Below are positions 1-64,000 of a stretch of 64,000 bases of DNA, in pieces. The notes under the pieces were generated by a model. It saw only the letters and a list, made by a program, of their open reading frames with translations. It had not been told where the DNA came from and made no database searches. The stretch spans positions 124,001 to 188,000 of the forward strand of contig NBIV01000101.1 of the NCBI GenBank assembly GCA_003194525.1. Direction: 5' to 3'. Every line of letters begins with the position of its first letter. Positions within the stretch are counted from its first letter, which is position 1. The position numbers were made by a program, and so were the translations under genes. Source of the DNA: Gracilariopsis chorda. Taxonomy: Eukaryota > Rhodophyta > Florideophyceae > Gracilariales > Gracilariaceae.

Positions 1-2
1 CG

Positions 3-260
3 AGACCGAGCTTGTCTAGCGAGGAGTTGCCGAGTACGGTGCCTAGACGGGCTGTGAAGCGGGGCTGCGCGGATGGGGCGGAGGTACGCAGGGAGGTGCC
101 GGTGAAGGTGGTTGACAAGGGGGCGGCAGACGGGCGCAGGCCGAGGACGGGGACGAAAGCCATAGCGGAGGAAAGGGGCGTTTGCAAGGAGCTGACAAGG
201 GGGGTACGAGGCAGTGACGGAGGGACGCGGACGAGCGGAAGGTGGGGGTTACAGGATTAG
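3..260 (+). other. Open frame entering from the left edge, doubtful coding
   Basis: This frame is open from the window edge to a TAG at about 260, with no ATG near its start, so if real it is the 3' end of a gene lying to the left. The 85 or so residues are rich in Arg, Gly, Val and Lys and show no domain, motif or membrane segment that I recognise. The opposite strand is also largely open, which is common in GC-rich DNA, so this may be non-coding. Confidence 0.15.
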
Positions 261-998
261 ATAGGAGCGCAGCGGGGAGCAAGATAATAAATGATGGTAG
301 GGTATTGGTGGGTGCGGATTAGGACCTGTGCGAGCTCGAGTGGCAGAGATCGAGTGTGTGATCAGCGCAAGGCGACCGCAGTGCGCACCGGCACTTTTCA
401 TTATCACAGCAAAAGATTTAACCAACTTAGGTACCGTTGTACCTCTGGTACCGTTGTACCTCTGGTACCGTTGGTAGACGTACCCTCAGAAAATTTACGT
501 GTGAACTTCACACTGTGAAGTGCTCGCTGGCCGTGAGCCAATCGCTTATCCCCGTTGGGCTCAGCATTTGCCGTCATACACGTCGCACACGTGCACGCGA
601 CGCACAGCTGTGCGTATACGCTCGTCGCCGCGATGGTCCCGTCGTCAGCCGCCGTATATCATAGCCTACATCTGTCTACGACGTAGACGGTAGGTAGTGC
701 AGCTATCCTTGGTACTTTGTTCACTCTCACGCCGCCTCCCTCTATTCGCCGCAGAGTACAACGGCAAATGCATCACCCACACCGCATTTCCTCAACCGGA
801 GACACTACGGGTACGTTGCAACCGCACCGTCCACCAATACCCAGTGACGATAGTTTCCTTGCACCACACTTAAGTCCAACAAGCGACAGTGTAGATAAGG
901 AATACCTACAACACCATCTTTCGACTGAGGGCCATCTCACCCACCCCCGACAACCCCCCCGCCCCCTGCAACACACAGCCTTTCTGACCCGCTTCCTC
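261..998. other. Intergenic, no supported gene
   Basis: Several overlapping short frames exist, but none gives a recognisable protein. The stretch holds the triplicated 17-bp motif at 430-475, and then C- and A-rich sequence leading to the 3' end of the CCB4-like gene. Confidence 0.5.
430..475. repeat. Triplicated 17-bp GGTACCGTTGTACCTCT repeat
   Basis: Two perfect 17-bp units start at 430 and 447, followed by a third partial unit at 464 (GGTACCGTTGG). The unit contains a TACCGTTG core, in reverse CAACGGTA, which recurs in other intergenic regions of this window. It is not next to an obvious gene start here. Confidence 0.8.
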
Positions 999-1821
999 TC
1001 ACTTTGCTTCCTTGCTCAGATACCCCCCCATCCGATCGCAGATCGCTTGAACCCACCCGAAATCCTGCCCTGTAAGAGCGCGTGGTCGATCGGCCCCCAC
1101 AATCACGCAAACGTCCTCGCTCGCCGGTTGCACAAGCACACACTGCCCATGAACAGAAGAGTTAGAACCCATCAACAGCACCCACAATAAATGCAAAAAA
1201 ACATCACCGTCCACATACCTGACATTTCTGCGGCAAGAACCCAAACTCCGTCTCCCGCACCGGCACCACTTTCATATCCGCCAGATAAGCTCGTTTGCCA
1301 CTACCCATGGCCTTCGCCACGATCCCTTCTTCCACCATGTGGGTCGCAGGAGCCTCCGTGCTGAACTGTCCCAAAAAGAATCTACCCTCGCCTCTCACCA
1401 TCACCGCCACGCTTTTCGCGCCTTCAATGCCGTCAATAACAGCTTGCGCACATCGTTCTGCAACCTCCGCATTGCTGCCTTCAAAGCCTGATTTCACTTG
1501 TATACCGCCCATTTCAACGCTTGCTCGACGTTCGGATACTTCTGCCCTTGCTAGCCCGTATAGAACCAATGTGGCCCCAGCTATCACTCCGAGAATATCC
1601 GCCCTCGATTGTGTTGCGGTTAGTCCGTCTAGTGGTGTTAGTAGTAACCGATTACCGAGTAAGCCAGTTAGCAGACATCCGCCTGTGATTAGTGATACCC
1701 GCCCAAAGTTCATTCGCGTCTTGCATCGTTTGGCGCGTGTTTGTGTCGGAAAACTTCTGACATTTCGAAAAGGCAACGCCACTCTCACAGCTAAGAACGC
1801 GGTCCTGTTCCTCAGTTGCAT
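999..1821 (-). CDS. CCB4: CCB2/CCB4-like cytochrome b6f cofactor assembly protein, two exons
   Basis: Exons on the minus strand are 1821-1219 and 1142-999, joined in phase 0 across a 76-nt intron (1143-1218) that starts GTATGT and ends CAG; the protein is 248 aa. The first 35 residues are rich in Arg, Ser and Thr without acids, like a plastid transit peptide. Then comes a hydrophobic stretch with GLLGNRLLLTPLDGL and SRADILGVIAGATLVLYGLA, the two-helix signature of the cyanobacterial/plastid DUF2930 family (CCB2, CCB4). Splicing adds a C-terminal tail with VCVIVGADRPRALTGQDFGW, typical of the family. These proteins help attach haem c(i) covalently to cytochrome b6 at the thylakoid membrane. 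The spliced join was read by eye. CCB2 versus CCB4 is not settled; the length favours CCB4. Confidence 0.75.
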
Positions 1822-2286
1822 GTCTTTTTCTTCCTTCCCAGAACAATCGGCACAGCTTGGTTGATGTCTTCTTTAGTGCTGATTACGATCACTTCACACC
1901 ACAACTTCTGCTGGGAACACCGATGCTGCTATCGTTTGTGTGTTCCAGTGCGCTAAGCGTTAATGGTAACGCTTGTTCTTCTGAAGTGCGTGCACACCCG
2001 CATCCCCAGCTAAAAAGCTGAGCGTGCTCCAGTTGATCTGAACGCTTTCAGTTTCAATTTTCGCAATTTGTACGAACGGTACGACTGCACAACCGCGCTA
2101 TTCAGACGCGAATCGCAATACCATCGAGCATTGCGGATGCGGTACGGCTCAAAGATCAGCACCACTTCTGCCCGGCAGTGTTTCTACAAACACGAGTGAT
2201 TCAAGCTTCCCCTGAACAGCAACAAGAGTTACTGCCCTCTGCGTTTAAGCCGCTCCACAAACTGGACACCTAGCGCTTTCCGAAAT
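1822..2286. other. Divergent intergenic region
   Basis: This lies between the starts of two divergent genes (CCB4-like and JmjC oxygenase) and so should hold both promoters. I see no clear TATA box or repeat and no supported ORF. Confidence 0.5.
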
Positions 2287-3654
2287 ATGTCTCCAAGCCG
2301 CAAAAGAAAAGCATCACAAGCGTTCTCTCAAAACGACCAAACACCGCGATACCCATTCGAAAAGAAAGGCATTTCCAACATTCAGCAAGGCCGTCATGCT
2401 TTGGAATGGTTGATACATCCGGTGTCGCTCGAAGAGTTCTTCTCGAGCTGCTTCGAGAAGACGCCAAAGCTCTTGCGCAACGACTCGAGCAAGTTTTCAA
2501 ACATCACTTCGATCGCTCAGATAAAGGGTTTGGTCTTCTCTGGAAAGCTGCAGTACGGTAAACAAGTTGACGTCACCCACTATGATACTGAGAAAGGGAG
2601 AATCACGCTGAATGAAACAGGGGTATGCAATAAGAATGCTTGGAACAAGTTCGAATCCAATGGCTATTCACTTCGTCTACTTCGACCGCAACAGCATATC
2701 GAAAGCATTTATCGCCTGTGTGCCTATCTAGAGGCCTTTGTGGAGTGCATGGTTGGGGCAAACATATACTTAACTCCTGCAAAATCCCAAGGATTCGCGC
2801 CGCATTTTGACGACATCGACGCGTTTATCTGTCAAATAGAAGGTCAAAAGCGGTGGAGAGTCTACAAACAACGCGCTGATGGCTTGGATCATCTCCCGAG
2901 AAAGTCCAGCATCGACTTTGACCAAGAAGAAGTAGAAGAAGCTGGGTGCTATTTGGATGTTGTTCTGCGCGAAGGCGATGTGCTTTACCTGCCCCGGGGG
3001 TATGTGCATCAGGCGGAAACAAGTAACGTGCATTCGTTGCACGTTACGATATCAATGTTTCAGCAGTGGACATGGGCCGACCTGTTGCTGCGTTCTTTCA
3101 AGGTGGCGATTGAGTCGGCTGCCGCGCAAGATATGCGTTTGAGGCGAACGCTGCCATTGCGATTTACATCTTTTATGGGCTTGTCAAACGCTAATGGCGA
3201 TCAGAAAAAGAGAAGAAGGTTTGAAGAGAAGTTTTACAAGATGTTTGAGTCTGTTATTGACAAGTATCCCATCGACTCTGCGGCAGATGCTATGGCGGAG
3301 CTTTTCATGCAGCAAAGGTTACCTCCGCCGATTGCGGCTAATCGAAACGACTCGGAGCAGAACGTTCATTTAAACAGCGTGGTGAAATGTACGGCTGGTG
3401 CTGTTGCTAGGGTTATCATGGGTTCTGACGGTCTCCCGATGTTGCTGAACTCGCTTTCGAATTCAAAGGAGTCCACTGGATGCAGAGGTGAATCCTCAAA
3501 ATGCCTCCCTGCGGAAGCATTCGCCGTGGATAAACTGCTGAAGGCGTACCCCCATTCAGTTAGAGTAAGGGACGTGACGATGGCAAAGGAACAGGATCGG
3601 ATTGATCTAGTGGAAGGTTTGATTGATATGGGGCTCGTAAAAGTGGTTAGATGA
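2287..3654 (+). CDS. JmjC ribosomal oxygenase, NO66/MINA53-like
   Basis: The 455-aa protein has no intron and starts at the first ATG. Residues 31-66 (NIQQGRHALEWLIHPVSLEE onward) match the N-terminus of the ribosomal oxygenases, where a bulky segment precedes the JmjC barrel. The Fe(II) ligands are visible as HFDD at H173/D175 and, after GQKRWRVY and GDVLYLPRGYVHQ, the distal H241. The C-terminal part is helical, as expected for the dimerisation and winged-helix regions. Family members hydroxylate histidine in ribosomal protein uL2 or eL27 using 2-oxoglutarate and O2, in the nucleolus; the Lys/Arg-rich N-terminus (SRKRKAS) could be a nuclear signal. Histone demethylation has also been claimed for the animal enzymes. 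Which histidine substrate applies here cannot be told. Confidence 0.88.
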   Translation: MSPSRKRKASQAFSQNDQTPRYPFEKKGISNIQQGRHALEWLIHPVSLEEFFSSCFEKTPKLLRNDSSKFSNITSIAQIKGLVFSGKLQYGKQVDVTHYDTEKGRITLNETGVCNKNAWNKFESNGYSLRLLRPQQHIESIYRLCAYLEAFVECMVGANIYLTPAKSQGFAPHFDDIDAFICQIEGQKRWRVYKQRADGLDHLPRKSSIDFDQEEVEEAGCYLDVVLREGDVLYLPRGYVHQAETSNVHSLHVTISMFQQWTWADLLLRSFKVAIESAAAQDMRLRRTLPLRFTSFMGLSNANGDQKKRRRFEEKFYKMFESVIDKYPIDSAADAMAELFMQQRLPPPIAANRNDSEQNVHLNSVVKCTAGAVARVIMGSDGLPMLLNSLSNSKESTGCRGESSKCLPAEAFAVDKLLKAYPHSVRVRDVTMAKEQDRIDLVEGLIDMGLVKVVR

Positions 3655-4606
3655 TGTTCTGTTGGCATGAATTGAGTTTTTTCTTTTTTTCTAAATTGTG
3701 TTGCATCATCTGGAATGGTCATTGTCATCGTGAGGAGCGGTAAGCGAAGTTGCGTCCGCAAAAGCATTCGCACTGTAACAGCAACGAGGATGTCTGTCTG
3801 CGGGTGTCTACGTTTACGTTCCAAGACTGCTGCAACGGTTGTTTCACGAAGAATCGGCCTCTCTCCCGACATAGCAGAGCTTATCTGGTCTTGTTGTTAC
3901 ATATTCAAGGTCGAGAAGTTACGTTTCTCGAAGGGCAGGAAGCTCTCTTCGCCATTATGGCGTTCTACAGCGGCAGCTGAGAACGACCGGATCATCAACG
4001 ACTGCGTCCTGACGCTACGAGTTGAAGTCACACTGCAAGCTCTCACGGCGTCGGCGAGCACAGGAATGAAGACTCCAAAACACAGTACGTCAGCAAAATA
4101 TGGTATATGAACATACGCCTTGCCAGGGTGGTGGAGCTGGGAGGGTAAGTTAGATCTGAGATTTGTCATCAGCACAGCAACGAGGGTGAAGAAGAGCGTA
4201 ACTCAAAAATATATATGACATTGACATAATGACACTATATGTTGTGTCATAATATGCATTTGCATGGGCACTTGTGAGCCGAATCTCGATGGAACGAGAT
4301 CAGTTGCTTGGATCTGCGGAATAGGTTTTTGCAAGATCAAAAATTTTGCACGAACGCTTTTTCATTCCGAATTATCTCACAGCTTTCTTCATTCGCATCC
4401 TGCGCCACGCCATTTCTCTGCATCCCGCTGTGTGTCGCCAACGAAAGTTTCTCTATCTTGCTCCACAGCAGTAACCCGCTTGCACAATACTTCCCCAACC
4501 CGAACGCTGACACACATTTCACCGTCGTATTCCAACAAAAGAGCACACATCCCAGTGCAGTAGCACGTTGCTGCCCATTAGCCTTGCAGTCTTCCCCAGT
4601 ACAGAG
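3655..4606. other. Intergenic, no supported gene
   Basis: Short frames on both strands (for example minus 3897-4175 with an MIRSFSAAAVERHNGEESF stretch that looks faintly like a mitochondrial leader) could hide a small spliced gene, but no exon chain or family was convincing. An AT-rich patch with ATATATATGACATTGACATA lies near 4208. The long minus frame 3366-3872 overlaps the oxygenase C-terminus and is probably an antisense artefact. Confidence 0.4.
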
Positions 4607-6909
4607 ATGCCTTACGCGTTTCTGGCTCCAATCTCGCTGAATCCGTGGCGGTTGCGTCCAGCGCAAGTGTGCACCCCGCTCCCAACGACGTTTCGCATTG
4701 CCGCCAGCCTCCAGCCCCCCACCGGGCCGCCGCAACGGCCAGCGCGCACCCTGTCCATTCTCGCCGCGCTCTCAGTGTTCTTCTCTACGCCCTCCAGCCT
4801 CGCCGCCCCCGCTGCTCACCCTGCACAACTGCCTGCAAATACCATACCCGCTGTCACGCGCACGGTGAACCGTCATGTTGCAAACGGATCGCTTGTCATG
4901 GTCACCCGCCCCAAGACGCTCGCCAGTGTGCAGTCGCAGTTCACCATCAAAGACCACCTTTCCTTTTGGATGGGCGAGTTTCTGATGTGGAACGCCAGCG
5001 CGCGCGTCATCGCCTTGCTCGCCTTCACCTTGATGTTCATGTATCTCGGCTCATTTCTGTACCGGCTGGCTGATCCCAAAAAGCAGGAGGCGGCGCATCC
5101 GTTCTGGCACTCTGTGCGCGCCATAGCGAATCCGCTGGAAGACGACTGGGAAAACAATTACTTGAGAGCAACAAGCATCACTCTCGCAGCGATCGGAATG
5201 GTTTTCTTCGCCATTCTGGTGGGAATGGTGACCGAGTCGGTGGAAAGCGCCGTGCAGGCTGTAGACGGCGCGAGTTCAAAAGTGGTAACCAACGATCACA
5301 TCCTGATCTGCGGCTGGAGTTCGCACGTGTCTCAAATGCTGAAAGACCTCACGTCAGTGTCGAAGAGGGTTCCGGTGGTGGTACTGGCGAAACCGGAGCA
5401 GAAGGATACGATTTTCACAGAGCTACGCGAAGGGCTTTCTGAGGAGGAGTGGGGTCGTTTGCGCGTGTTTTACCGACCGGGGGTGCCCATGATGGAGGCG
5501 GACCTATCACGCGTGGCCGCTTCTCGCGCCAGAAAGATAATTTTGATAGCGGAGCGACACGGAGATGTGACGGACTCGGACAGACAGGTGCTGTCACGTG
5601 CAATGGCTCTGCGTCAAAACCTGCCCGCGTTCACAGGGGACATTGTAGCGGAACTGCGCTCCGAGCGCGATGAGCGCATTCTCAAGGGCATCTTGAGCGA
5701 AACGAAGGCACGCTCCGTGGAAACGGTGAACGCGGATAAGCTGTTGTACAGATTCATGGCGCAGGCGATTCGACAACCCGGGCTGGCGGACGTGGTGGCG
5801 GAAATGATGGGCGATGACGCTGGATGCGTGTTCCATGTTCGGAAGGCAGGGCAGATTGCTCCGCATGTGGTGGGGCAAAAGCTGAGTGACTTGAAGGCGA
5901 CGTGTATCAGCGGGTCGATGCTGTGCGGCATGTTCGAAAACGGGGTGGTGCATATCGGATTGGACAAGGACGTGGTGATACAAGCGCGCAGTGAACTGCT
6001 GGTGCTGGGTGAGAAGGGCGGGGCAAGGGACGGTGGCAAGGCGGTGCGAATGTCACGATCGGCGGGAGCGACGATTCGGGCGCTGAGGTTGAACGACAGC
6101 GGGGGTGGCGGCAAGAAGAAGGCGGAGCGCTACCTGGTGTGCGGGTGGAGAGCGGACATGCGAGATATGTTGAAGGAGCTGGACGACGTGCTTGGGCGCG
6201 GGTCGCACGTGACGATACTGGACGAGGACGCGCCGATAGAGGTGCGGGAGGGGCTGAAAAAGGTGTCGGTGACAGCGGTGCGCAAGCGGGCGGACCGATA
6301 CGAAAACCTGGAGGAGGTGATTTCGGGGGAGCGGGAGGGGTTTGACCACGTGGTGGTGCTGGCGTCGGCGATTGGGGCGGACGAGGTTGCGCGGGGGGGG
6401 GGGATGGAAGCGGACACGCAAACGATTGCCAGCGTGGCGTACATCAACGAACTGGTGGGCGGCGGGAGGGGTACGGGGGGGGGGGGAAGAAGGAGGGCAA
6501 GCTGACAGTTGTGACGGTTGAGTTTGTGAACGAGCGCGTGGCGCGCATGGCGAGGGAGCAGGGCAACATCGCCAACGCGATCCTGCCGCAGAACCTGAGC
6601 GCGCGCATTGCGGCGCAGACGGTGCGCGACAACCGGCTCAACGCGGTGTGGAACGAGCTGCTGTCGCAGCGCGGGCGCGAGGTGTACCTGCGGCGGTGCA
6701 GCGACTACGCGGGCGTGGCGCACCGGGCGGCGTCGTTTGCGGAGGTGGCGGCGCGCGCGCGCGACGGCAGCGGCAGCAGCGGCAGCAGCGGCGACGTTGT
6801 CGTGGGCTACGTCCGCCACGACGGCGAGGTGCAGCTCAACCCGCGCCAGCGCGAGCGCGCGCGCGAGTGGCGCGCCGACGACATGCTGGTGGTGCTGGCG
6901 CGGCACTGA
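4607..6909 (+). CDS. POLLUX/CASTOR-like plastid ion channel, frameshift in G run
   Basis: ATG at 4607 opens 632 codons (stop at 6503-6505); the rest of the protein follows in another frame to TGA at 6907-6909. The break is in a 12-G run at 6475-6486. After it the other frame reads KKEGKLTVVTVEFVNERVAR without interruption. The N-terminus is transit-like, with a hydrophobic stretch near residues 48-67. Two membrane segments lie near 132-155 and 189-210. Two tandem RCK-type nucleotide-binding modules follow (DHILICGWSSHVSQMLKDL and YLVCGWRADMRDMLKELDDV). This order matches CASTOR/POLLUX/DMI1 and the plastid envelope PEC channels, which move cations. No GYG-type filter is visible between the helices. 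The gene ends 17 bp before a large tandem array. Confidence 0.8.
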
Positions 6910-6926
6910 GCGGCACGCACGCGCTG

Positions 6927-9402
6927 GAGTCACTGGCGCAGTAGGACGTGAAGTGGTGTATATGTGATTGCGACTGCTGACAAGCAAAAGGCAGTTCAAC
7001 AGCACTTAGGTGCCGTATGGAGTCACTGGCGCAGTAGGACGTGAAGTGGTGTATATGTGATTGCGACTGCTGACAAGCAAAAGGCAGCTCAACAGCACTT
7101 AGGTGCCGTATGGAGTCACTGGCGCAGTAGGACGTGAAGTGGTGTATATGTGATTGCGACTGCTGACAAGCAAAAGGCAGCTCAACAGCACTTAGGTGCC
7201 GTATGGAGTCACTGGCGCAGTAGGACGTGAAGTGGTGTATATGTGATTGCGACTGCTGTGACAAGCAAAAGGCAGCTCAACAGCAACTAACATTGCAACG
7301 TAGGTCTCAATAAACGAAAGTTTATATATATATATATCATTGTCACTTTGTGTGGTAGTGCACTTCAAGTCCGTTCTAGCACTTAGTTGCCGTATGGAGT
7401 CACTGGCGCAGTAGGACGTGAAGTGGTGTATATGTGATTGCGACTGCTGTGACAAGCAAAAGGCAGCTCAACAGCAACTAACATTGCAACGTAGGTCTCA
7501 ATAAACGAAAGTTTATATATATATATATCATTGTCACTTTGTGTGGTAGTGCACTTCAAGTCCGTTCTAGCACTTAGTTGCCGTATGGAGTCACTGGCGC
7601 AGTAGGACGTGAAGTGGTGTATATGTGATTGCGACTGCTGTGACAAGCAAAAGGCAGCTCAACAGCAACTAACATTGCAACGTAGGTCTCAATAAACGAA
7701 AGTTTATATATATATATATCATTGTCACTTTGTGTGGTAGTGCACTTCAAGTCCGTTCTAGCACTTAGTTGCCGTATGGAGTCACTGGCGCAGTAGCACC
7801 TCAAGTGGTGTATATGTGATTGCGACTGCTGTGACAAGCAAAAGGCAGCTCAACAGCAACTAACATTGCAACGTAGGTCTCAATAAACGAAAGTTTATAT
7901 ATATATATATCATTGTCACTTTGTGTGGTAGTGCACTTCAAGTCCGTTCTAGCACTTAGTTGCCGTATGGAGTCACTGGCGCAGTAGCACCTCAAGTGGT
8001 GTATATGTGATTGCGACTGCTGTGACAAGCAAAAGGCAGCTCAACAGCAACTAACATTGCAACGTAGGTCTCAATAAACGAAAGTTTATATATATATATA
8101 TCATTGTCACTTTGTGTGGTAGTGCACTTCAAGTCCGTTCTAGCACTTAGTTGCCGTATGGAGTCACTGGCGCAGTAGCACCTCAAGTGGTGTATATGTG
8201 ATTGCGACTGCTGTGACAAGCAAAAGGCAGCTCAACAGCAACTAACATTGCAACGTAGGTCTCAATAAACGAAAGTTTATATATATATATATCATTGTCA
8301 CTTTGTGTGGTAGTGCACTTCAAGTCCGTTCTAGCACTTAGTTGCCGTATGGAGTCACTGGCGCAGTAGCACCTCAAGTGGTGTATATGTGATTGCGACT
8401 GCTGTGACAAGCAAAAGGCAGCTCAACAGCAACTAACATTGCAACGTAGGTCTCAATAAACGAAAGTTTATATATATATATATCATTGTCACTTTGTGTG
8501 GTAGTGCACTTCAAGTCCGTTCTAGCACTTAGTTGCCGTATGGAGTCACTGGCGCAGTAGCACCTCAAGTGGTGTATATGTGATTGCGACTGCTGTGACA
8601 AGCAAAAGGCAGCTCAACAGCAACTAACATTGCAACGTAGGTCTCAATAAACGAAAGTTTATATATATATATATCATTGTCACTTTGTGTGGTAGTGCAC
8701 TTCAAGTCCGTTCTAGCACTTAGTTGCCGTATGGAGTCACTGGCGCAGTAGCACCTCAAGTGGTGTATATGTGATTGCGACTGCTGTGACAAGCAAAAGG
8801 CAGCTCAACAGCAACTAACATTGCAACGTAGGTCTCAATAAACGAAAGTTTATATATATATATATCATTGTCACTTTGTGTGGTAGTGCACTTCAAGTCC
8901 GTTCTAGCACTTAGTTGCCGTATGGAGTCACTGGCGCAGTAGCACCTCAAGTGGTGTATATGTGATTGCGACTGCTGTGACAAGCAAAAGGCAGCTCAAC
9001 AGCAACTAACATTGCAACGTAGGTCTCAATAAACGAAAGTTTATATATATATATATCATTGTCACTTTGTGTGGTAGTGCACTTCAAGTCCGTTCTAGCA
9101 CTTAGTTGCCGTATGGAGTCACTGGCGCAGTAGCACCTCAAGTGGTGTATATGTGATTGCGACTGCTGACAAGCAAAAGGCAGCTCAACAGCACTTAGGT
9201 GCCGTATGGAGTCACTGGCGCAGTAGGACGTGAAGTGGTGTATATGTGATTGCGACTGCTGTGACAAGCAAAAGGCAGTTCAACAGCACTTAGGTGCCGT
9301 ATGGAGTCACTGGCGCAGTAGCACCTCAAGTGGTGTATATGTGATTGCGACTGCTGTGACAAGCAAAAGGCAGCTCAACAGCAACTAACATTGCAACGTA
9401 GG
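6927..9402. repeat. Tandem array of 93-bp and 191-bp units
   Basis: Units begin with GAGTCACTGGCGCAG. Three 93-bp units start at 6927, 7020 and 7113. Ten 191-bp units start at 7206, 7397, 7588, 7779, 7970, 8161, 8352, 8543, 8734 and 8925. A 93-bp unit (9116), a 95-bp unit (9209) and a partial unit (9304) close the array. The 191-bp form is the 93-bp form plus a 98-bp segment with AATAAA and a (TA)n tract. Units 7206-7588 carry GACGTGAAG; units from 7779 to 9116 carry CACCTCAAG, three G-to-C changes in nine bases. The minus-strand frames of 75-87 codons are repeats of one unit and 191 is not a multiple of three, so this is not a repetitive protein. The array starts 17 bp after the channel stop codon, so it may lie in its 3' UTR. 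Confidence 0.95.
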
Positions 9403-10027
9403 TGTAGGTTGTCACGTAATTGTGTAGTGCAGCGAAAGAGCGCAACCGCCCTTTGCTTATAAGGGCAGCCCCATTCCATCTCAATAAACCAAAGTATATA
9501 TATATATATATATATCATTGTCGTTCTAGCAGCGACAACGTTCATCGTTGCTCATACTCCTGTGTACGTGTCATCTTGCGCCATTATCACTTGGTTGCTC
9601 AACTATGTCAACACGCACGAGCCCGGCGACTGTAAGCAACAGCCTGTGCCGCGCGCGCGCGCTGGCGCAAATTTACAGACGCGTGGGCGCGCGTGACGCG
9701 TCGCGCGCCCTCCGCTGGCGCCGCCGCGCGTGACCATGCCGGCGCAGCGAGCGCGCGCGTGCGCGCCGCGTGCCGCCGTGTAACCTCAACGCGCCACTCC
9801 CTTTCAGGCGCCCCGTGCGCGTGCACCGCTCTCTGCAGTAGACCCCCCCCTGCCCTCCGCCCTCCGCCCTCCGCCTTCCGCCCTCCGCCCTCCCGCTTAA
9901 AAGCCCCGCCCTCCCTCCTTCCAAACACCCCTCCCCCTCCCCCCGCCCCGTCCCAACTCAAAGCCAACCACCTACTCCTGCCATCCACTACCACCACCAC
10001 TCCCCTACCCCCCCCCCCCCTCCCCCC
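9403..10027. other. Array remnant and GC/CT-rich upstream region of the zinc-finger gene
   Basis: At about 9479-9520 there is a diverged copy of the 98-bp segment (TCAATAAACCAAAGTATATA then TA repeats), so the array once reached further. From 9640 the sequence becomes GC-rich and then strongly C-rich on the plus strand up to the ATG at 10028. This pyrimidine tract is probably the promoter or 5' leader of the zinc-finger gene. No gene is supported. Confidence 0.6.
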
Positions 10028-10783
10028 ATGGCCTACCAGCAGTACCCCGTCCCCCATCAGCTCTACTCCGCCGCCATGTCCTCCGCCTCCTCCTCCTCCT
10101 CCTCCCATGCCCCCTCCTCCTACTCCTCCGGCCCCTCCTCCCCCTCCTCCCCCTCCTCCGCCCACTACTGGAGCACCGTTCTCAACCCCCAGCCCGCAAA
10201 GTTCGACTGCGTCGGCTGCCACGCCATCTACAGCTCCCAATCCGCCCTGCACAACCACCAGCGCACCTGCGTGTACTACACCACCGGCCATCACAAGGCC
10301 CACCCCATCGGCCTCATCCCCGAAAAACCGTACCAGTGCGCCCAGTGCGGCGTCGCCTTCAAGAAGAATTCCAACCTCGTCAAACACATGAAGCTCGTTC
10401 ATCTGGGCGAGCGCAATTTCGAGTGCCCGTACACCAACTGCGGCCGCATGTTTGGTCAGAAATCAAATCTCAACAGTCATGTTCGCGCCGTTCACCTTCA
10501 CCAACGCCCCTTCAAGTGCGACAAGCCCGGTTGCACCAGAGCGTTTTCGCAGAAATCTGGACTCAAGGCGCACATCAAGACCGTTCACGACGGTGAGCGT
10601 CCCTACAAGTGCGACGCCTGCTCGGCCGCTTTTGGTCATCGAGGCGATCTCAACCGCCACATTCGCGTCCTGCATAACAAGGAACGACCGTATGAATGTC
10701 ACGTCTGTCCGGGACATAAGACATTTGGAAGAAAATCCGTTCTGGCAAGGCACATGCAGACTCATCGATCAGAACAATCATAG
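10028..10783 (+). CDS. C2H2 zinc-finger protein with six fingers
   Basis: The protein is 251 aa without introns. Residues 17-49 are a Ser/Pro low-complexity run that the C-rich DNA encodes (TCC repeats). Six finger modules follow: an atypical first one (FDCVGCHAIYSSQSALHNHQ with a C2HC ending), then five in close array (YQCAQCGVAFKKNSNLVKHM, a CPYTNC type, CDKPGCTRAFSQKSGLKAHI, CDACSAAFGHRGDLNRHI and a CHVCPGHKTFGRKSVLARHM type). Linkers such as GERPYK and KERPYE are the TGEKP class. Tandem fingers with these linkers usually bind DNA, so a nuclear transcription factor role is likely. The CX4C spacing in two fingers resembles TFIIIA/ZIC-type fingers. The target is unknown. Confidence 0.9.
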   Translation: MAYQQYPVPHQLYSAAMSSASSSSSSHAPSSYSSGPSSPSSPSSAHYWSTVLNPQPAKFDCVGCHAIYSSQSALHNHQRTCVYYTTGHHKAHPIGLIPEKPYQCAQCGVAFKKNSNLVKHMKLVHLGERNFECPYTNCGRMFGQKSNLNSHVRAVHLHQRPFKCDKPGCTRAFSQKSGLKAHIKTVHDGERPYKCDACSAAFGHRGDLNRHIRVLHNKERPYECHVCPGHKTFGRKSVLARHMQTHRSEQS

Positions 10784-11423
10784 GACGCAGCTGCTACAAA
10801 GCGCAGCTGTTCATTTTTTCTTTTCCCCCCTCTGTTGGTTTGTGCCGTAACTTTTGATCGCCGCTCTCTTGCCGATTCATTTTCTTTTCTACCACCCGTT
10901 CCCTCTAGCTAACTGCAATCGTCCATTCATAGAGCAAAAGCTGTTCGCACGTTCAGCGCCACTCCTCTTCGTACCTCCTCCTTTTCTACCTCGTTTTTTG
11001 ACTTTTTCCAAAAACGTAGTAAACACAACAAAAATATAAACATAGACGCTAATGCTACGTCGTTTTTATCGCACAATCGCACTCTTTCTCTCAATCAACA
11101 CTCGCAAGTACACCCCACTCCGGGACACAACACTCTCCACTTGTGTTCCCACAATGCCACCCCCAACACGAAAGAGAAACACAAGAAAAAAGGGGCGCAC
11201 TCGCTCTCTCGAGTGTGTGCCTATGGTGAGTCATCACCGGTCTCATGCCGCGCATGACGAGCACCAACAGCCACGCTGTACGCTGATGCAGCCGCCAACG
11301 CACGCGCTCCAAACACACAATAAAAACACACACACGAAAAAAAAAAAAAAAAAACAATTTCGCACGCGAGCACACCCGCACCTGACACACAGTCAACATG
11401 CGAAAGAAGCGCGTGGACGCACG
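10784..11423. other. Convergent intergenic region
   Basis: This lies between the 3' ends of the zinc-finger gene and the phosphotransferase gene. It contains a run of at least 16 A at about 11338-11355 preceded by ACACACACG repeats. The frame 11052-11534 has low complexity and overlaps the phosphotransferase C-terminus on the other strand. No gene is supported. Confidence 0.5.
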
Positions 11424-12725
11424 TTACAAGTCTTTCTTCGTCGTCTGCTGGTCGCCATCTTCGCTAAGCTTGCTTGCCACATGATGACAACTGTCATCGT
11501 CCGCGTTTTCAGTCGTCGCCCCGTCCTCTCGTAACCTCTTCAGCGAGAAGCATCGCACATTCAGAGTTTCACAAATCTGAGCGATCACGCAGAACGCGCG
11601 CCAGACATTGTACACCGTCACCATGATTGCCATCGCTCCCACCACAATCGTCACATCGCCGCTGTAGTGTTGCATCACGCCGCGCTCTGCACCCACCACT
11701 GCGGCACAGCTCACAATGCACGGTACTAGCAGCACCGGCACATACGGATAGCATCCACCCGTCAAGTGAGCCAACATCACCCTCGTGATGAGGTCGTAAA
11801 TCGCGCCACCACTCGTCCACATCATTGCAATACCCACGTTGGCAAACGTGCGCGGCGCGAGTATCGGCGTCAGCTGAAAAATGCTCGCGTACAGCAAAAG
11901 CGGAACACTTCGCGCCACCATGTTTGTCAGCGCTTTCAACCGCTGTTTCATGCCGCGCGCGTGTTGCACAACGCCGTAAACGTTTCCCGCCACAGCGTGG
12001 ATCGTGGCTACAATGCTCACAATTACACAGATCCGATTCATGGCTAGGGCGGATACTTGTTGCGGGATGTGCGTCAGCAAGCTGTCCGGGACAAGTTGTG
12101 AGAGCTGTTTGTGCCACAGTTGCGGGCCGAAGACAGCGGTGAGCGCGTAGAGACAGCACAAGGTCATGATACCTTCATTTGGCCCATTCAGTTGGCGGAG
12201 GATCATTGCGCCGGTAAGATACTCCTCCAAGGTGGCCATGAACAGCATTGTGTGTCCCAGGGTGAGCAACATCAACATTGCCTGCGCGGTGCATCCCAAC
12301 TGCACGGTGGCCAACATGGTCATACCGGACAAGGTGACGTTGAGCGCGTCGCAGCCGTGGTCAAACAGCTGCCCCAATGGGGACGAACTGTTTGTTCGCC
12401 GCGCTTGCTTTCCGTCCAAGTTGTCGAGCACCATGTAGCTGAACAGCGCCCATCCGGCAAGCGCGTACACGCTGCGCGGCGCTTGCTGGGTGAGATCGTG
12501 ACTGTAGTAGAGCAACTGGAGGTGAGAAGCGACAATGAGGAGAAATCCGCTCAACGTGATCATGTTAGGCGCCATCCACAGGGGGAAGAAGCTCACCAGC
12601 CGGTTGTACATGGGGTTCATTATGTACTGACGCATGAGAGAGCGATCCTCGCCGGCGTACTTGTATTGGCGGAGCGCATTCACTTGTTGGGCGCTGAGGT
12701 GGGCACGGTACCACCACGGAGCCAT
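11424..12725 (-). CDS. CDP-alcohol phosphotransferase (ethanolamine/choline phosphotransferase)
   Basis: This intronless 433-aa membrane protein has the full CDP-alcohol phosphatidyltransferase motif: D104-G105, A108-R109, G118, D122 and D126 in DNLDGKQARR and PLGQLFDHGCDALN. Several hydrophobic helices follow, as in EPT1/CPT1. Length and N-terminal layout (SMLMRQYIMNPMYNRL-like lead into WMAPNMITLSG) match the eukaryotic sn-1,2-diacylglycerol choline/ethanolamine phosphotransferases. These ER or Golgi enzymes transfer phosphocholine or phosphoethanolamine from the CDP-linked form to diacylglycerol, the last Kennedy pathway step. Choline versus ethanolamine preference cannot be read from the sequence. 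The C-terminus is hydrophilic and ends with KDL, which might act as an ER-retention tail, though that is inference. Confidence 0.9.
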   Translation of the reverse strand: MAPWWYRAHLSAQQVNALRQYKYAGEDRSLMRQYIMNPMYNRLVSFFPLWMAPNMITLSGFLLIVASHLQLLYYSHDLTQQAPRSVYALAGWALFSYMVLDNLDGKQARRTNSSSPLGQLFDHGCDALNVTLSGMTMLATVQLGCTAQAMLMLLTLGHTMLFMATLEEYLTGAMILRQLNGPNEGIMTLCCLYALTAVFGPQLWHKQLSQLVPDSLLTHIPQQVSALAMNRICVIVSIVATIHAVAGNVYGVVQHARGMKQRLKALTNMVARSVPLLLYASIFQLTPILAPRTFANVGIAMMWTSGGAIYDLITRVMLAHLTGGCYPYVPVLLVPCIVSCAAVVGAERGVMQHYSGDVTIVVGAMAIMVTVYNVWRAFCVIAQICETLNVRCFSLKRLREDGATTENADDDSCHHVASKLSEDGDQQTTKKDL

Positions 12726-13474
12726 GGCGGAGGGTGGGAGTTACGATGGGGGGGACGGCGCCACTACAGCCTTCACGAGCCATCATCTTCATGATGATCA
12801 TCATGTCGTGTGATGGCATGAGCGCCGGTTGGACGCTGAGGGCGCTTTTTTTGGTGTTTTGGTTTTCAAGTTTTCACTATCCGGTAATATTTGGGCGCTT
12901 CTGCAACGCGTGTAGACACGGCGCGTTTTGCCCAAAATGGTGGGTGTCTTTCCCGCAACATGTTATTCGCCACGAGCTATGGGCGCCCGTGGAGCCTATC
13001 ATCATAGTATGATACCGACGACGGACCGGCTGCGGGCGACGGTATCTATGATATGCACTACTGTAGTGGACACAAAGGTACTAACGGTATACCGAAGGTA
13101 GATAGATGACCACTGGTTATTTTCCACGCCCAAGTCCCCTGGGACAGCAAACGATCAAGGCGGCGAGTAGGCGCCGACGGCGGAGGCACTGCATCAGCGA
13201 ATGGCCGGCACCAGCTGCTGCGCAGTAGTGCTCACAACAAGTGACAATTCGAACTCCCCGCGGCGCGTCGCCGTGATGGCGCAGCACACGCCCCTTTGGC
13301 AGCCGCCGCAGCGCAGTGTGTAACCCTGACGTGGCACAAGCGCTGGTGTCTAATTGGAAGTGGTGTGCTTTGCAGCCGGACAGCAGAACAAGAGAACACA
13401 AAGCAAGAGCCTGTGGCCGGGGAGCCTTGCTGCCGCTGCCGTTGCTACTTGCTCATGCTGCTGAGGCACGAACG
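12726..13474. other. Divergent intergenic region
   Basis: This separates the starts of the phosphotransferase (minus) and the methyltransferase-like gene (plus). Near 13073-13100 is GGTACTAACGGTATACC, a loose version of the recurring GGTACCGTTG motif. An upstream in-frame ATG at 13316 would extend the methyltransferase-like protein by 53 residues but would bury its signal peptide. No other gene is supported. Confidence 0.5.
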
Positions 13475-14575
13475 ATGACTCGGAACGCGTTTGTCCTGTT
13501 ACTTGCTGCTGCGTGTATGTGCGGGCTGCTGGGTGGAATGATGCCCTGTGCCAGCGCGGCGCCTGCTCGAGTTGGCTTGCGTGGCGGCCGCGCCGCCGGT
13601 GCTGCGGTGGCCGCGGAGCGCTCCGCTGCGATGCGATTGGGTGCCGTGCGTATGGGTCGCGTGTTGAGTGGCGTGGTGAAAAGGATGAAAAGGGGTGGAA
13701 AGCATAAGCTCTCGCTTCCTGCTATGTCCATGAGAAAGTCGGACGAGGACGACAGCGAGCATGACGGTGAGGACGATGACGATGACGATGACGATTCTGA
13801 TGAGGATGATGAGGAGTCCGAGTCGGAAGAGGAGAGCAGCTCGGAATCAGAATCAAAGTCGCCGTCCGCCACGCCGGTGGCAGTGGCCAAAACAATTCGC
13901 ACCGCTGCCGACGGAGGCGGAACGGGCCACATTGTGGACGGTGTAAACGTAACGCACATCAGTTACATGATCTTCAAGATCATCAAGGCCAACAAGATTC
14001 GCTCAGTGGTGGACATGCCATGTCGCAACTCCCTGCAGTGGTTCCCGCAGCTGCTGCAACGCATTGACTTTGAACTGGGCGAGTTCAAGTACTACTGTGT
14101 GGACACGGACGGTGACGGCGTGGCAGCGCCCATGGAAGATGTGCGCTCGCACTTTTCGGAAGCGGGAAACCCGGAGTTCCTGCACATGAAACCGGACGCG
14201 GCGCATGCGATTCCCAGGGCGGACCTGGTGTTCAGTTGGGGCGGACCGCAGCAATGGGGCGTGCGAAACACATGGGCGTTCTTCACGGCGCTGCGAAGCG
14301 TGCGTCCAAAGTTTCTGATGATCACTAACAACCCTACGGTATCGAACACGAACGACCACGACGGCACTCTCAACCTTCGCAAGCAACCATTCCATGTAAG
14401 TTGACAACGGTTTTTTTTTTTTTTTGTTGATGTACGGAGATGAACTAACGACTTGGGGCTTTGTGGCTCGTGACAGTTTGCAAAAGCGATGAGGGTGATC
14501 TCGGACGTGACCGTGGGGGAGGTGCCCAAGCAACTACTTCTGTACAAGATGGACAGCATTCGCGCTGGGTTCTGA
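13475..14575 (+). CDS. Secreted methyltransferase-like protein with acidic linker, two exons
   Basis: Exon 1 is 13475-14395; an 81-nt intron (14396-14476, GTAAGT to ACAG) is followed by exon 2, 14477-14575, in phase 0. The start was chosen because MTRNAFVLLLAAACMCGLLG gives a clear signal peptide. A Lys/Arg-rich segment is followed by about 45 residues of mostly Asp, Glu and Ser, then a compact domain of about 170 residues. That domain has the layout of a class I SAM-dependent methyltransferase family: motif I-like SVVDMPCRNSLQWFPQLLQR, YYCVDTDGDG, ADLVFSWGGPQQWG, FLMITNNP, a NLRKQPF loop, and a final LLLYKMDSI strand supplied by exon 2. The usual glycine-rich loop is replaced by MPCRNS, so binding of SAM is uncertain. 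An ER or Golgi role is inferred from the leader. Confidence 0.6.
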
Positions 14576-14626
14576 CGGAGAAGGTATGACAAACTTACAG
14601 CGCAGCAACAATTCAAGAGAGTGAAG

Positions 14627-15319
14627 TCAAACACGAGTGGCACGCAGCAGCAGCTGACAGCCGTCCGCCACGGGCATCATCATCTCCACGAAGCCGAATC
14701 CAAACACATCCGTCCACACGGCACGCCTTCGAATCAAGCACAGGTGGAAAGTGGCCAGCGCGAAGAGCACCGCCGCCGTGCAAAACAACAAGTAATTGAT
14801 CTGCACGGCCAGGACGGCGCGCACCGTCCACGCCGCCGGGTGGCGCCACAATTGCAGCACGGTTCGACGCGACTGCGGAAGTAGCTCAATTGCCTGCAGT
14901 AAACAACCCACGGTGCCCACGTACAGCAGATGCAAAAACGCCTTGTAGTTGTGCGCCCCAATGCAGATGCACAGCACCCCGCAGTGGTGCGAGCGGCTTG
15001 GAATACAAGTTCCGCACCGGTTGCAATGCCTTGTACGCCGTCCGATTCTCGCCCTTCCACACGGCTCGCACTGCGCGAAGGCAAGCGCCCCGCCATTGGG
15101 GCGCGCCAGCTCGTCCACCGCGCGCTGGTACCGCCTCAATGCGCGCTCCGAGTAGAGCTCGTGCTCAACGAAGAGCGCGTACGCGAACAGAGCGTGCGCC
15201 ACCGCGCCCAGGGAAGGCTGCAACGGAAGCACCACACGCAACGCAAGCACGTAAATGAGAACAATAAACGCCGTCAAAGCGGCTGCGTGCACGCGTCGAC
15301 GCGCGCCCACATTGGACAT
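14627..15319 (-). CDS. DHHC-family S-acyltransferase-like protein, active motif SHHC
   Basis: The 230-aa protein has two hydrophobic segments near residues 14-32 and 38-52, a cysteine-rich domain at 84-124, and two more hydrophobic segments after it, the usual four-helix layout. The zinc-binding pattern is present: C84, C87, H98, C99, C102, C105, H112, and the nucleophile C113, then C119 and N124 (HHCGVLCICIGAHN). The catalytic motif, however, reads SHHC, with Ser110 in place of Asp. The Trp normally found two residues after the motif is Val. Family members transfer palmitate to protein cysteines. Asp loss often weakens but does not always abolish activity. It is convergent with the methyltransferase-like gene, 51 bp apart. 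Confidence 0.8.
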   Translation of the reverse strand: MSNVGARRRVHAAALTAFIVLIYVLALRVVLPLQPSLGAVAHALFAYALFVEHELYSERALRRYQRAVDELARPNGGALAFAQCEPCGRARIGRRTRHCNRCGTCIPSRSHHCGVLCICIGAHNYKAFLHLLYVGTVGCLLQAIELLPQSRRTVLQLWRHPAAWTVRAVLAVQINYLLFCTAAVLFALATFHLCLIRRRAVWTDVFGFGFVEMMMPVADGCQLLLRATRV

Positions 15320-16130
15320 TGCGCCAATAATAACTTTAGTAGTGACGGACGCAACCGCCTGTGCGCTACTTCATCACTCCAGCGCACTGCCGCCGCACTC
15401 GAGTCCGCATGCGTGATCATTCGTAAAGCTCGTGTTGCCACGAATCGTTCCGCACCAAGAACGCACACTCACGCGGAAAAAATGTCGTGTATATAGGTAT
15501 GCAAAGTCTTCCACGCTGTGTGCCGCGCTGTGTAGCTCCAAACACAACGCATTCCAACCTACCGCGCTAACCATACGGCCGCCGTCATCACTGCCACTCA
15601 GTGTCTGCATCACATGCCTTCGACACCTGTTTTAGGACAACTTCAAGACTTAGCCCCCCCCCCCTTCCCCATCCACAACGTGCTGCACACACATCTACAT
15701 TCATTCCACCTCACCAAAACCACAAACAGCCACCATACCACAACCCCGTCATACGTTGTCATACCTGTCCTTCACCACTAGAACTTTCCTGCTGCTTCCC
15801 AAACTCAAACAACATTGTCAGAGATCAACACGCACCGCTTGCTCGTCGTTCTATTTTGAGATACTCCACAAAACTACGCACCGCATCCGTAGTCTCCGTC
15901 ACTATCACACCAGCTGTTTGTTGCTTTAAAAACCGCATATCACTCCCCGTCTCTGTTACGCACCAATCCCTCTCTCCCACAACTTGCATGTCTAATCCCC
16001 CCTTGTCCAGTTTCCATGCACCATCGCCCCTCCGCCCTGCCTAGCCACACCTAGCGCACATTCCAAGACACATGTAGACCAGAAGCAATACCTCCACAAC
16101 CAAATAAAAAAAACTGTATCTCAATTAACC
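15320..16130. other. Divergent intergenic region
   Basis: This lies between the DHHC-like gene (minus) and the DHFR gene (plus). From 15650 it is C- and A-rich on the plus strand, like the leader of other genes here. The frame at 15601-16044 is low complexity. No gene, repeat or RNA is supported. Confidence 0.5.
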
Positions 16131-16907
16131 ATGCCAGATCAACACCATCCAACACAACTCAGCCTTCCATATAACAAACCTCATACAAAACGGTGCACGC
16201 TACTTTCACGCTTCGAAGCTCACACTTTCCCTCAACACAACAACGCCATCCTTGCCGCACACTTGCGCCCCAGGGCAAGCGTTTCACCGCGCATGCAAAA
16301 GCCAATCATCTCCCTCGTCGTCGCCTACACCCGCGTCAACCGAGTAATAGGCATTCGCGACGCTCTGCCATGGCCGCGTCTCCAAGCCGACATGCGTCGT
16401 TTCGCAAAACTCACCTACTACCACGCCATCATAATGGGTCGCAAAACCTTTGAATCCGACCCAATAAACTCCTCCCCGCTGCCGCATCGTCGCAACATAG
16501 TGCTCTCCAGAAACCCGGTCTGGATCCCTCCCCAAGGCGTGCTGCACGCCTTCGACTGGGACGAGGCCCTCCTGCTGGCCGACTCGGGCTTTGGCGCCGC
16601 TGGCTATCATGACGGTTCGCGCATGGTCAGAACCCCGCTTTGTAACCGCCACATCTTCGTTCTGGGCGGACAGTCGGTGTATAAACTCGCACTTGATCGC
16701 GGGTGTCAGTGGGTTTTCGCTACGGAGATCGACGGTCAGATGCCTGGAGATTCTTTCTTCCCCGAGTTGCCCTCGTCAGAATGGGACCGTGTGCCACCGA
16801 GCGATTGCCCAAGACACTGGGCTTCTGAACACCAGTTTCGCGAAAAGGGCTATACGTTCTCCTTTGTAACATACAAGAGAAAGGACCATCCTTATTTACT
16901 GTTTTGA
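16131..16907 (+). CDS. Dihydrofolate reductase, not fused to thymidylate synthase
   Basis: The longest frame is 258 aa; a second ATG at 16293 (residue 55) starts exactly at the core, MQKPIISLVVAYTRVNRVIG. The family fold is clear: GIRDALPW substrate loop, DMRRFAKLT helix, IIMGRKTFES with the NADPH-binding Gly-Arg-Lys-Thr, LPHRRNIVLSRNP, HIFVLGGQSVYKLAL (the GG nucleotide loop) and a final YTFSFVTYKRK strand. The acidic active-site residue is the Asp of ADMRRF. It reduces dihydrofolate to tetrahydrofolate with NADPH. The 54-residue N-terminal extension has few acids and could target an organelle, or it may be untranslated. The protein ends at a stop after the reductase domain, so no thymidylate synthase is attached. 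The gene is convergent with PurM, 37 bp apart. Confidence 0.9.
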   Translation: MPDQHHPTQLSLPYNKPHTKRCTLLSRFEAHTFPQHNNAILAAHLRPRASVSPRMQKPIISLVVAYTRVNRVIGIRDALPWPRLQADMRRFAKLTYYHAIIMGRKTFESDPINSSPLPHRRNIVLSRNPVWIPPQGVLHAFDWDEALLLADSGFGAAGYHDGSRMVRTPLCNRHIFVLGGQSVYKLALDRGCQWVFATEIDGQMPGDSFFPELPSSEWDRVPPSDCPRHWASEHQFREKGYTFSFVTYKRKDHPYLLF

Positions 16908-16944
16908 GTGCGCCAACTTCCTTCGTCTCGTGAGTAACGCTTGT

Positions 16945-18324
16945 CTAGTACTTGTCGAAGCTAACACCGCTGTTACTCTCCAACACTCTTCGTTCCGCAT
17001 CCACGTAACCCACCCGCTTGCACCCCGCTAAACGCTCTTGTAACCATCGGCACACCGCGTCGCACGACTTGTGAGACACGACCATTGCCATCCCCATTCC
17101 CATATTGAAAGTTCTCCACATTTCAAAGTCACTGATTTCTCCACTGGCTTGCATCCATTCAAACTCTGGCAACACTTCTAACGCGTCATCAATAACAAAC
17201 CCAATATCCGCTCCAAGCCGAAGTAGATTCGACAGCCCGCCACCAGTGATATGAGCAATACCATGAATATCATCGTACGAACACGGTCCGTCACCCCCTC
17301 TACACGTCTGCAACAAATCCACCACGGGGTCCACATAGATCATCGTTGGATTGAGCAACACCTCTCCAAGTTGCACATCCCCATCACTGTGACGCCACAG
17401 TCCGTCAGCACGCGGCCCGATGTCAAAAGGTGCAGCATCGTCCAGCGATAACCCACTTTTCATCAAAATCTTTCTTACCAGCGAGAATCCATTTGAATGA
17501 ATGCCAGAAGATGGCAGTCCAATGATTGAATCGCCACTCGTTACCCGTCCTTCAAGTTGCATGCCTTTTGGTAACCAGCCTAGCGCCGTTCCACTCACAT
17601 CGATTTCGCGTACCATATCTGGTAAACTCGCCGTCTCACCGCCACACAGACTTACACGTGCTCGTCGACAAGCTTCGCCCAAACCGCGTCCCAGCGCAGC
17701 CCACGTTTCCGCGTCCGGACGAGGTGCGGCAATATAATCTACAAACGCTATTGGTTCGGCACCAATACATAGCAAGTCGTTCACGTTCATCGCCATGCAG
17801 TCTATTGCAACCGTATCATAAACATCCATCTGCGCAGCGAGTAGTAGTTTGCTTCCCACTCCATCTGTGCAAAGCGCAAGCAAGTTGTCACCGAATTCAA
17901 TTAGTCCGGAAAACCCTCCGGAATGATCAACTGGCGCCCCGAAAGTACCGGATTTGCGGTGCGCAACAGGGCCCAGAGCTGAAATCAGCGCTTTAACACT
18001 TGCTGATTCCGTGTCTATGTTCACGCCGGACGACGCGTAAGTTAACGATTCGTTCTTTGATGTCATGCTACATGTTCTGCGACTTGTGCACTTTATTGAT
18101 GCCCTGCGCCGCGCGCTGCAGAACACATTGTTTGTACGTAGGGTAAATCGTGGAGTTAGTGGAAGCTGCGCAAGGAAGGCTACATTCACCATCTTTCTTT
18201 CCTTGTGATGCCAACGGCGAACGCCCCATCCGTCCCACCCGAACGGTGATGACGTGTTTAGCATCGCCTCGTAACCTGAACAGCCAGCCGTCTTTTTTCT
18301 GCTAGGAGATCCAGATCTGTACAT
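16945..18324 (-). CDS. purM: Phosphoribosylformylglycinamidine cyclo-ligase (AIR synthetase), archaeal-type
   Basis: The conserved core begins at residue 87 of this frame (ATG at 18066, TYASSGVNIDTESASVKALI) and runs to the end, about 373 residues. The upstream part has no acids and ATGs at 18324 and 18192, so a plastid or mitochondrial leader is likely; the exact start is open. Core landmarks are LCTDGVGSKLLLAAQMDVYD, DCMAMNVNDLLCIGAEPIAF, SLCGGETASLPDM, IIGLPSSGIHSNGFSLVRK and HITGGGLSNLLRLG. The enzyme closes the imidazole ring of AIR using ATP, step five of purine synthesis. It is a single-domain protein, not the GARS-AIRS-GART fusion of animals. The wording of the motifs resembles archaeal PurM more than the plant or bacterial type. 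Confidence 0.9.
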   Translation of the reverse strand: MYRSGSPSRKKTAGCSGYEAMLNTSSPFGWDGWGVRRWHHKERKMVNVAFLAQLPLTPRFTLRTNNVFCSARRRASIKCTSRRTCSMTSKNESLTYASSGVNIDTESASVKALISALGPVAHRKSGTFGAPVDHSGGFSGLIEFGDNLLALCTDGVGSKLLLAAQMDVYDTVAIDCMAMNVNDLLCIGAEPIAFVDYIAAPRPDAETWAALGRGLGEACRRARVSLCGGETASLPDMVREIDVSGTALGWLPKGMQLEGRVTSGDSIIGLPSSGIHSNGFSLVRKILMKSGLSLDDAAPFDIGPRADGLWRHSDGDVQLGEVLLNPTMIYVDPVVDLLQTCRGGDGPCSYDDIHGIAHITGGGLSNLLRLGADIGFVIDDALEVLPEFEWMQASGEISDFEMWRTFNMGMGMAMVVSHKSCDAVCRWLQERLAGCKRVGYVDAERRVLESNSGVSFDKY

Positions 18325-18345
18325 ACAACGGTACAACGGTACATA
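18325..18345. promoter_or_regulatory. Tandem ACAACGGTAC motif in a divergent promoter
   Basis: Two overlapping copies of ACAACGGTAC lie between the PurM and mitochondrial ribosomal protein genes. AACGG is the core of Myb sites, including plant mitosis-specific MSA elements. Function is inferred from recurrence and position only. Confidence 0.35.
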
Positions 18346-18558
18346 GGTAATTTATAGAGCGCTCATTGTGAAAAGAGATGAATTATATTTTTTTTAAGCA
18401 GTTTTCTGATCGCCAGACTGTCTCCTGGAGAAGACTGTCCCTATCTGCTCGCCGCTTCTTCTCGTAGCCACCAGAAGCAAGCCGATCCTTATTGTAGATA
18501 AACGCTCAGAAGGGCGAAGTCATTACAATAGCGGTTTGATACATTTTGTCTAGCAGCG

Positions 18559-18969
18559 ATGAAGCCCAAAAACATCACAATCAAGAACCTCGCGGAAGTT
18601 GTAGCGGCAAAAGCAGCTCGTCCAGAAGTTATGAAGCCTCAGAAAGTCAACGATAAGTGGCGCATGCCAAAGATGTCAGCAATGGCTATAGCTCGTCGTC
18701 GAAAGGAGTATCTTAAGGCCGGCAAGGAATGGCCTTGGGATATACCACACAAGATTGTTGAGAAGCGCGTTCCATTCAAGGGCCACTTACGCGAACTCCG
18801 GTACCGGCAAAAAAAAGAAGAAATTGCTCGCTGCATGGCAAGAATGCCAAAGCTAATCGAGGAGTATAGAAAGCGAACAGCCGAGCGGAAGAAAAAGAAA
18901 AAGGAGGAAGGGCTGTTGGGGCTTTTGCGGAAACCGCGGGAGGTACCAGGCGTCTCCTCTCGAGTTTGA
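18559..18969 (+). CDS. Putative mitochondrial large-subunit ribosomal protein, mL59/mL64-like
   Basis: The 136-aa protein is very basic. It contains KWRMPKMSAMAIARRRKEYL followed by GKEWPW, a pattern I associate with the mL59/mL64 group (fungal MRPL25, animal CRIF1), then a Lys/Glu/Arg-rich coiled-coil segment (EEYRKRTAERKKKKKEE). Small basic proteins of this kind sit on the surface of the mitochondrial large ribosomal subunit. No introns are seen. The family call rests on a short motif, so another mitochondrial ribosomal protein is possible. It is convergent with the ubiquitin-conjugating enzyme gene. Confidence 0.5.
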   Translation: MKPKNITIKNLAEVVAAKAARPEVMKPQKVNDKWRMPKMSAMAIARRRKEYLKAGKEWPWDIPHKIVEKRVPFKGHLRELRYRQKKEEIARCMARMPKLIEEYRKRTAERKKKKKEEGLLGLLRKPREVPGVSSRV

Positions 18970-19062
18970 ACGTACAACGGTACTCATGTTTTCTGATTTC
19001 GACAACGACAGGAGTGCGGGCATAGCTGTATCGCTGAATTAGGAACTATGAAGAGCCAGTTG

Positions 19063-19606
19063 TTATGTCGCGAATCTGATTGTCCAGTCTTGCGCTGTTT
19101 CATCATGTTTGGCACGGTCGATCAAGTACTGAACCGCTATGGAACCCACCAGCGGACTGTGTGGATTGGGTTCTATCAGCAGGCCTGTGATCGCACTTAG
19201 AAGATTTGCAACTGTCAGAGCAGGACTCCACATGGAATCTAAAGAGTCAAGGAAGCATACTTTTCCAGATGAGTTAATGTTACAATGATATATGCGAGTG
19301 CGGAAGGTGATTTTGGGAGGGGAGAACGGATAGTCTTTTGGAAAGCTGATAGCAACAAAGAACACACCTGAGGATGGGATTGATTCATTGATTAGATCAT
19401 TCTGTTCATGTGTCCCGAAACCAGCCCTGCTGAGTTATGGTTTAGAGCGAAAGCAACGTACCAGATTCGTATGGAGAGCCTTCTGGCCCCTCTATCGTAG
19501 CAACCCATTCATATATGTTGTCCCCTTTGGGTCCCGCCGTGCAGTGCAAAGGGGGATCACTATTTATCTCCTTCAATTCCTTTTGAATTCTTTGAAGCAG
19601 AGCCAT
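19063..19606 (-). CDS. Ubiquitin-conjugating enzyme E2 (UBC4/5 class), two exons
   Basis: Exons 19606-19462 and 19367-19063 flank a 94-nt intron (GTACGT to CTCAG); the joined frame gives 149 aa with the codon split G/GT at [81 protein letters not shown] and the final DWTIRFAT are the UBC fold in order. The catalytic cysteine is in GKVCFLDSL, with one residue more between Cys and WSP than in UBC4/5. The HPN motif that supports isopeptide formation reads HCN. A GTAAGT...TTTTAG segment upstream (about 19673-19712) may be a 5' UTR intron; splicing it would not keep the upstream ATG in frame. Partner E3 and pathway are unknown. Confidence 0.85.
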
Positions 19607-20646
19607 AATCCCGCATCGCATTGAAAAGAATAAAGCAGAGTGAGAATGCTGGATTGGACACCTAAAAGAATCGGAATTAGTTGTTACTTCGGTTGAATCC
19701 CTTGCACTTACCGTCTCGCAGAGCCATTTAGGCTTGTTTTCCATTTTGAGACGTCCGACGGTCCAGCGTCGTTCATCTGCGACTAGTGGACTATTTTCCT
19801 TTCTTTAGACGTAGCACACGATTGATTTGTGTCAAGTGTTATATGAAAGAGAGTTGCAGGTTCTAGTTTGAGCGTGACGGCAAAGGACACTCAAACTGTT
19901 GACAGAATCAAGCTCCTGAGCGAAGCTTTTTCTCTTGCTTGCGTTGAGATGAATTCAAAAGCTCCACAGTCCCTAGAAGCTCATCGTCCGAAGAATATCT
20001 CTGCCTTTCCGCCTGTGGACGTTGAGGATGGAAGCATGAGCGCCGTGACAGAGCGAGAACTTGGTCGAATGTGGATCAACAGAGAAGGGCGACAGGTCGT
20101 GGCACTTCGATTTTGTTACTCACGAAGCGACACGTGTGTAGTACACGGTGTAAAGGGTTACCATGCGTGATCAAATGAATATATATGTACACACGAAAGG
20201 AACCACTCTTCACGGTGCGACACGCCTGGAACGTAAGTTTCCTGTTGCCGGTACGACTGGGAATATCCGTCTTGCTCACGCTCGCTTACCCTGGAGTGAA
20301 AGGTACCTACGAGCCATCAAACGTTGGACTGAATGTCACCTGCACGATTTGAAGAATGTCACCTGCACGATTTGAATTTCTGTCATGACCTCTCTTCAAC
20401 TTCCTCTGTAGGTGCCAGATTAAAATCTTGCCTTATTCGTTCTTTCGCGACCAAGACATTTCTTTCCGCACTGTCAATTGCTGAATCGCGCACTTCCATA
20501 AACTACGCTCTTTGCCAATGGATTCTGCCCTTTGAGTCGAAGGCATCTTTACATAGTCAGAAGACATTATCGCTGATACCAGCTCAGATACCACCTCGGG
20601 TTTCTTTCGTGTAACAACTGGAACCAAAATTGTCACTGTGTGGCAG
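19607..20646. other. Region upstream of KTI12, possible small ORF
   Basis: A plus-strand frame at 19868-20170 (from ATG 19949, 73 aa: MNSKAPQSLEAHRPKNISAF onward) has ordinary composition and ends at TGA before KTI12. No family or exon chain is recognised, so it is hypothetical. Between 20170 and 20646 is a short direct repeat, ACCTGCACGATTTGAAGAATGTC-like (18 bp, twice, at about 20338 and 20359), and nothing coding. Confidence 0.3.
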
Positions 20647-21564
20647 ATGGCGCTCATCCTCATGTGTGGCTTCCCAGCTAGTGGTAAATCCACTTTTGCG
20701 GATAGTCTGGCAGATTTGCTCAAGGAAAGTGGGAAGGAAGTCTATCTCATCCGTGATGGGTGCGACTCCGTGGCCTCGGAGAGTACAGTGAGCGTAGACA
20801 AAGAAGAAGCTGCCCCAATCCACAACACCCGTGAAACGCTGTACAGGGATTCTGCTACTGAGAAGAAAACGAGAGCCCGCCTTAGAGCAGCAACGGAGCG
20901 TTCTTTAAACGTTTCCAATGTAGTCATATGTGACAGTCTGAACTACATCAAGGGATTCCGATACGAAATGTACTGTGTCGCGAAGACGAGCAGTTTTCGC
21001 TATGCTGTGGTACACTGCGAGGCCAGCGCCAGCGAGTGTGTACAGCGTGACGCAGACCGCAAGGCTCGCGGAGAGGATGCATACGGCGAGGACTGCACGA
21101 AGGCTATCATTCAACGCTTTGAGGAGCCTTCTGCGAAAAACCGATGGGACAGTCCCTTGTATAAGGTTGATACAAGCAAAGAAGAATGGAAAGTACTACT
21201 GGAAGCCGTGCGAGATATGGTTTTAAGTCAGTCAAACCGCCTGGCGCCTACTATGGCTACAAAACAGCCTCAGAAGCAAGGAGCTGACACTTTAGGAACT
21301 TTGGACCGAATTACGAGAGAAACAGAAGCAGTGCTCATCCAAGCTATTCAGCATGGAAAAGGAGTAGGTGATCAAATCCAGATCAACGGCGCTTCAAAGC
21401 CTGTTCGCCTAGAGCGAAAGCCGAAGGTCTCTCAACTGAGGAACATTCGCCGCTCCTATCTCAACTTAGCAAGAATGCATCCACCTCAAGGATGTTCGGC
21501 TACAGATTTGGTAGATGAATATGTTGAGTACGTAAACGCTCAACTCCGTGTATCGCAGCGGTAA
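20647..21564 (+). CDS. KTI12: KTI12-like P-loop protein (tRNA wobble uridine modification)
   Basis: The ATG at 20647 starts MALILMCGFPASGKSTFADS, the Walker A loop at the N-terminus that is typical of KTI12 and the related seryl-tRNA(Sec) kinase. Further landmarks are VVICDSLNYIKGFRYEMYC (the Walker B region), RDADRKARGEDAY, a RFEEPSAKNRWDSPLYKV segment and, in the C-terminal helical domain, RRSYLNLARMHPPQG with a DLVDEYVEYVN tail. Length (305 aa) is normal for the family. KTI12 works with the Elongator complex to form mcm5-type side chains on wobble uridines, binding tRNA and hydrolysing ATP. The gene has no introns and its 3' end faces ORC5 192 bp away. Confidence 0.88.
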   Translation: MALILMCGFPASGKSTFADSLADLLKESGKEVYLIRDGCDSVASESTVSVDKEEAAPIHNTRETLYRDSATEKKTRARLRAATERSLNVSNVVICDSLNYIKGFRYEMYCVAKTSSFRYAVVHCEASASECVQRDADRKARGEDAYGEDCTKAIIQRFEEPSAKNRWDSPLYKVDTSKEEWKVLLEAVRDMVLSQSNRLAPTMATKQPQKQGADTLGTLDRITRETEAVLIQAIQHGKGVGDQIQINGASKPVRLERKPKVSQLRNIRRSYLNLARMHPPQGCSATDLVDEYVEYVNAQLRVSQR

Positions 21565-21756
21565 ACCCTCATCGACGTTCTTCTTCTACGTCGAACGCAG
21601 TATCAAAAAACATAGAGGAGTCAAGTCCAAAGTACGAGGAAGTTACTCGATTAGGTTTTCACTTGATAAAACTGGGTCGAACAAAGCACCAAGTGTGGAG
21701 CAATCCGGCGCCTAACTCTCACTACACTCTTCTGAATCTGGCAAGGGGACACGAGT

Positions 21757-23040
21757 CTACTCAACGTAGAGGTATTGGTCCAATCCAATATTTAGGGAGT
21801 TTGCCATTTTCAAGGCCTCATCTCTAGCAATGTTGCAACGGTACTTGGGTTCAGACAAGAGATCCGCCCCTGTTTCACAGGACAGGAAGCCTAGCGTTAC
21901 AAGCGTAGAAACTTGTACAAGCAAGCTCGTTGATATTACAGCTGAGACGCTTTCAGGAGAATCTGCCCCCCGTTCCGATGCAAAGACGTTAGGGGCTATA
22001 GAAGCAAAGATTGCTAGCAGTCGTTCCAGTACAAAAGCCCGATCCTGAACCTCGTTCCTTTTTGCCTTAGAACTCCTGCTTCGACCGGTTCTACTTGATG
22101 AAAAGAAACGCATATCGTGTTGCGGCGGATTTCGCGAAGCAAGAAAAGCAGCGATGAGCATCGTACGTGCAACAGTGGACAGTGACGATTCGTATGCTTC
22201 ATCAGCCCTACCAGCGTTTGAGGCTTGTGGTAGGGACACTGAGGTGTCTGCGTTTCCATTATTACCCTGTATATCCCGCAAACGTAACCTGCGGCGGTAC
22301 AGTGAGTGAAGTTCGGCAGCTAAGCGATGTTGAATGAGATTAAAAGCGGCGATATGGTTCTTTTCGCGAACCTCTTGTAGGTAGTCTGGGAATAGCTTGT
22401 TGCATACAGCAGAAAGCTCTCGAATATCGGTGGTTGTCTTGTACATGACGCCAACCACCGCTTTGACGTATCCGGGATAGAGGGTTTCAGCAGTTTCTGC
22501 ATGTTCTGTGCCTGCAAAGTCCATGCTACTGCAAAGGGACTCAACAATTTCATCCTCAGTCCATGGAGGCAAGAAGACTTCAAGCGGCTCTGGTATGGAA
22601 AGGTTCAAATTGAAGCGGAAGGCGTCCCACGATAGGCGACTAAGGAGGACGACGCGAAACATTTTGTCTTCCACCAGCGATGGCAAAGAGAGAATTGTGT
22701 GTAGGGCAGAGGAAGAGAAAGCCGATGAGACGAGTCTCTCCGCACGAGAAAACAAAAACACAGTTGGTGGATAAGGTTTGCCACCAAGGCGAGATACAAG
22801 AAGGGACGGATCAGCTGTGAGACGCTCTCCAAGAATCGCAGAGTATAGATGGCGGTCGGTGTGATTAAAGACGCAATCAATGTGCCGCACATGAAAACCT
22901 TCCGGTAGCGCGTCTTCGATGATTTCTTGAGTAACCACGGACGGTGGTCCATAAACGAAGATCGCACGTGGGTATGGGGAAGTTACAGTGGCGCCAATTT
23001 CACGCAACCTCGACTCACGCCAGTCAGAGTAAATTGACAT
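21757..23040 (-). CDS. ORC5: Origin recognition complex subunit 5
   Basis: The only ATG that opens the domain is at 23040 (MSIYSDWRES), giving 427 aa. An AAA+-like N-terminal domain includes AIFVYGPPSVVTQEIIEDAL, in the Walker A position but without the GKT/S lysine, then VFLFSRAERLV and a sensor-like FRVVLLSRLSWD. The ORC5 hallmark is in the C-terminal half: MLIAAFLASRNPPQHDMRFF, then an ending EPKYRCNIARDEALKMANSL. ORC5 is part of the six-subunit complex that marks replication origins and loads the MCM helicase. Loss of the Walker lysine suggests no ATP binding, unlike ORC5 in yeast and humans, which bind ATP. No introns. Confidence 0.85.
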   Translation of the reverse strand: MSIYSDWRESRLREIGATVTSPYPRAIFVYGPPSVVTQEIIEDALPEGFHVRHIDCVFNHTDRHLYSAILGERLTADPSLLVSRLGGKPYPPTVFLFSRAERLVSSAFSSSALHTILSLPSLVEDKMFRVVLLSRLSWDAFRFNLNLSIPEPLEVFLPPWTEDEIVESLCSSMDFAGTEHAETAETLYPGYVKAVVGVMYKTTTDIRELSAVCNKLFPDYLQEVREKNHIAAFNLIQHRLAAELHSLYRRRLRLRDIQGNNGNADTSVSLPQASNAGRADEAYESSLSTVARTMLIAAFLASRNPPQHDMRFFSSSRTGRSRSSKAKRNEVQDRAFVLERLLAIFASIAPNVFASERGADSPESVSAVISTSLLVQVSTLVTLGFLSCETGADLLSEPKYRCNIARDEALKMANSLNIGLDQYLYVE

Positions 23041-23993
23041 TGTCGAGACCCCAACTTCCTCTGTAGCAAGTGCCCAGCTCACGGGTATGCTCAGACTTCA
23101 CTGAGATCCTTTTACCACCCCTTTCGTTCGTTTGCCAAGCTGCAGTACTGCTAAATATCTGTAGATGTTGGTCAGCGTTCCGGGCGAAGACTGGCTGCGG
23201 AAAAATACATCGTTCACAAAAGGAGAGGAGGGGCTAACGGAGGCGTTTAAGCGCAACTAGTAGGTTGCTGGGTGTCGTTGATTAAGAGTAACGATATCGC
23301 TCTCAAACACTCGTTGCATGCAGAGAGACCAAGCACGTACGCAAATACGGCGCGTAGTGGATTGGAATAGTGGCTGGCCGCTGTTCAATGTCGCAGTGGG
23401 CGAAGTGATAGCTTGGAGGAGTTACCAAACCGCAAAATGAATAAAAACATGCAGCCAGACGGGCGATTTGGAGAAGACGAAATAACTTTTACGGAAGTGC
23501 AGTATTGTAGTGTGTGGTCGTGATCTGTAACCTCAGACTGCAGTTGAGCACAAAAAGGTTCGACTTGCTAGATAGTAGTGGCGCTGCTTTGCAAAACAGG
23601 CAGCACGGAGCATGCTGCAATGCTCCCATCGAGATAACATTAACAGTCTACAAAGGACGCGCGACATGGCTTGTCTGCATGGTCACGTTTTACAACCCGA
23701 CAAACCGCAAACACGAGTCAGAGGCTTGCAAGAGGAAAAAGTGTCGTCAAACCGCCAGTGAAGAAAAGAAAACGACGCCAGGAGAACAAAGTACTCTTGG
23801 TACGTACATGCGTTCTCGCCCAAACGCGACGTAAAAGAGCTTATAATATTTCTTTGGGAGAAAAAAACGAATGCAATCCTAGTACGGTGCGAGCGTGAAG
23901 AGATGAGTAAATGAGAGCACCCGGTACGGGGGTGGTGGTCCCAAATCACACGGCCCATGTCATTGCATGTGTTGCGTGTCAGAGTCGAAGGAT
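23041..23993. other. Intergenic, no supported gene
   Basis: About 950 bp lie between the ORC5 start and the 3' end of the peroxidase gene. Short frames on both strands are ordinary in number and composition, and none continues as an exon that I can link to a known family. A GGTACGTACATG lies near 23808. Confidence 0.5.
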
Positions 23994-25354
23994 TCACCAA
24001 AACTGATACCACGGCTTGCCAGATGCGGCGGAGTTGTTTAACGCAGAAACTCCATTTTCCTCAAGCTTTTGAAAGGCGGAGGCAAACGCCTTGAAAAATG
24101 CTTCCTCATCGTTTGCAAACTCCACAACATACTTTCTGAAGTCCCTGTCCCAAACAAGCGCCATGTCGGACGGCAGCATCATCAAGTCTCCAGTAGGATC
24201 TACTCAAAACCACAATGAAAAACAAAGCGGCGTAAGTCAGCGTTCTGTTCAGTTGGAGCACAACTTGACAAATGAGTAAGAAAGAGAAACGTACCTTCAA
24301 ATTGGTCCGGGCCGTCCCAGCTCTTCAGGGTCCACGTGTTCTCTAATAGCTCCTTGTAATACAGGTTTGAAAATGTGGTAGGAGCACGGGTCCAAGGGCC
24401 CGTATATCCGCTGCGGTCTGTATGGCATCTTCCAAGCGCATGAGCACCGATAAGGGCGACCATTTCACGATCATCAAAGCCCTGTCGATTGAATATAGCA
24501 CGCACATGTCGAATAGTGGCGCCCACTTGACCCTTGTCAGCATCGGGAAGACGTCCATCGGGAGTGCATTCACTTGCATCTTTCGCGTCGTGTCGTCCCG
24601 GTCTCCACACGATATTGGGTCCGCCCATATGTTCAATCGCCACGGCTCCTGCAAGCTGCATTTGATAACATGTATTTCGCTACAAGTTAGTGAAACGAAG
24701 CGCACGTTGACATGGAACATAAAAAACGCATTGCAGAACGTACCGTCCACAGATCGGCGTAGCTTTTTGCATCGTCATAACCATAGCACAATGCGAGAAG
24801 CGCGGCGTGGATCACGTTAGTAGCCACTCACAAAAAGAAAGGAATGAGGATGATACACGGGACACAAAAACTCACGTAAAGTCGGGGAAAAGCTTCTTGA
24901 TAGGTTCAAGAGCATTTCTGGCGACATGCAAACCAGCATTAGCGCCATGATCACTCTCCGGCGAGAAGCGCATAGTAGCGCCATCACTGCCGCCAGTACG
25001 CGACTCCTTATCATAAGTGCCACTAGCATGCCAAGCCAATCGCACCAAAGTGGGGCCGAGATCGCCCTCTTCCTCGTTATCCAACAGGTCGTGGATGGCG
25101 GCTGCCACGGCGGCAATATGCTCCTTAGACACGACGCTGTCCTCGACGGGGGTGGCGGCGTATGCCACTGTGGTGCCCAAACCAAGCGCCGCGACGCAGG
25201 CCAGCGCGGTGGTGGAGCGCGTCGCGGCGGCGGCGGCGGCGGCGTGGCGCGAGCGCGAAGCGGCGAGCGTTGACAGACGGGCGGTGGGGGTTGAGGCGGC
25301 GGCGGTGGAGAGGGCTCGCGCGGCGAGACGGGCGACGAGGACGCGGGTGGCCAT
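23994..25354 (-). CDS. Class I haem peroxidase, cytochrome c peroxidase type, four exons
   Basis: Exons on the minus strand are 25354-24876, 24762-24744, 24655-24295 and 24199-23994, giving 354 aa. Introns are 113, 88 and 95 nt, with GT-AG ends; exon 2 is only 19 nt. The leader (about 70 residues) is Ala/Arg/Ser-rich with polyalanine from GCG/GCC repeats and a second hydrophobic stretch, so a mitochondrial or plastid destination is likely. The distal pocket [11 protein letters not shown] has Arg, Trp and His; the proximal histidine is in GAHALGRCH, and SGYTGPW supplies the proximal Trp. [11 protein letters not shown] precedes the C-terminal helix. It reduces H2O2 using cytochrome c or ascorbate. 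The overall likeness is to fungal cytochrome c peroxidase, but ascorbate use cannot be excluded. Confidence 0.88.
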
Positions 25355-25636
25355 TGCGGATCGGCGGGCGGGTCGGGGCGGAGGGGGGGCGGAACGGTAG
25401 CGGGCGAGAAGCGAAGCGGCTGCGGTTGCGGCTGCGGCTGCGTGCACCAGCGCGGGCAAGACGCAGAAGTTTTATGCGGATCGGGCGCACGTCGATGGCA
25501 GAGGCGGATCTGCAGATTCTGCAGATACACGAGCCATTGGCCACAGCACGCGTCAAGTCAGCGTCGTGTACAGCTGCACTGCGTGGCGCGGTGCGCATTC
25601 GTCGAGATTGCACCAATTCATTTACCGTACTCGCGT

Positions 25637-28549
25637 CTATAAACGTTGCGCGGGCGTCTGTTGATCCGCCACCAGCACCTTCTCCTCGTCCGGCTCTTCC
25701 TCCAACTCGCGCGTGGGGAACTGGCTGGGGAACAAGCACATCAGCACATTCGCCAAGAAGTACAGCCCAAGCGCCACGCCGGGCACAATGTATCCGGCGT
25801 TCGACTCACTCCCGCCGATCTTCCGGATCGCCGACACGCCCAAGAACACATTCGTCACGCCCAGCGTAAACGCCACATTGCCCACAATCGCGTGCCCGAT
25901 GAACCACATCTTGCGGGACGGCGTGCCCTTGTGAGGACGCAACGCCCCGCCAAGTGCCTGAACAATCGCTAGTACAAACACAATGCACCCGATCACCAGG
26001 TGCGCCGTTTGCGACCGACTTCCCCGCGCAACGCCCATGATGAACGCCACAAACACCAGAATCACCGCACTTCCGTTCAGAGCGCGGTGAATCTGGAATG
26101 TCACCGGGTTATACTTCTTAAGGAATCTCATAGCCGTAATCGCGGTGGGCACCAAAAACAACCAAGACAAGCCCATAAACACTGCGTGCACCACGAAAAT
26201 CCTCGGCGGTCCACTTTCCCCATCCGCCGTCGAACTACCCTCCGACAAAGTGAAGTCGAAAACGCCGCGCTTAGAATGCTGATCCAGCGACGTCGCGGAA
26301 CTCGGCCTATTACCCATGGACCAAATCGCCTTCACATTCGCGTCAGCTTCAAGCGTTGGTAACCCCTCCACAACCAACTTTCTAGTAAAACGACCCGATA
26401 CAAAGTCGCCGTCAACGAAAGCTTTCTCGTCACTGATTTGTTGATTGTTTGCAGGACGCACTCCAGCGGTATTTTGCGCGCGCAGTTGATAGTCCGAGAT
26501 CCTTGGGGTTCCATCTCCATCTTGGTATGCAATCACTGCATTTCCAGGAACCATTGCGCCATAACCCCAGCCAAATCCAACGTATCCCCCTCCGGTCGGC
26601 GCCCGGAACAACGTGTCGATCTCATCGTCATTTATGTTCCAGTACACGCTGTAGTCTGTCTCCGGATCCGTCACACATCCCCCAAATGAAACTTCTTCAC
26701 CATTCACAGTCACCACGCATTTGCTCTCACCCTCGTCATCCTCTTCACCTTCTCCACGGCTTAGCTTCAGAAGTGTCTCAGTGTTCACCGCACCCTCGTC
26801 AAATACACGGATCTTGAAGCCTAACAGACTGTGTGTAACGCATTGGTAATAAACAATATCTGGCGTGTCAGCTGCAACCTCCCATTCCAGTACTCCTGCA
26901 TTATTAGTGATAGACTCGTCCTCTCTGCACGAAAAATCCAACGCCTCTTTGTACTCTTCATATGTCACATTGGCGTCATCTGGGTCCCCACCTTTGATCC
27001 TACATATCGGTCCAGCAGCAGTAGGAGTGAATTCGAAAATACCACTCTCATTTCGAGACGTCACTTCAATACCGGCATAAATCGTTTCATTCAATCGATC
27101 CTTAGCAGTAAGGCCATTGAACCCGCCCTTCGGATTGGAAGTAATGTACAGTGGATGGTAACTAGCCGGTTGATCCGGGTCATCTCCGCCGTATACATTA
27201 AACCTGTACGTCTTTCCGCGTTCAACACCAATAACAGGAATGAGCACATCCTCACTGTCAGGATCGGCGGGGGACAGATACCATGCAATCCCCCACGACT
27301 CTCCCAGGAACGCTGTCACACCTCTGGCACCGCCCGAAGGTCCAATCCGAGCATTGAACGTTGTCACGTTTGAGAACACAGGTCGTTCGAAAGGCTCCGC
27401 TTTCTCTTCCGGCGAGTTGACTTGAAGTTCAGAGCATCCGTTGCTTACCGTACGACCAAATTCGATGCTCACATCTCCTGCAGGGATAACCACTCCCCCT
27501 TGGTCGCCGTGAAACCTGGGAAGTCCAGCGCTAATCGGTCCAAGTGCCCATGAAAGGAAAGTAGGCCCGTCCGTATTGATGGGCTTGTCAAAGTCAGAGT
27601 CTTGCGCGGCGATAGGTCGGGAATATGCTATTCGAATGACCCGGTCTTTGGTCTCGCCTTCGACGTTGGTGACGTGATCCTCACCGTTGCCTCCAGCAGT
27701 GCCAGTATCTGGGCAAACACCCACTCCGCTTGAACATTGCGCCCTTCCGCTCACGTGGTAATCAACTGCGAAGTACCCATCTCCATCCTGATAGGCAATG
27801 ACGATATCACTAACAAGAAAGAGGCATATCATGTCAGTAAGGTCAGAATACGAGATGGGCCAGGATTAAAGGATGTTGACTACTTACCTTTCATCCATCG
27901 AGGTCCTATCCGTAGCACCACTTACTCCAAATCCCATGTACCTACCCTCTGCGAGAGAGGCAACGAGTTCAATGTTGACGGCGTCATTGTCAGCGTCAAG
28001 TTGCCAGCGAACCTGATAGGAAGGACTAAGCGGCTCGCAGTTGTAACCCTCGCGCACCGGAAACATGTTTTGCATGCTGGTGGGCGGTGTGGAGCATTTG
28101 GAGTCACCGGCTTCTGGGACTCCCTCCAAGGAGTCGGCATCAATCCGAAGACCAGAGAACTCAGCATTGGCGAGTTCGCACCAGATAGAAAAGTAGCCGA
28201 TTTCTGAGAGAGTGAGACCATCTGGCAGCTCTATTCGGACGGTTTGGTCTTGAAAAGATGATAATCTCTCTGGGGTGAGACATGTGCCTGCGTCATCTAT
28301 GTATGGGGCGCGAGTACCGCCAGAAGTGGCAGAATTGCCGCGGTCCACCCAGAAAAACACGGCGGGACCTGTGCCATCATTGTTAAAGTCTTCGATTTCG
28401 AGGGTACGCGTATCAATTGCATAGACGGTTCCGCTGATTCCGTACTCATCCTGCTGCGGCAGGTCTCCGATGCGGACACGGTCCTGTGCAAGGAGTTGCG
28501 GGAGAAGAAGGAGGAACAAGAAGGAGGTGACGAGAGGGAGGGACGCCAT
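25637..28549 (-). CDS. DM13-DOMON-cupredoxin-like-DOMON-cytochrome b561 protein
   Basis: Exons 28549-27888 and 27809-25637 flank a 78-nt intron and join to 944 aa. MASLPLVTSFLFLLLLPQLL is a signal peptide. The DM13 domain spans about 25-150 (SGTVYAIDTRTLEIEDFNND, FFWVD, GYFSIWC). DOMON 1 crosses the splice site with GFGVSGATDR then DIVIAYQDGDGYFAVDY. A Skeletor-like middle has YHPLYIT and YYQCVTHSLLGFK, like a cupredoxin copper site with Leu in place of Met. DOMON 2 repeats VIAYQDGDGTPRISDYQL. The last 190 residues are a b561 core with histidines in FVVHAVFMG, FQIHRALNG, QTAHLVIG and FIGHAIVG. The order resembles plant b561/DM13/DOMON proteins, which are thought to move electrons across the plasma membrane. 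The donor and acceptor here are unknown. Confidence 0.85.
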
Positions 28550-29104
28550 GGTGAGGAAAGTGCGCGTGGAGGCGATGAGAGTGACGACGCCCACTGCCGG
28601 GTAAAGGAGCGATGCTTTATGCGAAGTGTGCCCTTGGTACCGTTAGTTAGCACTGGTAGAGACTGGAGTGCCAGAACGGATGGGGGTTGTTCCGGAGTAG
28701 AAATAGGCGTAACGTCGCGTAGGCATCGGCGATAGGATCGGTTCGTACACGTACGAAGCCATGAGGGAGGCGCAAAATGGCTCACAGCAATGATACGGCA
28801 ACGAGAGATATTTAGGATTGTGCGCTTCCGTAACAAGGACAACGGGAAATGGTAGTGGCATTTGTGCCGCGTGTGTAGAAAACAACAGCTCTGCTTGCTG
28901 CTGACGAGCGATGCCGCGCCCCACCGCCTCGTGGCGCTCGTTGCTGGAAGCCCGACCCCTCGAACACATTCTCGTTCGCGTCCACCATTACCAGAATTAT
29001 TCCCCGACATCTCCAGTGCGTCTCGCTTTTCCTTTCAAGCCTGGTCTGCGCAACCTTTCGCAGCTAACTGTACAATCGTGCCCCGACCTAAACTCGTGTC
29101 GCTC
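28550..29104. other. Intergenic with GGTACCGTTAG motif
   Basis: The region between the DOMON gene start and the 3' end of the next minus-strand gene holds GGTACCGTTAG at about 28637, 88 bp upstream of the DOMON start. Apparent frames such as 28643-28969 do not look coding. Position suggests a promoter. Confidence 0.45.
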
Positions 29105-29800
29105 TCACATCGCGTACTCTCCATTCTCAATCATGAGCTTCACACGCAATTCTTCGTGTTCCCGCCGCGCCTCCTCTATTTTAAAACTGTTCTCTTCGTA
29201 CCAGTTCGACTTTGTAATTCTTTCCCGCTTCCGACAGGGAGTCCTCTGCGCCGCCAGCTCCTCAAAATGCACGAACTCATGACTCATAACAAACCCGGGT
29301 AGCATCATGCATTCGTAACCACCAAACCTCACCTCAGTCCGTTGAAACACTACATTAGGTATAATGCATCCGCAAGAAAACAGAACCACTCCATACCCAT
29401 TCGGCTTGCTTTCTCTCAGCAGCCCGGCCACTGCTTCTACCCAAGCGCTGTTCAGTCTCATTCTGTACACTTCGTCATATACAAACGCTACAAAATCAAT
29501 CTTCGACGCCACCTTCTCCCATTCATACCGGTGTAGTGAATAAATCATGTCTTTCGCATTACCCCCGCTGCACACGTAAATCGATCGATTCCCCAAAGTG
29601 GTCACCTGTCGTTCAAATGCTGACAACTGGTCGAAAGATAGCTCCACGTCATGCGACCGAATGGCAGTATAATACACCGCCGTCACGACAATCACCGTTA
29701 CCAACGATAGAACGGGCGCTGCATTTGCAATTCTCTTAGAAAGCGACGAGCTGAGATTCTTGCGAGACCTCGTTCTTGAAACGGAGCCCATCCTCTGCAT
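29105..29800 (-). CDS. Type II membrane protein of unknown function
   Basis: From the first ATG (29800) the protein is 231 aa. A basic N-terminus (SRTRSRKNLSSSLSKR) leads into one hydrophobic segment, APVLSLVTVIVVTAVYYTAI, and a lumenal or external domain of about 170 residues follows. That domain starts after a LGNRSIYVCSGGN strand and carries DFVAFVYDEVYRMRLN, GYGVVLFSCGCIIPNVVF and a FVHFEELAAQ stretch. The layout recalls Golgi glycosyltransferases, but no DXD or family motif is certain, so no function is assigned. There is no evidence of introns. Its start lies more than 700 bp from the DUF3228 gene, which diverges from it. Confidence 0.55.
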   Translation of the reverse strand: MQRMGSVSRTRSRKNLSSSLSKRIANAAPVLSLVTVIVVTAVYYTAIRSHDVELSFDQLSAFERQVTTLGNRSIYVCSGGNAKDMIYSLHRYEWEKVASKIDFVAFVYDEVYRMRLNSAWVEAVAGLLRESKPNGYGVVLFSCGCIIPNVVFQRTEVRFGGYECMMLPGFVMSHEFVHFEELAAQRTPCRKRERITKSNWYEENSFKIEEARREHEELRVKLMIENGEYAM

Positions 29801-30554
29801 TTGCGTACCGTTTGCATCCACACACGATCAATGCCGTCGCGACCTGCTCGATCTGTTCTGCTTTTCTCACCAAAATGGTTCTGAGATGAGTCTCACTCAT
29901 TTGGGAGCGTCGCTCGCTCCACTTGTGTGAGTGAATGATTGGATATTCGATTGGTTCGGCCCAGTGGTTGCTCCCAGTAGTAACCCTTTACACCTGCACT
30001 CTACCACTCACAGAAGCTGAAATGCTGAGGTCCTGACGTGTTGCGAAACTTTGTACGTTAAGTCAAGCTAATACATGACGTTGGCAGCGAAAGTGGGCTC
30101 GTTTTCTCTGCTGATGAACGTCGAAAGTTTCAAAGACAAATCGTGGAGAGCACCGAAAGTGTCCGCTACATCCAATTTGCACTTGGAGGTTACACAACTG
30201 ACCCGATATAAAAACGAATAAACCCAGAATTTTGGGGCACGTGATTGCTGGCAACTTTTGACCTTTACGTGCAAAGTTTGCACTGCAAGCTATCCAGGAT
30301 CATAACGAACGTTCCCGCATTCGATTGTACAGTAAAGGGCTACAAAGGTAAGGCTAGCGGTCCGCTAGCATTGCTACTTCCTTCTACCCCTGCTCTAGAT
30401 TCCCGCCGTAAATCTAGCTAATGCCTTCAGTTTCCTGATCTCATTTCAAGCGGTCTCGAGTGGGTACCGCTGGTACCGGGAGAACGTGGGCGTCTGGTTT
30501 TTATATCTTTTGAGCTTTTCTGGGTGCTGCTGTTCTCTTCATTTCTCTTTATGA
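29801..30554. other. Divergent intergenic region
   Basis: The stretch upstream of DUF3228 includes GGTACCGCTGGTACCGGG at about 30463, 92 bp before the start codon and related to the recurring motif. Otherwise it shows no gene or repeat. Confidence 0.5.
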
Positions 30555-31373
30555 ATGCTCCGAAAGGCAACAAGAATCCTGGCATCACTCACATGCACCA
30601 TGCCTGATATAGCGCTCGATTCATTTGCGTACCGGCAGTTTGACGATCCCAAGTACGGAGGGACAAAGATCGAAATTCCAAAGCAGGAATTCATGAGCAA
30701 GGTTCTTGAGTTTTATGAACAGAGGAAAGCCATTGCCGACGAGTTTCAGGATCGCCCTGTGCTCGTTGATGGTTACGCCCCGTTCTGTAAACACTTGTTC
30801 ATGCCTAATTTTGATGATTCTATACTAGATGGTGCTATGGAAATCACAGCTGAGAACGAGCATTTGCTAAAGACTGCTTACGAGGCCCGCAACGAAAAAG
30901 AGTTACCCGTACTAGTTCGTTTTTTTCCAGGGGAAAGTGTAACACCACCAGTTTCAAAATATCTGGATCTCATACGTACGTCTTCAGCATATCGAACGTT
31001 GAGATAGTAAGACTTACTTCAAGTACCAACTGACCCGTTCCTACGCACAGTGTATAGCAGAGATCAAATTCTAAAAGAGCATAGAGAAATGGGCATCAAC
31101 GAGGTTCTAGAGGACGCCCCCTGGCGCCTCATCAGCATAAAAGGGCAGTCCGTGCCATATGAGATTCCAATGTAAGTTAGCAAACACGCAAACAAAGGGA
31201 TCACTGTACATACAAAGTGCTGACGACGAGCTTTGTGTTTTTCACCGCTCAGGAACCCGATCACAGTCATGCGGAACGAGTTAATCTCTCAAGGAGGAAG
31301 CGGGGTACCAATTGACCGAAAAGCATACATGAAGAGCGTAGAGTACTGGCAAAAGCACGCGGCCATCCATTGA
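30555..31373 (+). CDS. DUF3228 family protein, three exons
   Basis: Exons 30555-30975, 31051-31171 and 31253-31373, with introns of 75 and 81 nt (GTACGT...CACAG and GTAAGT...CTCAG), encode 220 aa. A second ATG at 30600 would give 205 aa, without MLRKATRILASLTCT, which looks like a short mitochondrial or plastid leader. The core matches the DUF3228 family seen in bacteria and plants: SFAYRQFDDPKYGGTKIEIP, VDGYAPFCKHLFMPNF, YEARNEKELPVLVRFFPGES and, across the introns, SRDQILKE, APWRLISIKG and the ending SGVPIDRKAYMKSVEYWQKH. The family has no established function. The conserved Cys, His and acidic residues suggest a metal site, but that is inference. Confidence 0.85.
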
Positions 31374-31788
31374 AGAGGCCATCCACATTTTGCAAAACAG
31401 AGCTCCTTCAGCGTTGAGCTCATGTCACGAAATCGATGTAATGATGCGCGAGATTGGAGTTTTGACATGTTAATCAATCTTTACTTCGAAACGTAGTATA
31501 CATATACAGCACAACAAAAATGGGAGGGAAAGATTCATGGGAAACTTTCCTGTGTTCGGATGTGTTGGACTTGAGAAGAAGAATAAACGAAACTTGATCA
31601 TCATGCTCACAGCGCGACGATTTAGAAAACGGTACCATGACCACAAAGCAAGTACAGGCACATGCGTCGTTTGAACAGATCATGAAAAGGGTTGAGGTGG
31701 TAGTTGCGATCGCTCGTGCACTTGCCGCAACAGGTGCACAGTTGGTGACGCCAACATCAAAAGCGGCACAACCAACACGCAACCAAGA
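31374..31788. other. Convergent intergenic region
   Basis: The 415 bp between two convergent genes hold AT-rich sequence with ATGTATACTACG-like stretches and a few short frames. Nothing coding is supported. Confidence 0.5.
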
Positions 31789-32928
31789 TCAAGAAGTGGC
31801 TTGAGCCTTCTTATCACTCTCCAACAAAGAAGCAATGGACTCCTGCGGAGGTAAACGAGCCTCGATTTCCTTTCTAAGCATCTCCAAACGCATTTGCCCC
31901 TCCCTCACCCTTTCCTCCGCAGCAAGCACAGCAACCTCCCTCGCCCTCAGAGTCTCACCCATATTGACAACCATGCCGGCGTTAGGAATGGGTTTAACCA
32001 GCGATAAAATGGTTGTTCCCGGCCTGGCAATAACGACGGTGCGTCTCCAAAGCGCAGTGGCCGCAACAGTGGGTACCAACAACAAAGGCACCACAATCCT
32101 GGCCGGCCAGGAGCGCAAAACATGTGGCGCAAACGCATGGATAAGCAGGATTACAGACGCCTCCAGGACGAATACTAAAGTCGGGTCCGGTAAGTTGCAC
32201 ACCATTTCCTTCACCTTTTGAATGGGCGGTTTGGAAGGGGAGGCGTTCTGCACATTCTGGAGCAATTCGTCACGTTCCTCAGAGCCGCTCTTTTTGCGCT
32301 TCAGCAAGGCGAGAATGTTGGCGAGAATGCCTTTGGATTCGTCTGCATTGGCGCCTTCCTCGGGTTGAGTGAGTGGCTGAGAAAGCGAGGCGGATAGGTT
32401 ATCTGAACTGAGTCGGTTCCATGACACCTCTGGAATGGGCTGTGAGGGAGATGGTTCGGAAGCGGGTTGCGCTGAGGAGGAGGCGAGCGGGGAGGTTTGG
32501 TTAAGATGTGATGATGGTGAGGTGGTGTCCGGTTTGGGTGTGCTCCAGTCCGGTTCATCGTGAATGGGCGGGAAGGTTGGCGGCAAAGGCAGTTGCTTTG
32601 GCGCATCTTTCGGCGTTTTTGCCGTGGGCGGCGGTGGCGGCGTGGCGGATGGAGCAACGGTGGTGTTCTTTTGGACCGTTTCAGCGATTTCGGGGTGAAA
32701 CTTGGGGAACTTTGGGGGAAGCGTCAGTTTAGGGGAGTGTGGTTTTGGGTGTACGACGGGGTGAACGACGTCTGTTGCGCTGTCGACCTCTGGAAAGGGG
32801 AGCGGCGAAGGCGGCAGAGACGGCGGAGAGGGCGATTGTTCCGTGGAGGGTTGCGTTCTGGACAGGCTTTGATCGCGGATAAGAGTGGGCTCACGCGGAA
32901 GCGGAGGCGCTTCCGCGAAGTTGGACAT
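31789..32928 (-). CDS. Proline-rich membrane protein of unknown function
   Basis: The single frame of 379 aa starts at the first ATG. Residues 1-190 are rich in Pro, Ser and Thr (for example PSPPSLPPSPLPFPEVDSA) and probably disordered. Near 205-235 a basic patch (LALLKRKKSGSEERDELLQ) leads into two hydrophobic segments, TLVFVLEASVILLIHAF and WPARIVVPLLLVPTVAATAL. The C-terminus is a predicted coiled coil (REVAVLAAEERVREGQMRLE). It looks like a membrane-anchored adaptor or organelle shaping protein, but no family is recognised. A mutation in frame could also be hidden by the low-complexity part. Confidence 0.5.
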   Translation of the reverse strand: MSNFAEAPPLPREPTLIRDQSLSRTQPSTEQSPSPPSLPPSPLPFPEVDSATDVVHPVVHPKPHSPKLTLPPKFPKFHPEIAETVQKNTTVAPSATPPPPPTAKTPKDAPKQLPLPPTFPPIHDEPDWSTPKPDTTSPSSHLNQTSPLASSSAQPASEPSPSQPIPEVSWNRLSSDNLSASLSQPLTQPEEGANADESKGILANILALLKRKKSGSEERDELLQNVQNASPSKPPIQKVKEMVCNLPDPTLVFVLEASVILLIHAFAPHVLRSWPARIVVPLLLVPTVAATALWRRTVVIARPGTTILSLVKPIPNAGMVVNMGETLRAREVAVLAAEERVREGQMRLEMLRKEIEARLPPQESIASLLESDKKAQATS

Positions 32929-33126
32929 GGCTCGTGGGCGTTCGGCGGTGGCGCGCTTCGACCGGGGAGGGGGGGGCGGGTTGCGCGGAAAGGCGGCGGG
33001 GGGGGGGGGGATGTGGGCGGTTGCGAACGAGAAGAGAGACGTTGCGGGGTGGTTCCGGCATCACACGTGGCACTGCTGTGTTGACGGTAACTGGTGTGGA
33101 AGGGGAGCGAGCGGGTTCACTTTGCG

Positions 33127-33246
33127 TACAAAAGTGTCCGGCCAGACACTGATGCGAGCTTGTCCAGCGATACTTGTAGTGAGCTTCCACGAGCGTAGGC
33201 GGAACCGAGTTTGAATGAACGACTCAGCTTGTAGTGAGCTCCCACA
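33127..33246 (+). repeat. Short dispersed repeat R1, copy 2
   Basis: The repeat begins TACAAAAGTGTCCGGCCAGA and ends GTAGTGAGCTCCCACA. Inside, CTTGTAGTGAGCT occurs twice (near 33173 and 33228). It is nearly identical in reverse to 48681-48800. Size about 120 bp. Confidence 0.85.
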
Positions 33247-33471
33247 CTCCCCGGTCAAAGTCGGTGGAGCCGAAGCGAAGCGTATGTAACGTTTTGACGA
33301 CGTGTTGTGTAGATGTGTAGATGTGTAGATGTGTAGGTGTGATTGTAGTGTAGACGTGTAATACTCCCCGGTGATCGGTGTGACCTTGTGCGACGGAAAG
33401 TGCGGAGCAGAGACAATGGCGACTTGTGAGAATCGAACTGTGTACCACAGCGGCAGCGATGAGGGCTGGGC

Positions 33472-33520
33472 TACAAAAGTGTGCGAGCTTGTCCAGCGAT
33501 ACTTGTAGTGAGCTCCCACA
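33472..33520 (+). repeat. Short dispersed repeat R1, copy 3 (internally deleted)
   Basis: Starts TACAAAAGTG and ends GAGCTCCCACA, but lacks the CCGGCCAGACACTGAT segment and the middle part between the two CTTGTAGTGAGCT motifs, consistent with a deletion between direct repeats. The left flank (GGGCTACAAAAG) preserves an empty LTR insertion site. Confidence 0.75.
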
Positions 33521-34407
33521 CGTTCCAAGTTGCAAGTTGCAACGGCGGTGTGCTCCGCGGCGAAAGCGGTTGGGCGCTGTAGATCCCGGGCTGTAGATGC
33601 GTGATGAGGGAAACTCGGCGCAATCGCTTTGCGTCGCAACTGCGCCGTGAAAGGGGGGTTGCGATGAGGCAGGCAGTGAGGCTGCGCGCAGCACTGCAGC
33701 GCGAGAACGTTGGCAGTCGCACCACGATTGCAAACGCCAAGCCCCTTGACTGTGTCACAAAACGACTAGGCCACATGTCCGGTGTGAACTGATGATAGTC
33801 GCAGCTGGTACACGTATCTATATCAACCACCACAGACTGCACAGCTCCCACCGCCGCGCTCGATTGGTAAGCTACAGGGAGCGCCTTTCCAATTTCAAAA
33901 GTGCGCAACAAAAGCGGCGCAGCACAGCAACAGCAAGCGCCCGCCAGCAATGGCCACCGCCCGCGCACCAAGAACCCAAAATCAGCGTCACCCGAAACCG
34001 TCGCTCGTTGATTACAGCGTCAATCAAACTGCCCCAAAAGAAAAAGCGCCTCTCGCAGGCAGCTCTGGAACATATGACTGGTCCATTCATACGCAGTGCC
34101 ACTTGCGCCCAATCGCAGTACGCCAGGTGGCCCCCCCACACCACCCCCGTGCCTTCCCCCTTACACGAGTTGCCACTGTAGCAATGCCACATCGTCATCG
34201 TATAGCGCCACCGCTTTCTTCTTTCCCAACTTGGCCACCTCCGACAACACCCCCCCCCTTCCCTTTCGGCCTCCCCTCCCCTCGTCCCCTCACCCTTCCC
34301 CCTTTCCCCCTCCCTTTTAACATCCCCCCCTCCCTCGCTACCCCCGTTGTACCCGTAAATTTCAACTACCTTCCGTCGTGCCCCAACCCTCCTCTCCTTT
34401 CTAAACA

Positions 34408-35508
34408 ATGGCTCCACCCGTCGCCTCTGAAATCGCCCACGACTCCAAACTCGTGCTGCGCCGTCTGTGCACGCGTCTAGACAACAAGTCATGTTTCGAC
34501 TGCTCCGCAAAGAACCCCACCTGGGCCTCCGCTCGCTTCGGCGTCTTCATCTGTCTGGACTGCTCGGGCAGTCACCGCAACCTCGGCACGCACATAACCT
34601 TTGTGCGCTCCGCCTCAATGGACACATGGAGCAAACAGGACCTGGCCCGCATGGTCAACGGCGGCAACGCAAAGGCGCGTTCGTACTGGAAGGACCACGG
34701 ATGGCATGATTTTTCCTCCTTCCATGCCGATAAGTACACCGGTCGCATCGCCAATGCGTACAAGGCTCAGCTGGAGACACTTGTCGCAAACAACTCCGTT
34801 TCGCAACCCACCTCTCACCAACTCGCAAACGCCGTCGCCGCCGTCTCGCTTTCCGAGCCCCGTCCGTCAGAGAAGCCCGCTAGTCAAGTCGCTCAACAGC
34901 CTGCGCCCGCGTCTGAACCGCTCACTGCCCAACCCGCCGCTCCGAAACCGAAGCGCGCCACCCCGATAACACTTTCCGCCCCCGTTTCAGCGGATGTGTC
35001 TATCACCGCCACCCGTCGCCCCACAAGAAAGGCCGCCGGGCTCGGCGCAAGACGGAAGGGCTCCGCAACCAGACGAGCCACTACTAACATTGACTGGTCC
35101 AAAGTCGGATCAGACGTTCCCCCCGGTCCTCCAATTCCCAAGCTGCCGGCAAAACCCAAGGTGCAACCACAGCTCAGGAACCCCTCTCCAACCGCGATGA
35201 GCGCCGAGCAATTTGCGGATCGATTCAAGGGCAAGAAGGCTATATCATCTGACGATTTTGCTCCGCAGAGTATCGCCAGCGCTCGAACCGACATTTCTAA
35301 CCGCTACGCAAACGTGTCTTCATTGTCGTCTTCGGATATGTTCGTCACTAACGGTGCGAGACCGTCCTGTGCGCATGCGCATCAGGGCGAGGATGGAATT
35401 GTTGGTATTGCTGACGACTTCATTCGCGCCGCTTCGGAAGGCGTTCAGCAGGCTGCTGACGAAGTCTCTACGGCCTTTTCCGATTTTCTTAACAAAGGGT
35501 ACGCCTAG
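34408..35508 (+). CDS. ArfGAP2/3-type (GLO3-like) GTPase-activating protein
   Basis: The 366-aa intronless protein has an ArfGAP domain in residues 15-130. The zinc finger is C29, C32, C49 and C52 ([19 protein letters not shown]) with the catalytic arginine R57. STWSKQ-like [20 protein letters not shown] is typical of the class. After the domain there is a Pro/Ala-rich linker, a basic [17 protein letters not shown] patch, and a C-terminal helix with [16 protein letters not shown], similar to the GLO3/ArfGAP2/3 regulatory motif. These proteins act on Arf1 in the Golgi to ER COPI pathway. The final 100 residues are Ser-rich and helical. Assignment to GLO3 rather than another ArfGAP is moderately firm. 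Confidence 0.88.
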
Positions 35509-36029
35509 GGATAGAGCACACCATTGAGCTAACAACCTAACACAGGCGGTAAAGCTTAGTGTATCTGTCAAGTCACGTAGAATGATTTAGAGAACGAATG
35601 AGAGATAGAAACAGTTATACAGTACCCATCACCTTCTCCCTCCTTGTTTCTCAATCGCTGGAAAGACCTGACTTATCGTTAGTCCAAACGGACTGAACTC
35701 TGCTGCCCCCGAGCTATAGTCCTCTTGCGCGTCCGCTCCAGAAAGAAAACATTGTCAGGACTAGTCTATTTGCAGCACTATATCAAAACCTATCTACGAG
35801 TCGAGGTAAGGGTTAGTGAAGGGCTGCAAATACAAAACGGCGTACAGAGCCCTGCAAGGAGCCGTTTACATTGACCACAGACAGTCTACATAACTGTGTC
35901 ACCAGGGGAGGCGATCCATATGCTCCGTAGAGCTTTGAGATACTACCGGCATTCGATCACTAGAGCACCTAATCCTACAGTGGCAGTCCAAGCTAGTTCA
36001 TGTGAAGTTTTCGCGTTATGTTACAACAC
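35509..36029. other. Convergent intergenic region
   Basis: The frame at 35896-36111 overlaps the 3' end of the trehalose gene on the other strand and is not convincing. No repeat or RNA gene is recognised. Confidence 0.5.
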
Positions 36030-39000
36030 CTATTGCGACGGAACTGATACGGTGCAGCTGGTGATTTCCTCAAGAAGCTCCACTACACGGGCCGGCGAGT
36101 CGAGGAAGTAGGAAGCCGATGTCACAGGGCTTCCAACACGGCACGTGAACACTCGATTCGGCGCACGGATACCAATGGCTTCCAGTCGTGTTCTGTCTTT
36201 CAGCATATCAAACATGCCCTCATCCGTCTTATCGTCACCAACGCACAAGACAAAATCAATATAAAGAGGCTCTCGAGCTTGGCCGTTGTCAAAAGTACTA
36301 GCTTTCTCGTTACTCTTGATATGCTCAATCGTGCGAGTCACAGCAGTCGTCTTGTCTACGCCCTTCGGTCGCACTTTGATCCACCTGCGGTGAGAATCTG
36401 TCTGGAGGTCCACGTTAAGCCGCTGAAGCAGAAAAGACTCCAGATGTTCAAACAAGTCCCTCGCCTGCCACCTTCCAAAATCAGTGTCAGAGTCGATGTA
36501 GTGCCACGTTACAGTAACGTCACCCTCCTCAATCACAACCCCGGGCGTGCGTTCATAGAAATGCTGCATAGCAGGCTTGACCAAGGACTTCCACGGTCTG
36601 CTTGTGGTGAACTCTCCATTTTGCATGCTTTCAGAACTGGATACAGATGCAAAAGAGCTAGAGGTGTATCGGTGGTGCCCCTCTTGCAACGGGACATCCT
36701 TCCTGTCCTTCTTGGTACCATTCGTCTCACCAAACACGTCTGGCACTGAGCTGTTGGGGGAAGACTTCTTTCGTTTCTGATCGTCATCTTTCAGAAGCTG
36801 TGGTTGCCGTTTTTGCTCGCTGTCGGCGGATGTCGAATTCAGTGAAGTATGATCGGAGCCTGTCGGTTGAGAATTTGCACTCCGATTCAGTTGAAAGTCG
36901 TGCCCGGAATTGTCACGGAAAAGTGATGTCCACACGGTATCACCCGGAGCTCGGAAAAATGCTCCGTCTTCGGCCGCGAGGTATATGCTGAGATTACCCA
37001 ACCACTTGTGCACTGTGTTCGGATCACGACTGGATGTGACAAGTACATAGTTGCGTGGACTCGACTCTTTGATGCTTTGAATCAAATCGATGATATTCTG
37101 AGCGGGGGCACCAAGCTCGGTAATAGCCTGGAATGGCACCAGAGTACCGTCCAGATCCAAAATGAAGAGTGCTGCCCTACTATTCAGTTTGGCCCAAGAA
37201 ATGTCTGGAGAGGCACGGACAGAGTCACCCTTGGCCGTGGGTGTGGGCAGGTTGTTCCTCAAGGCGTTCTCCATCTTTTGATCGGAGAATCCCGGAAGGC
37301 GAACTGCAGGGCCAAACGTATTGAGCAGTACGCTGGACAGCTCAGAAGGTGAATGGCCTGCAATCCCAGATGCCTGCAACGAAGACCGAACAGTTCCGGA
37401 GGGTACCTGAGAAGTGGTACCAGCCATGCCAAGGTATGCATGAATGACAGTGGGAATATCGAGAACGGGCGTGGCCACACCACTGCCACTGGCGGTAACC
37501 CTTTCACACTGTTCCAGATCCTCGAGAAAGTTGAGGCCCCATAGTTTGGCGGTATGCGTAGTAACAAAACTGTACGCCGCTTCATTGCGCATGGCACGTT
37601 CCTTGTCGTCCATGGTAAGTGCCTTCTTGATCTTTTCGACCATTTCATCCACGTTCCACGGATTGACGTGCAGGGCGGTGGAGAACGATTGGGCCGCTCC
37701 GGCAAATTCGCTAATGACAATAGCACCCTTGTACGCTCCATGCTGACACACTGTCCATTCGTGAGGAATGAGCGCCATGCCGTCGCGAATAGGGCTGACA
37801 ATGCAGGCATGGCCGATGCTCATCAGGGCGTACAGCTCCATGGGATCAAGCTCACCGTTAATGTAATGCACGGGGTTGAATGAGAAAGTACCAAACAAGG
37901 AGTTGATACGACCAACAAGCCCATTGACCTGCATCTGCTGCTGACGAAAAGTGGTAGTGCTATGCGCCTGTCCAGGAATGGTAGCCACTTGAATGAACAT
38001 GACCTTTCCTCGCAGCTTGGGGTTATTCTGCAACAGCTGTTCAAAAGCGAGAAGCTTCAAGGGAATACCGCAGAAACTGTCGTCCAGTCTATCCACGCCG
38101 ACCAAGATGTGCAAACCCTCAAAGCGGGCACGCAGCTCTGCGATGCGCGACTTGACGGGCTTGGAGGACACAAAGTTTCGCAACGAAGAGACATCAATTC
38201 CGGCGGGATAAATGGCAAGTTCACAACGACGACCTGTAGAAGGGTCCGCCTCAACGTAACTAGGAGTTCCATCAATCCCCAACAACCTTGAACAAGCACT
38301 GACAAACTGCTTCGAGTAATCATACGAGTAAAAGCCAATAACGTCGGCGCCAATGACGCCGCGCAAAATCTGCGTGCGGTACGGAAGAATGCGGAACAAT
38401 TCTGCGGACGGAAACGGGGTGTACAGGAAAAAGCCGATTTTAGCGTACCAAAGGCTCTCTCTCAGCAAGCTGGGCAGCAGCATTAAATGGTAGTTGTGCA
38501 CCCAGATAAGGTCTCCATCCTCGTATATTTCGCTGATGGTTTCGACGAAACGCTGATTGACGAATCGATAGGCGGCGAAATACTCGTCCAATTCGGAGCC
38601 TTTCTTATCGACACTGCCGTAGTCATAGTGCAACAAGCGCCACAGAATGTGCTCACAGAAGAAGTAGAAACGGTCCATGACCTGCGGTTCAACAGGGAGT
38701 GGGACTGCGACACTGCGCGATTCAAGGACGTGATGATGACGGTCGCGGTTGGCGGAGTATCTTGAGGTCCTTCGTTTGCGGTAGGTCTGTTCGACGGGCG
38801 GGTCATCAAAGGCGACGCAACGGTCATTGAGGGTGGGCGTAGTCGCGTTGGACAGCGATGTGGGGGAAGAATTGGACGGGTTGGGATTGACGGAACCGAC
38901 CCAGACGATGGGCAGATTGGTTGCGTCACGAAGGGTGAAGATGGCGTTCGGAGGAAGTGCATTGTCGAAGAGCTGACGTGGAATGGAAGTTCGTTCCCGA

Positions 39001-39452
39001 GCGGTGGGTAATCGTAAACTGACACTGATAATACGACGACGCATAGGCTTGTCTGTAGACGAAGAGAGCTGTTTCGAAACGGCATGCAGAGCGGAATGAT
39101 GTGCGACATCATCGCCCACAGAAGAGGTGCGTCGTAACCTTCGATTCCTCTTCCTGGAAGCGCGCTGTCTAGCGAGACGCAGTTGATCACGAACGGCTTG
39201 AATCTCATCAAGCAGCTCAGCCTCAGCGACTCGCAAGTAGGCGCGATCGGGGTCGGCAGCGGCAGCAGTTGGCGAAGGCCTTAAAAACGGGCGCTGCGGA
39301 AAGGCCGCGGCGGTAAGGAGCGGGGAATGCGGTCGCGCAAGATCGGAGTGTTGCGGAGAAGTGTTGTGAAGATCGAGTGGGGACGGGTGGGAAGGGGTGG
39401 AGGGGGTGGGGGGACTTTGGGGGTTTGCGGGCGGTTTGGGAGGACGCGACAT
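36030..39452 (-). CDS. Two-domain trehalose-6-phosphate synthase/phosphatase-like protein
   Basis: The intronless 1140-aa protein has a Pro/Ser-rich N-terminus (about 110 residues) and then a glycosyltransferase family 20 domain: LIWVHNYHLMLLPSLLRESL, GFFLYTPFPSAELFRILPYR, GVDRLDDSFCGIPLKLLAFE and PIRDGMALIPHEWTVCQ. A haloacid-dehalogenase phosphatase domain follows near residues 770-1130: LFILDLDGTLVPF, VTSSRDPNTVHKWL, a RWIKVRPKGVDKTTAV lysine segment and LCVGDDKTDEGMF. The phosphatase motifs are complete. In the transferase domain the catalytic Asp of WVHDYH is Asn, and the H of FLH-xPFP is Tyr, as in plant class II proteins thought to lack synthase activity. A role in trehalose 6-phosphate removal or signalling is plausible. 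The protein is probably cytosolic. Confidence 0.9.
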   Translation of the reverse strand: MSRPPKPPANPQSPPTPSTPSHPSPLDLHNTSPQHSDLARPHSPLLTAAAFPQRPFLRPSPTAAAADPDRAYLRVAEAELLDEIQAVRDQLRLARQRASRKRNRRLRRTSSVGDDVAHHSALHAVSKQLSSSTDKPMRRRIISVSLRLPTARERTSIPRQLFDNALPPNAIFTLRDATNLPIVWVGSVNPNPSNSSPTSLSNATTPTLNDRCVAFDDPPVEQTYRKRRTSRYSANRDRHHHVLESRSVAVPLPVEPQVMDRFYFFCEHILWRLLHYDYGSVDKKGSELDEYFAAYRFVNQRFVETISEIYEDGDLIWVHNYHLMLLPSLLRESLWYAKIGFFLYTPFPSAELFRILPYRTQILRGVIGADVIGFYSYDYSKQFVSACSRLLGIDGTPSYVEADPSTGRRCELAIYPAGIDVSSLRNFVSSKPVKSRIAELRARFEGLHILVGVDRLDDSFCGIPLKLLAFEQLLQNNPKLRGKVMFIQVATIPGQAHSTTTFRQQQMQVNGLVGRINSLFGTFSFNPVHYINGELDPMELYALMSIGHACIVSPIRDGMALIPHEWTVCQHGAYKGAIVISEFAGAAQSFSTALHVNPWNVDEMVEKIKKALTMDDKERAMRNEAAYSFVTTHTAKLWGLNFLEDLEQCERVTASGSGVATPVLDIPTVIHAYLGMAGTTSQVPSGTVRSSLQASGIAGHSPSELSSVLLNTFGPAVRLPGFSDQKMENALRNNLPTPTAKGDSVRASPDISWAKLNSRAALFILDLDGTLVPFQAITELGAPAQNIIDLIQSIKESSPRNYVLVTSSRDPNTVHKWLGNLSIYLAAEDGAFFRAPGDTVWTSLFRDNSGHDFQLNRSANSQPTGSDHTSLNSTSADSEQKRQPQLLKDDDQKRKKSSPNSSVPDVFGETNGTKKDRKDVPLQEGHHRYTSSSFASVSSSESMQNGEFTTSRPWKSLVKPAMQHFYERTPGVVIEEGDVTVTWHYIDSDTDFGRWQARDLFEHLESFLLQRLNVDLQTDSHRRWIKVRPKGVDKTTAVTRTIEHIKSNEKASTFDNGQAREPLYIDFVLCVGDDKTDEGMFDMLKDRTRLEAIGIRAPNRVFTCRVGSPVTSASYFLDSPARVVELLEEITSCTVSVPSQ

Positions 39453-39889
39453 GGTGGGACGGTTGGTCGGGAAGGAGGGGCGGTCGAAGAGGAGCGTCGC
39501 GTCTGCGACGGCATCTGGTCTCTTGAAGGCGCGAAGGGAAGCGCGCCGCGACTGCAGAGTGCGTTGGGGGAGTGCTCAGCCGTGGGCGAGCGCGCGTTCG
39601 CGTCTGTCCGCGCACTATGTGTGATACACACGCGACACGCACAGCGCCACGGCGCGGAGGGGGCCGCTGGCCACGGCGCGTCACAACTGTACCAGGTGGC
39701 CAGTGAGCACTGCCGCGTCGTACGCCCAACAGATGCAAAGGGCGGACAACAGCTTCCACGTCAGCGCTGCGTGCTGCGCGCAGCTGCACAAGCGTCTACA
39801 AGGGTAACAGAGTTGCGCGCTACACCGCCCAAGGGCCGACGAAGCCGCCTCTCCCCCGTTCGCCGCGCGCAGACGCGACCGTTTGAACG
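39453..39889. other. Divergent intergenic region
   Basis: GC-rich and G-rich on the plus strand next to the trehalose gene start, so probably a shared promoter with the YqgE-like gene. Overlapping frames in 39223-39941 are consequences of GC-rich composition. Confidence 0.5.
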
Positions 39890-40690
39890 ATGCAAGCTCT
39901 TGAGCGCAGTTGCACCGCCGCCTTCGTGAGCGCGCCGTCATTGTCAGCGCCGCCTCGCGCCCGCGTCAAGCGTCGCAGCCCCCTGTCTCCACGCCCCATC
40001 ACGCTCTCCGCCGCGCCCGCCGATACGCCCAAACCGTCCGAAATCCCGTCCACGCCGGACTGGCGCTCATTTCGCGCGCACCTCGCAGCGTACGAAAAGC
40101 TCAATCGCGCGCCGTCCTTTCACTCCGCTCTGCGCCACGACCACCCGTGGGCGCACCGCCAACAGCACGTGGAAAAGGGCACGGTTTTACTAGCCGCGCC
40201 GTCGCACACATGGCCATCAACGTTTTCCCATCTCTCCCGCGCCGTCATTCTCATCACGGACGTGAATGAGTCGGCCGTGACGGGCCTTTTGTTGAACCGC
40301 CCTACGCGCTATACTGTGCGACAACACCGCTCGGTGTTGGCGCGGGTGGGCGCTGTGTTTGCTGATAACGTCGTTCACTTGGGCGGCGACTGTTCCACGG
40401 GTTGTCTGGAGGTGTTACATTGCGTGCCTTCGCACGTGTGCAAGGGCGCTTGTCAGGTCGTGCCTGGCCTGTTTCGGGGGGGGTTCAATGCGAGTCGACA
40501 GCTTGTCACCAGTGGCGAGTACAACGCTCACAGCTTTCGTTTCTTCGTCGCCTACTCCAAGTGGACGTGGCAGAGTCTTGAGGCGGAGATGCAACGAGGA
40601 GCGTGGATCACAGCAAGCTGTTCGCCACAACTGTTGCTAACCGCCGATACTGGCGCGCTGTGGAGCACCATCATGAGCATGATTCACTAG
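39890..40690 (+). CDS. YqgE/AlgH (UPF0301) family protein, plastid-targeted
   Basis: The protein is 266 aa. The first 65 residues lack many acids and are rich in Ser, Ala, Arg and Pro, as in a transit peptide. A domain of about 190 residues follows with the family pattern: KGTVLLAAPSHTWPSTFSHL, RAVILITDVNESAVTGLLLN, RPTRYTV, VVHLGGDCSTGCLEVLH and a C-terminal FFVAYSKWTWQSLEAEMQRG. Plant members of this family are plastid proteins of unclear function; bacterial AlgH/YqgE has been linked to regulation and redox but not to a defined reaction. The gene has no introns and ends a short distance from the next gene on the minus strand. Confidence 0.8.
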   Translation: MQALERSCTAAFVSAPSLSAPPRARVKRRSPLSPRPITLSAAPADTPKPSEIPSTPDWRSFRAHLAAYEKLNRAPSFHSALRHDHPWAHRQQHVEKGTVLLAAPSHTWPSTFSHLSRAVILITDVNESAVTGLLLNRPTRYTVRQHRSVLARVGAVFADNVVHLGGDCSTGCLEVLHCVPSHVCKGACQVVPGLFRGGFNASRQLVTSGEYNAHSFRFFVAYSKWTWQSLEAEMQRGAWITASCSPQLLLTADTGALWSTIMSMIH

Positions 40691-40755
40691 CTAGCGGGCG
40701 GGGCCACTGTACGTATAGTAGACTACACAGTGTCTACTCGTAGCGGGGGGGGTCA

Positions 40756-40776
40756 GCTCAGCCCGAAGGGCTGAGC
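40756..40776. other. Perfect 9-bp hairpin between convergent genes
   Basis: GCTCAGCCC and GGGCTGAGC flank a GAA loop, between the 3' ends of the YqgE-like gene and the following gene. It may be in a 3' UTR. No terminator function is assumed for a eukaryote. Confidence 0.6.
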
Positions 40777-40917
40777 CACAGTTTATTGTGGTCACTTTCC
40801 CGCATCGTTGGGCAACAGACTACAGTGTGTGTAACATCAAACCTTTTTAACGCAATAATAAATCGCCCCTTGTAGAATAGAAAACATCTACGTCTATCTA
40901 CCTCTCTCTAACGCATC

Positions 40918-41616
40918 TCACGCTTGTATCTTCACCGACGGCGCCCTTGGCAGCTTGCGCTTCTGCGCAACGGCCAGCACGTTGGGCATGGACAGATACG
41001 ACACCGGAGGCGGCGGTGAATACGCATCACTGCCGATCGACTGCGTGGACAGGCTTGTGTGCATATGTTGCTTATGCGACACCGATCGTCTAAACCAAAC
41101 GCGCTCTTGTTTGCCTCTCACCGGCACGCCCTTCTCCGACATGCGCGCCGCACCTCCGCCGCCGGGTTGCACGCCGGCCACGGTGGCCCTCGCCCTCGCG
41201 GCATAGCCGTCAAACACACTCTTCTCCGGCACGGAACACAAGCCCAGGTAATGAGAAAGCAGCACGAACACATCCTGCGCAACGCTAACAGACACCGACT
41301 TGACCATGGCGTTAATTCGGGATTGCCTCAAACACACCTCCAGTTGCTGAAGCATGGTCTTCTGGCAGCTTGTGCGAGCGGAGCGTTTCATTTTGCCAAT
41401 GTCGCCGGTGAGGCGTCTGGTGGCTATCAGCGCGTTCTTGTACGCGTGTCTCGTCAAGATTCGAAGCGGGGACGTCTCATAGGCGATCACTCTCGCTATC
41501 TTCATGTTGTGCTCCAGCAGCGCGGAAAGATTCTCACGCGCGGAAGCGCGGGCGGCGGCGGCGGCCGGTGAGCGCGAGCGGCGCACTCGAATGGACTCGG
41601 AGCGCATGCCGTACAT
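40918..41616 (-). CDS. Hypothetical helical protein
   Basis: The first ATG gives 232 aa (MYGMRSESIRVRRSRSPAAA start). An Arg/Ser-rich N-terminus with an Ala run is followed by a helical segment of about 90 residues (SALLEHNMKIARVIAYETSP and a KMKRSARTSCQKTMLQQLEV stretch), then a Gly-rich linker and a basic C-terminus ending APSVKIQA. Nothing is recognised at family level. It is divergent from the region containing the GGTACC motif at about 41805 and convergent with the YqgE-like gene. The helical core and length suggest a true coding region, but this is not certain. Confidence 0.45.
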   Translation of the reverse strand: MYGMRSESIRVRRSRSPAAAAARASARENLSALLEHNMKIARVIAYETSPLRILTRHAYKNALIATRRLTGDIGKMKRSARTSCQKTMLQQLEVCLRQSRINAMVKSVSVSVAQDVFVLLSHYLGLCSVPEKSVFDGYAARARATVAGVQPGGGGAARMSEKGVPVRGKQERVWFRRSVSHKQHMHTSLSTQSIGSDAYSPPPPVSYLSMPNVLAVAQKRKLPRAPSVKIQA

Positions 41617-42339
41617 GATGAAAGCGCCGTCTGCAAGCAAGAAGCGCGCTGTCCTTCAGGCGCGGGCGGGAAAGGCGGCAGAAGAGCGACAGGGAGCGAA
41701 ATGTGCTGAGAGTGGAGAGGCATGGGGAAGCGGGCGACGGGAGCGATGCGCGAAGGGGCGTGCGCTTTAAAACGTCACGAGGCTCAACACGTTGCGCCGT
41801 CAGCTACCGTTGGTACCTTTGGTACACACTGTCTACGCCAACTTCAATTCAAAAGGCGCCGCGCGCGTGTCGCAGTCCAATGCGCACGTGCCGCCACATC
41901 GCAGTGCCGCGCGGGGCGCACGTCTGCGCATCACAACCAGCTCATCCCGCGCGCGACGCCCCACGTGGCACCGTGTGCGAGTGGTACACGTTTCAACATT
42001 CAAACCGTCGTACTTAACCAACGACGCCGCGCGGCGCACCCGGCTGCGCGTCCCTCTCTCTTCTCCCCCCACGTTCTTGCGCACAGGAAATTGCCTGCTC
42101 CATGACGCTTTGCGGAGAGTCGGCATTGCCATTTGCAAACTACTTATCGAACGAGTCCGTCCTTTGTGTCGGCAATTTTTGTTTCCCCCCATCGATCCGC
42201 CTGCTTACCCACTACTTACTCTCTTCCGACTCGCCCCCTAGGTACCATCACCGCCGCCGTCCTGCCTTAGGACAAACAACAGCGAGCAAATGCAACTTCT
42301 CAACCTTAGTCAAACTCAGTACTTGTTTATCGCGCCAGC
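41617..42339. other. Intergenic with CTACCGTTGGTACCTTTGGT motif
   Basis: CTACCGTTGGTACC begins near 41805, about 190 bp upstream of the gene at 41616 (minus) and on the other side of the region from the RPN12 3' end. The frames across 41704-42241 on the plus strand have repeating Arg/Ala composition and are not convincing. Confidence 0.45.
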
Positions 42340-43346
42340 CTAGATAATCTGTTCCAACTCCCTGGCGTAGAGCAACGACCTAGAAATAAAGTCTTCCGAC
42401 CGAACCTGTTCAATAGCCCCGGCCCCTTCCTCCATCTCCGCAAACAAAATTCGATCCCCCTCAACTCTCCACCCCTTCTCCTCACAAAACGCCACCACCT
42501 GCTCATCGCTAGGGATGGACAACATTCTCTTCGCCCCCTCCACCGACAAGCTCTTGTACGCGCGTTCACTACAAGCCGCAATCTCCTCGCGCACCGTCAC
42601 CATCAACATGTCCACAAACCAATTGAAACATCCATCCGGCGCTGCAATTTTCTCGTCGCGCATCTTCGAGTATGAACCTTCCATCAGATAGTTCTCCAGA
42701 CGAAGCGGGTAACTGATGTACTTGTCGTTTCGGGCGGACGGCGCGATTAGTTCTAGCTCGGTGTGAAGCTCGGCGATCCGGTTTTGCGCCATCAGTCGTA
42801 GCAGATTCAGACCTAGGATCAGGTTTTTGACGACTCGATTCTTCAATCACGTCTGCAAAGTCAACGTAGTACGTCTTCACCTGTGCCACATGCCGCTCGA
42901 ACGACACTTCATCTTCTTCTTTCACACTTAGCAAAGTGGCCAGTTCATAGACATCACGAGCAAGAGCGATGTCGCTGCATATTTCAGAAACACACACACA
43001 CATACGGCCCGTTAGCTCTCGCAATCATCACAGCTGTCATCAAGAAAACAAAGAAAGAGGTGTACAAGCTTTGACAAACGTACGGAATAGCAGCTGCAGT
43101 CACCTGTGTAGCCGGTGCCAAACCCGGCAAACTCGTCAACGCAATCTGAAACACCACATGTTAGCAACTGAGCTTGTTCGGTGGCACCCACGCCATTTCA
43201 AGAAGCCTCCTTGTTTAGAAAAGAAGCACCGCAGCCGCCTCGCTTACCTTCAACTCTCTCAGAAGTGTCGCACATGCATTCAGGTCTGTGCCGTCCTGGA
43301 TCTGCTTCTCTAAAAGTTGTATCTTCGCTTTGATGTTGCCCGCCAT
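42340..43346 (-). CDS. RPN12: 26S proteasome regulatory subunit RPN12 (PSMD8), frameshift in T run
   Basis: Exons begin at 43346-43248 and 43145-43084, then 42974 to the end; introns are 102 and 109 nt (GTAAGC...TTCAG, GTACGT...TGCAG). The joined protein reads MAGNIKAKIQLLEKQIQDGT, then IALTSLPGLAPATQVTAAAI and ALARDVYELATLL, with SFERHVAQVKTYYVDF. In exon 3 the frame breaks at a T5 run at 42824-42828 on the plus strand (A5 in the message). Leaving out one base there restores the RPN12 ending: LGLNLLRLMAQNRIAELHTE, ENYLMEGSYSKMRDEK, TVREEIAACSERAYKSLS and a final LLYARELEQI. RPN12 is a PCI-domain lid subunit of the 19S particle that completes proteasome assembly. The break is probably a sequence error rather than gene loss. 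Confidence 0.82.
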
Positions 43347-43945
43347 TGTATATGGACGATGATGTCGCTGCAAAGCACAAAGAAAGAACGTCAAGTGTGT
43401 GTTTGGTTCACAGCTGCAAACCAACCGCAAACACCACCATTCCACATGTCCACTTCGATCGGCTCCAGCCTTTTCGCCCCTCCCCATCAACAATACCAAA
43501 GCAGCTATAATTTCATTTAAAAATTCGCACGAACAAAAACCGTACTACAAGAGGGCAACTTGGGAATTTTCGCCGGGAGTCCGTGCACGTGCCCTACGTA
43601 GAGCAGACGAGTGCTGCGCTCTATCAACGTCGTCTTCCAACTTTGCAAGTGAAGATCCGCTGGCGTCTTGGCCACGACAGCCGTTCTCGACATTACCCTT
43701 TTTTGTTTCAAAGTTCCTACACTCTTGCGATCAGATCGCATTCAAGCAAGCACACAAAACAGAAGCACACGCCATCGCACAAGCGTGAGCTCATTTGTGA
43801 GCAAAGCAAACAAAACCTCCTACTCTAATGACACATCTCGTTCTGCATATTCAATCCTAGCTCTCGGTGCAATAGTGCTTAACAGGCGTTGAACGCGCGT
43901 GTTGTTTCGCATTTCACAAATACCGCTCAGGCACCCAAGTCATGT
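43347..43945. other. Divergent intergenic region
   Basis: This separates RPN12 (minus) from GUF1 (plus) and should hold both promoters. Small frames on both strands have no recognised product. Confidence 0.5.
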
Positions 43946-46281
43946 ATGTTGCAAAACATGTTGCAAAACACCTGGCGACGTTACTTGTCGACTGCATCTC
44001 GACCAGTCGCCATGGAAGCTCTGAGAAATCTTATAATCATTGCTCACATCGACTCCGGTAAGGTAAGAACACATAAATTAAACGAGTACCAACAAACTGT
44101 TGTACCTGACCTCAGAAATGATTTCTCATGTCGGGCATGTTTAGAGTACCCTAAGTGATCGCCTGCTCCAGATAACTGGAACAGTTCCGGCGGAGCAATT
44201 GCAAGACCGTACGCAGTTCCTAGATTCAAATCCTATTGAACGCCAGCGTCAAATTACAATCAAAGCCAGAGCAGCGCGCATGAAATGGGGACACCACCGT
44301 ATTACCCTTATTGACTGCCCTGGACACCACGACTTTTCTCGTCAGGTCTCTCAATCTGCCGGCGCCGTTGAGGGTGCCCTTCTTGTTGTCGATGCTTCAA
44401 AAGGTGTTCAAGCACAGACACTAAGCAGCGTCGAGCTAGCTCTTGAAGCAGGACTGGAGCTTCTTCCGGTTATTAACAAAATTGACTTGCCCACCGCTGA
44501 CATCGATAACGCTCGAGACCAAATTGAACACCTTGTTGGGCTTGATGCATCAGATGCAATTTTGACTTCTGCGAAACAGGGCATAGGCATTGAACAGCTT
44601 CTAAACGCTGTTGTCGCGCGCCTCCCCGCCCCGCAAGGGTCACCGCACAAACCGCTACAAGCGCTTGTGTTCGATTCCTATTATGATTCATACCGCGGTG
44701 TTGTTCTGTTCGTCCGAGTGGTCAACGGCGTTGTCCGTCGCGCCGACCGCATCACTCCAATGTCGTTGGCTGAGTCAAAGGAACACCTGGATCGCCCTAC
44801 GGAATATGTAGTAGACAGCATTGGATTTCTCGAGCCTCATGAAGTCCCATGTAATCAGCTGCATCCAGGAGAGATCGGGTACTTAACAGCAGCCATAAAG
44901 AGAGTGGGTGATGTTCCTGTGGGTGATACTCTCACTCACTGCGGTGATGACGCTGCTGAACAAGCGTTGCCAGGGTACGAACCAAGCAGAGCTGTTGTCT
45001 TCTGTGGTCTCTTCCCAACCGATTCAAGTGATATAACCTCTCTTCACGTCGCATTACAGAAACTGCAGTTGCAAGACGGAAGCATAACTTTCGAGCCCGA
45101 TTCATCAGCAGCTATGGGAACCGGGTTCAGATGCGGATTCCTAGGCTTGCTTCACATGGCAGTGACTCAAGAACGGCTGGAGACAGAATTTGGGCTTGAC
45201 CTGGTCGCATCTACTCCTTCTGTGTCGTACATGGTAAGTCGCTTTAAAACGAATCACTGCGTGCAAGCATTCTAGCAACTCAAATCTGACTAAGTGAATT
45301 GCTCTGCCATTGCGTGCGAATCTGTATGGCAGATCCAAACTCAAGGGTCGGATGAGTGGACCTTAGTATCCAACCCTTCAGTCATTCCACATGGGCATGT
45401 GAAGATACAGGAACCGTATGCAAGAGTTGAAATTATCTGCAATCAGGATCATGTGGGGGCTTTGATGGACTTGGCGCAATCACGAAGAGGTGACCTCAAA
45501 GACCAGCGATATATCGGACTCGACCGTGTCAAGCTTGTTTACTCACTCCCTCTCGCAGAACTTGTCACTGACTTTCATGATGCAATAAAATCCAGAAGTG
45601 CTGGATTCGCATCTATGAACTATGAAATAGAAGGAATGAGACAGAATAGGTTAAAAAGAATGGACATTCATGTAGCTGGAGAACAAGTGGACGGGTAAGT
45701 TCCAGTAATATCTTCCTCACGACAAGCAACACGATTCTAACCGTGTGTACTGTGCCAACCCTCTTCCTTAGGCTTTCGACTGTTGTCCACGAAGACAGCG
45801 CTTTCAGTGATGGTCGCTGGATTGTGAAAAAGCTCAAAGATGTCATCCCACGACAGATGTTTAAAGTTAGCGTTCAAGCAGTTCTGGGAGGTAAGATTAT
45901 CGCAAGCGAACACATAAGTCCTTTTCGGAAAGGTAAGTTCCCTCTCCATGCTCTTATAGGTTTTTGCCTGCCCGATTGCTACTCACTGAAGAACTAATTC
46001 TCTGTGTGTTTTCATGCCTAATGCAGATGTAACGGCCAAATGTTACGGTGGAGACGCAAACAGGAAGAAGAAATTGTAAGTTATATGCTTTCCCTACGAA
46101 TAACACCTTTGTGAACGGTTTTCAACAACCAAGTGCTCTAATACTCTTGACACTTTTTCGGCCACTTCTTGCAACGAACAGACTGAAAAAGCAAGCCGAA
46201 GGAAAGAAGAGAATGAAGAGCATCGGAAGGGTAACGATTCCTCAGGAGGCGTTCTTGGCCATTCTTTCAGGTAAGGATTAG
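43946..46281 (+). CDS. GUF1: GUF1/LepA (EF4) mitochondrial translation GTPase, six exons
   Basis: Exons are 43946-44062, 44145-45233, 45333-45694, 45772-45932, 46027-46075 and 46182-46281; introns are 77-106 nt with GT-AG ends. The total is 1878 nt, 625 aa. The leader [18 protein letters not shown] is mitochondrial in style. The GTPase signature is visible: [15 protein letters not shown] (G1), [10 protein letters not shown] (G2), DCPGHHDF (G3), NKID (G4) and SAKQG (G5). The LepA core continues with [28 protein letters not shown] and [19 protein letters not shown], and the C-terminal part has YYGGD-like [12 protein letters not shown] and [20 protein letters not shown]. It promotes back-translocation or ribosome recovery in organelles. 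Changes in G1 (His to Ser) and G2 (Gly to Gln) are unusual. Confidence 0.92.
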
Positions 46282-46512
46282 CACTAGGGCAAGCCGTACA
46301 GGGATAAGAGTTAAAGAGCTAGCCTTCCATCCCTGCCCTTCACACCCCTCGCTATAACAGCCTTCTTGATTTCCGTATCGTGGGCAAGTAGAGTTAAGAA
46401 GTTAGCGAGCAGAAAGGGTCAATTTGAGACAAAAAGGTTGCCTCAAATAGCTTCGAATTTGACGGTGAAATCGCATGCTCAACGAGAGACCACGCTGCCA
46501 CAGGAAGGAAAT
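46282..46512. other. Boundary between genes and repeat-rich DNA
   Basis: Short spacer after the last recognisable cellular gene. A GGGTCAATTTGAGAC at 46416-46430 resembles the transposon end that follows at 46513. Confidence 0.5.
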
Positions 46513-48580
46513 GGGTTTATTTGAGACGATGCTGCCAAGCGGCCACCATTTCCTCCGCGGCACCTAGCGCGGCAACCGCAGTCGATTCGATACTCTAACT
46601 TCTTATGCTCCCTTTCCGCGAATATGATCGTGCTTATCGCGCCTCGCCTTTGTACTCCGACGCCGTAAGAGCGCGCGAATGGACACAATGTCGTCTGACG
46701 GGCTCTGGAAAAGGGAAGGCATAGAGGATTTCACACGCAAACGTAGAGAAACTCCTGGAGTGCGTTTCGCAGTCACCACGTTTCGATCTTCATTTTCCTT
46801 TCCGCTGCAAAGTTGCTGAGCTTTCGCATTCGCCGCAACTTTGGTTCTTGTCAACCACATAGCAAGCGTTTGACCCTTTGTCACCCCTCTATTTTTGATC
46901 ACACAAACTGATGCGCGTAGCGGCGCCGATTCCCACAAAACTCTGTTGGATGTACGATTGGTTTGAAGGATTTTCTCTAAGGCTGTTACCGCAACAGTTG
47001 CATCTGGCTTTTTTGCGAGAACTATCTGCAACTCACTACAAATGGCCCAACGCAATCGCTCGGATCGTCTTACCTTCTGACTCTTGTTTCATGTTGATAT
47101 ACTTTCTCTTTCTAGCCGTCGCTGGACGTTGTCTCGCAGCTTATCCCCGAACTTGTTACACAATGGCCATAATCCCACGTCAAAAAAACTCTTGTTGACT
47201 ATTTCCCTGCTCATTGCCCGATAACCAGCCATGGCGAGCTTCATTTTGCAACTCATGTTTGCGTGCGAGAACTCTCCTGTTAACAAGAGCTGGTCCGGAT
47301 GACACTGGTTTCCTGTTTGAATTTTTTGTTGATGTGGGAGTCACATGGCTGGAGGAAGTGCGATGTATTCGCTAGAAGTTGAATTACATGTATGTTGAAC
47401 GTCATGCATTCTTCTACCCACTCAGTTCCTTTTCAGAAACTGTGACCATCTAGAAGAACAAGAACGGATTTCGATTCTGGAACGAACTGGCGCACAAACT
47501 CCGTAAAGTGTTTCACCAAATGCTTCATTGTCTTAGCATCCATTGATCCTTTTGGTGTACATCTTATCGTCCTTTATTTCGGAACCCAGTTATTGTAACC
47601 AAGCCACTCATATTTAGCCGGAAGCAATCGCAGCACTTTCTGTTGCAATGCATTCATCCTCTTTGGCATACCATTTTTCCCGGCGACTATGAGGAATGGA
47701 GGTGCTACTTTTCCGGAAACCGAAGCAACGGTCACTGCAGTAAGGTTCTTCTCATTGTATTTCAGATCGTCACGGCGTCCGGAGTGGTGCGTTGTTGACG
47801 ATGAGAATACTTTAACTCTTTTACCATGCTGCGAACTAACTGCCGTCTCATCTAAATTCCATATCCTTTCTGGGTCGTCTAATAGGTCTGGTTCTTCTTT
47901 CTGCAACTCGGAAAGCGCTAAACTCAAGGTCTTGACATTCTCAACACTTTCCCCTTCAAAATGTTTGTGGCACATGTACTCAGCCGACCGAAATGTCAGC
48001 TCTCGATGTCTTGCTCGGAAGGACCCCAATGCAGCTTCAGAAGGAACTCCGCGTTTATATCCAACACTTCCATCAGAAGAAACTGCTCCCATCAGTGTTC
48101 TCATGTTGTTAGCATCCAACGCAAATCTGCAGCTCGCTGCAAACGACGTGCGTTCCGCAATTGCGTCTTCTTCGATTTTTGTGAATATAGTTGGTCTTCC
48201 TGGGAAGTTTACTACGGGATTAAGGAGTCTCTTCAGTTTTGCGGTATATTTGTTCTTCAAGGCTGCATACAGGCGGTATGCAGTGGAACGGGAAAGATGA
48301 CAAGCTGATGCTGCCACACGCGCTTTTTTACCTTGTTTGGGAAGCTCTACTGCTCGTTCACGGTTTGCTTTTTCTGTCACTCTACGTTGCGTCTGGGTTT
48401 TGAGTCGGGCTGTTTGGGTTTTCATGGACAGGGGCATAGTGGTCGTTGAACGTGGAATTTGTGAGGGGCAGGAGGGTGGTCAGGCTCTGGCGAAGGCCTG
48501 CTGAGGTTGGAAGAGAGGCGAATGGAATTTTCGAGATTCGAGATTCTGTGTTTCAGAGTCCTGCCGTCCCAAATTAAACC
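46513..48580 (-). mobile_element. Decayed pogo/Tigger-like DNA transposon
   Basis: GGGTTTATTTGAGAC at 46513-46527 and GTCCCAAATTAAACC at 48566-48580 (GGTTTAATTTGGGAC on the other strand) could be terminal inverted repeats, 12 of 15 positions matching. Each has a second similar motif just outside (46416-46430; 48584-48600). The element carries a transposase on the minus strand in several frames: an intact N-terminal part at 47574-48437, then LLDGHSF further on near 47436-47460 and more fragments down to about 46600. It is therefore no longer autonomous. Ends and boundaries are inferred from the motif pair and transposase position. Confidence 0.6.
47574..48437 (-). pseudogene. Pogo/Tigger-like transposase, broken after 287 codons
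   Basis: The frame opens at an ATG with a helix-turn-helix-like start (RERAVELPKQGKKARVAASA, SRSTAYRLYAALKN), then a DDE-type domain begins: RIWNLDETAVSSQHGKR carries the first catalytic Asp, and KNLTAVTVASVSGKVAPPFL is typical of the pogo/Tigger/jerky group. A stop after VPK ends the frame. On the same strand, past the break, GSMDAKTMKHLVKHF and LVLLDGHSF continue the domain with the second Asp, so the gene is broken, not short. Later minus-strand frames near 47286-46603 could be its C-terminus. In this group the protein excises and re-inserts DNA at TA sites. Confidence 0.8.
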
Positions 48581-48680
48581 ATCTCCCAAATTAATCCGGT
48601 GTGATCGCTACCCCAAAATAGCAGCCAACGACATGTCCAACATCCGGTGAAACTGCAAGTCCACGGACATGTGGGTAAAC

Positions 48681-48800
48681 TGTGGGAGCTCACTACAAGC
48701 TGATTCGTTCATTCAAACTCGGTTCCGCCTACGCTCGTGGAAGCCCACTAAAAGTATCGCTGGACAAGCTCGCATCAGTGTCTGGCCGGACACTTTTGTA
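48681..48800 (-). repeat. Short dispersed repeat R1, copy 1
   Basis: The reverse complement matches copy 2 almost completely, from TACAAAAGTGTCCGGCCAGA to GTAGTGAGCTCCCACA, with a change GTAGTGAGC to TTAGTGGGC in the middle. It ends where the solo LTR's target duplication starts (GTAGC at 48798-48802). Confidence 0.85.
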
Positions 48801-48802
48801 GC

Positions 48803-49628
48803 TGTGGTGCAACGCCCCAAAGGGGAGAAACACCGAAAGACGTTCGGGATCTTTCCTCCGTGGAGGTGAACCCAGTTGGGTAGAGCCCCTCTAGGGGTGG
48901 CACGGCAGCGCCAGTTTGTAAGACCGAGGCCACCCTTCGCGACTAGCGCAAGAGGGTTTAGGACAAGAATTGGTATCCGCGAGAGCGGGAATGCGTCCTA
49001 GCCAGAGGTAGGTTTCCACGTAAGTGGGGGTGTGTGAGCGGATGCGCACACGAGAGCCGCGGATAGCGGGAGGTGCTACCCTAAAAAGGGGAAGAAGGAA
49101 GGGCGAAGAGGAGGAAGAGAGGACGAAGTGAGTCGCGAGAGCGACGGGGGCGAACGGCGATGCCGGTAACAATATCCCTATACAGGGCGAAACACCAATG
49201 CAATTGGAATAATATGACTCCCAGTGATGGGTCCCTTTAGATGTTCAAGGGGGTTAGATGTCCCGTGGTTCACGGCGTTTCCCTCCAAGGAGGAGTACAG
49301 CACGCGCGCAACCGGTAACAACTAGAGCCAATTCCCCAGGTTGGGGTCCCTTGTTGAGAAAGGTTTACTGGTGCGACGGCAGTGCGCCGTCGCACTAAGT
49401 ACTAGCTTCCCAGAAATCGGTGTAAAAATAATAAATAAAATCAACTAAAATACTCCACATTTCGTGGCAACATCCACTACTGTGGCTAACCGCCAATTGA
49501 CCCAAAACCGTGTCCCACGTGTCCATATCCACCATTGTGGGGCGTAGTTCATATACACACTACACAACTGATAATATCGGGAAAGCATTCAAGTACCAAG
49601 AATCCCTCCCTGAGGGCGTTGCACTTCA
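48803..49628 (+). mobile_element. Solo LTR copy A, 826 bp, TSD GTAGC
   Basis: The element begins TGTGGTGCAACGCCCC and ends GGGCGTTGCACTTCA, so it has the 5'-TG...CA-3' of LTRs, and 5-bp direct repeats GTAGC lie at 48798-48802 and 49629-49633. The terminal GTGCAACGCCC is an inverted repeat near each end. It is 826 bp long. An AATAAATAAAA stretch lies at about 49428. Numerous small hairpins occur, for example GTCGCGAGAGCGAC (49132-49145), CCGCGAGAGCGG (48977-48988), CCACGTAAGTGG (49016-49027) and a 10-bp stem at 49371-49395. No gag or pol is adjacent, so it is a solo LTR. The short minus-strand frame (VAPPAIRGSRVRIRSHTPTY) is shared with copy B but is not known to code. Confidence 0.85.
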
Positions 49629-51880
49629 GTAGCCCAGTCGTCTTACATAAACGATACTTCTGTGGGGGCCATCACAAAACAGTGACGCAGGTGGGCCAAA
49701 CTTAGCAATAAAGTAGGCTAAAAAGGGTGTCCTCGTAGCTGAAAGCCCCGTAGAGATGAAAATGATAAACAGAAAGAGCGAACAAATGGAAACGCAGGGA
49801 CCAAAAGGACTCAACCTGCTATGCAAATATGAAAACAAAAGGGAGACCAAGATTCTCAATCCCAGAAAACTTCTTCAAAACTTCTTGAAACGGCGCGCTA
49901 CTAAAGACTTATGTCAATGGCCACTAGGAGTCAGACTCCCGGCTTCCGGTCAGACACTCCGAATATGAAGCGATTTCTGCAGCCTATTCACTTCTGCGCT
50001 AACCAAAAGCAGGCGCGTAAAATCCTTACAGTGCTTCCAAAGGAGAGCTACTAACAGCGGGATATGCTTTTACTCTGTACCCAATCTGGCTCTCTGCAGA
50101 GAAGGCTGCACGGCACGTCGCCTGCGGACAGCTTCCCGTCTAGCACTTCCGTCCGGAAATCGCCAGGTCTTTCGAACGACAGCTTTATCTCATCAAAGCT
50201 CCGGTGGTGCTCCCAGATGACAGAAGCATCTTTGGTACACACTGCCTGTCTTTCTCCCACGCTTGAAGCGCTTCAACCGGCAATTTCCCACCCCAAGCAT
50301 GCACGTAGCGGCAAACGCCTCACTATAATAAGATGATGGTTGAATGGTTGATTAAAAGAGTGGGAAAGGTTGGAGAGTGAGTTATATATATGAGTTTGAT
50401 GTTGAGCTGGGTCCACACCAAATTCTGGGCCTCAACTTGCCCTTCTATAGCGTTTAAAAGCACTTGAAACAAGGCTGGAACGCATTACTACTTTGTACTT
50501 ACTTTTTTGTGCGTCTAGGTTACTCCATTGGCTTCTAGCAGCCTCTGGAGCTGCATACTAACCAACAACACTCCGTCTTTTGGTGCCACCGTCACTTAAA
50601 TACAGTAACACTGCTTGGCCAGCGAAGCAAAGAATGCTCTAGGAGCCCCTGGAATGCTCTAGGAGCTCCTGGAATACTCTACACGTGTGTTCCAGCAGTG
50701 CCAGAACATTCTACACCTTTCGCGACCAACAACGCCCATGAAACCTTCGTGGGTGTTTCATGAGCACAGCGGCACTCGATTGTGTAACTAAGAGCTGAAT
50801 ATAGACGGCGTGGCCAACTTACAGCCGTCTTCCAACCAGATAACGACGGCTCAACCTCTACCACACCGTGATACCCATTGGAACGAGTCGTAATGGGCGA
50901 TTTCCATGCGTCCAATAGCACTCCAAGATAGCCGCTCTCCGCCACTTACCGTTAGGGGAACGGCTTTCAGCACCTCTTGTGCAAACTTCCAGATGACAAG
51001 GACATATTTGCATCAATTGTAACCGACTTTTACCTGCCATCACATGACGAAGTTGTGAATCTGACTCTAGCCGCTCATTAGAACGAGCCACAGGGTCCAC
51101 ATATTAGACATTTGGATATAGAATAAATAGACTGAACGTTCCCACACTCTCCCAAGGAGAAAGACGCGGAGAGAGCGACAAGCACTACATGGTAGCATCG
51201 TTGCGGGCATACGACAGGCCTGACAGCGATTATAGAATATACGGTATCGATGATTGTATCGATAAGTAGACAGCGGCCGCCGCTGCAACAGCACACGCAA
51301 GAATGTTTACCGTTCAGGGACGCTGCAGCATTCACTGCTTAACAGCACCCAACCTTCGAGCACAGAGAAGCACGTCGCACTTCTCTCGGGACGCCCGGTT
51401 TCGTTAGCCACGCCTTGAGCGCGCCTTGCCCACTCTTTCTTGTCGTCCCCAAAATTCGCAGACATCTCGTTGCAACTGTCTTTCTCCGCCCTGGCTTCGC
51501 GTTTTTTCTAGCAAGCCGAAATCTCTCTCTCTTAACTAAAGCGTCACCGACGCTGGCCTGGGCGCGATCGGAAGCAAACTGAACACCAAGTTTTCGCTTT
51601 TGGACGACGTTTTTCTCTTCTCGCGCTGCCTCTCTCATACCACCTTCCTGCGCGTTTTTTGGCGCACTTCTACGCTGAAAAAACCTCGGTTGGGGCCTCT
51701 GGCTTACGTTCTCTCCCCCCCATCCGACCGGTCTGCCTCTAAAGCACTGTACTACAGCTCTCGGTTTTGGCTTGCGTTCCCTTCCCTCTTCGACAGTTTC
51801 TACCATACTGCCGCCGTAGTTGTCCTCTATTTGCCGCCAAAGCACCTATTACCGAACAACGGCTTCTGGCTTAGGCCTTT
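49629..51880. other. Repeat-island spacer, no supported gene
   Basis: Scattered short frames, direct repeats such as AGGAGCTCCTGGAATRCTCT (about 50640-50680) and AT-rich tracts occur, without a recognisable protein. The minus frame 51339-51845 (168 aa, rich in Arg and Lys) runs into the following minisatellite and has no family likeness. I treat it as non-coding. Confidence 0.4.
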
Positions 51881-52240
51881 CCTCCCGTGGACACCGGCTT
51901 CCGCCTCGGCCCTCCCCCACCTCGTGGACACAGGCTTCCACCATTGAACGCCCCACCTGCGTCCACCTTTGACGGCCCCCCCCCCTTTCTCTGGCGGACA
52001 CCGGCTTCTTCGTTGGGCTCTCCCCCCCGTGGACACATGCTTCCGCCATTGACCCCCACCCCCCGGATTTCGCCTTTGGCCGCCCACCCCCTGCCTTTTT
52101 CTCCCGTGGACACCGGCTCCCGTCTTGGGCCTTCCCCCACCCCCCGTGGACACAGGCTTCCGCCATTGAACAGCCCTGCAGCTTCCGCCTTTGACACTCC
52201 AGCCCCCCTCTCTCCCGTAGACACGGGCCTCCACCATTTG
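51881..52240. repeat. GC-rich minisatellite with dimeric period of about 110 bp
   Basis: The motif GTGGACAC (one GCGGACAC, one GTAGACAC) recurs at 51888, 51924, 51994, 52029, 52106, 52146 and 52217. Spacings alternate about 36 and 73 bp, so the basic unit is a dimer of 106-112 bp. The alternate copies differ in CACCGGCTTC versus CACAGGCTTCC. The 110-bp unit is variable. On the minus strand it encodes a repetitive Gly/Arg-rich frame (KPVSTGGGG-like), which is a by-product. Flanked by unannotated repeat DNA. Confidence 0.8.
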
Positions 52241-52965
52241 AAACCCGCCCAAGGCTCTCACTATACGCCGCCTCACCGGTACCACCATCAACCTACCACA
52301 GAGCTGTGCTTCTAGTGCACAACACTGCTAAGTCCAGAACAGAACGCCTCGCCTGTCATCACTCCACCAGGGCCTTTGACTGTAAGACGAGATACTAAGT
52401 CCCGATTAGGGCCTCTACAGCCATTACCCACGCGTGGAAGTGGGCAACTGGTCTCACCAAGGAATCCGCAAGCTGAGTACCGTAAAGGAACCAAAAGAGG
52501 ACTTGAACTAATCCTGCGGCGAGTAAGTGCACTAGATAACCGGCACAGCTGAGGTGTGGCTGCGAACCGTCGGTGACAGGGTGTCTTATCGTTCTGCCCG
52601 GACTCCAACGACAGATCAGCGAGCGGATTGGAGCACGTTTGCCGAGCGAGTAACCGAAAGGGATGAGAGGACGTAAACTGGTGAGCACATCTCCTGCTGT
52701 TAGTAACCTTTCCTGGACATCCCATACGTTACACGCACCCTCGTTCTGGATTGCGCAGACCATGGGCAAGCTGTTGAGATCACATCTCACCGAGAGAGTC
52801 TTACTCGGAGCCAGGGGTCTGACTTTTATGGGTTGGGGGATACCATCTCCTGCCAGTGAGCCCAAACGTTCAAGAAGTAAAGGAAGGATCCCTCCCCCGG
52901 TAGGACACCCTTGAAGAAGTTTTATCTGCAACCTTATCTGCCTCTCGCGTGGAGATGACTCTGCG
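52241..52965. other. Upstream region of copia element 1
   Basis: The sequence leads into the gag ATG at 52966. A minus-strand frame of 192 codons (52395-52973) is open through most of it, but its opposite strand is the leader of a retroelement and nothing in the protein is recognised. It may include remnants of a 5' LTR or untranslated leader; no LTR pair was found. Confidence 0.35.
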
Positions 52966-53850
52966 ATGGACATTGATAATGATCACGAGACGAAACATAT
53001 ACCCGGCCTAAAGGGGATCGCTGACTACTATACATGGCTCTTATATGTGCGGGACCTCATGCATAGCTTGGGAGCACTATTCATGCTCACATAATCATTC
53101 CCAAGTGATGGTAGCGCGCAAGCACGCAAGCGATGGGACGACGCCGATCCAAAGGCAAGTTCAGCCATCGTACAGAACTTGGGCACGTAGCCTATCGTCG
53201 CTGTCTCTGGGTTACTAGAACGGGAGTACTGCTCCACCTTGGAGGTGTGGACGAAACTTGAGTCCACATACAAGAAGGATAACATTCAATCCAAGCTAAA
53301 CCTCCGGCAGAAGCTAAGCACATTGACGTTTAATGACGGTGACGACATAAAGAAACACCTCACTGAGATGGAAACAACTTACTTGGAACTTGCCAGGCTT
53401 GGTGTTCAACTGACGTACAAAGAGCGAACTGCCACTCTGCTTCCCACCGTACCCGACTCACTAATTGCCATAGCACTACTATCAGATGCTATGAACATGG
53501 AGTACGACCAAGTAGTATCATTTGTCCGTTCTGAGATGGATCGTCAGATACACAGAGCCTCTACGTCCTCCTTGAGGACTAAAGTAACTAACAATGACGG
53601 CATTCACCCATATTCTTCCGCACAAATCTCTACCATTCGGGGCAAGCAACCCTCTCCAAGAAGAAAGACAGGAGTACAGTGCTGGAAATGCGGACGAATA
53701 GGACACATCCGTTCTGAGTGCTGGGCACAAAAGAAGAACTATACCAACAACGGGAGGCAGCAAACTCACCGAAATTCTAAGCGGAACATGAAACACTACA
53801 AGGACCGAGACAAGAACCCAAGCAGAAACTGGGATACGCACGCACCGTAA
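52966..53850 (+). pseudogene. Copia element 1 gag, frameshifted
   Basis: The frame starts ATG at 52966 and is interrupted by TAA near 53092. The second part, 53239-53850, begins LEVWTKLESTYKKDN and has a UBN2-type gag core, then the CCHC zinc knuckle and a basic tail ending at TAA. It would bind the element RNA and form particles if intact. Confidence 0.75.
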
Positions 53851-56800
53851 CCCACGACAATCAAATAACAATTGTAACAACAGAGAGCAAAGTGGTCCCT
53901 ACCGATTTTTCGTGGCCATAGCAAATGCAAGTCTTCATTATGATGGCAGCATACCAACATGGCTAGATCTTCGTGAAAGAAAAGGACCTGTTTTGGGACT
54001 ATCAACCCAGTGCACCACAATTGATAAACACTTGTGACCACACGTCTGATATAATAGGTTTTGGAACAATAAAACTACGGCTTGGGAATGGGATACTGTT
54101 ACCTGCGAAGCATACGCCATCCTTCGACTCTAACCTCGTATCCCTCTCCGTGCTTCCAAGGCACGTAGACCTGAAGTTTTCCAACAGCCAAGACACTTCG
54201 ATGTTCATCATCAAAGATTGCTCAACTGGAGAAGAACTTTACAATTCCACACCAAGGGACGGACTTTACCCTTTGCCAATTCCCACGCCTCCCCCTCGTG
54301 GACAGATGGCGTCACATTCTCTAGGCAACACTTCCAAGGACTGGCATCAGAAACTCGGACACCCCAGTCGCGATAGGCTGGTATCTTGCATCGACCAATG
54401 TGATGGAATACCCACACTCTCCGCGACAGAAATAACTTTTTTTCTTTACCACGTGTATCGACGATGGTACCTAACGTGCTCCACTCACACAATCTGACTC
54501 GGTCGCGGAAGAGCCATTGGGGTTATCACACACGGACCTCACCGGCCCTATAACCCCGAGCAACTTATAAGACTCTTAAGTAAATGCAGGTACTTATCTA
54601 CGATAACACAAGGGTAAGTTCCGTTTACTTTCTCGACAAGAAAACTCAGTTTTTCGAGTAAGTACGTTGGTACAAGGCTCGCGCAGAGAAGGAACTCTCT
54701 CCAAACCGGATATTCCGCGTTCGCCTTGACGGGGCGGGTGAGAATAGATCCGAGGACTTCGTCACCGATGCCATGGAGAACGGAATGATACTTAGATTCA
54801 CTCCACCGTATGTGAATCAATCAAATGGTTTCGTGGTGGAAATCATCCAGGACTGGTGGAAGATGGCGCGACCTTTCCTGTTCTCTTCAAATTTGCCTCA
54901 CCAGCTATAGGAGGACGCCATCTCGCATGCGATGTACCTACAGAACCGCCTACCAGGTCACCGAGTAGGAATCAAGGTCCCCTTCGCACTATGGTTCGGA
55001 CGAAAGCCTGACTTAACCAATACCCCTAAGGTCGGACAACATGGACATGCGTACATATATTGGCCCGAGACAGTAGCGAACAAGAAGCTACTACCTCGCA
55101 CTGTTCCAGGTTATTTTTTGGGATGCATAGCCCACGAACCTTGTTAAGAATTTACGTTCCCTTGATGGGAAACGTAATACAGAGCCGTGAGGCAGACTTC
55201 AAAGTGAAAAAGGAAGCCCTTCCATCGATCCACGAAGTAACATACTTCTCTTCACTTCGTCGACACGAAGCCGAGAGAAGGATGGAGGAAGATGACGAAC
55301 AGCGTTTGGATGCGTACTTGGCGCATTATTTGACGGCCAACTCTCGCTTCAAAGTTCTTTGGGATGACGGCAGTGTCACTAAGAGCTTTGAAGAAGCAAG
55401 AGTCATGCCAAGATGGGCAGAAGCGATCGACAAAAAATACCATGCCCTAGCGCAACGAGGGACTTGGAGGCTTGTAGACAGAAAACCAAATATGAAAATC
55501 TTAGCCTTCCTTTGGATATTCATAGCGAGATACCTGAGCTCTGATCCCCTACAGATCCTTCCGAAAGCACACTGCATAGCACGGCGCGACCTACAACGTC
55601 CTTACCTGCATTTTGACTTCGACGACCTGTACACTCCAGTCGCACGACAAAAAACTATCCCTCTCATCCTCACCAAAGCTGCAGCCCAAGGCCTAATGTT
55701 GGAGGCGATGTACATAAGCAACGCGTACCTCTACGGAGATCTCGACGAACCCTTGATAATGTAGCAACCACAAAACGCCTCTGGATCCTCATTTGTCCCT
55801 GGCAAAGTATGCTTGCTGCTCAAATCTCTCTATGGGGCACGCCAAGCTGGGAAGATATCGGGTTCACTACTACATGAGGCACTATTACGACTAGGCTTCA
55901 CACAATCTAGTACGGATATTGGCCTTTACATATATAAATCCACGAGTAATACATTGTCATTAGTGATCGTTGTGGATGACATCTTGATGTCATGTGATTC
56001 GCATTCTCTACTTAATGAATTCAAAGTGCAGATGCAGAAGCTGTTCGAGGTCAAGCTTCTTGGAGAAGTTAAGTCATTCATCGGACTTGACATGGAGAGG
56101 CACAAAAGCGGGATCAAGGTCTGACAGACTAGGTGCGTCGAGAAGATCTTGAAAGAAAACCGATTGAGCATCTGAAATAGTGCTTGGACACCATCGCCTT
56201 CTCAATGCCACCTCACAGGCTGACGAGAAGATCAACGCAGTCTTGCACCCGCATTCATAATCGGTACCGGAAGATGATCGGCACCTTAGTGTACTTGGCA
56301 GTGTCGTCCAAACCAGACATAATTTTTGCAGCATGTATGCGAGCAAGGTAAGTTCACGACCCATGCATGAGGCACATGGGACCTGGAAAGAGAGTACTTA
56401 GGCACTTGAAGGGTACAAAGGGCCTTTGCTTGTTCTTTCCCATGCATACTACAGCGCCGATGGAGGCATATTGCGATGCCGATTGGGCGGGATGTCGTGA
56501 GACAAGAAAGTCTACGACTGGACTGTTGATCAAGTTGAATGAAGCACCAGTCATGTGGACGACCAAGAAACAAATGCTTGTTGCGTTGTCGTCTGGAGAA
56601 GCAAAGTATATTGCACTTTCGTATTGCAGTAAAATGCTTACGTGGTTGCGGAGATTGCTTTGGGAACTAGGCAACGAAACAGTTCTAATTGATCAGCCCG
56701 AAAAGTACCCAATATCCATTTTCATAGACAGTTTGACTGCGTTGTCGATTGTTAGGAACCCCAAGGTCTCGGAAAGGAACAAGCACATTGCCCTTAAATT

Positions 56801-56945
56801 TCATCACGTCAAAGAACTGATGGAAACCAAGGTTGTGGATGTGAAATCAATTGGAACTGAAGTGCAAGCTGCTGACGTGCTAAAGAAGCCTGTTTCGTAC
56901 GAAATGCTCAAGCGAGTAACGTTGGCTTGTGGCTTGATGTCTTAA
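52966..56945 (+). mobile_element. Decayed Ty1/copia retrotransposon, element 1
   Basis: In order on the plus strand: gag (from 52966, MDIDNDHETKHIPGLKGIAD, with a break near 53090; zinc knuckle CWKCGRIGHIRSEC at about 53680), protease and pre-integrase (LRLGNGILLPAKHTPSFDSN; DWHQKLGHPS), integrase pieces (HTDLTGPITPS near 54530, a DGAGE core near 54730, ALWFGRKPDLT near 54990), reverse transcriptase (ARVMPRWAEAIDKKYHALAQ near 55400; SLYGARQAG; VVDDIL in place of YVDDIL) and RNase H (YCDADWAGCRETRKST near 56470, ADVLKKPVSYEMLKRVTLAC). At least six stops or shifts interrupt the frames, so it is inactive. No LTRs were located next to it. The order protease-integrase-RT-RNase H marks the copia superfamily. 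Confidence 0.88.
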
Positions 56946-58640
56946 ACTAAGTATTATTCCTTCCGACTTCGAGTTCTTTCTGATTTGACTGACGTTATTT
57001 TCTATTTCTCTACTTTTATATATCTTACATATCGGATTTCTTTTTGCGGGCGGCTACATTGATTTTTTCTTCCTGGTTTGCTTAACACAATTTGCAAGAG
57101 TGCTATACCTTTTACGTAAGAAACAGATTTTCCTGAGAGGTTGTACTGTATTGAGGTTTTTAGCAGTAGCTACTACGTTACTTAGATATATTAGAGCGCA
57201 AGACCATTCTAACTAAGTCGTTTGCGAGGGACGGTGTGAATGGATTGACTGACTCGACGACCTCCAGCGTTTTGCCTTGCCGCGCCTGCTTTGACCCAGG
57301 GCCCTCAAGAATTCGCTTTGGCACCTCTAGAATTCGCTCTGGCGCCTCCCAAGTTAGATTGGACCCCACCAGAGTTCAGAAATCGCCCTCTTCTAGTCAT
57401 TGTAATTTACAAAAACAAGAAACAATAATTCTGTTTTTTCAAACCCCTAAAAAACTCACCAAAGTTCCAGAATTTTTTTAAGATTAAAGACATTGAAAAT
57501 GAAAAACTGGTTGCATTTTGTTGCTTTGCACCGATCGGTCCTAGTTGCATGAGCATTTAAAAAAATTGCTGCACGGCTTATATTTACTAGATGCAGTCGT
57601 GCACAGCACAGGGACTTTCGACACACTGCCGCGGGATTATGACAGGCGGAGTGTGCCCAGCAAGTTTTCGAGCCGTTTGATGTTTAACCCGCGTCCAGTT
57701 GTAAGGAGTGGCCTGCCTTTACTCACACACCGAAGTGTGCTTTCCGGCCCCAAGCGGTACGACACCCCGGCTGCCCCGGGCCCTGCATAGCAAGCTGGGA
57801 TTAGGTTCGGGAAACCCTCAGACTTCTTGATGGCCGTCAAAAGACCAGTATTCCACAGAGGAGCACCTGACCTTTCCTAAATCCTTGATACTCAGTGGGT
57901 TACTCTTGTGGTGACCTGCACACGAGGTCGGACTTGCCTAGGTACCAGGCCAGTAACAGTGCCCAAAGTAGCAAAAGGTTACGACACTGCGGTAGTGGCC
58001 ATGCCTGAAATGGGATGTGAAAATAGTGGTTAGGTTCAGCCAGGGGGATGCGTTTGGCAGTGCGCCATTGCAGTATATACGTCTGCTCCAGGCATGTCTG
58101 CAATGAAATTTCAGCATACACTGCACTGAAGAGCCGGGTATTGCTGCTGAGTGGCTGGCACTACAATTGGATTGTATTGCGAGCCATGTATCAGCCATTG
58201 CACAGTCAACATGCAGCAGCACCAGCTAATAAACTGAACGGTTTGCTGCTGCTGATTTTTTTAATTGGTAGGGAGGCGTTGCGCCAAATGGGCGTTTGGC
58301 ATGCGCAAAAGGCGGCGTGCAAAGTGATTTTGAGTCACAATGCCTCCCATTAGTCCACAACACCCCCCTCGTACGCATGTAAGCGCTTAAGAGTGGGTTA
58401 TTGAGATTACGTCTTTACGTTTCATAATTGATTTAAACCTCTAGGTTTCATCGGCCACTCTCGCGACCGAACTCTTTGACACTTGAAATTAACTTTCGGA
58501 TTATTATCAGCGCTTGAAAGCCTGGCAGCTTTTTTGGACTATCAACGCTATATAGCTCTGCATCGCAAAACACGGCGCCATGGGGTTCTTGGTATCCAAC
58601 ACCAACAAAGCGGCACACTCTTTGCGCTTCTATCGTGACT
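56946..58640. other. Spacer between copia elements
   Basis: AT-rich after the end of element 1, then GC-mixed with repeated AGAATTCGCTYTGGCRCCTC (about 57310-57345). Several frames under 100 codons have no recognised product. No LTR of either element was identified. Confidence 0.4.
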
Positions 58641-61600
58641 TGCCGGTTGCCGGCCATGCATAGAAAGCCTTTTACCAGCCCCAGCAGATGTTCAAGTAAT
58701 TTTGCACTTGTTTCGGAGGTTTTGGGGGCTTTTATGCATGAGGAGCAGACCCGTGATAATGAATTCACAGCCCCCCGAAATGCCACGAAGGACAGAGGTA
58801 ATGCAAGGTTCAAGAAGAACCGGAGTGAGAATCATCATCACAAGAACAATGAGCAAAAGCCGTTTTCTTTGATAAGGGATTCGAGATCAGATCCGAGTCC
58901 CATATTACATGAGGGTAACCCTATATTGTCTGGAGGGATTACACCGGAAATGAAGTTATGCGAACTCCTAAACATCACTTTCAAGCCGTATAAACCAAGA
59001 AGTACTATCATAGAGGATAGAGTCATGAGTGCATCAACTCAAAACCAATAGTATGTTCGTGGACGCTGTACGTACAGGACATGAATAAAGAAAACATTGA
59101 TCTCACGTTTGACTTACTGGAAGACGAGTCACCGCCCACTATAGGGATGGATATCAAACGATATAGCATCACAAACTACGACACCACCCCACCTACGCTG
59201 ACTTTGAAACGAGCTATGGATATAAAACCGCAATTATTACAGCTATACTTATCTGGAAGTTAGAATTTTGGTATGAGAGAAATGCTGACAGTCGTACCAA
59301 GCAAGAGAGCGTTGATTTCTAAGGCAGTGGCAAAATGAGACCCGAGACGTTAGCCAAAAGACTACATCGATTAACCCATGCCCCAACGGAGGAGATCATG
59401 GAGATATGCAGGAGAGTTGACCATGATTACGATGAACTAGAAGAAAAAATTAAGAGGCTCGGCTCTAATTGCGTCATATGTTCCAGCTCACGACCCCCGA
59501 TACCATCCAAGAAGATATCGATAAATCACGTCAACCTCAAGTGCAACGCCCTCAGGGAGGGATTCTTGGTACTTGATCGTTTTCCCGATATTATCGGTTG
59601 TGTAGTGTGTATATGAACTACGCCCCACAATGGTGGGTATGGACACGTGGGACACGGTTTTGGGTCAATTGGCAGTTGGGCACGGTAGTGGATGTTGCCA
59701 CGAAATGTGAAGTATTTTACTTGATTCTATTTATTATTTTCACGCCCATTTCTGGGAAGCTAGTACTTAGTGCGACGGCGCACTGCTGTCGCACCAGTAA
59801 ACCTTCCCCAACAAGGTACCCCAACCTGGGGAATTGGCTCTAGTTGGTACCGGTTGCGCGCGTGCTCTACTCCTCCTTGGAGGGAAACGCCGTAAACCAC
59901 GGGACATCTAACCCCCTTGCACATCTAAAGAGGCCCATCCTTGGGAGTCATATTATTCCAATTGCGTTGGTGTTTCGCCCTGTATAGGGATATTGTTACC
60001 GGCATTGCCGTTCGCCCCCGTCGCTCTCGCGACTCACTTCGTCCTCTCTTGCTCCTCTTCGCCCTTCCTTTTCCCCTTTTTAGGGTAGCACCTCCCGCTA
60101 TCCGCGGCCCTCGTGTGCGCATCCGCTCACACACCCCCACTTACGTGGAAACATACCTCTACTGAGGATCACACCCCGCTCACCCGGATACCGATTCTTC
60201 GCCTTCACCTCCCTGCGCAAGTCGCGACAGGTGTCCCTGGTCTTACAAACCGGCTTCGCCGTGACGTATCTGGGAGGGCTCTACCCAACTGGGTTCACCT
60301 CGTGAGAGGAAGATCCCGAACGTCTTTCTGTGTTTTTGCCCTTTGGGGCATTGCACCCACACAACCAGGCTTTTAACGTGGACACTCAGTTGGACTACAC
60401 GTTCTATACTATCCGAGGCACTAAATATACGGTGCTGCATATCTTCGATGCAGGAAGGTGCTACTCCAAAGCGTGCATCACGAGAGCTCGAGAACTACAA
60501 ACGAGTATCGCGGTAATAGAAGTCGAATCGTTGAACAGGCATGGAACACCAGAATCCCTTTCTGCAGACGATGTAATCAATAAATAGGACATGAAACGAT
60601 TCTTAACCGGAAGAGGCATACAGTTCAAACCGCACCCAGCTCGACTCCATAACAAGACCGGGATCGTAGAGCGAGAGAACGGAGTGGTTAAAAGAATTCT
60701 AGAGACTCTGAAACAGGAACCCACACGGGACAATAACAACACCATCTTGTCCAGAGCAGTTTTTCTTTCGAATTGCTTTACCGGGTAGAAGCTGATGAGA
60801 TCTTTCGAGCTTGCTAAAGTACACGCTCCTTCGATACTTCGGGTGCCACGTGGGATGGTCCCTCAAGACCTAATGCGCGCCTATACCCAACAGACAGCCA
60901 CACGTGCACTACAATGGCTCCTGAAATCTCACAACCATTCTTCTCTAACATCAAAGTCTATAAAACCCAGGGACTAAGTTCTGTTCTTCTACAGAACCAC
61001 AAAGCAGAACGAACCCGACGAGTGGATACCGGGTTTCTTAGTACGAGCACTACAACGCTACGTGGAGATAAAACGACAAGGTGGAAAACATATCCCAAGG
61101 ATCGCATACGAAGACTTAGGGTTCAGACCCAACTCCGATCTTGCTCGCGAACTAAGTGAGGGGCTAGTGTAAGACTAAATAAACCTTAATTTGGGTCCTC
61201 AATCTGGCAATGACGTTGAAATGGAAACGGAGGCAACACGTTCCTTAATGACCAGCTATATGTGGCATCAAGAAAGCATCTGTAAGAACCTGGGCGAATA
61301 CATGGACGAGCTGATGAAGAATGGAGAACTGAGCGATGCAAAAGAATTGAATTCCAACTAATAGGCGATACTGAAAGAGATCCAAGGAGTAATTGGATCC
61401 CGACAAGTTTGCGCACGGGAATTATCATTTGCACCTCCACGGGTACTTAGGAAAGCAGTAGAGAAGGACCACGACGCCAACTTGATCCATGCATGTCAAG
61501 AAGTATTAAAAGACTCCGTTCCTTTCAATGCCAATATCCTCCCTTCGCATACGGTATACAAAGTGAAGGAGGATGAAGAACGGATTTGGAAGCTGAAAGC

Positions 61601-62989
61601 CAGGCTAGTTACTCACGGTAACAGAGATGAGATGAAAGATGATATTCGAAAGGACTGTTCCAACGCAGAAATGATTATCATTCGACTCCTCATCAATATA
61701 GCCCTATGCCTCGGCTTCACCTCCGGAGTAGCGTATGTCAAGGGTGCCTTCCCTTAAAGCGGTTCTATCCTACGGGAAATATTTGTGAGACCAGTGCCCG
61801 AATTTCGAACGAAGAAAGCATTATTATGGGAGCTCACAAATCTGCCATATGGAATAGTCGAAGCAGGCAGGCAATTGAAGAAAAGGATAGAAGCTTGGAT
61901 GCTGGGGCCGGCAGGGCTAAGACGCATTTTTGGCGTTAATCAGCTTTTCTTTGAACAAGATCTGGCACTATTAGCCGATTAATCGCTAAGATAGTGGATG
62001 GCCTTTTATTCTCTGGGACAGAGAGTAAGATTAGCAGGTTCATGCAATCACCACAGAAGTAATTTGAGATCGGCAAGATTCGTATTGGGCGTAAGTTATC
62101 CTTTGCAGGATGCAAGATTAACCAAGGTGAAGATGGATCCGTAACACCTTCAACGGCTTCATACACGGGCTGGCTACATCCATTCGAGATTTCAAGAGCT
62201 AGACTCCGAGAAAGGCAATACCATGCGACGGAAGACGAGACAAAGCAATACCGCTCTCTTGCTGGAACACTCATGTATCTTGGCGGGGCAGTATTACCAC
62301 AAGCATCATACATAACTTGACGGGTGCAGCAAGAACTAGGAGATCTTAGAGGCGAACACCAAATTGCTTCCCACCTCCATGCTTTCTGAAGTATGTAAGC
62401 TGCAACCAAAGATCAGGTACATATGTGCTTTCGGAGTAACCGCTGCTGCATTGATCAGTCTTTCGGACGCTTCTCATGGAAGCAACCTGAATGCATATGG
62501 CCAAACCAACGCCATATTTGGGATTAGGATGATTGCAGATTTCTACATAGAACCACTTTTTCATCCTCTTTACTAGACGAGTACAAACTACGACGTGTTT
62601 CATACTGATCATTTGAAGCAGAGATTTTGGCCTGGTCTGAAGCAGAAGACAGAGAATTTGAGATGAAAAAGACGTTACGCAATATTTTCCTGCACGTTCA
62701 CATCCTTCGTCACAACCTTGTTGACTCAAAACCCCTCTTTGACAATATTACTACGCTTCATGAATGCAGAGAATTTCGCCTTCGTGAGACAAACACAATG
62801 ATAAGGGACGCTTTCGAATCTGCAGAACTTGATACAGTGACATGGATACCAGGATCACTGATCATTGCCTACGCCTTGACCAAACGAAGTTTCAATCATC
62901 CACGGATAGCAAATGAAATGATTGCAGATGGCCACTGGAGCATTGATATCTCTAAGGGTATGACGTGTCACTCCACAACTTGGAACTAG
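58641..62989 (+). mobile_element. Decayed Ty1/copia retrotransposon, element 2 (different lineage)
   Basis: Segments on the plus strand: gag/protease remnants (58641-59270, LVSEVLGAFMHEEQT), integrase zinc region LHRLTHAPTEEIMEICRR and CVICSSSRPPIPSKK (59335-59536), an inserted solo LTR (59537-60361), integrase core VDTQLDYTFYTIRGTKYTVL (60375) and HNKTGIVERENGVVKRIL (60650), RSFELAKVHAPSILRVPRGM, reverse transcriptase WKLKARLVTHGNRDEM (61590) and LLINIALCLGFTSGVAYVKG (about 61690), LPYGIVEAGRQ, YRSLAGTLMYLGGAVLPQAS and RNase H with TWIPGSLIIAYALTKR. Several catalytic residues are lost (VDG for VDD; Tyr for Asp in GVAYVKG) and stops are frequent. The INHV/AFN motif before the integrase core and the TWIPG..AYALTK motif differ from element 1, so it belongs to another copia branch. 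Confidence 0.85.
59537..60361 (-). mobile_element. Solo LTR copy B, 825 bp, inserted in copia integrase, TSD CAACC
   Basis: In the plus orientation it starts TCAAGTGCAACGCC and ends GGCATTGCACCCACA; in reverse it starts TGTGGGTGCAATGCC and ends TTGCACTTGA, matching copy A over its length. CAACC occurs at 59532-59536 and again at 60362-60366. Leaving out the element and one CAACC joins the integrase frame in phase. Because insertion must be later than the copia element, it gives a relative date. Hairpin-rich like copy A. Confidence 0.85.
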
Positions 62990-64000
62990 AAGGCAACCAT
63001 ATAGGGAACTAGCGCGACCGGGGGTGTGTGTGAAAACACGTACAAGGCTGTCACTGACAGAGAAGAACTAACGTACACTGTCTGAGCGCCACATCCGTCG
63101 CTGACAGACTTCAGTATCCCAAAGGTCACGTATTATCCCAATCTGAGTAAAGCCCTACCCCCCAGGAGACCTACATGGACTCCCGGCAGATTCCTGTGCC
63201 GATTATATTCGCTTGTGACAGAGGTCCCCCTACACTGCGCCACTATGAACTTCTCTCACTTGAAAGAAGCCCATTCGACAACTGTACCTAATGCAAATTT
63301 CGACATTGCACTTACTGTATTGTATATAAAATATTACAATAAACCAGCGCAACATCACATGGGATGAGGAGTAATTGAAAGAACCCTGTGAATACATGGG
63401 ACAGTAGTATAGAGAGAACAGGTTTGCGACACGCAAAATATCTCAGTGGTACTATGGCTACACTTGGGAGGGCATTTCCAACAAATATCGGACCTATTAC
63501 TGCTAGTGGCAAAATATCAGACGTGAGAATTACAACAACGGGACCTTTACAAAAACTAAAGACTCAATCTACCAATCTTTTGAACTGCAGAATTAACCAT
63601 ATTATGAAAGTAATGCGATGAAGGACAATGAAATGGAGTATTTTGTTTCCAAGGTGCACTCCCTCTCATGCGTTTCATCCGAAGACTGCATGCGACACCT
63701 AGAAGTGCCTTTTATCCGTGATCCGTAACACAATATATGTGTATATATATAGATTGGCTGGCCTTGTCATTTTCATCTTACTAGTATTCAATTTGCTTGT
63801 AACCATCTTCTCCTTCAATGATCTTACAAAAAACCTGGAGTATTCATCTCAGGAATATACAGTTTTCCGGTACCCTTATGTGTATTCATACTAAGATTTT
63901 CTCAAATTGTGCATGAAATGACCTGAAGCAAGAACGGGGGTTTTGGGCTGGAGCTGCCTATGTATTCTGGGGGTTCTCCTGTATATAAATCGCTTCAAAA
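62990..64000. other. End of window, no supported gene
   Basis: AT-rich after element 2 with TATATGTGTATATATATAGA at about 63735. It could contain the 3' LTR of element 2, but I could not match it to the element's upstream region. No ORF here is convincing. Confidence 0.4.

What the first reader, a model, noticed from the sequence alone, without database searches (positions are those of the whole stretch)
48803..49628. Hairpin-dense LTR: array of small stems with GNRA-like loops
The 826-bp copy A contains an unusual series of perfect short hairpins close together: CCTCCGTGGAGG, CCGCGAGAGCGG, CCACGTAAGTGG, GTCGCGAGAGCGAC, CGGCGATGCCG, CCCTATACAGGG, CCAATGCAATTGG, CCGTGGTTCACGG, a 10-bp stem at 49371-49395, and more. 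Several have GAGA or GTAA loops, which are GNRA-type. Its ends are also inverted (GTGCAACGCCC). Ordinary LTRs do not show this. The transcript may have a defined fold, for example for packaging, translation or a ribozyme. This could be a novel structured element family.
Basis: partly seen in the sequence, partly recalled or inferred. Interest (0 to 1): 0.8.

Follow-up and report, generated by a model that had tools for sequence, protein, structure and literature searches.

The report
Retrotransposons tiled with tiny hairpins
The stretch is one end (an LTR) of a jumping gene in what appears to be a red alga, and the whole jumping gene, including its protein-coding part, is packed with very short, perfectly paired hairpins of a fixed shape that evolution has kept, for a reason not yet known.

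Summary
The hairpin array is real: 27 perfect hairpins (stem 4 or more, loop 3-5) against 8.65 +/- 3.01 in shuffles, 0 of 500 as many. The stretch is a solo LTR (TG..CA, target duplication GTAGC) of a Ty3/Gypsy element whose genes lie on the window's minus strand. The signal is not confined to the LTR: sampled Gypsy elements, coding part included, carry about three times the expected short hairpins; six Copia loci and host DNA of the same genome do not. The geometry is narrow: stem 4-5, loop 3-4, foot pair C(5')-G(3') enriched 7.9-fold in one family; another family has a different foot. Between subfamilies, G/C stem positions are conserved and loops turn over; private changes of inserted copies fall evenly on stems, loops and linkers. 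Transcript-strand G.U pairs are not favoured, unlike in an rRNA control, so a specific RNA fold, ribozyme or GNRA code is not supported. Best reading: selection for local folding of the element's single-stranded genome (RNA or cDNA) during replication; the cause is inferred. Ten literature searches listed nothing like it.

The parts
48803..49628 (-). Copy A: solo LTR of a Ty3/Gypsy element (strand given is the element's sense strand); 22 non-overlapping perfect hairpins (stem >=4, loop 3-5)
   Evidence: TG..CA ends and duplication; sense strand from ORFs of paired elements and primer-site side; hairpins
48798..48802 (.). Target-site duplication GTAGC, left
49629..49633 (.). Target-site duplication GTAGC, right
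48807..48817 (.). Inverted LTR end GTGCAACGCCC
49614..49624 (.). Inverted LTR end, reverse complement of GTGCAACGCCC
48855..48866 (.). Hairpin CCTC-CGTG-GAGG; stem kept, loop TCAC in B and GTTA in C
48977..48988 (.). Hairpin CCGC-GAGA-GCGG
49016..49027 (.). Hairpin CCAC-GTAA-GTGG
49132..49145 (.). Hairpin GTCGC-GAGA-GCGAC; GTCAC/GTGAC arms in C
49155..49165 (.). Hairpin CGGC-GAT-GCCG
49176..49187 (.). Hairpin CCCT-ATAC-AGGG; CCTT/AAGG in C (compensatory)
49195..49207 (.). Hairpin CCAAT-GCA-ATTGG; changed in C
49220..49231 (.). Hairpin CCCA-GTGA-TGGG; CCGA/TCGG in C (compensatory)
49263..49275 (.). Hairpin CCGTG-GTT-CACGG
49371..49395 (.). Longest stem of the LTR, 10 bp, loop AGTGC; one pair of the 10 mismatched in C
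59537..60361 (+). Copy B: second solo LTR, inverted, other subfamily, 90.6% identical over the aligned part; strand given is the element's sense strand
59532..59536 (.). Target-site duplication of copy B (GGTTG read on the minus strand)
60362..60366 (.). Target-site duplication of copy B (GGTTG read on the minus strand)

Best explanation
Copy A is a solo LTR of an abundant Ty3/Gypsy retrotransposon of a red alga. The whole element is tiled with very short hairpins of one shape: 4-5 Watson-Crick pairs, a 3-4-nt loop and, in the families A and L092-96, a C(5')-G(3') foot. Shown: the tiling, its geometry, its absence from the six Copia loci and the host DNA examined, conservation of G/C stem positions between replicating lineages, and free decay after insertion. 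Inferred: the hairpins are selected because the element's genome must fold locally while it is single-stranded inside the particle, as genomic RNA or as minus-strand cDNA, so that it can be bound, compacted or protected. The foot rule, which differs in one family, points to recognition by a nucleic-acid-binding protein, most simply the element's own Gag (a CCHC-like motif is present).
For: Copy A hairpins 27 vs 8.65. One element's internal region: 219 hairpins of stem 4-5, loop 3-4 vs 69.7, C-G foot 167 vs 22.0. Loop spectrum peaks at 3-4, none at 0 or >=7. Six Copia loci 0.9-1.1, host segments 0.7-1.1, six other Gypsy loci 2.6-2.9. In intact pol frames 69 and 78 hairpins vs 32.8 +/- 5.2 and 29.0 +/- 4.9 after synonymous-codon shuffling. 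A vs C fixed differences: stem 28/213, linker 95/435, loop 30/83, but private changes of 38 A copies 0.0227, 0.0203, 0.0195. Perfect 2.8-3.5x with transcript-strand G.U 0.99-1.26x, in the range of other mismatches (1.12-1.23x); rRNA control the reverse. Foot rule differs in L097. CCHC-like motif in 3 of 4 elements.
Against: No direct evidence for any protein, particle or molecule. The stem effect is at G/C sites only; A/T stem sites change as much as linkers. Pair-breaking changes outnumber compensatory ones (other 10-15, compensatory 4-6 in six A-C and B-C comparisons). Codons in L097-only stems have lower amino-acid identity (0.59 vs 0.73 outside stems), so some hairpins came with protein change. 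The single whole-LTR RNA fold is relatively more stable on the sense strand (z -4.10) than the antisense (z -2.44), 20 shuffles each, which favours a transcript. Stability of a 4-bp stem may simply forbid G.U, so its lack is not proof of DNA.
Confidence: 0.4

Rival explanations
1. Selection acts on the transcript alone: genome-wide ordered RNA structure (as in some RNA viruses) that hides the RNA from host RNA surveillance or tunes translation, with density and not position mattering.
For: Synonymous choice builds hairpins; places turn over between families; sense-strand whole-LTR fold z -4.10 vs -2.44 antisense.
Against: Transcript-strand G.U not above other mismatches in four families, while it is in rRNA; 100-base windows equal on both strands or slightly better on the antisense with RNA parameters (-0.63 vs -0.78 in A); fixed geometry and foot are not what energy alone would choose.
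Confidence: 0.2
2. A mutational process makes the hairpins: template switching during reverse transcription copies one arm into the other, giving perfect strand-neutral arms without selection.
For: Perfect Watson-Crick, strand-neutral arms are what template switching makes in other systems (PMC8794818, PMC8604942, passages); lower amino-acid identity in L097-only stems.
Against: Arms should change at least as fast as linkers between lineages, yet change less (28/213 vs 95/435). Narrow stem length and C-G foot are not predicted. None of 433 compared loops is inverted, but this is weak: PMC8604942 saw inversions only with arms over 9 bp.
Confidence: 0.17
3. Double-stranded palindromic binding sites for a dimeric DNA-binding protein.
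For: C-C..G-G feet at a fixed spacing.
Against: Inner arm bases vary widely yet stay complementary, which a fixed site does not need; CC-N(8-9)-GG without inner complementarity is only 0.8-1.8x against 2.0-2.8x overall in A_C100, C_L101 and L096.
Confidence: 0.05
4. Chance or base-composition artefact.
For: Stems are G+C-rich (about 71% in the hairpins counted).
Against: Dinucleotide and codon shuffles, host, Copia and rRNA controls do not give it.
Confidence: 0.01

Closest known systems
Ty3/Gypsy (Metaviridae) LTR retrotransposons, chromovirus-like
   Same: TG..CA LTR, 5-bp duplication, TGG-type primer site, RNase H, integrase; a chromodomain match below cut-off
   Different: Yeast Ty3 RNA is described as a mosaic of structured and dynamic regions (PMC11381356, abstract and section 29 read); no uniform short-hairpin tiling is described there
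[quoted passage not shown]
   Same: Structure spread over a whole genome, overlapping coding sequence (PMC3950689, abstract read)
   Different: Here pairs are Watson-Crick only, geometry is fixed, a foot pair is preferred, no transcript-strand asymmetry in 100-base windows
Template-switch (quasipalindrome) mutations
   Same: Perfect short inverted repeats, compensatory changes (PMC8794818, PMC8604942, passages read)
   Different: Here arms are conserved between lineages, of 4-5 bp and with a preferred foot
Stem-loops in retroviral R regions and near the PPT
   Same: Stem-loops inside or beside LTRs (PMC3601003, passages read)
   Different: Here 22 non-overlapping hairpins fill one LTR and the density goes on through the element

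Membership tests
Ty3/Gypsy LTR retrotransposon | TG..CA LTRs with short target duplication | tested here: met
   57 distinct long LTR copies: 18 exact and 5 four-of-five duplications beside the LTR, 17 internal on one side, 14 on the other, 3 neither
Ty3/Gypsy LTR retrotransposon | Primer-binding site after the 5' LTR, polypurine tract before the 3' LTR | tested here: met
   TGGTCTCC.. three bases after the LTR, the word 931 times in the genome vs 26 for the reversed control; G-run on the other side. Which tRNA: not tested
Ty3/Gypsy LTR retrotransposon | RT and RNase H before integrase | tested here: met
   RT_RNaseH, then H2C2 and rve above cut-off in one family-A copy; RVT_1 not matched in the 8 pieces scanned, but YLDD found upstream in 4 of 4 copies; RVT_1 above cut-off in L092-L097
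Chromovirus | Chromodomain at the integrase end | tested here: inconclusive
   PF00385 at 21.0 bits, cut-off 25.1; present in many homologues listed
Known structured RNA or ribozyme | Match to an Rfam family | tested here: not met
   0 matches in the window at gathering scores
GORS | Excess RNA folding energy over shuffles across the genome | tested here: met
   100-base windows: z -0.63/-0.78 (A), -0.39/-0.45 (L096), -0.33/-0.54 (L097); Copia 0.04/0.27, host -0.17/0.00; the effect is larger with DNA parameters
GORS | Pairing suited to the RNA strand (G.U accepted there) | tested here: not met
   Sense G.U 1.17, 1.26, 1.10, 0.99 vs other mismatches 1.18, 1.18, 1.23, 1.12 in four families; antisense G.U 1.19, 1.58, 1.16, 1.51; rRNA 1.23 vs 1.09
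Template-switch product | Arms changing at least as fast as linkers | tested here: not met
   A vs C stem 28/213, linker 95/435
Template-switch product | Inverted spacers | tested here: inconclusive
   0 of 433 loop comparisons, but inversions are known only with longer arms

The most novel reading that the evidence does not exclude
Gypsy elements of this alga carry a family-specific structural code: their single-stranded cDNA is armoured with roughly one C-G-footed mini-hairpin per 40 bases, whose foot pair is read by the element's own coat protein, so that a retrotransposon is selected as folded DNA and its protein code is written around the hairpins.
Probability: 0.25. Interest if true: 0.92.

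Novelty: categorically new. Interest (0 to 1): 0.8.

Why it matters
Whole retrotransposon genomes, coding part included, follow one micro-hairpin rule that composition does not explain and that Copia neighbours lack. If selection is confirmed, this is a nucleic-acid-level constraint on LTR elements that my searches did not find described, and the many copies in this genome give natural replicates for asking which single-stranded stage of retrotransposition needs folding and which protein reads it.

Tried and rejected
LTR-specific fold, ribozyme, GNRA contacts: not supported. A group II intron look of the GTGCAACG end was considered from memory and dropped once LTR ends and duplications were clear. 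Coding on the + strand: three frames of a piece of L031 gave no Pfam match; the minus strand did. Relatives elsewhere: two viral-contig scans confirmed none, so Gypsy elements of other species are untested. The tandem array at 6400-9500 is also hairpin-rich (2.7x) but without the C-G foot (0.5x). Within-copy deviations at 23 A hairpins (G.U 134, A.C 115, other 123) show no strand preference; I take them as decay after insertion. Regular spacing: in copy C100 hairpin centres 16-27 bases apart number 93 against about 65 expected and 28-35 apart 15 against about 43; the sister copy C358 shows the same more weakly, C_L101, L102, L096 and L097 little or nothing, so I do not build on it.

Literature searches: (open-licence PMC papers only; result lists capped). 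A genome paper of the suspected host was not seen.

Full report
What it is. The 826-base stretch starts TG, ends CA and is flanked by GTAGC on both sides. A search of the window's own genome (91.3 Mb, 1081 contigs) scored only its 40 best of 1905 first-look candidates and listed 42 matches: 40 near full length at 95-100% identity, one at 85%, one fragment. Searches with two other subfamilies, B (copy B of the window) and C (from L021), listed 41 and 43 matches. Among 57 distinct long LTR copies in fetched loci, 18 have an exact 5-bp duplication, 5 a four-of-five one, 17 are followed by TATCCCC.., 14 preceded by ..CCACT, 3 neither. Four pairs start 8.8-10.7 kb apart; their LTRs are 96.4-98.5% identical. 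Read in that sense, a TGG-type primer site follows three bases after the LTR; its word occurs 931 times in the genome against 26 for the reversed control. So this is Ty3/Gypsy; the window holds two solo LTRs, A and, inverted, B.

Host. A window ORF for ORC5 is 62% identical to Gracilaria domingensis, 64% over part to Agarophyton chilense and 81% to an unnamed protein.

The observation. Copy A holds 27 perfect hairpins (stem >=4, loop 3-5) against 8.65 +/- 3.01 in 500 dinucleotide shuffles, none as many.

It is not an LTR feature. Non-overlapping hairpins per 500 bases are 10-20 along the internal stretches printed for three elements, 5.4 +/- 2.4 over the window. By loop length, four internal regions give 2.9-3.9 times expectation for loops of 3 and 4, 1.8-2.5 for loops of 2 and 5, 1.5-1.9 for 1, 0.9-1.0 for 0 and 0.5-1.4 for 7 or more; 30 kb of host DNA gives 0.8-1.2 throughout, 9 kb between the two LTRs 0.7-1.5. 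The four elements are one family with LTRs about 96% identical to copy A, so they are not independent.

Geometry. In three elements of that family the outermost pair is C(5')-G(3') 651 times against 82.4 in shuffles; G-C, A-T and T-A are 1.3, 1.5 and 1.5 times expectation. For C-G-footed hairpins enrichment is 20-fold for 5 pairs with loop 3, 9.6 for 5 with 2, 8.6 for 4 with 4, 5.3 for 4 with 3, 5.1 for 5 with 4; stems of 3 lie at 0.7-1.7; stems of 6 and 7 rest on a handful each. Controls in the same genome, same call: six Copia loci (four of them near the top of one long list of similar hits) 0.9-1.1; five host segments 0.7-1.1. Six other Gypsy loci 2.6-2.9. Five of these six are about 99% identical, one family, with the C-G foot 5.4-7.2-fold; the sixth, L097, about 73% identical in the longest aligned block, has all four foot pairs in excess (A 25, C 27, G 19, T 27 against 8.7, 12.8, 10.0, 10.3) with C preferred one pair further in. 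So three Gypsy families share the tiling, one with another foot rule.

Coding sequence. L096 and L097 have open pol frames of 1129 and 1119 residues in the stretch fetched, 71% identical. They hold 69 and 78 hairpins (stem 4-5, loop 3-4); 100 synonymous-codon shuffles give 32.8 +/- 5.2 and 29.0 +/- 4.9. Starts fall equally in the three codon phases. In segments where every residue is the same in both families L096 has 24 against 8.2 +/- 2.9, elsewhere 45 against 24.9 +/- 4.6: synonymous choice suffices to build them. Only 27 of 113 L096 hairpins (wider definition) have one at the same place in L097, against 15.1 +/- 3.8 (maximum 25) for shifted controls; 4 of the 27 are identical in sequence. 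Density is kept, most places turn over. Codons in stems of both families have fewer synonymous differences (0.37) than codons in neither (0.62); but codons in L097-only stems have lower amino-acid identity (0.59 against 0.73), so some hairpins came with protein change.

Selection. Individual LTR copies of A and C differ at 0.16 of stem, 0.40 of loop and 0.26 of linker positions; A and B at 0.05, 0.115, 0.11. Hairpins of A have one at the same place in C in 0.58, of C in A in 0.71, shifted controls 0.09. Fixed differences A vs C: stem 28/213, linker 95/435, loop 30/83 (Fisher p 0.008 for stem and 0.008 for loop against linker). Stem against linker in the other comparisons: C vs A p 0.064, B vs C 0.005, A vs B 7/216 against 31/474, p 0.10. 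The stem effect sits at G/C sites (A vs C 18/161 against 47/200); A/T stem sites change like linkers or more. Compensatory pairs number 4-6 in six A-C or B-C comparisons and 0-2 in A-B; pair-breaking changes ('other') 10-15 in those six, G.U of the + strand 1-6, of the - strand 2-7. Examples: CGGC/GCCG to CGAC/GTCG, CCCT/AGGG to CCTT/AAGG, CCCA/TGGG to CCGA/TCGG. By contrast rare private changes fall on stems, loops and linkers at 0.0227, 0.0195, 0.0203 in 38 A copies, 0.015, 0.0154, 0.0106 in 15 B copies, 0.0265, 0.0241, 0.0248 in 10 C copies. Stems are guarded while the lineage replicates, not after insertion. In pol, A to three C copies: stems 0.147-0.164, linkers 0.244-0.257; among C copies stems 0.061-0.096, linkers 0.065-0.080.

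RNA or DNA. If a transcript fold were selected, G.U of the sense strand should be accepted. In four sequences from different (sub)families perfect hairpins are 2.8-3.5 times expectation, one-mismatch hairpins with sense G.U 0.99-1.26, with antisense G.U 1.16-1.58 (1.58 and 1.51 in two of the four), with other mismatches 1.12-1.23. E. coli 16S and 23S rRNA give perfect 0.80, sense G.U 1.23, antisense 1.01, other 1.09. With C-G feet (any foot in L097) the excess is 441 perfect, 46.7 sense G.U, 88.9 antisense G.U, of which C.A read on the sense strand alone is 72; eight other mismatch types 7-31 each. In 100-base windows family A scores -0.63 (sense) and -0.78 with RNA parameters, -1.20 on both strands with DNA parameters; L096 and L097 are weaker in the same direction; Copia and host lie between -0.17 and 0.39. 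Planted Watson-Crick hairpins give the same contrast, -0.45 and -0.75, whereas rRNA scores -0.41 on its sense strand only and near zero with DNA parameters. This shows strict pairing without strand preference; it does not prove DNA. Against this, one fold of the whole LTR as RNA has z -4.10 on the sense and -2.44 on the antisense strand, and -4.72 as DNA on the latter, 20 shuffles each.

Mechanism. Shown: tiling, geometry, restriction to Gypsy among what was sampled, and conservation during replication only. Inferred: that a single-stranded stage needs local folding, and that a protein reads the foot. A CCHC-like motif lies upstream of the protease motif's place in 3 of 4 elements; nothing tests its role. 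Template switching explains perfect arms in other systems but not slow arms, fixed length and foot; the absence of inverted loops (0 of 433) is weak evidence, because inversions are reported only for longer arms.

Novelty. Ten searches of open-licence papers list nothing of the kind; the yeast Ty3 RNA study reports a mosaic of structured and dynamic regions. The element is a new member of a known family; the tiling failed a defining test of each known kind that I tried.

Noticed in passing
7187-9205 (191-bp unit) with a 93-bp repeat at 6908-7258 and 9097-9356: Tandem array, also hairpin-rich (2.7x) but without the C-G foot (0.5x).
   Followed up: partly
48681-48800 and 33127-33246: A 120-base repeat, 97.5-98% identical and inverted, ends two bases before copy A's left end; it does not continue on the other side of the LTR.
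   Followed up: partly
L097: A Gypsy family with the same hairpin density but another foot rule: all four foot pairs in excess, C one pair further in.
   Followed up: partly
family A element C100, outside the window: Neighbouring hairpin centres cluster 16-27 bases apart and avoid 28-35 (93 vs about 65; 15 vs about 43); little or nothing of this in C_L101, L102, L096, L097.
   Followed up: partly
one-mismatch hairpins of four Gypsy sequences: C.A on the sense strand (T.G on the antisense) is the commonest tolerated mismatch, while A.C is not; unexplained.
   Followed up: no
49425-49445: A/T-rich tract (AATAATAAATAAAATC on +) shared by the LTR subfamilies; on the sense strand it could be core promoter; not tested.
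   Followed up: no
L049 (C104), L021, L025, L083: LTR copies of different subfamilies lie side by side or head to head within a few hundred bases.
   Followed up: no
C52, C98, C367 and many more contigs: Many Copia loci with long open frames (often 1345 residues); the six examined have no hairpin excess.
   Followed up: partly
36030-39452, 21757-23082, 16945-18336, 34408-35508 and others: Host genes: trehalose synthase/phosphatase, ORC5, AIR-synthase-related, ArfGAP.
   Followed up: no
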